NCBI GenBank assembly: GCA_030698405.1
Contig: JAUYMU010000033.1
Span: 1-37,747 of the forward strand
Reading direction: 5' to 3'
DNA: 37,747 nt
DNA from: Bacteroidota bacterium
GTDB lineage: Bacteria; Bacteroidota; Bacteroidia; Bacteroidales; Prolixibacteraceae
Part shown: positions 1 through 37,747 of the stretch, one piece after another
Numbering within the stretch: the stretch's first letter is position 1
Layout of the letters: each line of letters opens with the position of its first letter
Program-made: the position numbers and the translations under genes
The notes under the pieces: generated by a model
Told to the model about the DNA's origin: nothing
Databases searched by the model: none
Seen by the model: the letters and a program-made list of their open reading frames with translations, nothing else

Positions 1-104
1 AACAGTGTGTCAGGCGATCTTCAACCTGAACGGCTAATTGGGTTGTAAGGCTCTTTCATCCTTATAGGTATTTGATTTATATTAACGCACGCCTCGTGGC
101 GCAC
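1..104. other. Window-edge stretch with no assignable gene
   Basis: No complete gene is visible. On the plus strand a reading frame is open from base 1 to a TAA at 46-48 (last residues PERLIGL), which could be the 3' end of a gene lying outside the window. Fifteen codons are too few to identify it or to be sure it is coding. On the minus strand an ATG at 59-57 opens only 12 codons. The dnaE2 gene expected after imuB in many genomes is not seen here. Confidence 0.3.
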
Positions 105-342
105 CGGATTAAATATGATCTAGCGGATTAAAGCTGATTAAAATCCCGACAAGTCGGGAGGATTTTCTAAAGAAACGCTTATAAAATATCGACAATCCAT
201 TATCCCATTTGTCTTTTTTTGAATCCATTCCATCCCGAGCACTCGGGATTGGAATATTAATCCGCGTTCCATCCGCTAAACCCGCGTAAAATCCGCGTTC
301 TATTATTTTTTTTTGTGCGGTTATGATGTACAATTAAAAATA
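105..342 (-). repeat. ~237-bp dispersed repeat, copy 1
   Basis: This is a non-coding repeat that recurs in inverted orientation at 36105-36341 with only scattered mismatches. It contains inner hairpins, for example CCCGACaaGTCGGG and CCCGAGcaCTCGGG, and several GCGGATT/AATCCGC words. The small reading frame inside it is shared by both copies only because the DNA is repeated, and it has no ribosome binding site or family match, so it is not called a gene. Just outside, TGTGGGTACACG (345-356) also recurs next to copy 2, but in the same orientation. Confidence 0.85.
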
Positions 343-386
343 GATGTGGGTACACGGTAGCTTCGGAGGGGCAGGGGGAGGCTTTG

Positions 387-1883
387 TCAGACAAAAAATC
401 CATGCAAAAACCATTGCGGTTTCCTGTTGCTGTACAAGCCCAGCCGGAACAGCCAGTAGCGGGCGCCGCTTTCATCTTCAACCCGGTAATAATCCCGGGG
501 TGAACCGTTTTGAAGCCACCATTCCTGCTCGATGCGTTCAGGACCGTCGGCGCGAACAATGCGGACAACTTCGCTTTTGTACCGAAAGTGCATCGGAGGA
601 TAGTCCGGCAAGACCACCATGACTTCAATCGGTTCCGGCTCCGGTAAAAGATGAATGGGACGGGGACGGTCGGTGCGCCATTCCGTTTCCGGCTGTTCTT
701 CCAGAGAATTGACCTCTTTTACTGAACTTTCCGGCCAGTGATGTTCCTGTGGTAAATAGCGGTGAATGGCCTGAATACCCACTTTCCCCGCAATGTTGTC
801 CACTAATTCAGAAATAGCCGCCTGATCACGGTTTGCAGTACTCCACAACGCTTCCTGGGTTTCGCTTACATCTTCAACCAGGGTTGCTTCCAGTGTGAAC
901 AGTTCAATTCCGAGTGCAGGTTCTATTTCCGGTATCTTCAGTTCAAATAGTTTGAAGAGGTGTGCTGCATTGCGAGATGCACGGTTGGTGCCAATGCTGA
1001 CTTGCACGGTTTCCCCGTCAATGCGGTAACCTTTAAATATTCCGGTACGCATGCCCTTTCCTTCGCTGAAGAAACGTTCGCACAAAGCTTCCAGTAAGCG
1101 CTTCATGGCTATTTCTATTCCGGTTGCTGTGCGGATGGGTTCTAGGCAGGGCAATCGTTCCAGATATACCGGTGCAGGCTGAACAGGTTTCAATGGTTCC
1201 GGAATTGCTCCCAACGCCTGTTCCAATCGGATGAGCATGGCCTCACCAAATCTTCGTCGCAGGTTCAGCCGGGGAATATCTATAAATTGTCCGATTTGCC
1301 GGAACCCGAGTTTTTCCAAGCGCTGCAAAGTGGAACTGTCCAACCGCAGAGCAACCGGGGGAAGCGGGAAAAGAGCTGCTGCCTGTCTGCCGGATTCGAT
1401 GATCATTTCATTTCTTCCATAGTGAGCTAAAGCCCAGGTTGCGCCAATAGTATCGGCTATGGCCGCGCGCACATCGTATCCTCCCTTACGAAAACGGGTT
1501 GTGATTGATTGTAGATAAGGAAGTTCTCCTCCCCACAAATGCGGGCATCCGGATATATCCAGAATCAGCCCGTCCGGTGAATCGGTGGCAACGACAGGAC
1601 TGTAGCGCAGGCACCATTCGGCCAAATCTTTGAGCAACTTTTCTTCTGAGACAGGATCATCCGGGAACACTTCAACAGAAGGCAATATGGCCCGCACATC
1701 GGCCACTACCATGCCCGGCGAAATACCGTCCTTTAAAAGGCTTTGGCTGGATGCCCTGACCACCATCCGTCCGTGTTCGGGAGCAGACAGCAAAAAGGGC
1801 TTGCCCCGAAGTTCGGGCCGGATTTTAGCCAGCCGGTCGGTAGCCAAATATCGAAACCATATATAAAGATAGCGCCTAGGCAT
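387..1883 (-). CDS. imuB: ImuB-like, catalytically inactive Y-family DNA polymerase homologue
   Basis: This 498-residue protein belongs to the DinB/UmuC-related ImuB family, the hub of the ImuA-ImuB-DnaE2 translesion mutasome. The N-terminus (YLYIWFRYLATDRL) replaces the usual DxD-containing polymerase motif and has no metal-binding aspartate. The second motif is LILDISG (D109) instead of SxDE. This loss of active-site acids is typical of ImuB, which acts as a scaffold and not as an enzyme. The family motif LFPLPPVALRL lies near residues 171-181, a helix-hairpin-helix segment around 183-210, and a little-finger-like domain follows. The C-terminal RPIHLLPEPEPIEV stretch is also seen in the family. 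The ATG overlaps the end of imuA by 8 bases, so the two are translationally coupled. No dnaE2 follows within the window; a dispersed repeat does. Confidence 0.88.
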   Translation of the reverse strand: MPRRYLYIWFRYLATDRLAKIRPELRGKPFLLSAPEHGRMVVRASSQSLLKDGISPGMVVADVRAILPSVEVFPDDPVSEEKLLKDLAEWCLRYSPVVATDSPDGLILDISGCPHLWGGELPYLQSITTRFRKGGYDVRAAIADTIGATWALAHYGRNEMIIESGRQAAALFPLPPVALRLDSSTLQRLEKLGFRQIGQFIDIPRLNLRRRFGEAMLIRLEQALGAIPEPLKPVQPAPVYLERLPCLEPIRTATGIEIAMKRLLEALCERFFSEGKGMRTGIFKGYRIDGETVQVSIGTNRASRNAAHLFKLFELKIPEIEPALGIELFTLEATLVEDVSETQEALWSTANRDQAAISELVDNIAGKVGIQAIHRYLPQEHHWPESSVKEVNSLEEQPETEWRTDRPRPIHLLPEPEPIEVMVVLPDYPPMHFRYKSEVVRIVRADGPERIEQEWWLQNGSPRDYYRVEDESGARYWLFRLGLYSNRKPQWFLHGFFV

Positions 1884-2625
1884 AGTGTCGTTGCTTTTGA
1901 GGTATCTGCGGTTTTACAGCAATTTTGTCTTGATCAGGTAATACTTTGAATGCACCATTTTTCCACTCGAACTGCCAAATGCCCGGTCTCCCGTTGCGGA
2001 TTTTAACAAGCTCCACCTCCAGGCAGGGAAATCCCACACCGGGAAGTTCACCGATCCGGCTTGGCAACTGCCTGATTTTCCAACGTGACACACAGGTCAG
2101 TGTATTCTCCATGCGCGAACCTTGCCGATGCAGAAAGCCGGTTACCTTACTGGTTTCGACAGCCAGTTGCAACCGCCGGGATTCGGCAAAGCTGATGTCC
2201 CGTAATTCAGCGACAACAGCCGCCAGCGAATTGCATTTCAGCCCCTGCTCCATCACCCAAAGCGCTTCCTTTTCGCGCTTCACATCGATAAAAATGACCC
2301 GGTGCGGTTCAACTCCGAAGAATTTCAAACCCGGAGCGAACAATTTACGCCTGGCGCTTATCCACAGGCAGACACCTCCTTTTTTCATGAGTGTGCTCAG
2401 TAGCCCTGCAAGAAATCCGTTTGCTGCGGCAGCGCAGGTTTCCGTTGGGCTGATAAATTCGTGTATCGCTCCGACAGGAAAAGCGCCTCCGGGAAATGCC
2501 GCGTTCATCGGTCCCAGCCCAAAATCAAGCAGTCGGCTATCAGATCCGGTGTTGAATCCCTCCAACAAAAGAATCTTCTCTTTCAGCTGCCTGATGACTT
2601 CTTTTTTTTCGGCTAACTCATTCAT
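1876..2625 (-). CDS. imuA: ImuA-like RecA-fold accessory protein
   Basis: This 249-residue protein sits directly upstream of imuB and overlaps it by 8 bases. It resembles ImuA/SulA-type RecA-fold proteins of damage-induced mutagenesis cassettes. The segment FPGGAFPVGAIHEF (about residues 44-57) occupies the RecA P-loop position but lacks a normal GKT/S motif, as is common in ImuA, so ATP hydrolysis is doubtful. An N-terminal helix (1-25) is rich in charged residues. In studied systems ImuA interacts with RecA and ImuB to give lesion bypass; that role is inferred here from family and context. The start is the only ATG that fits the divergent promoter region shared with the LexA-like gene. It is probably repressed by that regulator. 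Confidence 0.83.
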   Translation of the reverse strand: MNELAEKKEVIRQLKEKILLLEGFNTGSDSRLLDFGLGPMNAAFPGGAFPVGAIHEFISPTETCAAAANGFLAGLLSTLMKKGGVCLWISARRKLFAPGLKFFGVEPHRVIFIDVKREKEALWVMEQGLKCNSLAAVVAELRDISFAESRRLQLAVETSKVTGFLHRQGSRMENTLTCVSRWKIRQLPSRIGELPGVGFPCLEVELVKIRNGRPGIWQFEWKNGAFKVLPDQDKIAVKPQIPQKQRHYA

Positions 2626-2641
2626 AATTAAAAAATATTTC

Positions 2642-2688
2642 TATATTTGTTACGATTGATAACAATACATTGTTTCTAAATATAACAA
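2642..2688. promoter_or_regulatory. Divergent imuA / lexA-like promoter with two tandem inverted-repeat operators
   Basis: Two sites share one architecture: TTGTTA-N7-TAACAA at 2647-2665 and TTGTTT-N7-TAACAA at 2670-2688. Their centres are 23 bp apart, about two helical turns. A plus-strand TATATTTG at 2642-2649 matches the Bacteroidota TAnnTTTG element and overlaps the first site. On the minus strand TATATTTA (7 of 8 bases) overlaps the second. A repressor bound here would block both genes. The match of site and regulator is inferred from adjacency. Confidence 0.75.
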
Positions 2689-2700
2689 ACAAATACTGAA

Positions 2701-3498
2701 ATGCAAAGATTTTTTTTTGCCGGAAATATAAAATTTCTTCGTGATCGTAAGAAATTGAGCCAGGAAACCCTTGCTGCCAGTCTGGGGTTGACCCGTGCAA
2801 AGCTTGCTGCCATTGAGACAGGCAATACCAAATCGCCTCAGCCGGAGGATTACCTGAAATTTTCTGAATTCTTCAAAATAAGCATTGACTCCTTGCTGAA
2901 AATTGACCTTTCGAAATTGGGTGAACTAAAAATGCGGGAGCTGGAAGCCGGAAATGATGTGTATATCCGGGGCGGAAACCTGCGGGTGCTGGCTATTTCG
3001 GTTGACCGCTCGAATAATGAAAATGTTGAATATGTTCCGGTGAAAGCAAAAGCCGGTTACATGGCTGGATACAACGATCCTGAGTTTATCGCATCATTAC
3101 CGAAATATTCCCTGCCCAACCTTCCGGCGGACGGAACGTTCCGCATTTTCCCGTCAACGGGAGATTCCATGTTACCTGTACCGGAAGATAGCGATATTAT
3201 TGCGCAGTATGTGCCGGACTGGACAGACATCAAAGCAGATACTCCCTGTATTGTTATTCTGAAAGGTCAGCAGGATTTCGTATTTAAGATGGTGACGATG
3301 AATCAGGACAGCACGATTCTGTTGAAATCGCTCAATCCCGAATACAAACCATATTCAGTTGAAGCCAGCGATGTGATGGAAATATGGCGGTTTTATGCCT
3401 ATACCAGCCGTGAATTTCCGGAGACCCGAACCGAAATGGCGACAGTGTTAATGGCCATCAGGAAAATGGAAGAAAAAATAGGACAAATTCCGAAATAG
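2701..3498 (+). CDS. LexA-like repressor: XRE HTH plus S24 self-cleavage domain
   Basis: This 265-residue protein has an N-terminal XRE-type helix-turn-helix (about residues 8-65, QETLAASLGLTRAKLAAIE) and a C-terminal S24/LexA peptidase fold (about 110-235). The self-cleavage elements are visible: an Ala118-Gly119 bond in VKAKAGYMAGY, the nucleophile Ser156 in STGDSM, and the base Lys196 in FVFKM. Spacing of the three is close to that of LexA and phage repressors. RecA-stimulated autocleavage would relieve repression of the divergent imuA-imuB genes and of itself. It is not classical LexA, whose HTH is a winged helix; it is closer to phage CI/HdiR-type regulators. The ATG at 2701 lies 13 bp after the second operator. 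Confidence 0.88.
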   Translation: MQRFFFAGNIKFLRDRKKLSQETLAASLGLTRAKLAAIETGNTKSPQPEDYLKFSEFFKISIDSLLKIDLSKLGELKMRELEAGNDVYIRGGNLRVLAISVDRSNNENVEYVPVKAKAGYMAGYNDPEFIASLPKYSLPNLPADGTFRIFPSTGDSMLPVPEDSDIIAQYVPDWTDIKADTPCIVILKGQQDFVFKMVTMNQDSTILLKSLNPEYKPYSVEASDVMEIWRFYAYTSREFPETRTEMATVLMAIRKMEEKIGQIPK

Positions 3499-3755
3499 GT
3501 ACCCGGAACGGATGTATTCGCAGGACAATTAATACCTACTGATCCTGACAGGGATAATATTAATGACAATTTCAATGATACAACTTGTTGTTTAATTCAT
3601 TCACATACACTACTTATTGCAGAATAAAATAGTAAAAGCACAGCAGAATAAAATAGTAACAGCACTACGGAATAAAATAGAAATTGTACTGCATGGGGAA
3701 ATGCGGTGATTGATAGCAGGATATAATTTTTGGTACTACAATTAAAAACAATACC
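3499..3755. other. Intergenic region between repressor and broken Fic gene
   Basis: No gene is seen in these 257 bases. It is A+T-rich and carries the 24-bp tandem repeats listed separately, plus the presumed promoter of the downstream Fic-family remnant. Confidence 0.6.
3619..3690. repeat. Three tandem 24-bp repeats
   Basis: Three contiguous units at 3619-3642, 3643-3666 and 3667-3690 share the core GGAATAAAATAG or AGAATAAAATAG. Units 1 and 2 differ at two positions; unit 3 is more diverged. They lie 65 bp upstream of the ATG of the AbiEi-like/Fic gene. An iteron-like operator array is possible, since AbiEi-type winged-helix proteins bind repeats upstream of their own genes. That role is inference. 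Confidence 0.8.
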
Positions 3756-4697
3756 ATGGCAACAATACAGGAAAGGTTAGCAGATTCCCTGAAGGAGTTA
3801 CAAAAACTACAAAATAAGAATGGTCTTGCAGTAGTAAGGTCATCAGACATTTCCCGGGTTCATTTGGAACGGTTGGTAAACAATGGTTTTCTGCAGGAGG
3901 TAATGAAAGGTTGGTATATTTCTTCCCGTCCGGACAGTGCTCCAGGTGATACAACAAACTGGTACACCTCGTTCTGGCATTTTGTTTCTGCATATGCCAA
4001 TTCCAGGTTTGGCAATAACTGGTGTTTATCACCGGACCAGTCGTTATCTTTTTACAGTGGCAATATAACTGTTCCGCCACAAGTCATCATCCGTATCACC
4101 TTGGAGCAGAATAATGTTGTAAATTTATTACACGGTACATCAATATTGTATATTAAATCCGCTATTGCCAATCCCATTCGTACTGAGCAGCAATTTAAAA
4201 TAAATCTCTATTCGCTCCCTGAGGCTTTAACCGAGTGTAGCCTTACTTTTTTCAGATCAGATGCTATCTCCGCAAGGACATGTTTATCCCTGGTACCAGA
4301 TGCTTCAGACCTGCTGAAAATTCTGATTGACAAAGGACAAACAGTAAAGGCCGGACGCCTTGCCGGAGCTTTTCGCAACATCGGGAATATAGCCGTTGCA
4401 GATCAGATTTTTGAAACCATGAAAGGTTTGGGATACGATATTCGGGAGGAGGATCCATTTGAGGATCAGGCTCCAATCCCTTTTGTCCGGATAACATCTC
4501 CTTACGTTACCAGATAAGGAAACGGAAGAATCGGGCGTTTCTTGATGAATGCCATGCTTATTTCCGGTGGATATGAGTGGACTGTAATTCCCGTCGAAAG
4601 GAGGCCTGAGTATATGAAAGCCCTTGAAAAATCCAGCGTAGGAGGAGACATAACTGATTTTGCGAATTTTATCGGTTCATTGATAATCAAAAACTGA
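3756..4697 (+). pseudogene. Fic-family protein with AbiEi-like N-terminus, catalytic core deleted
   Basis: The first part (3756-4517) encodes 253 residues with an N-terminal winged-helix like that of AbiEi antitoxins (SSDISRVHLERLVNNGFL, then GWYISSRP) and ends at SPYVTR followed by TAA. The same frame stays open after the stop for 59 codons (4518-4697), reading GNGRIGRFLMNAML and then WTVIPVERRPEYMKALE. That is the second half of the Fic motif HPFxDGNGRxGR and the C-terminal tail of the same Fic family. The catalytic His and the residues between are missing, roughly 200 residues judging from remembered full-length relatives. It therefore looks like an in-frame or near-in-frame internal deletion with one stop at the scar. 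AMP-transferase activity should be lost. The intact N-terminal DNA-binding part might still be made. Confidence 0.85.
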
Positions 4698-5186
4698 TTG
4701 GAAGAGAATTTCGGCTTTAACGATGCCGGGTAAAAATTATAATGATCGAGTTCATATAGACTTTATTTCCATAATGCCCTATTTTTGCTGCAAAACAGAA
4801 ATAAACACATTTCTGATTATAGCTGCAAACGTGTCATGTAATTCTTTCTTGCTAAAAAGAATGTTATTTATAATCCGGGAAGGCTGATAGCAGCCACAGC
4901 AAAAAAACAGATTCAATCTCTTTGTTCATTCTTTTTTAAGGTTCATTTAAAATGAACAAGTCATTCTAACGAACAAGAATCCGACGAATCTTACTATAAC
5001 AACGTCTCATGCTAAAGCTCTGGCTGTAACTCTGGCCGTCAAGCTTGATTGTTTTTGAAATGCGGTTTCCTACACATTTTGTAGTAGATCGCAAAAATGA
5101 AAACTCCTGTTGTTTTGACACACTTTCCGAAGTGACTTTTTACGCATAATCATTTTAAATGGATGTCAAGTCTGATATTCACGACC
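4698..5186. other. 489-base stretch without a recognisable gene
   Basis: No convincing reading frame is seen on either strand. The stretch holds a perfect 17-base palindrome, GTTCATTTAAAATGAAC (4941-4957), preceded by a direct copy of GTTCATT at 4924-4930. These could be a leftover operator. It probably contains debris from the decay that affected the flanking genes. Confidence 0.55.
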
Positions 5187-5213
5187 AAAAAAAGAGGCGA
5201 AACGACTCTTTTC
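5187..5213 (-). terminator. Rho-independent terminator after the 119-residue gene
   Basis: On the minus strand AAAAGAG and CTCTTTT pair around a short loop and run into a T tract (5193-5187). It sits 5 bases past the stop of the 5218-5577 gene. Confidence 0.7.
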
Positions 5214-5217
5214 TTTT

Positions 5218-5577
5218 TCAGAACTTAATCTGGGTTTCAACTTCCCTGATCCGTTCATCCAGAGTCGTTTTGATTTCTTCCATCACAGCGGATACTACCG
5301 GAGTGTTGGAGGTTTTAAATTCTTTCCCTGATGCGTCCCGCAGGAATACTGTTGCGCCCAACCCGTCAGCTCCCATTGAGAAAGTTTGGAGGTTTCTTCT
5401 GGTTTCGGTGAGCTTGCGCCACTTCTCAATAAGCATGCTCAAATCTTCAACCTTCTGAATGCGTTTCTCCAACGAAGGAACTTCAGCAACTTCTTTTTCA
5501 TCTTTTTTTACAACTTCCAAAGAAGTTTTGGGTTGTTCAACACTTTCAGCATCGATTTTTTTAGCTGTATTATTCAT
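5218..5577 (-). CDS. Hypothetical 119-residue coiled-coil-prone protein
   Basis: I cannot assign a function. The frame is open further upstream, but the ATG at 5577 is preferred because GGAG lies 9 bases before it; the upstream extension is also compositionally unlike the rest. Residues 1-35 are polar and probably disordered. Residues 35-65 (SLEKRIQKVEDLSMLIEKW) form an amphipathic helix. A small globular part follows (GLGATVFLRDASGKEFKTSN), and the end is a helix closing with REVETQIKF. I recall similar short proteins in Bacteroidota mobile or phage-like regions, which fits this accessory island, but that is memory and not proof. It has its own terminator. Confidence 0.6.
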   Translation of the reverse strand: MNNTAKKIDAESVEQPKTSLEVVKKDEKEVAEVPSLEKRIQKVEDLSMLIEKWRKLTETRRNLQTFSMGADGLGATVFLRDASGKEFKTSNTPVVSAVMEEIKTTLDERIREVETQIKF

Positions 5578-5905
5578 ATTCGAGTACTCCTGCCCTGGAG
5601 ATTTGTATTGGCACCCTTCGATGTAACTCAGGGTATATCTGGCACGCCGGTTAAAATTTCGGCATACCGGACATTGAGCTGTCACGGATTAGGTCAACGG
5701 GGTGCATGTCATTCCGATTCCACCGGAATGAACGCATCCGAAGGACGTCCCGGGATGCCGGGATGCCCCTTTACTGTTCCGTGAAGCGTAAATAACTTTG
5801 AAGGGAATTTTAAATGGAGTGATTTTACAGTATAAAAAATCGAACGAAAAAAAAGTAGAGAACAGCCCTTAGCCGTAAACCGTATGGGTTTTTCCCCTCC
5901 AATTT
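5578..5905. other. 328-base intergenic stretch with a small inverted repeat
   Basis: No gene is seen. CATTCCG (5710-5716) and CGGAATG (5724-5730) form a hairpin, and CCCGGGATGCCGGGATG follows at about 5749. Such words look like fragments of dispersed palindromic elements. The upstream promoter of the 119-residue gene must lie here but no clear TAnnTTTG element was found. Confidence 0.45.
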
Positions 5906-6845
5906 TTATACCGCGAATCTCAATAAATCGTTATTGTAAATTCCGTTTTCAATTGCCTCTATTGAGGTTAAATCTTTCATTTGCAAAGTAATAATAGAAT
6001 ACCTTTTCCCTTGATTTAATGATCGTATAAACTCAGAAACAAGTATCGTTGAACTAAAAAGACCGACAAATGGCGTCGATATTCCAATATTCGTCAATTG
6101 ACCGCATTGATGTGTCTTTTCATATTTCTGATATAAATTCTTGTGAAAGATTACCTCATCTTCTATTTCCAGAGGCCATAACAAGTCCGAGTCTTTCTCA
6201 ATGTATGTGATATTTTTCATGGTGAAACTATCAAAGAGATCAAACTTACCATTCGAAACAGAGTACCTGTGAACCAATATTTTCTGGTTCTACAACATCT
6301 GCATCCTGAAGAAGAACCTGCACTAGATTCGGGTTGTCAAATGGCATTAATCCTAAAGTCCATAAATATGCCTGCCCTAAATGACCTAATCCAAGAGTCC
6401 AAATATTTCGTGGCAAATACGGTTTCTCCGGGCCATCGTTTTCAGATTTATGCCAATCATCTCCAGAATTAAGATTCCATAGTGAGATGCCAAAATTCAA
6501 ATCGATACCGTCATCATTTATTTGGAAGACTTTACAAAATGCATGATAACAAACAAGCGAAGCTGAAACAATTGGACCAAATGATATTTTAGAATTATTT
6601 TCTACAAAAACAATCTTCTTCTGATTTAGAAAATTAACTCCTCCCCTCCAACCTGACGAAATAGATTCGACGCAGAAATCATCAAAATATTCAATTCCAA
6701 AGAGAATTTTTATATCTCCATTTGTAGGAGAAATCTCAATAACATATATTGAAGATTCATACATTTTTGCAACTGCATCTTCTATATCTAAGTTATGTTT
6801 CTCTGCAACTGCTAAGGCAACTCTATTTATGTGATCTAGTTCCAT
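5906..6845 (-). pseudogene. E1/ThiF-like activating enzyme, frameshifted and probably internally deleted
   Basis: The 5' part (6845-6246) encodes 199 residues: an unassigned N-terminal domain, then a Rossmann motif GLGHLGQAY (about 152-160) and LQDADVVEPENIGSQ (about 179-193), as in ThiF/E1 adenylating enzymes. It stops right after CFEW. One frame over, coding continues at once with GKFDLFDSF and reaches an E1-like C-terminus, CGQLTNIGISTPFVGLFSS then LVSEFIRSLNQGK, ending at 5906. Only about 60 residues separate the two conserved blocks, far fewer than expected, so sequence with the adenylation and thiol segments is likely lost as well as shifted. The start is one base after the JAB stop, so the two were one operon. 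Confidence 0.78.
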
Positions 6846-6846
6846 T

Positions 6847-7308
6847 TTATATTAGTTTTAGGTGCATAGGCAACTTAGAAATTTCGAACTTCTTCCACTC
6901 GAAATTGCCCAAGTATTCATATACTGAGCAATTTTTAGGGAAAATGAAAAAATCTTTTGCATAATTTGGAGCGATTATGGCAATATGTCCTTTTATGCGG
7001 ACCATTGGATGTTTCATATCCGAATCGCTTTGACGAGTATTTTGAGTAGGGTGTGTATGAATATCTGCCAAAACTTCAAGCTTTTCTTTTGCCAAGTATT
7101 CGAAGAAAGTTGCTGCACCCTTGAACTGTATTATTCCGGACTCAGAAACTGATTTATCAAACTGACCATAGAATGCAATCTTTACAACCTTACTTTTCCC
7201 AGGATTACACAAAAGGAAGCCTGCGCTTTCTCTAACACCTGCTCCTCTTCGCCTTAGACCTTTCATTATTTTGAACCAAAGGCCAATTGATATTGAAATC
7301 GTTTGCAT
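6847..7308 (-). CDS. JAB/JAMM-family metalloprotease (deubiquitinase-like)
   Basis: This 153-residue protein carries a complete JAMM zinc motif: Glu27 in RESAGFLL, then HTHP (His84, His86) and SxxD ending at Asp97, exactly ten residues after the second His. Families with this fold cleave ubiquitin-like modifiers or process their C-termini. It stands between an E2-like fragment (stop three bases upstream) and an E1/ThiF gene (one base downstream), the gene set of bacterial ubiquitin-like conjugation systems such as CBASS cap2/cap3 or Bil. The first ATG gives a normal first beta strand before the Glu. The protein itself looks intact, but its operon partners are broken, so it may be an orphan. 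Confidence 0.82.
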   Translation of the reverse strand: MQTISISIGLWFKIMKGLRRRGAGVRESAGFLLCNPGKSKVVKIAFYGQFDKSVSESGIIQFKGAATFFEYLAKEKLEVLADIHTHPTQNTRQSDSDMKHPMVRIKGHIAIIAPNYAKDFFIFPKNCSVYEYLGNFEWKKFEISKLPMHLKLI

Positions 7309-7311
7309 TTT

Positions 7312-7542
7312 TTACGGATTTAAAATTTGGTAAACCTCATTTAAATACTTTAAAAATGTGTCTGTTTGAGGCTTCCAGATTAAATCAGGATGCTGAACAG
7401 TCCAGCCAGCTGCGTGTCCGGGGTCAAAAGCCAATCTATCACAGGGTAAATAATTGCATTCCTTGCCCCCATATCTTGAAAACTTGCGTAGCTCTTTTTG
7501 TTTGCAAAGGTCTTTTACTTTGTTCCAAAACTCGATTATTAT
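7312..7542 (-). pseudogene. 3' remnant of an E2-like (?) gene, no start codon
   Basis: A minus-strand frame of 76 codons is open from 7542 to a TAA at 7314-7312, three bases before the JAB ATG. It has no plausible start and is cut off 10 bases after the stop of thiL. The translation looks like a real protein end: EFWNKVKDLCKQKELRKFSR, then AGWTVQHPDLIWKPQTDTF and LNEVYQIL. Position in front of JAB and E1 genes, and the W..HP..W.P pattern, suggest the C-terminus of an E2-like conjugating protein. I am not sure of the family. The 5' half and any ubiquitin-like gene seem to have been deleted. Confidence 0.55.
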
Positions 7543-7551
7543 TTAAATTGT

Positions 7552-8601
7552 TTATTCCCCTTTATTCATCAACGGATTCCAGCCCTGTGCCTGCAACGGA
7601 ATAACGGAACCTCCGGAAGTGATCAGATTGGCGCCTTCACTTTCAGGAGTAATATGACCAATGATGGTAATATCGAATTCCTTTTTAATCACGTCGTAGC
7701 TGGCAAGCGGAACAGTAAACAGCAACTCGTAATCTTCGCCTCCATTTAGTGCGGCCACCAGCGGATTAATGCTCAGTTCTTCAGCAAAATCTTTGGTTTG
7801 TTTGTCGAGTGGTATTTTTTCTTCGTAAATGCTGCAACCAACTTTCGATGCCTTGCACAAATGCAAAGTTTCGGATGAAAGTCCGTCCGAAATGTCGATC
7901 ATCGAAGTGGGTTTGATGTTCAGTGTTTTCAGTAATTCCCTGATGTCGCCACGTGCTTCAGGTTTTAGCTGACGTTCCAGAATGTAGTCATACCCTTCAA
8001 ATTGCGGTTTCTGGTTCGGGTTCACTTTGAACACTTCATTCTCGCGTTCAAGTAGTTGAAGCCCCATGTAAGCGCCACCCAAATCGCCCGAGACGCATAC
8101 CAGATCGGTTACTTTTGCGCCACTGCGATACACCAGTTCATCTGCATTTGCCTCTCCGATTGCAGTAATACTGATGGTCATTCCGGTGAGCGAACTCGTC
8201 GTGTCGCCGCCGATCAGGTCAACGCCATATTTTTCGCAGGCAAGGTGAATTCCTGAATACAATTCTTCAACGGCTTCAATTGAAAATTTGGAGGAAATGG
8301 CTATAGAAACGGTGATTTGCCTGGGTGTTGCATTCATTGCAAAAACATCGGAAAGGTTCACCACCACTGCCTTGTAACCCAGATGTTTAAGTGGAACATA
8401 CATGAGGTTAAAATGAATACCTTCGGTTAAAAGGTCGGTTGTAACCACAATTTTTTTGTCGGGGTAGCTAAGTACCGCAGCATCGTCGCCAATACCCTTC
8501 AATGAACTTGCATTTTTCAGTTCAATGTTTTCAGTTAACCGGCTTATCAGTCCAAACTCGCCGATTTCAGAAAGCTGGGTTTGTTTTTTTGTATCTTTCA
8601 T
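7552..8601 (-). CDS. thiL: Thiamine-monophosphate kinase
   Basis: ThiL phosphorylates thiamine monophosphate to thiamine diphosphate with ATP, the last step of cofactor synthesis in the cytoplasm. At 349 residues it has the usual length plus a short N-terminal extension. Family motifs are in order: GEFGLISRL, the metal-binding GIDDAAV-type loop (here GIGDDAAVL), TTDLLTEGIHF, NLSDVFAMNATP, LIGGDTTSS, IDISDGLSSE and GGEDYELLF. It is divergent from sufB and shares a 150-base intergenic region with it. Its 3' end abuts the decayed accessory island, with a gene fragment starting 10 bases after the stop. Confidence 0.95.
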   Translation of the reverse strand: MKDTKKQTQLSEIGEFGLISRLTENIELKNASSLKGIGDDAAVLSYPDKKIVVTTDLLTEGIHFNLMYVPLKHLGYKAVVVNLSDVFAMNATPRQITVSIAISSKFSIEAVEELYSGIHLACEKYGVDLIGGDTTSSLTGMTISITAIGEANADELVYRSGAKVTDLVCVSGDLGGAYMGLQLLERENEVFKVNPNQKPQFEGYDYILERQLKPEARGDIRELLKTLNIKPTSMIDISDGLSSETLHLCKASKVGCSIYEEKIPLDKQTKDFAEELSINPLVAALNGGEDYELLFTVPLASYDVIKKEFDITIIGHITPESEGANLITSGGSVIPLQAQGWNPLMNKGE

Positions 8602-8667
8602 CTTAAATTTTAAGACCTGAAGGTATTTATTAGCTTCAAAGTTTCGACAAAAATAGCTTTACTTCCT

Positions 8668-8675
8668 TATCTTTG
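8668..8675 (+). promoter_or_regulatory. Putative -7 element of the suf operon
   Basis: TATCTTTG matches the Bacteroidota consensus TAnnTTTG and lies 77 bases upstream of the sufB ATG. No clean TTTG is seen at the -33 position. No Fur/IscR-like site was recognised. Confidence 0.55.
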
Positions 8676-8751
8676 CAATTTATTTTAAACTGTCAGCGTG
8701 TAAGTTTGTTTGTAGGTATTGAATAAAGATGCGACAGAAAACAGAGAAATT

Positions 8752-10197
8752 ATGGAAACCCAGGAAAAATTATTAAACGACATAACAACGCAGGAATATC
8801 AATACGGTTTTTTTACCGACATTGAGACTGACGTGATTCCCAAAGGATTGAACGAAGATGTAATCAGGCTGATTTCTTTCAAGAAAAAAGAGCCTGAATT
8901 TATGCTTGAATTTCGCTTGAAAGCGTATCGTGAATGGCTAAAAATGAAATCTCCGGAATGGGCACATTTGCGAATACCTCCAATCGATTTTCAGGAAACA
9001 ATTTATTATGCTGCCCCGCGAACCAGTCCAAAATATGAGAGTCTGGACGAAGTTGACCCGGAATTGCTGGAAACATTCAAAAAACTCGGAATTCCGATTG
9101 AAGAACAGAAACATTTGGCCGGAGTGGCGGTTGACGTGGTAATGGACAGTGTTTCGGTAACCACAACTTTCAAAAAAGTTTTGGCCGAAAAAGGAATTAT
9201 TTTTTGTTCGTTCAGTGAAGCATTGATTGAACATCCGGAACTGGTTCGCAAGTATTTAGGAATGTCAGTTCCGCCAACGGATAACTTCTTTGCAGCGCTT
9301 AATTCCGCCGTTTTTTCCGACGGATCATTTTGCTACATCCCGAAAGGCGTTCGCTGTCCGATGGAACTTTCCACTTATTTCAGGATAAATACTGCCGGAA
9401 CAGGACAATTTGAGCGGACTTTGATTATTGCTGAAGACGATAGTTATGTCAGTTATCTGGAAGGTTGCACGGCTCCGATGCGCGACGAAAATCAGCTTCA
9501 CGCTGCTGTTGTCGAAATCATTGCAATGGATCGTGCAGAAGTAAAATATTCTACGGTTCAGAACTGGTATCCGGGCGATAAAAACGGCGTGGGCGGAATT
9601 TACAATTTCGTTACCAAACGTGGTATTTGCCGTGGAGAATCGTCAAAAATAAGCTGGACACAGGTGGAAACCGGCTCCGCAATTACCTGGAAATACCCAA
9701 GTTGTGTATTGATTGGCGACAATTCGGTTGGCGAATTTAACTCAGTTGCTTTGACCAATCACCATCAGCAGGCCGATACCGGAACAAAAATGATCCACAT
9801 CGGAAAAAACACAAAAAGCACCATCACATCGAAAGGTATTTCGGCTGGTAAAAGCGACAATGCTTATCGCGGACTGGTAAAAGTGATGCCCGGAGCAACC
9901 AATGCACGCAACTATTCGCAATGCGATTCGCTGCTGCTGGGTTCAACCTGCGGCGCACACACTTTTCCTTACATCGAAGTCGGCAATAAATCGTCGATTG
10001 TTGAGCATGAGGCTACAACTTCAAAAATCGGGGAAGACCAGATTTTTTATTGCAACCAGCGAGGTATTTCTACGGAAGATGCAATTGGCATGATTGTAAA
10101 CGGTTATGCCCGAGAAGTATTGAATAAACTTCCGATGGAATTTGCCGTTGAAGCGCAAAAGCTTCTGGCAATCAGTTTGGAAGGAAGTGTTGGGTAA
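8752..10197 (+). CDS. sufB: Fe-S cluster assembly scaffold SufB
   Basis: SufB is the scaffold subunit of the cytoplasmic SufBC2D complex, on which Fe-S clusters form. From the ATG at 8752 the protein has 481 residues, the normal SufB length; the TTG at 8719 would add 11 residues that are atypical. Recognisable blocks include [56 protein letters not shown], and the C-terminal [20 protein letters not shown] with the conserved Cys implicated in sulfur transfer. It is the first gene of sufB-sufC-sufD. A perfect palindrome lies between it and sufC. Confidence 0.95.
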
Positions 10198-10209
10198 TAG
10201 AACGATATT

Positions 10210-10237
10210 GTAGAGACGCGATTAATCGCGTCTCTAC
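10210..10237. repeat. Perfect 28-bp palindrome between sufB and sufC
   Basis: GTAGAGACGCGATT is followed directly by its exact reverse complement. The RNA would form a strong hairpin with no U tract, so it is less likely a terminator than a dispersed palindromic element or an RNA-stability or attenuation structure within the operon. Confidence 0.9.
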
Positions 10238-10270
10238 CCGAAATATAAAATTTGAAAATACAGATATAGA

Positions 10271-11023
10271 ATGCTAATAATAAAGAACTTACGTGCCTCT
10301 GTTGAAGGCAAAGAGATACTGAAAGGAATTAACCTGGAAGTGAAAGCTGGCGAAGTACATGCCATCATGGGGCCAAATGGTTCAGGAAAAAGTACACTGG
10401 CAAATGTGTTGGCCGGAAAACCGGATTATGAAATTCTGGAAGGCGAAGTAACTTATCTGGGACAAAATTTATTGGAATTATCACCGGAGATTCGTTCGCG
10501 TAGCGGATTGTTCCTGAGTTTTCAGTATCCGGTAGAAATTCCGGGTGTACCAATGGTTAATTTCCTGAAAGCTTCAGTGAACGAACACCGTAAATTCAAA
10601 GGACTTGCTCCACTGACTGCCGGAGAGTTTCTGAAACTGATGCGGGCTAAAAAGGAAATGCTTCACCTCGATTCTGAATTGACCAACCGTTCGGTGAACG
10701 AAGGTTTTTCAGGAGGAGAGAAAAAGAAAAATGAAATTTTCCAGATGGCCATGCTCGAACCCAAACTATGCATTCTGGATGAAACAGATTCAGGACTGGA
10801 CATTGATGCACTCCGTATTGTGGCAGAAGGCGTAAATACCTTGAAAACATCAGAGAATGCAACCATTCTGGTAACACACTACCAGCGCCTGCTTGACTAT
10901 GTTATTCCTGATTTCGTGCATGTTTTGCACAATGGCCGGATCGTAAAATCAGGTGGAAAAGAACTTGCACTGGAATTGGAAGAAAAAGGCTACGACTGGC
11001 TTAAAAACGGGATCGATCAATAA
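10271..11023 (+). CDS. sufC: Fe-S assembly ATPase SufC
   Basis: This ABC-type ATPase drives the SufBC2D scaffold. At 250 residues it shows Walker A GPNGSGKST (about 36-44), the SufC-type signature FSGGEKKKNEI, and Walker B with CILDETDSGLDIDAL, where the glutamate follows the aspartate as in active ABC ATPases. There are no membrane segments, as expected for SufC. It starts 73 bases after sufB, and sufD begins two bases after its stop, consistent with one transcript. Confidence 0.96.
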   Translation: MLIIKNLRASVEGKEILKGINLEVKAGEVHAIMGPNGSGKSTLANVLAGKPDYEILEGEVTYLGQNLLELSPEIRSRSGLFLSFQYPVEIPGVPMVNFLKASVNEHRKFKGLAPLTAGEFLKLMRAKKEMLHLDSELTNRSVNEGFSGGEKKKNEIFQMAMLEPKLCILDETDSGLDIDALRIVAEGVNTLKTSENATILVTHYQRLLDYVIPDFVHVLHNGRIVKSGGKELALELEEKGYDWLKNGIDQ

Positions 11024-11025
11024 CC

Positions 11026-12396
11026 ATGAGTATTATTTCTGAAAAAATATCACAGGCTGATCAGTTGGTTTCACTGTTTGAACAAAGCAGGGAAACGCTG
11101 AATCAGGGATCTTCGCCATTGCTAAACCGGATGCGCGAAGTGTCGATCAAACGATTTGCCCAAACCGGTATTCCTGATTTCAAGAATGAAGATTACAAAT
11201 ACACCAATTTGAAACCGGCTTTTGCAAAATCGTACCGTCAGGAATTGGTAAGGGAAAAAGGTGTAATTAACCTGAATGAGATTTTCAAATGCAATGTACC
11301 GCAATTGGATACTCATTTGGTATTTCTTGTGAACGGTTGGTTTTACAGCGGAAATAATCCGGGCGCAGCGCTACCTTCAGGAGTTATTGTGGGAAGTCTG
11401 GAGCAGATTGCCAATGAACGCCCCGAATTGCTTGAAAACCATTTAAACCGTCAGGCTGGTTTGTCGAACGATCCTTTTGTGGCATTGAACAGCGCTTTCG
11501 CGAAAGATGGCTTTTTCTTGTATATCCCGAAAGGTGTGGTAATTGAAAAACCGATTCAGGTGATCAATCTGCTAAGTTCCGACGACAATCTGATGGCTAC
11601 GCAGCGAAACCTTGTCATTGCTGACGCTGGCAGTCAGGTAAAAATTCTGGTTTGCGATCATACCCTCACCACTCCATCGGTATTATTTAATACTGTTTCT
11701 GAAATTTATATTGGCGAAGGTGCAATGGTGGATGTTTACACCCTCCAAAATCACCACAACCTGTCAACAACGATCAATTCATCGTTTTACAAACAAGAAC
11801 GCAATTCTACCTTGGTAACGGGCGCCATCAGTCTGCATGGAGGATTGATCAGGAATAACCTGAAAATAACTTTTAACGGCGACCATTCAGAAGCCAGCAT
11901 GTACGGAATGTCGTTCACCGACAAGAAACAGCATGTCGATAATTTCACCTTAATCGAACATGCTTCGCCCAATTGTTTGAGCAATCAGATTTACAAAAAT
12001 GTGCTTGACGATGAGTCTACAGGAGCTTTCTCCGGAAGAATCCATGTGGCACGCGATGCACAGCAAACCAATGCTTTTCAGCGAAACAACAATATTTTGC
12101 TGTCGGACAAAGCGCGGATGCAAACCAAACCACAGCTGATTATTGATGCCGATGATGTAAAATGCAGCCACGGCGCAACAGTTGGACAGATCAATGAAGA
12201 AGCGCTGTTTTTCCTGAGGGCGCGCGGAATCGGGGAAAAAGATGCCCGGATGATGCTGATGAATGCTTTTGCGCATGAAGTGGTACAAAAAATAACCATT
12301 GAACCGCTGCGTGACCAGATTGATGAACTGATCGAAAAACGTCTGAAAGGTGAAATCAGCCTTTGCCACGACTGCGAATATAAATGCAATAGTTAG
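11026..12396 (+). CDS. sufD: Fe-S cluster assembly protein SufD
   Basis: SufD is a 456-residue paralogue of SufB that completes the SufBC2D scaffold and is linked to iron acquisition. Typical segments are the N-terminal FKNEDYKYTNL, the beta-helix region with NDPFVALNSAFAKDG and FLYIPKGVVIEKPIQV, and the C-terminal KCSHGATVGQINEEALFFL with its conserved His. The end, CHDCEYKCNS, has three Cys. A terminator follows within 25 bases, so the operon ends here. The cysteine desulfurase sufS, often next in Bacteroidota, is absent from the window. Confidence 0.95.
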   Translation: MSIISEKISQADQLVSLFEQSRETLNQGSSPLLNRMREVSIKRFAQTGIPDFKNEDYKYTNLKPAFAKSYRQELVREKGVINLNEIFKCNVPQLDTHLVFLVNGWFYSGNNPGAALPSGVIVGSLEQIANERPELLENHLNRQAGLSNDPFVALNSAFAKDGFFLYIPKGVVIEKPIQVINLLSSDDNLMATQRNLVIADAGSQVKILVCDHTLTTPSVLFNTVSEIYIGEGAMVDVYTLQNHHNLSTTINSSFYKQERNSTLVTGAISLHGGLIRNNLKITFNGDHSEASMYGMSFTDKKQHVDNFTLIEHASPNCLSNQIYKNVLDDESTGAFSGRIHVARDAQQTNAFQRNNNILLSDKARMQTKPQLIIDADDVKCSHGATVGQINEEALFFLRARGIGEKDARMMLMNAFAHEVVQKITIEPLRDQIDELIEKRLKGEISLCHDCEYKCNS

Positions 12397-12416
12397 AAAT
12401 TAAATATTCAAATACC

Positions 12417-12449
12417 AAAAGCCTTGCAGGAAACTGTGAGGCTTTTTTT
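12417..12449 (+). terminator. Terminator of the sufBCD operon
   Basis: AAAAGCCT pairs with AGGCTTTT, with an inner CAG/CTG stem capped by a GAAA tetraloop, followed by a T tract ending at 12449. Confidence 0.85.
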
Positions 12450-12488
12450 GTGTAAAGAAGTTAATAAATATATACTTTTTACCACAAT

Positions 12489-12512
12489 AAAGTAAATTAT
12501 TCTTTACTTTTG
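12489..12512 (+). promoter_or_regulatory. Promoter with overlapping palindromic operator for the HicB-like gene
   Basis: AAAGTAAA-N6-TTTACTTT (12489-12510) is a perfect inverted repeat. It overlaps a perfect TAnnTTTG element, TACTTTTG (12505-12512), 30 bases before the ATG. A dimeric HTH protein bound here would block transcription, so autorepression by the downstream HicB-like protein is likely. Confidence 0.7.
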
Positions 12513-12542
12513 ATGACGGATTGAAAGATAAAATCCTTGAAA

Positions 12543-12947
12543 ATGGAAACTGTAAATGTCGTAGTTGAAAAAACAAATACTGGCTATTCGGCCTATATAC
12601 CTGATGTGCCCGGAGTTGTTTCTGTTGGAGAAACGTTCAATGAATTACGCACCAATGTTCAGGAAGCACTTGTCTTGTATCTAGAAACCTCTCTGGAATT
12701 TGGAGACAAAATCCCAGCAGTTTTATCCGGAGATTATAATGTGGCATTCAAATTTGATATTCAAACTTTTATGGAATGGTTATCAAAAATTATGTCGCAG
12801 AAAGGTCTTTCGGATATTGCCGGTATGAATGAGAGTTTGATTTCGCAGTATGCCAATGGAGTTAAAAATCCCGGACCAAAGCAATTAAAGCGAATGGAAA
12901 AAGCATTGCATCGGTTTGCTGATGACTTGCATGCAATTTCGTTTTAA
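12543..12947 (+). CDS. HicB-like antitoxin with C-terminal XRE-type HTH
   Basis: The 134-residue product has an N-terminal HicB fold (VVVEKTNTGYSAYIPDVPGV, then GETFNELRTNVQEAL) and a C-terminal helix-turn-helix (LSDIAGMNESLISQYANG, then PKQLKRMEKAL). HicB proteins neutralise the HicA RNA-cleaving toxin and repress their own operon. No HicA-sized reading frame lies in the 146 bases before it or the 108 after it, so it appears to be an orphan. The ATG at 12543 is preferred to the TTG two codons upstream. A palindrome overlapping its promoter supports self-regulation. It could act on a toxin elsewhere or be a stand-alone regulator. Confidence 0.82.
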   Translation: METVNVVVEKTNTGYSAYIPDVPGVVSVGETFNELRTNVQEALVLYLETSLEFGDKIPAVLSGDYNVAFKFDIQTFMEWLSKIMSQKGLSDIAGMNESLISQYANGVKNPGPKQLKRMEKALHRFADDLHAISF

Positions 12948-13006
12948 TCCGCAGAGGCGATTTTTAATCGGATTATAGGAGAAATCGACAACTTTCATAC
13001 ATGAAC

Positions 13007-13052
13007 TGCACATTTTTTATATACTTTTGTGCAGTATGTATTAAAATGTGCA
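13007..13052 (+). promoter_or_regulatory. Promoter flanked by a 10-bp inverted repeat
   Basis: TGCACATTTT (13007-13016) and AAAATGTGCA (13043-13052) are perfect inverted copies on either side of TACTTTTG (13022-13029), a consensus TAnnTTTG element. A further TTTTGTGCA lies at 13025-13033. The second arm ends 3 bases before the preferred ATG at 13056. Confidence 0.6.
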
Positions 13053-13055
13053 CAA

Positions 13056-14306
13056 ATGATACAAAACATAATAGCCGGTCAAAAGGCGGAACTGGAGCGG
13101 AGACTTCATGAAAAGTATGTTCCAAGAGAAACTGTATTAAAGGGATTTGACACCGATCTGATCAGCGTTGTGATCGGGCCCAGAAGAGCAGGAAAGTCTT
13201 TTTTCACCATGCATTCTGCCGGATTAAAAGCGGAAATCGGTTATGTAAATTTTGATGAAGAACGTCTTTTGAAAATCGATAATTTTGATGAGATAATTTC
13301 AGCAGTCCGTGCAGTTTATTCTGATCCAAAAATCCTTTTTTTTGATGAAATCCAGAATGTCATTCAATGGGAGATCATCGTGAATCGTTTGCAACGCGAC
13401 GGCTACAAACTAATTCTTACAGGAAGCAACTCACATTTGTTAAGCAGCGATCTGGCAACCCATTTGACTGGTAGGCACTATAGCACATATATATTCCCAT
13501 TTTCCCTTTCAGAAATAATGAACCTTTTTCCTCCTCCGGATACGACCTTCGATAGGCAGCAACGATGTTTTGAATATGTCATGAAAGGAGGTTTCCCTGA
13601 AATCTGGATAAAAAACTTTGATACAGGCGAATATCTATCCGCTTTATTCGATTCGATTATCCTGAAGGATATTGTGAAGCGTTACCATGTGCGTTTCCCA
13701 ATTGCACTTACCGATCTGGCGCAAATCTTGATTACCAATATAACAGGCGAATTTTCAACTACTTCTATTCTGAAAATTGCAAATTTCAACAGTGTTCATA
13801 CCGTTGCGAAATACCTCGGATATCTTGAAGAAGCTTTCCTTCTTTTTAGTATTCCACGGTTTTCTTATAAAATATCAGAACAAAAGAAAGCTGGAATGAA
13901 AATATATTGTTACGACAATGGGTATTTTCAGGCAAAAGCGTTTAAATTCAGTCCAAATACAGGAAAATTATTCGAAAATGCCGTAGCAATTGAATTAAAG
14001 AGAAGAGAATTAAACGGCGGATCAAAAATGTTCTACTATAAGAATCAGAAACAGGAAGAGGTCGATTTTGTAATACAACAGGAAATGAAAATAACGCAGT
14101 TGATCCAGGTTTGCTATTCGATAACAGAACAGAAGGTAAAAGAACGCGAGATCAGATCTTTATTGAAAGCCGGTACCGAATTACAATGTAAACGCTTGAT
14201 TGTTATCACGAATGATTACGCGCAAAAAGAGCACCATTCCTGGTTCGGGAATATGGGTGAAATAGAATTTATTCCCTTATGGCAGTGGTTTGAAATGAAT
14301 GAATAA
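13056..14306 (+). CDS. AAA-type ATPase with DUF4143-like C-terminal nuclease-fold domain
   Basis: This is a member of the widespread ATP-binding DUF4143 family (AAA_14 plus DUF4143); the biological role is unknown. The ATG at 13056 gives 416 residues. An alternative GTG at 13029 lies within the promoter element and is rejected. Walker A is GPRRAGKS, Walker B is KILFFDEIQN, and sensor-like LILTGSNSHLLSS follows. The C-terminal part has FENAVAIELKRR and then KQEEVDFVI, the E...D.D/E-x-K-like pattern of the restriction-endonuclease-like fold seen in this family. Such genes occur as scattered accessory genes, often in multiple copies per Bacteroidota genome. It is transcribed from its own promoter. 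Confidence 0.85.
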   Translation: MIQNIIAGQKAELERRLHEKYVPRETVLKGFDTDLISVVIGPRRAGKSFFTMHSAGLKAEIGYVNFDEERLLKIDNFDEIISAVRAVYSDPKILFFDEIQNVIQWEIIVNRLQRDGYKLILTGSNSHLLSSDLATHLTGRHYSTYIFPFSLSEIMNLFPPPDTTFDRQQRCFEYVMKGGFPEIWIKNFDTGEYLSALFDSIILKDIVKRYHVRFPIALTDLAQILITNITGEFSTTSILKIANFNSVHTVAKYLGYLEEAFLLFSIPRFSYKISEQKKAGMKIYCYDNGYFQAKAFKFSPNTGKLFENAVAIELKRRELNGGSKMFYYKNQKQEEVDFVIQQEMKITQLIQVCYSITEQKVKEREIRSLLKAGTELQCKRLIVITNDYAQKEHHSWFGNMGEIEFIPLWQWFEMNE

Positions 14307-14357
14307 CAGAGTTCTTCTCAATATAAAACTTCCGCACCCATGGGTTATACGCATACG

Positions 14358-14390
14358 AAAAAAGCCGTCTTGTAGCAAGACGGCTTTTTT
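14358..14390. terminator. Bidirectional terminator between ATPase and rpsT
   Basis: A perfect 15-bp stem, AAAAAAGCCGTCTTG with its complement, is closed by a 3-base loop. A and T runs on both sides let it stop transcription of the ATPase gene on the plus strand and rpsT on the minus strand. Confidence 0.92.
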
Positions 14391-14416
14391 CTATATTTTG
14401 AAAGAATTAATCTTTT

Positions 14417-14668
14417 TTAGATCTTGTTGATGTGCAACGCGAGTGAAGATTTCAGGTTGGCAGCTTTGTTTGCATGAATAATATTCTTTTTTGCAAGTCT
14501 GTCAATCATTGAAACAACTTGTGGATAGCTTACTGATGCAACTTCTTTGTCAGTTTCAAGACGTAATTTTTTAACGGCATTACGCATTGTTTTGGCATAG
14601 TATTTATTCTGCACAGTTTTTACTTCGTCCTGTTTGATTCTCTTCTTTGCTGATTTATGATGTGCCAT
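14417..14668 (-). CDS. rpsT: 30S ribosomal protein S20
   Basis: S20 binds the 5' domain of 16S rRNA early in small-subunit assembly. The 83-residue product is highly basic and starts [15 protein letters not shown], followed by the helical pattern [14 protein letters not shown] and the C-terminal [13 protein letters not shown] typical of the family. It is 33 bases downstream of tRNA-Glu on the same strand and is probably transcribed with it from the promoter at 14802-14832, ending at the bidirectional hairpin. Confidence 0.96.
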
Positions 14669-14701
14669 CTTTTTATTTTCTAAATTGTTAAAATTTATTT
14701 G

Positions 14702-14773
14702 TAGCCCGTAGGGGATTCGAACCCCTGCTACCAGGATGAAAACCTGGCGTCCTAACCCCTAGACGAACGGGCC
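14702..14773 (-). tRNA. tRNA-Glu (anticodon TTC)
   Basis: The 72-base minus-strand sequence folds as a cloverleaf. The anticodon stem CCAGG/CCTGG encloses loop TTTTCAT with anticodon TTC. The T arm is GGGGTTCGAATCCCC and the acceptor is GGCCCGT with ACGGGCT. No CCA is encoded. Confidence 0.97.
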
Positions 14774-14801
14774 AACTTGTTATATCCCTGATTTGGGACT
14801 G

Positions 14802-14832
14802 CAAAAATAAACCAATTTTATTAGTCACCAAA
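14802..14832 (-). promoter_or_regulatory. Consensus Bacteroidota promoter for tRNA-Glu-rpsT
   Basis: On the minus strand TTTG (14832-14829), a 19-base spacer and TATTTTTG (14809-14802) match the TTTG-N19-TAnnTTTG housekeeping promoter. The tRNA begins 28 bases downstream of the -7 element. Confidence 0.85.
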
Positions 14833-14947
14833 TTATTTCAGGATTTTTTACCAAAATTCCTTCAACTTCGTTTAGCAGAAGGCTTTTATTTTGGCGATGC
14901 AAAGGAAATTAAGTTTTTTGATTCCACAAGCACATTTTGAAAATAAA

Positions 14948-15889
14948 TTATCGCCATTCAACAATTGTTCCCCTGTTTTTTTGAAGGAGTTTTTCGGGCA
15001 TCGAAGCAACAATTTCCTTCCAGAGCAATTCGATGAGTTTGTATTTGGCAAAGTGCCGTGAATAAACAAGGCTGACTTCCCTGAGCGGATTGATATCATT
15101 GAACGTACGGACATGTTCGAAACGTGATTCGCTCATCCCAATTGTAGCCAATTCAGGAATAATGGTCATTCCCCCTTCTTTATCGACGATGTTCATGATG
15201 GTTTCAAGCGATCCGGATTCGAAATGAAAAGGCAGCACAGAGTCTGCTGCTCCTTTGAACGAACAAAGATTGATCACCTGATCGCGAAAGCAGTGTCCGT
15301 CGCTCAAAAGCCAGATATCCGGAGTTGCAATGTCTTTCAATTTTATGGATTCTTTTGTTGCCAGTGGATGCTCATCGTTTACATACAACAACATTCCCTC
15401 ATAAAAAAGTGGCTTTTCATTGATTCGGTCTTCGTTGAGCGGAGTAACCAAAATTCCCACATCGAGTAAATCACGGTTTAGCCGATCTATAATATGCGAA
15501 GTCGTCAGTTCTTCAACCCGAATGTTGATCTTTGGGAATGCACGTTTATAACTGCCAATAAACAATGGCAACAGATAGGGTGCCAGCGTTGGAATGATCC
15601 CGATTTTCAATTCGCCTGAAATCAGGTTTTTATGGTCCTTAATAATACTGTTAATTTTTTGTGATTCCTGAAGTGCAATCCGTGCCTGATCAATGATGCG
15701 CCGGCCAACATCGGTGGGGATTAGCGGCTGCTTACTTCGATCGAAAATGATCACTTCCAGATCTTCTTCCAGCTTCTTTATTTGCATGCTGAGCGTGGGC
15801 TGGGTTATAAAACAATTTTCGGCTGCTCTTCCGAAATGACGGAAGGTATCAACAGCGACAATGTATTCAAGTTGGGTTAACGTAATCAT
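14948..15889 (-). CDS. oxyR: Hydrogen-peroxide-sensing LysR regulator OxyR
   Basis: This 313-residue LysR-type regulator has the N-terminal winged HTH (FGRAAENCFITQPTLSMQIK) and a substrate/redox domain. The OxyR signature is visible: Cys200 and Cys209 in GHCFRDQVINLC, with the same eight-residue spacing as Cys199/Cys208 of E. coli OxyR. Peroxide would form the disulfide and activate catalase, peroxidase and Dps-type genes. None of those is adjacent. A TATATTTA element upstream on the minus strand (one mismatch to TAnnTTTG) may be its promoter. It is divergent from the following lipoprotein gene. Confidence 0.93.
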   Translation of the reverse strand: MITLTQLEYIVAVDTFRHFGRAAENCFITQPTLSMQIKKLEEDLEVIIFDRSKQPLIPTDVGRRIIDQARIALQESQKINSIIKDHKNLISGELKIGIIPTLAPYLLPLFIGSYKRAFPKINIRVEELTTSHIIDRLNRDLLDVGILVTPLNEDRINEKPLFYEGMLLYVNDEHPLATKESIKLKDIATPDIWLLSDGHCFRDQVINLCSFKGAADSVLPFHFESGSLETIMNIVDKEGGMTIIPELATIGMSESRFEHVRTFNDINPLREVSLVYSRHFAKYKLIELLWKEIVASMPEKLLQKNRGTIVEWR

Positions 15890-16001
15890 GGTTTTTATTT
15901 TGAACTGATAAATATAGATAAAAAGTTAGTTGATTTGTTTTCATGGTTCGTTTAATATCATTTTCTTTGAAGAACAAATGAACTGTTATAAAGTGAAACA
16001 G

Positions 16002-16790
16002 ATGAAATATTTTGAAATTATCATAGTGATATTCCTTCTTTCCCTCCTTTTTTCGTGTGGCCCAGGCCATAAGAAACTGGCAGAGGAGAAGATGAACCTT
16101 GCAACCTCCATCTGCGAAAAGGGCGATTCGCTGCTCGCTTTGCAGCAATTGGATTCCATTCAGGTTTTATATCCTGAAGCTCTTGAAGTCATCGGTAAAG
16201 CAAAAGAGTTCAGTAAAAAGATCAATTCGGAGATTTTATACCGGAAACAGGATCAGTTCGACCAGCTGAATGCCCGGATATTGGAACTCGAAAAGTTGTT
16301 TGATCAGGAAAAAACTGAATACGACCGTTTTACACAATACATTCACAAAAGGCAGAATTTCGAACGCAGGTGGAACAAATCGTTTATTCAACTTCACCTG
16401 GACGAACGTGGCGAATTGTATATTTCGAGCAATTATTACGGTGAACAATGGCTCAATCATGTCGGGTTGCGGGTTTACGACGGAGTTTTTCAGGCCAAAA
16501 CCGACTCGGTTTTACTGGACGACCCGAACAATCATCACAGTGAATTTATGAATACCCATTGGGAAAAAGTCAGATACACAAACGGCAAGGACAATGGTGT
16601 AATCCAATTTATTGCCGACAATGCCGACCGCAACCTGAAAGCGGTTTTTCTGGGGAAACGTATGTATTTCATTGTGCTGGAAACATTCGACAAACAGGCC
16701 GTTAAAGACGCGCTGGCTTTGTCGAACGCGCTAAAGCGAAGAATCCAGTTGGAAAAAGAAATAAAAACACTTCAATCGAAAGTGAATTAA
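16002..16790 (+). CDS. Predicted lipoprotein with coiled-coil segment
   Basis: Function not recognised. The ATG at 16002 gives MKYFEIIIVIFLLSLLFSC, a lipoprotein signal with lipobox LFSC; the longer frame from 15930 would bury this signal. After the Cys come a helical stretch resembling a single TPR-like repeat (AEEKMNLATSICEKGDSLLA) and a coiled coil (DQFDQLNARILELEKLF), then a beta-rich C-terminal part, and a final helix. The protein has 262 residues. It runs toward ppk and ends 6 bases before the convergent ppk stop. Location is probably the periplasmic face of a membrane. Confidence 0.75.
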   Translation: MKYFEIIIVIFLLSLLFSCGPGHKKLAEEKMNLATSICEKGDSLLALQQLDSIQVLYPEALEVIGKAKEFSKKINSEILYRKQDQFDQLNARILELEKLFDQEKTEYDRFTQYIHKRQNFERRWNKSFIQLHLDERGELYISSNYYGEQWLNHVGLRVYDGVFQAKTDSVLLDDPNNHHSEFMNTHWEKVRYTNGKDNGVIQFIADNADRNLKAVFLGKRMYFIVLETFDKQAVKDALALSNALKRRIQLEKEIKTLQSKVN

Positions 16791-16796
16791 AACTAA

Positions 16797-19199
16797 TCAA
16801 AATAACTTCTGAATCTCTTCAACCGGACGGGCCAGAACAGCATGTGATCCTTTTATAACCAGCGGTCGTTGAAGCAGTTTCGGATTTTCGACCAGTATTT
16901 TGATCCATTCCTCTTCGGTCAGCTCTTTCCCCTTGTATTGTAATTTGTACAATTCTTCTTCGGTTCGGATAATTGCCTCAATTTTCAATTCCGATTTAAC
17001 GAGAAAATCCTTTATTTCCGAGGCTGTTATTCCGTCTTTCATGTAATTGACAACTTCAAATTCGCATCCTTTTTCTTCGAGGTACAAAATTCCTTCGCGA
17101 CTTTTTGAACAGCGAGGATTGTGATATATTTTCATGAGGTTCTGATGTCTTTTTTTGATGTAATTGTAATAATCTTCCTGGGCACGGTAGCGCGACCCGT
17201 TGTTTTGATTGTTGTACTGGTTGCTCAAATCACTGTCGAGAATGCGCGCCTTGGTATTGTCGCGGAGCTGAATCCGAAGCAATTCTTTCAATTCCGATTT
17301 TATTTCCGGAGAATTTATCGGGCAGGCAACTTCGATACGACGGTCGAGATTGCGGGGCATCCAGTCGGCTGATGAAATGTAAATATCTTCTTTGCCACCA
17401 TTGGCAAAAAGGAAAACCCTGGTGTGTTCCAGAAATTTATCGACGATACTGATCGCTTCAATGTTTTTGCAAAGAATCGGATCATCGATTTTCATACCGA
17501 AAATTCCACGAATAATTAGCTGTATTTTCACCCCTGCCTGGCTGGCCTCATACAATTTATCGATCATCTTCTTATCGATCAGGCTATTCATTTTCAATAT
17601 CATGTACGCCTTTTTCCCTTTTCTGGCATTCGCAATTTCCTGATCAATCTTATGAATAAAGAAATTACGCATCGAAAAAGGACTGACGATAATTTGTTCG
17701 AAGTTAAAATGATTGTATGTATGCTTGAAGAATTCGAACATGTTGGCCACATCATTCCCAATCTGCGGATCGGCAGTCATCAGTCCTTTATCAGCATAAA
17801 CGCGGGCAGTGCCTTCATGGAAATTTCCGGTTCCGATATACGCGTAATTCCGGAGGCCGTTTTTCTCTTTTCGCTGTATCCACGCCAGTTTACTGTGTAT
17901 TTTCAATCCCGGGATGCCGTTGATCACATGCGCCCCTTCTTCCTGAAGTTTGTTCGACCAGAAAATGTTGGCTTCCTCATCGAACCGGGCTTGCAGCTCG
18001 ATTACAACCGTTACTTTTTTTCCGTTACGGATGGCATTCAGCAAAGCGTTTACGACCTTGGAAGTTTCGGAAACACGGTAAATCGTGATCCCTATTTCCC
18101 TGACTTTCGGGTCGATGGCCGCTTCGCGCAAAAAATCGATAAAATGAGAAAAACTCTGATAAGGATAATGCAGTAAAATATCTTTCTTCCTAAGTTTCTT
18201 CAGGATACTTTGGCGGGGGATTAAATCCTTGTGCGGAACAGAAGGCAGACTTTGGTAATAGTGATGACGTTTTCCTATTTCAGGAAAATTCATAAAATCC
18301 TTGTGATTGTGGTATCTACCGCCGGCGACAGTTTTGTCGGCTCCATCGAGTTTCATTTTTTTCATGATGAATTCGAGCAGATCCGAAGGCATATCGCGGT
18401 CGTAAATTAGCCGCACCGGAATCCCTACTTTTCGCTTTTTCAAGCCGATTTCCATTTTTTCGATGAAGCTTTTCGAAATATCATCGTCAATGTCAAGTTC
18501 GGCATCGCGGGTAACTTTGATGGTATAGGCTTCAAAATGATCGTAATTGAAAATGGGGAACACTTCATTCAGGCAAAATCGGATAACATCGTCCACCATG
18601 ATGACAAATTTCTTATTTCCTTGTTCGGGTAAAACGAGAAACCGCGAAACCGACCGGCTCGGAACCCGGATGAGTGCATAAGAAAATTTTTCGGGAGCAT
18701 TTATTTTTGACAATTTAACCGTCAGGTAAACAGATTTATCGCGCAGATATGGGAACTTCATCGACTTTCCGAGCATTATCGGAATGATGTTCGGAAGTAC
18801 TTTCACATTGAAATACTTTCGTACAAAAATACCCTGCTCGTGGGTCAATTGCTTTTCATCGACCATGAAAATGTTTTCATTGGCCAACTCCTTCCAAATA
18901 TTCCTGTATATTTCCTGGGCTTTTTGCTGTTGAAGAACAACGGTTTCCTGAATTTTATCGTACAGTTCGGCTGCAGAATAATTGCCCAAAAGACCTTCAT
19001 CATCTTTGCCAAATTCGAGCATACGACGTACGGCAGCCACCCGCACCCTGAAAAATTCATCGAGGTTATTGGAGAAAATTCCGAGAAACCGGATTCGCTC
19101 AAACAAAGGAACGGAGAGATCTTCAGCCTCCTGAAGCACCCGTTCGTTAAACGAAAGCCAGCTAATTTCACGGTTATTGTATTTTTCAGATGTGCCCAT
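16797..19199 (-). CDS. ppk1: Polyphosphate kinase 1 fused in frame to an ArsC-like domain
   Basis: The first ~696 residues are PPK1, which reversibly polymerises ATP gamma-phosphate into polyphosphate. Motifs include NNREISWLSFNERVLQEA and SNNLDEFFRVRV at the N-terminus, the catalytic-His segment GLKIHSKLAW, a second conserved His in FLEHTRVFLFANGG, and SADWMPRNLDRRIE. The frame continues without a stop into a complete ArsC/YffB-like thioredoxin-fold domain of 112 residues, from MKIYHNPRCSKSR with the catalytic-type Cys to RPLVIKGSHAVLARP. The ATG at 19199, preceded by AAGGAA, is preferred to the TTG at 19223. The internal ATG at 17135 could start a separate ArsC product, but no good ribosome site precedes it. 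Whether this is a true fusion or a lost stop (mutation or sequencing error) is open. Confidence 0.9.
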   Translation of the reverse strand: MGTSEKYNNREISWLSFNERVLQEAEDLSVPLFERIRFLGIFSNNLDEFFRVRVAAVRRMLEFGKDDEGLLGNYSAAELYDKIQETVVLQQQKAQEIYRNIWKELANENIFMVDEKQLTHEQGIFVRKYFNVKVLPNIIPIMLGKSMKFPYLRDKSVYLTVKLSKINAPEKFSYALIRVPSRSVSRFLVLPEQGNKKFVIMVDDVIRFCLNEVFPIFNYDHFEAYTIKVTRDAELDIDDDISKSFIEKMEIGLKKRKVGIPVRLIYDRDMPSDLLEFIMKKMKLDGADKTVAGGRYHNHKDFMNFPEIGKRHHYYQSLPSVPHKDLIPRQSILKKLRKKDILLHYPYQSFSHFIDFLREAAIDPKVREIGITIYRVSETSKVVNALLNAIRNGKKVTVVIELQARFDEEANIFWSNKLQEEGAHVINGIPGLKIHSKLAWIQRKEKNGLRNYAYIGTGNFHEGTARVYADKGLMTADPQIGNDVANMFEFFKHTYNHFNFEQIIVSPFSMRNFFIHKIDQEIANARKGKKAYMILKMNSLIDKKMIDKLYEASQAGVKIQLIIRGIFGMKIDDPILCKNIEAISIVDKFLEHTRVFLFANGGKEDIYISSADWMPRNLDRRIEVACPINSPEIKSELKELLRIQLRDNTKARILDSDLSNQYNNQNNGSRYRAQEDYYNYIKKRHQNLMKIYHNPRCSKSREGILYLEEKGCEFEVVNYMKDGITASEIKDFLVKSELKIEAIIRTEEELYKLQYKGKELTEEEWIKILVENPKLLQRPLVIKGSHAVLARPVEEIQKLF

Positions 19200-19254
19200 T
19201 TCCTTTTTTTTATTGAGAAACAAAATTCATGGCTGTAAGTTACAGCGATTTTTC

Positions 19255-19863
19255 TTAATCCACATTTAAATTCAGTTTATCCAGTCCTTTTTGAATGGCT
19301 TCCTGAAAAATTGTCAATCCTGAAATTTCGTTCAGGGTTAAAATTCTGTCTTTGGGAGACTGTGCTTCATCCTGAAGGAACAATTCGAACCAGCCAACAT
19401 TTTGCCATTGCCCGAGTTTGTAGCCTACTTTCAGGAATTCGCCACATTTGTGGTAACCGAATTGCTCGTGAAATGCCACGCTCGAATCGTTGGGTATGGT
19501 AATAATTGCCAGCAAATCGGCAATACCCTGATAACGAACTATTTCATTCAGGCTGGTATAAAGTGCCTGCGCCACACGTTTTCGTTGAAAATCAGGATGA
19601 ACATACACTGAAACTTCCTTAGTCCAGCGGTATGATGCACGGCTTCGATAGGCTGACGCATAAGCATATCCTGCAATCCGTCCATCAATTTCACAAACCA
19701 GGAAAGGCAATTCAGTCATAATTTCCTGAATTCGTTTCCAAAATGATTCTTCATCAGGAACAGTTTCCTCAAAAGTGACGGCTGTTTCCAGAATAAATGG
19801 CGAATAAATCTCCAGAATTCCGGGGGTGTCCCGTTTTTCTGCAAGGCGGATGGAAGTGTTCAT
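19255..19863 (-). CDS. GNAT-family N-acetyltransferase, phosphinothricin-acetyltransferase-like
   Basis: From the ATG at 19863 the protein begins MNTSIRLAEKRDTPGILEIY and has 202 residues; an in-frame upstream extension of 14 residues is unlikely because it lies in the repeat-rich leader. It follows the Pat/MnaT subgroup: FEETVPDEESFWKRI, then AGYAYASAYRSRASYRWTKE, the acetyl-CoA loop VHPDFQRKRVAQAL, and FHEQFGYHKCGEF. Members acetylate amino groups of compounds such as methionine sulfoximine or phosphinothricin; the real substrate is unknown. A ~25-residue C-terminal tail exceeds the usual domain. Confidence 0.85.
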   Translation of the reverse strand: MNTSIRLAEKRDTPGILEIYSPFILETAVTFEETVPDEESFWKRIQEIMTELPFLVCEIDGRIAGYAYASAYRSRASYRWTKEVSVYVHPDFQRKRVAQALYTSLNEIVRYQGIADLLAIITIPNDSSVAFHEQFGYHKCGEFLKVGYKLGQWQNVGWFELFLQDEAQSPKDRILTLNEISGLTIFQEAIQKGLDKLNLNVD

Positions 19864-19890
19864 TTTGATTTGATATTTCAAGTTACATTT

Positions 19891-19985
19891 GTCATTATTG
19901 GTCATTCAATTGGTCATTCAATTGTCATTTAATTGGCATGAACAATTGACAACTGAATGACGTGAAACAAATGACAATCAATGAC
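19891..19985. repeat. Cluster of short GTCATT/AATGAC repeats
   Basis: GTCATT occurs at 19891, 19901, 19913 and 19924, then in inverted form (AATGAC) near 19956, 19970 and 19979. The two halves can pair into an imperfect hairpin between prfB and the acetyltransferase gene. It may act as a terminator or be slippage-derived low-complexity DNA. Confidence 0.6.
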
Positions 19986-20021
19986 TTTTGCGAATGCATT
20001 CCAATCTGATCAGTCGCAATC

Positions 20022-21117
20022 TTAATTCAGGTCGTCGCTGAATTCCATCAGAAAGGCTTTGATAAACCCGTTGATGTCGCCGTCCATCACTGCCTGAACG
20101 TTGCCCGATTCGAAACCTGTACGAACGTCTTTTACCAGTTTGTAAGGTTGCATCGTATAGGAGCGGATTTGCGATCCCCATTCAATTTTTTTCTTGGTCG
20201 AATTGATGAGTTGTTCGGCTTCACGGCGTTTGCGCAGTTCGAGTTCGTACAATTGCGATTTAAGCAGTCGCAGTGCATTGTCTTTGTTTCCGAATTGGGA
20301 GCGGCTTTCGGTATTTTCGATGATAATTCCGGTTGGTGCGTGCCGGAGCCTCACCCCGGTCTCGACTTTGTTGACATTCTGACCGCCTGCCCCACCCGAC
20401 CTGAAAGTTTCCCAGGTAATGTCGGCAGGATTGATTTCCACTTCAATGGTGTCGTCAATCGAGGGCGAAACAAACACCGATGCAAAGGTGGTCATTCGTT
20501 TACTTTGGGCATTGAAAGGCGAAAGTCGCACCAGACGGTGAACTCCGTTTTCGCTTTTCAGGTAGCCATAGGCATAATCGCCTTCAAACTCGATGGTGCA
20601 ACTTTTTATGCCCACTTCGTCGCCTCCATGGTATTCAACCGTTTTTACGGTGTATCCCTGTTTCTCGCCGTAACGCATGTACATCCGCATCAGCATTTCA
20701 GCCCAGTCGTTACTTTCGGTTCCGCCTGCACCCGCATTGATGCGAAGGATTGCGCCCAGTTTATCCTCCTCTTTCCGGAGCATATTTTTAACTTCCAGCG
20801 CTTCAATTAATTCACGCGTTGTTTGAAATTGCTGCTCAATATCCTCTTCTTCAGCCTCTCCGGCTTCAAAAAATTCATACAGCACCAGCATGTCTTCCGC
20901 GTGGCGGTCAACTTCAGCAAATCCATCCGTCCAGATTTTTACTGAATTGATGACTTTCATTTGTGCTTCGGCTTCTTTGGGATTGTTCCAGAAGGCAGGA
21001 TCCTGCGTTTTGAGCTCTTCCTCTTGTAGTTGTATCAGTTTTTGATCGTAGTCAAAGATGCCTCCTTAACGCATCCCGGCGATCAATAAGATCTTTAACC
21101 TGTTCTTTGAGAATCAT
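20022..21117 (-). CDS. prfB: Peptide chain release factor 2 (programmed +1 frameshift)
   Basis: RF2 recognises UGA and UAA and triggers peptide release. Translation starts at the ATG at 21117 and reads 21 codons ([21 protein letters not shown]) to an in-frame TGA at 21054-21052. A +1 shift at CTT-TGA-C continues as [13 protein letters not shown] and gives 364 residues in all, the normal RF2 length. The codon-recognition tripeptide SPF (SPFNAQ) and the catalytic GGQ (GAGGQNVNK) are present. Low RF2 slows termination at the UGA and favours the shift, giving autoregulation. TACTTTTG upstream (21151-21144) is a likely promoter element. Confidence 0.97.
21051..21066 (-). promoter_or_regulatory. 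prfB +1 programmed frameshift site
   Basis: On the minus strand AGGAGG (21066-21061), three bases, CTT, TGA and C reproduce the classical arrangement of an internal Shine-Dalgarno-like stimulator, slippery CUU and UGA stop. Confidence 0.95.
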
Positions 21118-21143
21118 TTTTATGTTTTTAGTTTACTGAAAAG

Positions 21144-21151
21144 CAAAAGTA
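21144..21151 (-). promoter_or_regulatory. Putative prfB -7 element
   Basis: TACTTTTG on the minus strand matches TAnnTTTG, 26 bases upstream of the prfB ATG. Confidence 0.5.
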
Positions 21152-21183
21152 GAAAATGAATCGGGATTATTGAATTAAATGAA

Positions 21184-21885
21184 TCAATTCCCCCAAACTA
21201 CTTCCTTTTCAACAAAAGATATTGCCTGAATATTGTATGCGTCAACTACGGACTCAAACATATAGGCAAATAACCTGACGGTATAGGTTTTCCCCGCTTC
21301 AGGAGTAAAACCCACTGCCCAACCTTTGCCGGCTGCGCTGATAACAGAAGTTTTGGTACCATTTTTAAGCTCAATACTTCTAAAAACCAGTTCATCGCCA
21401 TCAATAATGTTGATGGAATAACTGGGTGCATCCGTAATCAGTGTCCAGCTCATATCCAGTTGATGTTTGACTGCATCGTATTCGCATTTATCTAGGGTTG
21501 GAATTGGCAAAACCTTGTCGGTTAATACATCCTGAAATTCCTGTTTCACGCCATTGGTAAATGTTGCAGAGAATGTAAAAGTGGTGGCTGCAGGCTTGGT
21601 AGTTGTGAACTGGGTTTCGGGCATTTCGAAATAAAAGTTGCTTTTATATTCCTGATTTGCCTTTAGCGTGTATGTTTTTCCCGGTTCGGCAGTACTGACA
21701 GCAGTAACACTTTCGAACGAACTTAAAGTGTAGGCATACATTGAAATGCCATAAACAATGTTCTCCCCGGACTGTTTTGCAACTATCATTACATCTCCAA
21801 CTCCGGTAACCTGATCGTCATTTTTATTGCAGGAAGTGATAAGAAGCGTTAAAAGTACGACCGCAAGAATTTTAAATTGGTTCAT
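21184..21885 (-). CDS. Predicted lipoprotein at the 3' end of the PUL
   Basis: Function not recognised. The 233-residue product starts with a lipoprotein signal, MNQFKILAVVLLTLLITSC, followed by the acidic NKNDD often seen after the Cys of surface-exported Bacteroidota lipoproteins. The rest is beta-rich and looks like two Ig/fibronectin-like halves (about 30-115 and 120-233), with GKTYTLKANQEYK and AGKTYTVRLFAY as parallel strands. It lies 184 bases downstream of the large secreted protein on the same strand, so it may be the last gene of the PUL and a glycan-binding accessory; that is inference from position. Confidence 0.7.
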   Translation of the reverse strand: MNQFKILAVVLLTLLITSCNKNDDQVTGVGDVMIVAKQSGENIVYGISMYAYTLSSFESVTAVSTAEPGKTYTLKANQEYKSNFYFEMPETQFTTTKPAATTFTFSATFTNGVKQEFQDVLTDKVLPIPTLDKCEYDAVKHQLDMSWTLITDAPSYSINIIDGDELVFRSIELKNGTKTSVISAAGKGWAVGFTPEAGKTYTVRLFAYMFESVVDAYNIQAISFVEKEVVWGN

Positions 21886-22069
21886 CTGCTTATGCTTTTA
21901 AAATAAATAATCATTGATGACAGGATGGTGTCGGCATCAGAAAGGTTGTCTGATGCAAAGATATTTATTTTGCACAATAACTTAACTTGAAGTGGGACGA
22001 GATTAATTGGCTACAGAAAAGGCAATGCATTCCGGCGTTGAAGCACTGCAAAGTCACCGAAGATCACGG

Positions 22070-25000
22070 TTACCTGACAATAATTTTCCGGCTCAACACA
22101 CTTCCATCGTTCAGAGTGATCCTCAACAAATATAGGCCTGAACCGGTTTGCGGAATTTCAATTTTCAATGCTGAACTTTGAGAATGAACCTGCAATCCTG
22201 AAACCTCCAACCCATTGGAATTGAATAGTGAAATGTGTGTAACCCGGACAGATCCTTTGAATTCAACATTGAGCACCCGTTCAGCAGGATTGGGATACAC
22301 GCGTAAAATAGGATCAATTTCAATAGTTTGGGCAAGGGTTGGCCAGCGGTTTTTAAGTTGTTCAATCTGGGAGGCCGGAATTTCAACGTTCCACAATTTT
22401 ACTTCATCGATACTTCCAATAAGTGCATACTGGGTTTCAACATTGTCCATCCTACCGATGGTGAGTGGTTTGGTTGAAGCCTGTATTGCTCCTGAAAATG
22501 CCTTAAAGGTATCCAGTACGCCATCGACATAAAGTTCCATTGAATAACCTGTATAGACCGCGGTTACATGGTAGTAGCGGTTGAGTTCAATAGGTGCAGC
22601 GCCATCGAGATCGGCCACGCCGGTGCTTGTTTTTACAGTCCAGCGGAATCGTCCTTCAGGAGTAATTGACAGCTTGTAACGCTGTTGCCACGAACCGTGT
22701 GAGATGATAAAACGTTCGGAACCCAATTGTTCGCATTTTGCCCAGCAACTCATGCTCACCGCATCAGCAAAATTCAGCTCCACATTGTTTTCGGTTGAAA
22801 TGATGTTTTGGCCGGAGGTAAACCTGTATGCCTTCGAGGAAGTTCCCCAGGAATCTTCTGTTTTTGTTGCTCCTGAAACGGTGGCATGAAACCGGTCAGC
22901 AACCGCATTCCGACTGTCAGAATCAAATGGATACCAGATCAGGGGAGCTTGAGCCGGAATACTTGTGTTTTTAGCAAGTGCGCCAGCCGATATGGTGGTA
23001 GAAAGCATTTCCTGATTGGTAACCAGTAAAGTGATCGTGGAGACTCCCGGAGTGTTTGTCGCCTGCCAGTTAACTGATTTTCCAGTGCTTTGGGCTAACA
23101 CTCCTGAAGAAACACTCCATGCATATTCGAGGATTTCTCCGGCAGCAGGTTCAGAAAGCGCTGTAAACGTGTTTGTTTTACCAGTTTCTGTATATTTTGA
23201 AGCGGATTGAATTCCGGTTACCACCGGCGGCCCCGAAATACGGTCAACCACCTTCAAATGCAACGTGTCTTCTGCTACCTGACCATTGGCAGTTATTCTG
23301 CATTTGAGTATTGGATTTGAGTTGATAACAGGTGCGGTGAGTTGAACCTGCGACTGGTTTTGGCCATCAATCAACTTGCCATCCATAAACCATTCAAAAT
23401 GAACCTGTGTGCCAGAGGGAATGTTTCCCGGCGTGCAATATGCTGTGAATATAGAATTGGTGAGAATTGGCGAATGATCGGTTGAAATTGATTTTATACG
23501 AAGGGTTTCGGAATAAGCGTATTGATAATGATAATCGAGGATGTCATTTCCGGCAAAAAGCTTTCCATCACGGGCTTCAGGAACCAATCCTGAAGTAAAA
23601 AGCCTGATCAGCCGGACTTCACCAGCCGGCACCGGCAATTGAATTGTTCCGGAAGCAGCCGGAAACAAAGTTGTTTCAGTAATGGCATCATAAACTCCAA
23701 ATGTGCCGGAAGGTATAACCACATCCACCAATTTGGCCTCATTTGCCGGGTTAAAATACAGGTACGAAACCAGTGAATTGTCACCGTAAAAGTCTGTTTT
23801 ATTGAGGTCGATCTGAAGGATTTCAGGAATATTGGTTGGTTGCACCACTGCTGCAAGATAGCCAACACTAGAACCGCTGTAAAGCGACAGGTTGGTGGCA
23901 GCCCAGCCGCCGCGAATAGCATCTCCGGTAACAAACGGAGTTTTTCCCTGCCATGTTTGTTTCATCGATTCATAGGGAATGCAGGCAGTCGGGTCGTTTG
24001 CCGATGCCCAATCGTATGAATCCTGTTGCGTTTGTGGAAAAGCACTCCAGTAAAACAAACGGCTGGCATTTGTCACATTCAGTATCCATTTGGCAATGAT
24101 GCGGGCGTAACGTTTGTCGTATTTGGGAAGTGGCGCCAATGCGGCTGCCTGTTGGAAACCATTCATTACAAAAGCATAATCGTTTCCGGCGTCGTTGGCT
24201 TCACCGATCAAACCTGAAACATCATATCCGCCCCAGGTTCCCACAATTGATCCCCATCCCCGAAGTGCGCCACGATCAAAGCACCAATCAAGCAGTTTCT
24301 GTAAAGGGTAACTGGTGGCTTCAACGGCATTCATGCGGGCAGCGGCAAGTGTACCGTAAGGCAACTGAAGTTCATAGGAAGGATTTGTTGTCATTCCGGA
24401 TAAAAAATCCAGGGAAAGCTGAGCGCCTTCAAAGTATTGCCGGTTTCCGGTTTCGAGGTAAGCATTGTAAAGCAACCAGGCAATGCTTCCGGCTGACTCG
24501 GGTTCCGGAACGCTTGTATTCAGCGGTAATCCTGTTTTCAGGTTAAAAGCCCGGTAATTCATATTGGGCAATGACCATGGAGTTGTTTTTCCACCCAATT
24601 GGTTGACACAATAGAGCCAACGATCGGCTACGGTGGTGAACTGAGTTTCAAATTCAGGAACAGAATTGGGATAAATAGAATTCAACTGGTAAAAGTAAAC
24701 ATTGGGCATAAGGTCGTACCACCAGTCGTGCCCCGAAGTGGTTGAGTAACTGTTCAGATAAACATTCTGCCCATTTTTCAGGTTGAAAAAGTCTTTGGCT
24801 TTGGCGACCCAGTTCGTGCCATTCTGGTTGCTTTTATCTATTCCTGAAAGTGAAGCTCCGACGATGGCCGGCATGATGTTAATCGCTTCAGCCTGATTGG
24901 AATGATTGTCAGCGCCAACATACGAATCAAGGAATAGCGGTGTATTGTCTGGATAGTTAAATTGTCCCGGAGTTCCCAAACGCGCCAAGGGTAAATATAG

Positions 25001-25186
25001 GCCGGTTTTGGTTGTGTTAAAGATATAACTGTCGTAATCGTGCGCCACCGTTTTCCAATCGCGAATAATTAGTGGAGAAGGGGTATCGGGCATTTTATCG
25101 ATCCGGGAAATACTCAGTTGCCCTGGTTGTGCAAAGGATAGCAGGGAAAAAATACAAAGTTGCAGGATAAGCAGATATCGGATCAT
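22070..25186 (-). CDS. Large secreted protein: unknown putative catalytic domain, Ig-like region, LamG domain, T9SS signal
   Basis: 1038 residues. A signal peptide (1-19, cleaved near SFA|QPG) precedes a ~530-residue domain (about 25-555) that is paralogous to the whole 31739-33460 lipoprotein. Shared blocks are MPDTPSPLIIRDWK, GIDKSNQNG, GHDWWYDLMPNV, LPYGTLAAARMNA, GGYDVSGL, NASRLFY and LYSGSSVG. Its helix-rich repeats suggest an alpha/alpha toroid as in many glycoside hydrolases or lyases, but I recognise no CAZy family. Next come an Ig/PKD-like region (about 560-735), a LamG/concanavalin-like domain (747-935) likely for sugar binding, and a T9SS C-terminal sorting domain (about 958-1038, YPNPAERVLNVEF to LSRKIIVR). 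It should be exported to the cell surface or medium. It may be the extracellular enzyme of this PUL. Confidence 0.85.
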   Translation of the reverse strand: MIRYLLILQLCIFSLLSFAQPGQLSISRIDKMPDTPSPLIIRDWKTVAHDYDSYIFNTTKTGLYLPLARLGTPGQFNYPDNTPLFLDSYVGADNHSNQAEAINIMPAIVGASLSGIDKSNQNGTNWVAKAKDFFNLKNGQNVYLNSYSTTSGHDWWYDLMPNVYFYQLNSIYPNSVPEFETQFTTVADRWLYCVNQLGGKTTPWSLPNMNYRAFNLKTGLPLNTSVPEPESAGSIAWLLYNAYLETGNRQYFEGAQLSLDFLSGMTTNPSYELQLPYGTLAAARMNAVEATSYPLQKLLDWCFDRGALRGWGSIVGTWGGYDVSGLIGEANDAGNDYAFVMNGFQQAAALAPLPKYDKRYARIIAKWILNVTNASRLFYWSAFPQTQQDSYDWASANDPTACIPYESMKQTWQGKTPFVTGDAIRGGWAATNLSLYSGSSVGYLAAVVQPTNIPEILQIDLNKTDFYGDNSLVSYLYFNPANEAKLVDVVIPSGTFGVYDAITETTLFPAASGTIQLPVPAGEVRLIRLFTSGLVPEARDGKLFAGNDILDYHYQYAYSETLRIKSISTDHSPILTNSIFTAYCTPGNIPSGTQVHFEWFMDGKLIDGQNQSQVQLTAPVINSNPILKCRITANGQVAEDTLHLKVVDRISGPPVVTGIQSASKYTETGKTNTFTALSEPAAGEILEYAWSVSSGVLAQSTGKSVNWQATNTPGVSTITLLVTNQEMLSTTISAGALAKNTSIPAQAPLIWYPFDSDSRNAVADRFHATVSGATKTEDSWGTSSKAYRFTSGQNIISTENNVELNFADAVSMSCWAKCEQLGSERFIISHGSWQQRYKLSITPEGRFRWTVKTSTGVADLDGAAPIELNRYYHVTAVYTGYSMELYVDGVLDTFKAFSGAIQASTKPLTIGRMDNVETQYALIGSIDEVKLWNVEIPASQIEQLKNRWPTLAQTIEIDPILRVYPNPAERVLNVEFKGSVRVTHISLFNSNGLEVSGLQVHSQSSALKIEIPQTGSGLYLLRITLNDGSVLSRKIIVR

Positions 25187-25565
25187 GGAGGGAGTTTATT
25201 TAATTTACAATTTAAAGATTTACAATTTACAATTGAAGGGCGATTCGGTTCCATCCGAAAAAAGGCGCGAGCTTTGAATTGGATTTTACCGCGGACGTGA
25301 ATGATTTGTAATTCCTTCCGTTGCCTAAAGGCAAACGGCAAAGGATAATGCATTGAATGAAAGAGTGTGTTGATCAGAGCTTTATCCTTTGCCGTCACAT
25401 TTATGTGACGGACATAAAATTGCCCATTCTTCCGGGCTTTAGCCCAATCATTTTCTTTCAGCAAAAAAAGGGGGAGGCTCAAGTTTCCACATCACCGATG
25501 CAGAAATCATTGAGCCTTCCCCTTTAAAATAGTAAATAGTACATCGTTAAATTGTAATTACTTGC
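25187..25565. other. 379-base intergenic stretch with REP-like hairpins
   Basis: No gene is seen. The only structure is the hairpin cluster at 25318-25446, listed separately, plus A+T-rich leader sequence before the large secreted protein gene. Confidence 0.6.
25318..25446. repeat. REP-like hairpin cluster A
   Basis: Three hairpins occur: CCGTTGCCTAAAGGCAAACGG followed by CAAAGGATA (25318-25347); TATCCTTTGCCGT leading into CACATTTATGTG (25383-25411); and CCGGGCTTTAGCCCA (25432-25446). The same words recur at 31575-31707 in another order. They look like non-autonomous palindromic elements spread by a REP-associated transposase elsewhere. Confidence 0.82.
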
Positions 25566-26849
25566 TTATGGTTTTTCGTCTACATAAAGTTTCGAAACCT
25601 GTCCATCAACCAAAGCGATGTTGTAGATTTTGAGCTCGTCAATAGATCCTTTAAAGTATCCAAGATTTGCAGCAGTTGTCCATTCCATGAAATTGGCAGC
25701 AAGCTCAGCATCAGTAGCAACACCACCAATAATAAACGGTTGAGGACTTGGGGAAGTAAGGGTTTGAGTCAGTGGTCCAATGCCTTTATTGGCTTCTGTC
25801 CATGTTTTGGTAAGAGTACCATTCACATAGAACTTCAATTCTTTGCTCGTTGCATTCAATGTTACAACAACATGATTCCAAACATTAATTTTTACAGAGT
25901 TATCTGTTTCATTATCGGCATCAACAATACCACCATTAACCTTCTTAAAAGTAAAGAATGGCTTGCCACCGTCCTGAATCTGCAATTTGTATCCGGTCCA
26001 GTAATTTTGTGAGACGATGTAGTTGTCAGCTCTCAATGCAGTTGGTTTCACCCAAACTGAGATAGTCAGATTAGCAGGAAGAAATGCTGTTGTATAAGGA
26101 ACTTCAAGATGAGCTCCGCCATCTAAAACGAGCGCTTTTCCACCTTTTACACCATCGCCCCAGGCTGGTGATTTGGAATTGGCACCCATAATAACTGCAT
26201 TCCCCGCTTTAAATGTTCCAACATGTTTGACTGTTGAAAAGGCAGTTGCTGTAGTTCCGGTTCCTTCGTCAAAATGCCAGCCGGCAGTCAGGTACAAAGC
26301 TTCATCAATAAAACCATAAATCTGCGTTCCAAAAGTTTTTTTGGCTGCGGTTAAATTGACGTTCAGATTGGTGATTTGTGCTGGAGTAAGTAGCGTTCCG
26401 GCAGCAGTTTTAACCGTTGCCAGGGTTGACTTAAAGTTGTCGATGGCCGTTTGAGGGTATGTCGCAGAAGTTGCGCCATTGGCAAGCGTTTCACTGGAAG
26501 TAATTAATGCGTAAAGCGCTGCATAGTCAGCCGTTCCATAAGAAGTCAGGGTGGCTGTGGCTGCATTTAAAGCTGATACCTGCGCATCAACTTCCGCCTG
26601 GGTAAGCGTGGTGGAAGCAGAAGCTGTTTTTACCGCAGCCAGGGTGGTTTTAAACGCATCAATTGCTGCCTGCGGATATACGGCAACGGTGGCAGAGGCG
26701 GAAAGCTGATCAGCCGCAGAAATTAACGCGGTCAAGCTGGTTTTGTCTCCAACCGGTTCATCTTTTTCACAAGAACCAAACATAAATGCTGAACTTACAA
26801 CAAGCATAAGGAGCATGGTACGAACTCTAAACAAATTTTTCGTTTTCAT
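25566..26849 (-). CDS. Surface lipoprotein with two FIVAR repeats and a LamG domain
   Basis: 427 residues with lipoprotein signal ending MFGSC (Cys27) and acidic EKDE after it, a pattern favouring surface export. Two FIVAR-type helical repeats (about 38-97 and 108-170) share YPQAAIDAFKTTLAAVKTA and YPQTAIDNFKSTLATVKTA. A LamG-like jelly roll follows (about 188-425), with GWHFDEGTGT, LTISVWVKPT and GSIDELKIYN. It lies 49 bases after susD, where SusE/SusF-like surface glycan-binding proteins usually sit, and probably helps to capture the polysaccharide. No catalytic motif is seen. Confidence 0.85.
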   Translation of the reverse strand: MKTKNLFRVRTMLLMLVVSSAFMFGSCEKDEPVGDKTSLTALISAADQLSASATVAVYPQAAIDAFKTTLAAVKTASASTTLTQAEVDAQVSALNAATATLTSYGTADYAALYALITSSETLANGATSATYPQTAIDNFKSTLATVKTAAGTLLTPAQITNLNVNLTAAKKTFGTQIYGFIDEALYLTAGWHFDEGTGTTATAFSTVKHVGTFKAGNAVIMGANSKSPAWGDGVKGGKALVLDGGAHLEVPYTTAFLPANLTISVWVKPTALRADNYIVSQNYWTGYKLQIQDGGKPFFTFKKVNGGIVDADNETDNSVKINVWNHVVVTLNATSKELKFYVNGTLTKTWTEANKGIGPLTQTLTSPSPQPFIIGGVATDAELAANFMEWTTAANLGYFKGSIDELKIYNIALVDGQVSKLYVDEKP

Positions 26850-26898
26850 AATGTTACTAATAAAGATTTATTGATATAAAATAATTGTATTGGTAATC

Positions 26899-28428
26899 TC
26901 AGGGATTTATAGCCTGGTTTGCATCTGATTCAGCCTGCGGTATTGGTAAATACCGTTTGGTTTCATAGTTGTAATCAGCTCCAAGCGCAGCTTCGGCAAC
27001 TGTTTTGCCCCAGCGGGTCAGGTCGAAATAACGGTGAAATTCCTGTGCCAGTTCAACCCTTCTTTCTTTTTGAATGGCTGTCCGGAGGAGGCTCTGATCT
27101 GTTGTTGTGATATCAGCCAGCAGATCATCGGGGAGAGTTCCGGCAAAGCTTGCACGGGCACGCTGCCTCACTTTATTGAGGTTGGCTTTGGCCTGTTCTG
27201 CATTGCTTGTTTCATTGTATGCTTCTGCCTTCATCAGTAAAACGTCGGCAAAGCGCAGATAAATATAATTGAGGTCGCCATCGCCTTTCAGCGAAGAAGA
27301 AACTTCGGAAAGCGGTTGCTGGTGTTTTTTTGTGAGGTAACCCGTGGGCGACCAACCGGCGCTGAAAAGATCATCGTTCAGCCAGGGTTGACCATCACGG
27401 CCAACAGAAGCATCAAGGCGCGGATCAACTTCGCCGGTAGCACTTTTCTCAAAAGCATCAACCAGACTTTGAGTTGGTGCATTGAAATAATAACCACCCT
27501 CGGTAGGAGGCGCAAACCACTGGTTCATTGCGTTTCCGGTGAACGGATTTTGTTCTGTCAATTGCTGAATTTCGAAAATTGATTCGCTGCTGTTTTCAAA
27601 AGCCAGCTTGAAATTATCGGCATAATCAGGTAAAAGGCTGTAAATTCCAAGGTCTTCAACTTGTTGAAAAAAGGTGATGGCTGCAGTCCATTTTTGCTGG
27701 TACAAACTTGCTTTTCCCGACATAGCCAACGCAGCGCCTTTGGTTACGCGGCCAATATCTGCTGAAGTATAAGAAACCGGTAAAACCGCGGCAGCTTCAG
27801 TTAAGTCTTTTTCAATCTGAAGATAAATGGCAGCGACTTCGCTCAACGGAACATTAATTGTTTCAGGAGTGATCTGGGGCAACAGTTTCAGCGGAACCTT
27901 TCCGAAAATATTAACAAGGTTGAAGTAACTGTAAGCCCTGATAAATTTTGCTTCGCCGATAATGCGGTTTTTCAGGCTTTCATCCATCGGAACTGAAGGA
28001 ACATTGGCAATTACATTGTTGGCACGGGCGATGGCTTCATAGGCAAATTTCCAGTAATTGCTGATCATTCCATTGGTTGAATTCGCGGTGAATTCATCGA
28101 TGTAGGTGATTTCAGCCTGATCGCCCGGATTACCGCCTTTAACAGCGTCATCGGAAGCAACAGCTCCAAATACCCAGATTACATTGTTCGCACTGGAAAA
28201 TGAAATTGCATGATACACTCCGTTTATAGCCTGAATGGCCTGTTTGTCGTTCTGGTAAAAGGTGTCGGTTGAGAAACTGCCTTTCAGGTTTTCGGTTAAA
28301 AAATCCTCACAGGAACTGAAAATGATCAGTGTCAAAACCAGCAGCATTGCTGTTTGTAGTTTCATTCTATAAGCTTTCATCATCTGATTTCTGAAAGTGT
28401 CTGTTATTTTGATTGAAATTCGTTTCAT
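26899..28428 (-). CDS. susD: SusD/RagB-family outer-membrane glycan-binding lipoprotein
   Basis: The SusD lid captures oligosaccharides over its SusC channel. The 509-residue frame has the family N-terminus CEDFLTENLKGSFSTDTFYQ, the TPR-like RIIGEAKFIRAYSYFNLVNIFG, LRFADVLLMKAEAYNE, and the C-terminal ERRVELAQEFHRYFDLTRWG. The lipobox is IIFSSC. The ATG at 28428, 11 bases after the susC stop, gives a long n-region; internal ATGs at 28380 or 28365 would give a more usual signal peptide (MKLQTAMLLVLTLIIFSSC), so the true start is uncertain. It is translationally close to susC. Confidence 0.95.
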   Translation of the reverse strand: MKRISIKITDTFRNQMMKAYRMKLQTAMLLVLTLIIFSSCEDFLTENLKGSFSTDTFYQNDKQAIQAINGVYHAISFSSANNVIWVFGAVASDDAVKGGNPGDQAEITYIDEFTANSTNGMISNYWKFAYEAIARANNVIANVPSVPMDESLKNRIIGEAKFIRAYSYFNLVNIFGKVPLKLLPQITPETINVPLSEVAAIYLQIEKDLTEAAAVLPVSYTSADIGRVTKGAALAMSGKASLYQQKWTAAITFFQQVEDLGIYSLLPDYADNFKLAFENSSESIFEIQQLTEQNPFTGNAMNQWFAPPTEGGYYFNAPTQSLVDAFEKSATGEVDPRLDASVGRDGQPWLNDDLFSAGWSPTGYLTKKHQQPLSEVSSSLKGDGDLNYIYLRFADVLLMKAEAYNETSNAEQAKANLNKVRQRARASFAGTLPDDLLADITTTDQSLLRTAIQKERRVELAQEFHRYFDLTRWGKTVAEAALGADYNYETKRYLPIPQAESDANQAINP

Positions 28429-28439
28429 GGTTCAGTAGA

Positions 28440-31400
28440 TTAAAAAGTGATGTCAAGTCCGAGCATAAAAGTCATTGCCGAAGGATAAGTTCCCCAGTCG
28501 ATACCGGCGGCGCGGTCGCCTTCGTTTTTGGAGTTGTCGCTAACGGTCATTTCAGGATCCAATCCTGAATATTTGGTCAGGGTAAGCAGGTTGGTGCCCG
28601 AAGCATATAACCGTACCTGCGACAATCCGATCACCTTCAGTGTTTTCTCCGGAATTGTATAACCGAGCTGAACGTTTTTCAACCTCAGGTAAGCGCCATC
28701 TTCCAAAAACCTGGACGAAGGCATCGCATTGTTCGATTTGGAAGTCCATGATGCCCTTGGCTGAGTATTGGAAGTTCCTTCTCCGGTCCATCGTTCATCA
28801 AAATAGCGCTGCGTAACGGTGAAGCCACGGTAAAAACCTTCAATGTCCTGATTCACCTGCGAATAGATTTTATTTCCATACACACCCTGGCCAAAAATGC
28901 TGATGTCGAAGTTTTTGTAGTTTGCTGCCAGATTGAATCCGCCGGTAAGCCATGGAATTGCACTGCCAAGATAGACCCGGTCGAGGTTGTCAATTGTTCC
29001 GTCAGGATTATTGTCCTTGTATTTTACATCGCCGGGGCGAATTTTATCTCCCTGAAATGATGATAGCAAAACATCGGTTTCATTCTGGAAAATACCCTCC
29101 ATCTCGAGCATGTAAAAAGACCCGATCGGATGCCCGACTGCTGTCTGGGTCGCATCGATACCCGATTCAACCCGTCCACCATAGAGTGGCGCTTCCAGCT
29201 TGAGCACTTCGTTGTGTACAAAAGCAATGTTTCCACCGATTGAATAACCCCAATCCTTCTTGTTTTTGCGGTAAGTTGCTTCAAGCTCAATCCCGTTGTT
29301 TAATACTGAACCGCTGTTGATCCAGGCAGCTTCGGCATATCCGGTTGATGGTGGATTGGATGCCTTTACCAGCATGTCTTCGGTTACTTTGTAATAATAG
29401 TCGATAGAAAATGCCAATGCACCTTTCCAAAATTCTGCATCCAAACCAGCATTGTACTGGTAGCTGGTTTCCCACCTCAGGTTTTCGTTTCCGAGGGCTG
29501 ATTGTGCATAACCGCTGTTCGAAATGTTCCCAAAAGCATAATTGTAATAGGGTGATATCCTGTCTTTATCGGCATAAAGGCCAACATCCTGGTTTCCGAC
29601 ACCACCATAGCCGGCGCGAAGTTTAAGGTTCGAAAGCCACGAAACATTCTTCAGAAATTCTTCCTGAGACAATACCCAGCCGGCTGAAAGGGAGTAGAAA
29701 GTTCCCCATTTGTTGTCGCCTGTAAACCTTGAAGATCCATCTCGTCTCAGTGTTCCCGACAAGTAGTATTTTCCTTTGTAATCGTAGTTTATTCTTCCGA
29801 AAAGCGAGGCCAGTGTTGAAGCATATTCATTTTGGCTGCTCATTTTGATCCCCAATCCGTTCCCGATATAAATCAGTTCCTTTTGTTCGACCGGAAAATC
29901 CATGTCGCTGGAATAAAGACCTTTTCCGCTGTTTTTAATGGCTTCGAACCCCAGCATAGCCGAAACGGTATGCGATTCACCGATTTGGGTGTCATAATTG
30001 AGCAGGTTATTCATCGATAGGTTTGCAATTTGCTCACTGCCAATATTCAGTCCGTTTTTGGCATTGATACGATCCAGCGTTCCCCAGGTAGGTGAAAAAC
30101 GGCGGCTGAACGAATTGCGGTAATCAACACCCACGTTGGTGGTAAATTTTAATTCAGGAGTTATTTTGGCAATGAAATAGGCCTTGCCCATATAACTGTC
30201 GTCCTTGCGGTTGTTGTCATTCAAAGCGCTCATGCCGATTGGATTGTAACCATCGCCCAGGAACGAATCATATTTCTGTGCACCAAAATATTCGGCAGGG
30301 CGGTCAACGAATCTTCCATCTTCAAACCGGATTGGAATAGCCGGATTGCGGAAGAATGCGTATCTGACGACACTTCCGCCATTGCCACCTGCGCCATCAC
30401 CCGAACTTCCAATCATGTCGTTGCTTGAAATTCCGGCGAGCATATTTACCCCGACCGTCAGCCATTTACTGGCTTCGGTATTGACATCAAGACGAATAGT
30501 TCCCCGGGTATATCCGCTTCCTTTTACAATTCCCTTCTGATCGAAAAGCGAAGTGGAAATCATAAAATTGGTCGTTTCATTTCCTCCTGAAAGTGAAATT
30601 TCGTGCGAATTGATCGGCGCCGGTTGTAGCAGCTCTTTCACATAGTTCACGTTGGAAAACTTCGCAGCATCATCAGGAGTAATCAGTCCACGGTGCAGCG
30701 ATTCGGGCAGAAAAGCATTGTCGTTGGTGGCTGCTTCATTGTAAATGGTCACATAATCGGTGGTATTGACCATCTTCGTGAGGTTGGTCGCCTGTTGAAA
30801 ACCCGTCTGTCCGCGATAAGTAACTTTGGTTTTACCCTTAACTCCTTTTTTTGTGGTAATAAGTACTACGCCGTTGTTGGCACGCGAACCATAAATGGCC
30901 GAAGCCGAGGCATCTTTCAGTACAGTAATATTTTCAATATCACCGGGCGAAAGAATTTTCAAAGCATCGCTGGTTGGTATTCCATCGACGATGTAAAGCG
31001 GGTCGTTGCTCGAATTGATTGAACCTGAACCACGGATACGAACCGAAACACCTTCACCGGGAGCGCCAGTATTTTGTGTAACCTGCACTCCGGCGGCACG
31101 ACCCTGCAAAGCTTGTGCGACATCCGAAACCGGCAATGCAGTAAGATCTTTGTTGTTTACTTTGGCAACAGCGCCCAGAACACTGCGCTTTTTTACAGAG
31201 CCGTATCCAATCACAACCATTTCATTCAGCAAAATATCCTCCGGAACAAGCTTTACATCAATCACTGTGCGATCGCCGGTAATTTGTTCTGACGGCGTGA
31301 AACCCATGTATGAATAGACAATTACCGATTCGGCAGTTAATTGATCCGATACCAGACGATACCTGCCATCGATATCGGTAATGGTGCCTGTGGTAGTTCC

Positions 31401-31532
31401 TTTGATCATAACCGCAACACCAATCAGGGTTTCTCCTGATTTGGAATCGCTTACAGTTCCTTCGACCGTACGCTGCGCAAATAGAGTTACAGTGAGCGAA
31501 ATCATCATCATTAATAATAGCAGTCGTTTCAT
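28440..31532 (-). CDS. susC: SusC/RagA-family TonB-dependent outer-membrane transporter
   Basis: SusC imports oligosaccharides across the outer membrane using TonB energy. The 1030-residue product has a signal peptide (1-19), a CarboxypepD_reg-like domain (about 22-105, GTVSDSKSGETLIGVAV, DIDGRYRL), the SusC hallmark LNEMVVIGYGSVKK, a plug with LQGRAAGVQVTQNTG and SGSINSSNDPLYIVDG, and a beta barrel ending TFMLGLDITF with terminal Phe. There is no extra N-terminal anti-sigma-interacting (STN) domain, in keeping with control by the hybrid two-component regulator instead of an ECF sigma/anti-sigma pair. Confidence 0.97.
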   Translation of the reverse strand: MKRLLLLMMMISLTVTLFAQRTVEGTVSDSKSGETLIGVAVMIKGTTTGTITDIDGRYRLVSDQLTAESVIVYSYMGFTPSEQITGDRTVIDVKLVPEDILLNEMVVIGYGSVKKRSVLGAVAKVNNKDLTALPVSDVAQALQGRAAGVQVTQNTGAPGEGVSVRIRGSGSINSSNDPLYIVDGIPTSDALKILSPGDIENITVLKDASASAIYGSRANNGVVLITTKKGVKGKTKVTYRGQTGFQQATNLTKMVNTTDYVTIYNEAATNDNAFLPESLHRGLITPDDAAKFSNVNYVKELLQPAPINSHEISLSGGNETTNFMISTSLFDQKGIVKGSGYTRGTIRLDVNTEASKWLTVGVNMLAGISSNDMIGSSGDGAGGNGGSVVRYAFFRNPAIPIRFEDGRFVDRPAEYFGAQKYDSFLGDGYNPIGMSALNDNNRKDDSYMGKAYFIAKITPELKFTTNVGVDYRNSFSRRFSPTWGTLDRINAKNGLNIGSEQIANLSMNNLLNYDTQIGESHTVSAMLGFEAIKNSGKGLYSSDMDFPVEQKELIYIGNGLGIKMSSQNEYASTLASLFGRINYDYKGKYYLSGTLRRDGSSRFTGDNKWGTFYSLSAGWVLSQEEFLKNVSWLSNLKLRAGYGGVGNQDVGLYADKDRISPYYNYAFGNISNSGYAQSALGNENLRWETSYQYNAGLDAEFWKGALAFSIDYYYKVTEDMLVKASNPPSTGYAEAAWINSGSVLNNGIELEATYRKNKKDWGYSIGGNIAFVHNEVLKLEAPLYGGRVESGIDATQTAVGHPIGSFYMLEMEGIFQNETDVLLSSFQGDKIRPGDVKYKDNNPDGTIDNLDRVYLGSAIPWLTGGFNLAANYKNFDISIFGQGVYGNKIYSQVNQDIEGFYRGFTVTQRYFDERWTGEGTSNTQPRASWTSKSNNAMPSSRFLEDGAYLRLKNVQLGYTIPEKTLKVIGLSQVRLYASGTNLLTLTKYSGLDPEMTVSDNSKNEGDRAAGIDWGTYPSAMTFMLGLDITF

Positions 31533-31574
31533 ATTGTCAGTTTTGATAGATTTTAATTAAGCTGTTTTAGATGT

Positions 31575-31707
31575 TATCCTTTGCCGTTGACTTTAGTCAA
31601 CGGGTTGAAGAAACATAAGAGTTCCGGGCTTTAGCCCATACTCCTGTGGCTAAAGCCAATAGCATGTTTCCATTTGATCCGTCAGCTGAAGCTGACGGCA
31701 AAGGATA
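31575..31707. repeat. REP-like hairpin cluster B
   Basis: The 133-bp block is bounded by inverted TATCCTTTGCCG and CGGCAAAGGATA. Inside are hairpins CCGTTGACTTTAGTCAACGG, CCGGGCTTTAGCCCA (31624-31638), TGGCTAAAGCCA (31647-31658) and CCGTCAGCTGAAGCTGACGG (31679-31698). The layout resembles a BIME or MITE. It lies between susC and the upstream lipoprotein gene and could affect transcript stability there. Confidence 0.85.
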
Positions 31708-31738
31708 GACTTCGATATATGACATTATTTCCATTTGG

Positions 31739-33460
31739 TTATTTATAAGCAATTACCACATTGCCGGCTTTTACTTTTGATCCCTCCGATGTCAGTTTTG
31801 TTCCGGAAGGAAGGACTACAACCAGTGCGGACTTTCCTGCCGGCAGCTTAATTTTCATCTTTCCTTCGCCTGCTTTTGCCAGGTATTTCTTCGAAACTAC
31901 ATCAAACAAGTCCACACTTTTTTCTGAAGAATAGGTTACTGTTGTATCATTTCCATAAGGATTATAATAGAGGTACTGCGGGTATTTGTTATCGGCATAA
32001 AAGTCGGTCACATTGCAATCGAGCGCCAGAATTCCTTCGACATCGGTTGTATTTACAATGGCGCCGAAAATTCCAACGATTGACGTACTGTAAAGGCTGA
32101 ACATGGTTTCTTTGGGCTGACCGGCTGTCCATTTGGGTCCGTCGCCGGTTGAGACGGGAGTGATTCCCTTCAATTCTGGTTTGTTGTAATCATCCACTTT
32201 ACGCAAACCTTCATAACCGATAATTCCCTGCGTCAGGTTTTTCAATTCAGGAAGAAGCTGGTGGGCATCGTCAACCTCATCAGGATAAAATAAACGGGAT
32301 GCATTGACCAGATTCAGCATGTATTTACCGATTGTTTGTGCGTACTGCGGTTCATATTTTACCATTGGCACCAATGGCCAGGCCATTGCCACTGAATTCA
32401 TAAAAAAAGCATATCCGCCTCCATCGGTAATACTTCCCTGAAGTCCGGAAACATCGTAATCGCCCCATTTTTCTGCAATCACACCCCAACCGTAACGACC
32501 TTCTTTGTTCTGGCAACCGTCAAACATCCAGTTCAGCAATTTGGTCACATCGTAACTGGTTCCCTGTTCAGCATTGAGCCGGGCGGCTGTATAAGTACCG
32601 AACGGAAGCAGCATTTCGTAAAAGCGGCTTTCTTTCTGGCTGAGCAAAGCATCGGTTGCAGTTTTTGCTCCATTGAGGTAGCGTTTGTCGCCGAATTTGT
32701 AATACGCTGAATACAATATCCAGGCATGTCCACCGGCAACATCCTGTTGCAGCGGAATGTGGTTAATCATGCCTTTCATCTGCGCATAATCGAAATAGGA
32801 ATAATCGTAATTCCCGTTCAGTACAGAGTCAGCTTTGTAGAATTGGTCAGCCACTTTCCGTTGAATAAATTCAGTATTTTCAACTTCAGGAAAAAGTGCT
32901 GCAACTCCGTAATACAGCACATTCGGATAAACATCGTACCACCAGTCGCGGCCATAACCACCACCGGCCATTGCCACTTCAGGATTGGTGTTGTTCATCA
33001 GAATATTCCAGTTGGTATCGCTGTTGAAATAGTTCTGAGACATTTTCGCATAGTTGAAACCATGCTGATTGGTTTTGTCAATTCCCATCAGCCCGGCACT
33101 GATCAGGGAATTGTAGGTGGTTAACGCTTCATGAAATTCACCGTTATTGTTTTTCGGTCCCTGACGGACATCACCAATCACGGTGTAAAGCCCGTAGGTC
33201 ACCTGATCTATGTTTCGTCTGGAACTGTCGAGCCAGATTAACGGTTCGTAAGAATCATCCGGAGTAAAATTGTAAACAAGGCTGTCGAACTGCATCGTTT
33301 TTTTCTTCCAGTCGATAATTTTCAGGGGTTGAGGCATATCCGGCATCTGTTCGATCCGAAGCAAAGAAGTCTGAACCACCGGTTCGCCCAATTGTGTGTT
33401 GCAGGAGAAGAATCCTGTGAGCAGGGCTAGAATTAGTATTTTAAGGAATCCGTTTTTCAT
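31739..33460 (-). CDS. PUL lipoprotein of unknown, probably catalytic, family (paralogue of the 1038-residue protein)
   Basis: 573 residues. The lipoprotein signal ends GFFSC (Cys20). The mature part matches residues ~25-555 of the protein at 22070-25186 block by block: MPDMPQPLKIIDWK, GIDKTNQHG, GRDWWYDVYPNV, LPFGTYTAARLNA, GDYDVSGL, YAFFMN, NASRLFY, CNVTDFYADN and LYYNP. Conserved Asp, Trp and Tyr clusters (DWWYD, GDYDVSGLQG) are the kind that line sugar-binding clefts of alpha/alpha-toroid enzymes. I do not recognise the family. It lacks the Ig, LamG and T9SS parts, so it likely works anchored in a membrane, in the periplasm or on the surface. Its place between susC and the sugar transporter suggests it acts on the imported oligosaccharide. 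Confidence 0.82.
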   Translation of the reverse strand: MKNGFLKILILALLTGFFSCNTQLGEPVVQTSLLRIEQMPDMPQPLKIIDWKKKTMQFDSLVYNFTPDDSYEPLIWLDSSRRNIDQVTYGLYTVIGDVRQGPKNNNGEFHEALTTYNSLISAGLMGIDKTNQHGFNYAKMSQNYFNSDTNWNILMNNTNPEVAMAGGGYGRDWWYDVYPNVLYYGVAALFPEVENTEFIQRKVADQFYKADSVLNGNYDYSYFDYAQMKGMINHIPLQQDVAGGHAWILYSAYYKFGDKRYLNGAKTATDALLSQKESRFYEMLLPFGTYTAARLNAEQGTSYDVTKLLNWMFDGCQNKEGRYGWGVIAEKWGDYDVSGLQGSITDGGGYAFFMNSVAMAWPLVPMVKYEPQYAQTIGKYMLNLVNASRLFYPDEVDDAHQLLPELKNLTQGIIGYEGLRKVDDYNKPELKGITPVSTGDGPKWTAGQPKETMFSLYSTSIVGIFGAIVNTTDVEGILALDCNVTDFYADNKYPQYLYYNPYGNDTTVTYSSEKSVDLFDVVSKKYLAKAGEGKMKIKLPAGKSALVVVLPSGTKLTSEGSKVKAGNVVIAYK

Positions 33461-33482
33461 TTTTCTATTTTTTTAATTATTT

Positions 33483-33555
33483 ACCACATAGGCACATAGG
33501 TCACATAGTTTTTTTATTTTTATTTTTTCCTATGCGTTCTATGTGTCTATGTGGT
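33483..33555. repeat. Inverted repeat of ACATAG words with an A/T-rich loop
   Basis: ACCACATAG, CACATAG and CACATAG on the left pair with CTATG, CTATGTG and CTATGTGGT on the right across a T-rich loop. It may terminate or attenuate transcription between the MFS gene and the following lipoprotein gene, or be a dispersed element. Confidence 0.75.
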
Positions 33556-33562
33556 TTTTCAT

Positions 33563-34825
33563 CTATTTTGTTTCTTTAGCTTCAGAATATGAATCTTTCA
33601 TGATGTTTTTAGCCAGAGGGATAGAAAGCATTTGAAGTACTGCCACGATAATTAGCGAGTACCGAAGTGCAAAGCTTTCTGAAACGTAGAATGCGAAGAA
33701 GATGAATAATCCCAGTCCGCCAACCCTTCCGGCATATAGGCCAAACTCATGGTTGAGGATATAGGCGTACTGATTGCGGTTTTCGCGTTTCGAAACCACA
33801 TCAATCACCTTCATCATAATCGGATAATAGGCCAGATCGTGCAATGGCTGAAAGAATACCTTGCACAGTACAAATACCATTACTCCGAACATGGACAATT
33901 CGATGCCGTTAACAACTGTTCCGATCAGGAAAAGTGTAATGCCAAATCCGAAAATTAGAATGCGGTGTTTGGGTTTGGCGAAGCGGCCTAACAGATAAAT
34001 CAGAATGGCAGTCAATCCGCCGCTGATTCCCTGAATAAGGCCAAGCGAACCTTCCTGCCCCACATATTTCATAATCAGCATTGCCGGCGCGGTTACCAGA
34101 AATCCCTGAACAAGTCCCTTCAGGAATGCAAGTAATATCTGTTTGTTCCAAAGGCGATCGAAGCGGAAATAGAGAAAGTCTTTCTGAACCGGGTTTTCGA
34201 ATTTGCCACGGGCCAGTGAAATAACGGCCAGTATGGTGATCACAAAAACAAAGATTGTTACAATTTGATAGCCTTTATAAATGTCAAATACGATTCCGAG
34301 TATTTTCATCCCATCAATAGAGGCCAGCAAAGCGCCTATGGTCAATGGAATGGTAATGTTAGCGATGGTGAAGAAGAACGATTCGAGCCCGAAAAAGTAG
34401 TTCCGGTTTTCATCATTGGTGGTATTAAGCGCCATCAGGTAGCGGTTGGTCCAGAAAAATCCGGCAGATGCGCCAATCATGGTTCCTGAAACGATCAGTC
34501 CAAAAAGTTTTATGTCTTTTACAAACATCATTGCCACCATCGACACACCACTCAACAGAATGCCAAAACTATACAGATGTGCAACTTTGAAACTCTTCAG
34601 CAAAAATCCGTTTGTCAGCGAAGTGATGATGATGCCCGTGTACATAGCGACCTGAAAAATGGCCACATAACTCGTATCGGCAAAATAGCGCATGATGTAG
34701 GCTGCCATAAATATCTCGACAACAGGCAAAACCAATGCGTAAAGCATGTTGGTAATGAGCAATACCCGCATGTTGTGGGGCATTGAAAGGAAAAAACGAA
34801 ACTCGGCAGTCAGTTTTGCTATCAT
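33563..34825 (-). CDS. MFS-family inner-membrane sugar transporter
   Basis: 420 residues with about twelve hydrophobic segments, for example VLLITNMLYALVLPVVEIFM, AIFQVAMYTGIIITSL and LFLIGTVVNGIELSMFGVMV, and a central cytoplasmic loop around KFENPVQKDFLYFRF. It fits the major facilitator superfamily. It begins 15 bases after the GH130 stop, and GH130-MFS pairs are common in Bacteroidota loci that import beta-mannosyl disaccharides for cytoplasmic phosphorolysis. The exact sugar is inferred, not shown. Confidence 0.85.
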   Translation of the reverse strand: MIAKLTAEFRFFLSMPHNMRVLLITNMLYALVLPVVEIFMAAYIMRYFADTSYVAIFQVAMYTGIIITSLTNGFLLKSFKVAHLYSFGILLSGVSMVAMMFVKDIKLFGLIVSGTMIGASAGFFWTNRYLMALNTTNDENRNYFFGLESFFFTIANITIPLTIGALLASIDGMKILGIVFDIYKGYQIVTIFVFVITILAVISLARGKFENPVQKDFLYFRFDRLWNKQILLAFLKGLVQGFLVTAPAMLIMKYVGQEGSLGLIQGISGGLTAILIYLLGRFAKPKHRILIFGFGITLFLIGTVVNGIELSMFGVMVFVLCKVFFQPLHDLAYYPIMMKVIDVVSKRENRNQYAYILNHEFGLYAGRVGGLGLFIFFAFYVSESFALRYSLIIVAVLQMLSIPLAKNIMKDSYSEAKETK

Positions 34826-34840
34826 TGCAGGAATTTGCTG

Positions 34841-35884
34841 TTAAATGAGTGTTGAAAGTATCTTTGAGATAGAGAGTTTGGCGCCACAAATCACTTCGTC
34901 GCTTGCACCGTAATACATGAAGATGTCGTCGCCTTTCACATAATGGCCGTTGGTAAATACTACATTTCCAAAAAATCCGGTTTGTTCGTAGGTTTCAATG
35001 GGTTCCATAATGGGTTCAACGCTGCGGGCAAGTACTTTTGAAGGATCGTTGATATCGAGCAACAATGCTCCCAGGCAATAGCGATGGTCGCTGTTGGCTC
35101 CGTGATAAATTTCGAGCCAGCCTTTTTCTGTCCTGATTGGAGCACCACCGGCTCCAACGCGTTTCGAATCCCAACTGTCTGGTCGCACAGTAGCTATGCA
35201 TTTGTGTTGCCCCCAGTGAATCAGGTCGGGCGATTCGGCCAGCCAGATATAGTTTCCACCTAGTTCAGGGCTGCTTGGGCGGTGCAATGCATAATATTTT
35301 CCGTTTATTTTTTCTTCGAAGAGGGCGCAATCCTTGTTATGAGGCGGGAAAATCATGCCTTTGCGGTCGAAAGTCTTCCAGTCTTTGGTACGAATTAATC
35401 CAACCCCAACTCCGAATTCAGAAACTTCGGTAAACGAAAGGCTAAACCCATCGCCCATGGTAGCTACACGGCAATCTTCAATGCCAAAAGTTTCGAGTTC
35501 GCCTTTGCCAAAAATTGGTGGATAACCCTCGGGTTCCGAGAAATGAATTCCGTCGTCGCTGCAAACCAATCGCAGGTATGAAAGAGTCGTCAGATAATCT
35601 TTCTTCTTGTAATTGATTACCCGCGGATCTGACGCATCCAGATCGGGATCATTCGTATCGAAACTGAGAATTTCGATATTTCCTTTACTATTATATACAG
35701 GGAAACTGATTTTGCCTTCAATCTGTTTGGGTCTTTCGGCAACGCGAAGCAGCAACCAGATTTTTCCTTCGAATTGAAAAACGCCCGGGTTTAGCAGGCA
35801 AAGAATTTCCATTCCTTCAATGCCGGGTTTCAGATCGGCAGGACGAATAAGCGGGTTCCGGGGGAATCGTTGTGCAATATCCAT
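34841..35884 (-). CDS. GH130-family beta-mannoside phosphorylase or mannosidase
   Basis: From the ATG at 35884 the enzyme has 347 residues, typical of GH130; the longer open frame to 36019 is unlikely because the extra 45 residues are unlike the family. There is no signal peptide, so it works in the cytoplasm. The five-bladed propeller motifs are seen: LLNPGVFQFEGKIWLLLRVA (about 30-49), SDPRVI, GIEDCRVA with Asp137 as probable general acid, NKDCALFEEKINGKYYALHR (183-202) and GWLEIYHGA. The NKDxALF and YHG segments resemble GH130 phosphorylases, which split beta-mannosides with phosphate to give mannose 1-phosphate, but a hydrolase cannot be excluded. It is paired with the MFS gene 15 bases downstream. 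Confidence 0.88.
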   Translation of the reverse strand: MDIAQRFPRNPLIRPADLKPGIEGMEILCLLNPGVFQFEGKIWLLLRVAERPKQIEGKISFPVYNSKGNIEILSFDTNDPDLDASDPRVINYKKKDYLTTLSYLRLVCSDDGIHFSEPEGYPPIFGKGELETFGIEDCRVATMGDGFSLSFTEVSEFGVGVGLIRTKDWKTFDRKGMIFPPHNKDCALFEEKINGKYYALHRPSSPELGGNYIWLAESPDLIHWGQHKCIATVRPDSWDSKRVGAGGAPIRTEKGWLEIYHGANSDHRYCLGALLLDINDPSKVLARSVEPIMEPIETYEQTGFFGNVVFTNGHYVKGDDIFMYYGASDEVICGAKLSISKILSTLI

Positions 35885-36019
35885 TGGTAGTTTTGTTTTA
35901 GTTGCAGCAAAGCTACGTTCCAATGAACAGAACCTATGTCCGCCCCGTTCCCGATCTTGTCCGGTATAGTACAAATGAGAGTAAATTTTGAAGAAATCGC
36001 TGGTTTTCAGGAAAAACAT

Positions 36020-36432
36020 ATCCTTCCGGAGGTAATTTTTTTTCTAAACATGGAGATTGTTCCGGAGTAAAAACGTTTGGTTCTAAAACGTTTTGATGGG
36101 TAATATTTTTAATTGTACATCATAACCGCACAAAAAAAATAATAGAACGCGGATTTTACGCGGGTTTAGCGGATGGAAAGCGGATTAATATTCCAATCCC
36201 GAGTGCTCGGGATGGAATGGATTCAAAAAAAGACAAATGGGATAATGGATTGTCAATATTTTTATAAGCGTTTCTTTAGAAAATCCTCCCGACGTGTCGG
36301 GATTATAATCAGCTTTAATCCGCTGGATCATCTTTAATCCGCGTTCCATTGTTTTTTTGTTTTCTATTAGTATTTCCCAATTATTTGTGGGTACACGTTA
36401 GCAGCCACAGGCAGGGGGGTGAATTGTGAATA
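36020..36432. other. Intergenic region between regulator and GH130
   Basis: No gene is seen. It holds repeat copy 2 (36105-36341) and TGTGGGTACACG-like sequence (36386-36397), also found beside copy 1. GGTTCTAAAACGTTTTGA lies at about 36079. The PUL promoter for GH130 should be here but no clear TAnnTTTG element was found. Confidence 0.55.
36105..36341 (+). repeat. ~237-bp dispersed repeat, copy 2
   Basis: This is the reverse complement of 105-342, with few mismatches over its whole length, including the same CCCGAGtgCTCGGG hairpin. It lies between the 3' end of the regulator gene and the GH130 gene. Confidence 0.85.
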
Positions 36433-37747
36433 TTAACTATCAATATCTCTTTCCTTTTTCTTCCTGTAGTCTGAAGGAGAACAATCAAAAGCCTTGTTGA
36501 ACAGATCGTAGAAATGGGTGCGGCTGGCAAAACCGGTTTGGTCGATAATTTCGCTGACCGATAAGTTGGTCGATTTGAGGAGGATTGCCGCTTTGCTCAG
36601 CCTTCGCTGATTGATCAGGCTGTTTGGAGTGGTATTGAGCAACGATTTGGTTTTGTTGTAAAGCGAAGATTTACTGATTGCAAGTTTATCGCATAACTTC
36701 TCAGACGAAAATGTTTCATCATCGAGGTTTTCATCGATACAACCGATCATTTTGTGGAAAAAAGGATCAGTGATTTCCTTTTCAAGCGCCGGATTCTCAT
36801 CCGGATGGCTGAAGCGATTCTTCATTCCTGACCAAAGTTGCAGGAGTTTTTCGATACGAATTTTCAGGTGTTCGGGGTGAAATGGTTTGGGTATGTACGA
36901 ATCGGCTCCGGCTTTCAGTCCGGCAATCCGGTCTTCAATTTCAGCTTTCGCTGTAAGCAGTATCAGTGGCAGATGGCTCGTATCAAAGTTCTCACGAAGT
37001 TTTGCGCAAAGTTCAACACCGTCCATTTCGGGCATCATTACATCCGAAACAATTAAATCAGGTTTTTCGGTCAATACCTTGTTATAGGCTTCAAGTCCAT
37101 TGGTGGCAAATTGAATGTTATAATCAAGCTGAAGAAAATCCCTTAGCAAAACCAGAATTTCGGGATCATCATCGACCAGCAGAATCAATGGCTTCCCAGC
37201 TATAAGTTCCGGATTTTCCAAAATATTTTCAGGAGTTGGCTCCTTAATGAAATCGATTTCTTTGAGTTCGTCCGCTGTTTCATTGGGTAATTCAGCAGAA
37301 CTTAGCTGGTGCACATCAGGAAAAATGCAGGTAAACTTTGTTCCTTCTCCGGGAATACTTTCAAACTGAATGGTTCCTTTCAGCAATTCTATCAGTCCTT
37401 TTGTAACAGCCAGCCCCATTCCGGTTGACAGATATCCGGGAAAACTTCCCTTTTTATTAGCTGAAGAAATTCCAAAAGGCTCAAATATTTTTTGGAAATA
37501 CTCTGATTTTATGCCAACACCGTTGTCTTCAACTTCAATTGTAAGTAATCGTTTTTCAATATTAACAGTGATTTTTACAAATCCACCCGGGTTGTTGTAT
37601 TTGACTGAATTTGAGATCAGGTTGGTAAATATCCGCTGAAACTTATCTGCATCGGTCATGATACAAATTTCAGTTTCGGGCGCAATCACCTCCATAGAAA
37701 TGGTTCTTTGCTGTGCGAGCAAATCCAGATCTGAAACAACTTCTTTT
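36433..37747 (-). CDS. Hybrid two-component regulator (HTCS), C-terminal part, cut by window end
   Basis: The frame runs off the window at 37747, so the periplasmic sensor and the kinase start are missing. What remains, in order: a HATPase_c kinase domain (NLISNSVKYNNPGG, VEDNGVGI, TGMGLAVTKGLIELL), a receiver domain (LILLVDDDPEI, phospho-acceptor Asp in DLIVSDVMMPEMDG, conserved Lys in YIPKPF) and an AraC-type HTH (SEIIDQTGFASRTHFYDLFN, CSPSDYRKKK). This order is that of HTCS proteins, which bind a released oligosaccharide in the periplasm and switch on the adjacent PUL. It most likely activates the GH130-to-lipoprotein genes on the same strand. Confidence 0.95.
   Translation of the reverse strand, partial: KEVVSDLDLLAQQRTISMEVIAPETEICIMTDADKFQRIFTNLISNSVKYNNPGGFVKITVNIEKRLLTIEVEDNGVGIKSEYFQKIFEPFGISSANKKGSFPGYLSTGMGLAVTKGLIELLKGTIQFESIPGEGTKFTCIFPDVHQLSSAELPNETADELKEIDFIKEPTPENILENPELIAGKPLILLVDDDPEILVLLRDFLQLDYNIQFATNGLEAYNKVLTEKPDLIVSDVMMPEMDGVELCAKLRENFDTSHLPLILLTAKAEIEDRIAGLKAGADSYIPKPFHPEHLKIRIEKLLQLWSGMKNRFSHPDENPALEKEITDPFFHKMIGCIDENLDDETFSSEKLCDKLAISKSSLYNKTKSLLNTTPNSLINQRRLSKAAILLKSTNLSVSEIIDQTGFASRTHFYDLFNKAFDCSPSDYRKKKERDIDS

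Follow-up and report, generated by a model that had tools for sequence, protein, structure and literature searches.

Analysis of a stretch of DNA from a Bacteroidota bacterium of the Prolixibacteraceae (GCA_030698405.1, contig JAUYMU010000033.1, positions 1 to 37,747 of the forward strand; hereafter the window, 37,747 nucleotides) revealed two paralogous proteins of one unrecognised family, encoded in a PUL together with a GH130 enzyme of the beta-1,2-mannoside phosphorylase type. We hypothesize, at about even chances, that the pair act as depolymerases in a PUL directed at a glycan containing beta-1,2-mannosides, and that they represent an as yet unrecognised family of glycoside hydrolases whose two branches diverged long ago.

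The paralogous pair and its PUL

The first protein, a lipoprotein of 573 residues (31739..33460, minus strand), is assigned to the L-type branch of the family by its ORF and paralogy, a structure model and conserved columns, and the second, of 1038 residues (22070..25186, minus strand), to the T9-type branch by its ORF, Pfam matches, paralogy and branch-specific columns. In BLASTP they share 192 of 562 aligned positions (34% identity, 288 bits, E 3e-90); in this alignment, residues 30-572 of the lipoprotein are paired with residues 23-552 of the T9SS protein. The two ORFs are therefore placed and related as a previous sequence-only reading had described them, and the shared blocks that it quoted (DWWYD, YDVSG and others) fall inside the aligned region. 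The T9-type protein is composed of an N-terminal family module (residues ~20-555), an untyped middle, a LamG domain (Laminin_G_3 at 793-941, E 2.9e-22) and a T9SS sorting tail (Por_Secre_tail at 963-1037, E 2.9e-11). The N-terminus of the 573-residue protein (...LLTGFFSC) is lipobox-like, and its lipid Cys column is kept in 54 of the 58 L-type rows of alignment A1 and is a gap in all 17 T9-type rows; a crude lipobox pattern matched only 38 of 107 L-type rows, and another version 64 of 107, since it misses endings like YSC. The proposed occurrence of an exported LamG form and a lipoprotein form in one PUL thus holds, but the location of the lipoprotein is more probably periplasmic than on the cell surface.

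The other genes of the cluster, all on the minus strand, encode a SusC-like TonB-dependent transporter (28440..31532), identified by its sequence and its conserved place in related loci, a SusD-like glycan-binding lipoprotein (26899..28428; SusD_RagB, E 3.2e-37), a LamG-domain lipoprotein with an acidic stretch following the lipid Cys, presumed to bind glycan at the surface (25566..26849; Laminin_G_3, E 2.9e-21), and an MFS transporter, presumed from its recurrent gene order to import the released oligosaccharide across the inner membrane (33563..34825; MFS_1, E 1.3e-12). They are followed by the GH130 gene (34841..36019; Pfam E 1.3e-42), whose true start is probably near 35884, since homology begins only at Met46, and by the truncated gene of a hybrid two-component regulator, of which only the C-terminal part lies within the contig (36433..37747; HATPase, receiver and AraC-type HTH by Pfam). 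The cluster thus unites the SusC/SusD pair, regulator, transporter and carbohydrate enzyme that define a PUL. As previously suggested, no known depolymerase was recognised among its scanned proteins; GH130 was the only glycosidase found, with no alpha-mannosidase and no uronate-handling gene. Since elsewhere Pfam was applied to chosen neighbours only, this statement on glycosidases is confined to the PUL of the window.

Sequence relationships, predicted fold and invariant residues

The proposal of an unrecognised family agrees with the profile searches, in which the window's proteins gave no cut-off-passing Pfam or NCBIfam match to the shared domain: the best Pfam score in the two was 12.7 bits (CGLA_C, cut-off 27), and the lipoprotein had no NCBIfam match. 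None of 20 further members scored singly exceeded a curated cut-off within the shared domain, and no credible relative of it was found among the sequences of 252,289 PDB entries. When 75 members were surveyed against Pfam with E values up to 1 allowed, 15 families were matched by at least one of them. C5-epim_C was matched weakly by 39 of the 75, with a best E of 2.4e-6 in a protein outside the 20 that may, by extrapolation, pass the 23.3-bit cut-off. Among the 20, ten matched it at E up to 0.1, the best with 19.4 bits. These matches are short, spanning ~30-60 of the 188 profile positions in the vicinity of residues 213-281, roughly a single helical hairpin, and hhalign against D-glucuronyl C5-epimerase, represented by three homologues only, gave a probability of 2.2. 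We take the matches to reflect similarity of toroid repeats more probably than kinship with C5-epimerases, and keep a different chemistry as a lead.

The shared domain was modelled confidently (pLDDT 94) as an alpha-helical toroid with a C-terminal beta domain. The predicted toroid spans residues 28-492 of the L-type protein (31985..33379, minus strand) and 451 residues of the T9-type protein (23774..25126, minus strand; pLDDT 94.0). By structure prediction, the family would have a toroid of a kind common among glycosidases; the sequence-only reading had suggested a comparison with alpha/alpha-toroid hydrolases. The resemblance to GH127, GH76, GH88 and 2-epimerases is only loose: among the matches listed for the toroid, which include GH76 mannanases, MmpH, GH88, GH47 alpha-mannosidases and 2-epimerases, TM scores stayed under 0.6 at 8-14% identity. 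A viral fold library gave no match at E 0.001 or better. The first Foldseek matches of the whole L-type model were the beta-L-arabinofuranosidases of GH127/GH146 (HypBA1, BT3674; E 2.5e-7), which also have a toroid followed by beta domains. However, TM was ~0.35 with an rmsd of ~14, and hhalign of alignment A1 with 19 GH127 homologues gave a probability of 4.7, against 19.0 for SusD, an unrelated control whose alignment begins in the signal peptides. The nucleophile of GH127 is a Zn-bound Cys, whereas no Cys column is conserved in 98% or more of the 158 aligned family rows, and membership in these families was discarded.

Toroid folds also occur in enzymes of other chemistry, and a 2-epimerase, isomerase, C5-epimerase or polysaccharide lyase must be considered. 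The fold matches listed include 2-epimerases of N-acetylglucosamine and of cellobiose as well as unsaturated glucuronyl hydrolases. The GH88 enzymes and the N-acylglucosamine and cellobiose 2-epimerases have toroids of similar size (TM by target ~0.4-0.5 among the matches listed), and the C5-epim_C matches point in this direction as well. Identity to GH88 and the 2-epimerases is however ~10%, and their chemistry is different; 2-epimerases depend on a conserved His, whereas the family has no universal His column, His occurring in at most 108 of 158 members at any position. The C5-epim_C signal, below cut-off in all 20 singly scored members and confined to about one hairpin, also speaks against this possibility. 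We regard it as very unlikely, and the lyase option of the sequence-only reading is likewise disfavoured, because there is no universal His column and no recognised uronate-handling gene among the scanned PUL proteins.

As judged from the alignments, the family is old and has two branches, the L-type lipoproteins and the exported T9-type proteins. A third lineage, represented by locus L115, is 38% identical to the lipoprotein. All 158 members, L115 included, have E111, E282, E417 and D440, and several aromatic residues are likewise invariant. The branches differ at other positions: all 108 L-type rows have D240 and W444, and all 49 T9-type rows have E240, E343 and a gap at 444. The family thus has the conserved acidic residues that had been expected, although those proposed as catalytic are less conserved. 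The Asp of DWWYD is present in 157 of 158 members (Thr in the divergent L115). Of the two Asp positions in GDYDVSG, the first is occupied by Gly in the T9-type protein of the window itself, and the second has Asp in 144 of the 158 members and Glu in 13. Being more conserved than these, E111, E282, E417 and D440 appear to be the better catalytic candidates.

The invariant residues also bear on whether the shared domain is catalytic, since the pair could instead be glycan-binding proteins, one exported and one periplasmic. PULs often contain additional binding lipoproteins, and the T9-type protein carries a LamG domain. Nevertheless, four acids and several aromatics invariant in every member fit, in our judgement, an active site better; moreover, the PUL already has SusD and a LamG lipoprotein, and its scanned proteins revealed no further depolymerase. 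A binding role is therefore improbable, and we retain the interpretation of the pair as putative enzymes.

The GH130 partner and the probable glycan target

The family is closely linked to GH130. Where at least 6 kb was available on both sides, GH130 was present in the fetched stretch for 56 of 57 family ORFs shorter than 800 residues, among which are a few T9-type ORFs truncated by contig ends, and for 9 of 9 ORFs of 800 residues or more; when all 117 loci are counted, contig-cut ones included, 97 have it. In one genome of the same genus the block of MFS, lipoprotein, SusC, SusD, LamG and T9-type genes is missing as a unit, with GH130 and the flank retained. The reverse does not hold. At E 1e-60 the window-type GH130 was found in 26 genomes of the phylum (in three at only 38-47% identity), 16 of them without a strong family match, so GH130 was rejected as a marker of the family. 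Fifteen GH130 loci outside the family clusters (13 from genomes without the family and two extra copies from family-bearing genomes) had neither a family member nor such an MFS gene. Ten window-type GH130s read among 41 relatives, 81-100% identical, came from family genomes in nine cases and from another genome in one (G1120, L210); of 30 GH130 loci fetched, L184 and L201 are of other types (28-31% identical).

The GH130 of the window shares 256 of 346 positions (74%, 603 bits) with Uhgb_MS, a beta-1,2-mannoside enzyme whose entry 9erh describes, in its title, a complex with a 1,2-beta-ma... ligand, and it scored 348 bits with Lin0857, another beta-1,2 enzyme. Scores with beta-1,4 enzymes were lower (146 bits for TM1225 and 108 for the Ruminococcus beta-1,4-mannooligosaccharide phosphorylase), as were those with UHGB_MP (98.5 bits) and mannosylglucose phosphorylases (74 or less). 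In the third lineage, the GH130 beside the L115 member passes the curated model of the beta-1,2-mannosidase BT3780 (641.8 bits, cut-off 550), and the cluster contains a ROK sugar kinase where this enzyme should release free mannose. Locus L116, which has the T9-type alone, encodes two GH130s; for both, the closest relatives of solved structure are beta-1,2 enzymes, although at L116:4251-5153 the margin over the beta-1,4 enzyme TM1225 is small (172.2 against 156.5 bits). A Lys is named as the residue of beta-1,2 specificity in GH130 by PMC4599007. We located its position on the L115 homologue, 57 positions away from the catalytic Asp, rather than on the sequence of BT3780, and found it in 103-104 of 106 GH130s of family loci, depending on which of two alignments is used; it is Lys229 in the window's enzyme and Arg in TM1225. 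As a stand-alone marker this residue was set aside, since 9 of 18 unlinked GH130s, from relatives and of non-window type, carry Lys too (7 have Arg, 1 Glu and 1 Thr, several aligning poorly there).

Given the proximity of the window's GH130 to Uhgb_MS and the third lineage beside a GH130 of the BT3780 model, the PUL probably targets a glycan containing beta-1,2-mannosides. The beta-1,4-mannan or N-glycan suggested by the sequence-only reading would be compatible with GH130 as a family, which includes beta-1,4-mannoside and Man-GlcNAc phosphorylases according to PMC8950772. However, the adjoining GH130 is of the beta-1,2 type, with 603 and 348 bits to beta-1,2 enzymes and no more than 146 to the others, and such a target is most improbable.

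A more substantial alternative, still rather unlikely in our estimate, is that the family consists of alpha-mannanases or other alpha-glycosidases acting on a mixed-glycan backbone, for instance an alpha-mannan capped with beta-1,2-mannosides, and that GH130 only removes the caps. GH47 alpha-mannosidases and GH76 endo-alpha-1,6-mannanases are among the toroid fold matches listed, and the latter (BT2949, BT3792, Aman6), mannan-degrading enzymes known from Bacteroidota PULs, are toroid enzymes with TM scores among the better ones (0.54-0.59 by target; over all GH76 matches listed, 0.28-0.47 by query and 0.34-0.59 by target). Uhgb_MS appears in a listing of PMC8950772 as a mixed-linkage synthase that also uses alpha-1,2 acceptors, so the glycan could be such a capped alpha-mannan, and enzymes of the BT3780 type strip beta-1,2 caps from Candida mannan according to PMC4599007. 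The extra glycosidases present in some loci (GH13 in L112, L113 and L061; GH2 and GDE_C/GH94-like where the T9-type occurs alone) moreover point to a mixed glycan. On the other hand, the scanned proteins of the window PUL show GH130 alone, without an alpha-mannosidase, and none of the 75 surveyed members matched the GH76 model (Glyco_hydro_76) even at E up to 1. The family also differs from GH76 in its additional C-terminal beta domain, in sequence (~10% identity) and in the linkage, alpha in GH76 and presumably beta here.

Proposed route and its significance

Under our preferred reading of the pair as beta-1,2-mannoside depolymerases, the T9-type protein would leave the cell through the type IX system, stay attached by its LamG domain to the glycan or the cell surface, and cut the glycan extracellularly. 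The fragments would be imported by SusC/SusD, aided by the LamG lipoprotein, and trimmed in the periplasm by the L-type lipoprotein to beta-1,2-mannobiose or a similar product, which the MFS protein would move into the cytoplasm, where GH130 would convert it with phosphate to mannose 1-phosphate and mannose. Catalysis may take place at the toroid mouth, by a pair among E111, E282, E417 and D440, with the sugar possibly bound by the WWY stretch and W325/W332. Sequences and models establish the family, its fold class and two branches, the gene order, the type of GH130 and the invariant residues, whereas hydrolase activity, a beta-1,2 target for the family itself, the roles of the two forms and the site of the lipoprotein are inferred. 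It is possible, although we hold this more tentatively, that the proteins constitute the first family of polymer-cutting beta-1,2-mannanases, in which the exported branch is endo-acting and the lipoprotein branch releases beta-1,2-mannobiose.

The proposed route has a possible parallel. The endo-beta-1,2-glucanases of GH144 and GH162 are toroid enzymes acting on glucan that feed a phosphorylase for a beta-1,2-linked polymer. The analogy would lie in a toroid enzyme supplying a phosphorylase; their substrate is however a glucan, and they were not among the best 50 matches of either PDB fold search. The GH130 beta-1,2 enzymes act on the linkage that we propose here, and their relatives partner the family in its clusters, but they are five-bladed propellers unrelated to it (hhalign probability 0.1); BT3780 is described as exo-acting (PMC4599007).

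Beta-1,2-mannosides are reported, in PMC4264767, from Candida mannan, from polysaccharides of Leishmania, Crithidia and Herpetomonas, and from some bacterial O-antigens and capsules. The enzymes described for them in the relevant passages of three studies are GH130 and GT108 phosphorylases, synthases and exo-mannosidases (PMC4264767, PMC8950772, PMC4599007). An endo-beta-1,2-mannanase was not found in the open-access literature searched; the "2-mannanase" of PMC12858847, PMC12394665 and PMC7562712 is the GH99 endo-alpha-1,2-mannanase. If our hypothesis is true, the family would provide a cutting tool for immunologically important beta-1,2-mannoside glycans and a function for a few hundred unnamed proteins, 232 relatives having been found in one scan. 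With the family present in 40 of the 393 genomes sampled from the window's order, together with a ready set of partners, it becomes directly testable which organisms consume beta-1,2-mannan and how, and the cluster would represent a complete beta-1,2-mannan route for Bacteroidota of many habitats.

Extent and novelty of the shared family

The sequence-only reading had described a 573-residue lipoprotein (31739-33460, minus strand) and a 1038-residue T9SS protein (22070-25186, minus strand) as relatives, and both reading frames are present at these coordinates. The two proteins align by BLASTP at E 3e-90, with 34% identity over 562 columns, residues 30-572 of the lipoprotein matching residues 23-552 of the T9SS protein; their family modules are true paralogues. 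Beyond its module the T9SS protein has a middle part without a match, followed by a LamG domain and a T9SS tail. A search of the window's own genome with the lipoprotein found only these two members.

In the window's proteins the shared domain passed no Pfam or NCBIfam cut-off, and a sequence search of the PDB returned no credible relative. The commonest weak profile match was C5-epim_C, seen in 39 of 75 members at E up to 1; the best of these (E 2.4e-6) may pass the cut-off, and in 20 members scored singly the C5-epim_C match reached at most 19.4 bits against a cut-off of 23.3 and spanned about one hairpin. Searches of an open-access library turned up neither an endo-beta-1,2-mannanase nor any account of the shared-domain family. 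We rate the shared domain as a new family inside a known kind of system, judged against Pfam, NCBIfam, the PDB and that library.

Scanning genome contigs with the lipoprotein, the search that reached beyond the phylum, turned up 242 candidate stretches, and 232 of these were relatives; the best 80 of the 232 were retained, all of them Bacteroidota by record title. Profile searches with the 75-row family alignment as query detected members at E 1e-30 or better in 40 of the 393 order genomes, at E 1e-30 in 9 of the 395 class genomes and at E 1e-20 in 12 of the 41 close relatives. Among 395 phylum genomes 24 matched at E 0.001, or 19 after discounting five short matches near E 1e-4.

Predicted fold and candidate catalytic residues

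Models of the lipoprotein (pLDDT 94.4, pTM 0.93) and of the T9SS toroid alone (pLDDT 94.0, pTM 0.94) showed alpha hairpins in the toroid part and, in the whole protein, a beta domain after it. The first fold matches of the whole lipoprotein model were GH127/GH146 (E 2.5e-7, TM about 0.35), while the toroid alone matched GH76, 2-epimerases, GH88 and MmpH at about 10% identity, TM by target reaching 0.59; neither search found a close family. Because of the fold matches and the helix pattern, the family module is read as a predicted toroid, and many glycosidases share the modelled fold class.

All 158 rows share four candidate catalytic residues, E111, E282, E417 and D440. D172, from the DWWYD block, is kept in 157 of the 158, being Thr in the member from locus L115, and D336 is Asp in 144 of 158 and Glu in 13. 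In the lipoprotein model E111, D172 and E282 sit just ahead of helices 112-124, 173-189 and 284-299, a placement that would fit one rim of the toroid.

Gene cluster and linkage of the GH130 partners

The gene order regulator, GH130, MFS, short lipoprotein form (L-type), SusC, SusD, LamG lipoprotein and long exported form (T9-type) was found repeatedly in many loci; others have SusC/SusD elsewhere or are cut by a contig end. With at least 6 kb on each side, GH130 lay in the stretch for 56 of 57 family ORFs below 800 aa (L018 being the exception) and for 9 of 9 longer ones, and it was present in 97 of 117 loci overall, counts that are not independent trials since the loci are related to one another; L117 (flanks of 5.3 and 11.4 kb) and other contig-cut loci have none. 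GH130s of the window type also occur without the family: 16 of 26 phylum genomes with a GH130 match have no strong family member, and 15 GH130 loci outside family clusters, of or near the window's type (L214-L228), lack both the family and that MFS. In a same-genus genome (locus L210), the DNA that in the window lies downstream of the T9-type gene comes within about 40 bases after GH130; MFS, L-type, SusC, SusD, LamG and T9-type genes are all missing, the six-gene block at window 22013-34845 being absent as a unit while GH130 is present.

In another locus, GH130 and MFS are separated by an ORF of 826 aa that has no Pfam match (L212:15131-17608). The intergenic stretch upstream of the window GH130 (36130-36340) holds short repeats and CCCGA...TCGGG palindromes. 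Between 21800 and 37747, terminator-like sites outnumber those in shuffled sequence (29 vs 17.7, sd 3.2), and promoter-like sites are not enriched (29 vs 28.7).

The window GH130 (34841-36019, minus strand) is identical to Uhgb_MS at 256 of 346 positions, and one PDB entry of Uhgb_MS names, in its truncated title, a complex with "1,2-beta-ma..."; the window enzyme's second-closest reference is Lin0857, a beta-1,2-mannobiose phosphorylase according to an excerpt of PMC8950772. The GH130 adjoining L115 passes the curated cut-off for the BT3780 beta-1,2-mannosidase; in that cluster (G379:C8) this mannosidase-type enzyme replaces the phosphorylase and a ROK kinase is present, as expected if the GH130 there makes free mannose. 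L116, a T9-only locus, has two GH130s of other subtypes that are nearest to beta-1,2 enzymes, TM1225 following close behind for one of them. Lys199 of BT3780 confers beta-1,2 specificity (excerpt of PMC4599007). The matching position, located in the L115 homologue by counting 57 residues from the catalytic Asp, holds Lys in 104 of 106 family-linked GH130s and Arg in TM1225; because 9 of 18 other GH130s of relatives also have Lys (a control covering 26 of 30 fetched loci), this Lys serves as a supportive marker only.

The main rival to a beta-1,2-mannoside glycan as substrate is an alpha-mannan capped with beta-1,2-mannose. Further glycosidases in certain loci (GH13, GH2, GDE_C/GH94-like) point to a possibly mixed natural glycan. 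At L112:7255-8880, L113:10877-12538 and L061:17531-19150 the cluster contains or adjoins a GH13 gene of alpha-amylase type, about 545 aa long, which may point to alpha-glucose in the glycan or to a neighbouring operon.

Elsewhere in the window, one frame (16797-19223, minus strand) joins polyphosphate kinase 1 to an ArsC/Spx-like C-terminal domain at residues about 700-806 (arsC model, 106.4 bits vs a cut-off of 106.05). Of 13 genomes in the genus, 12 carry the fusion at nearly full length, although one of the 12 has an internal stop, and the thirteenth match is at a contig end; in three genomes of the order (G398, G399 and G401) the two parts are at separate places.

Two branches and their cellular place

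A quick tree built on 68 rows, left after thinning the 158 at 75% identity, put the long exported and short lipoprotein forms on separate branches (SH-aLRT support 100 each), with the short L115 member alone on a long branch and the contig-cut L134 member grouping with the long forms. All 158 rows comprise 108 L-type, 49 T9-type and L115. H110, Q238, D240, G349 and W444 are identical in 108 of 108 L-type rows, while 49 of 49 T9-type rows have E240, E343 and a gap at 444; the 12 short-looking T9-type rows all reach an end of the sequence stretch. Two copies occur in 25 of the 40 family-bearing genomes of the order, one of each form in 24 of the 25 as judged by frame length, and in one group of genomes, most of them from the rumen, a second L-type protein occupies the second slot.

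According to the abstract of PMC5080379, the surface-export signal of Capnocytophaga lipoproteins is K-(D/E)2 or Q-A-(D/E)2, and other Bacteroidetes carry comparable ones. By a crude pattern, the seven positions after the lipid Cys hold on average 0.77 acidic residues in L-type proteins (n=103, possibly including a few contig-cut T9-type), 2.22 in SusD (n=79) and 2.93 in LamG lipoproteins (n=54); in the window the L-type protein reads CNTQLGEP and the LamG lipoprotein CEKDEPVGD. This scarcity of acidic residues suggests that the L-type lipoprotein probably faces the periplasm, and such a location would lead to a two-step scheme in which the T9-type protein would act outside the cell and the L-type protein inside.
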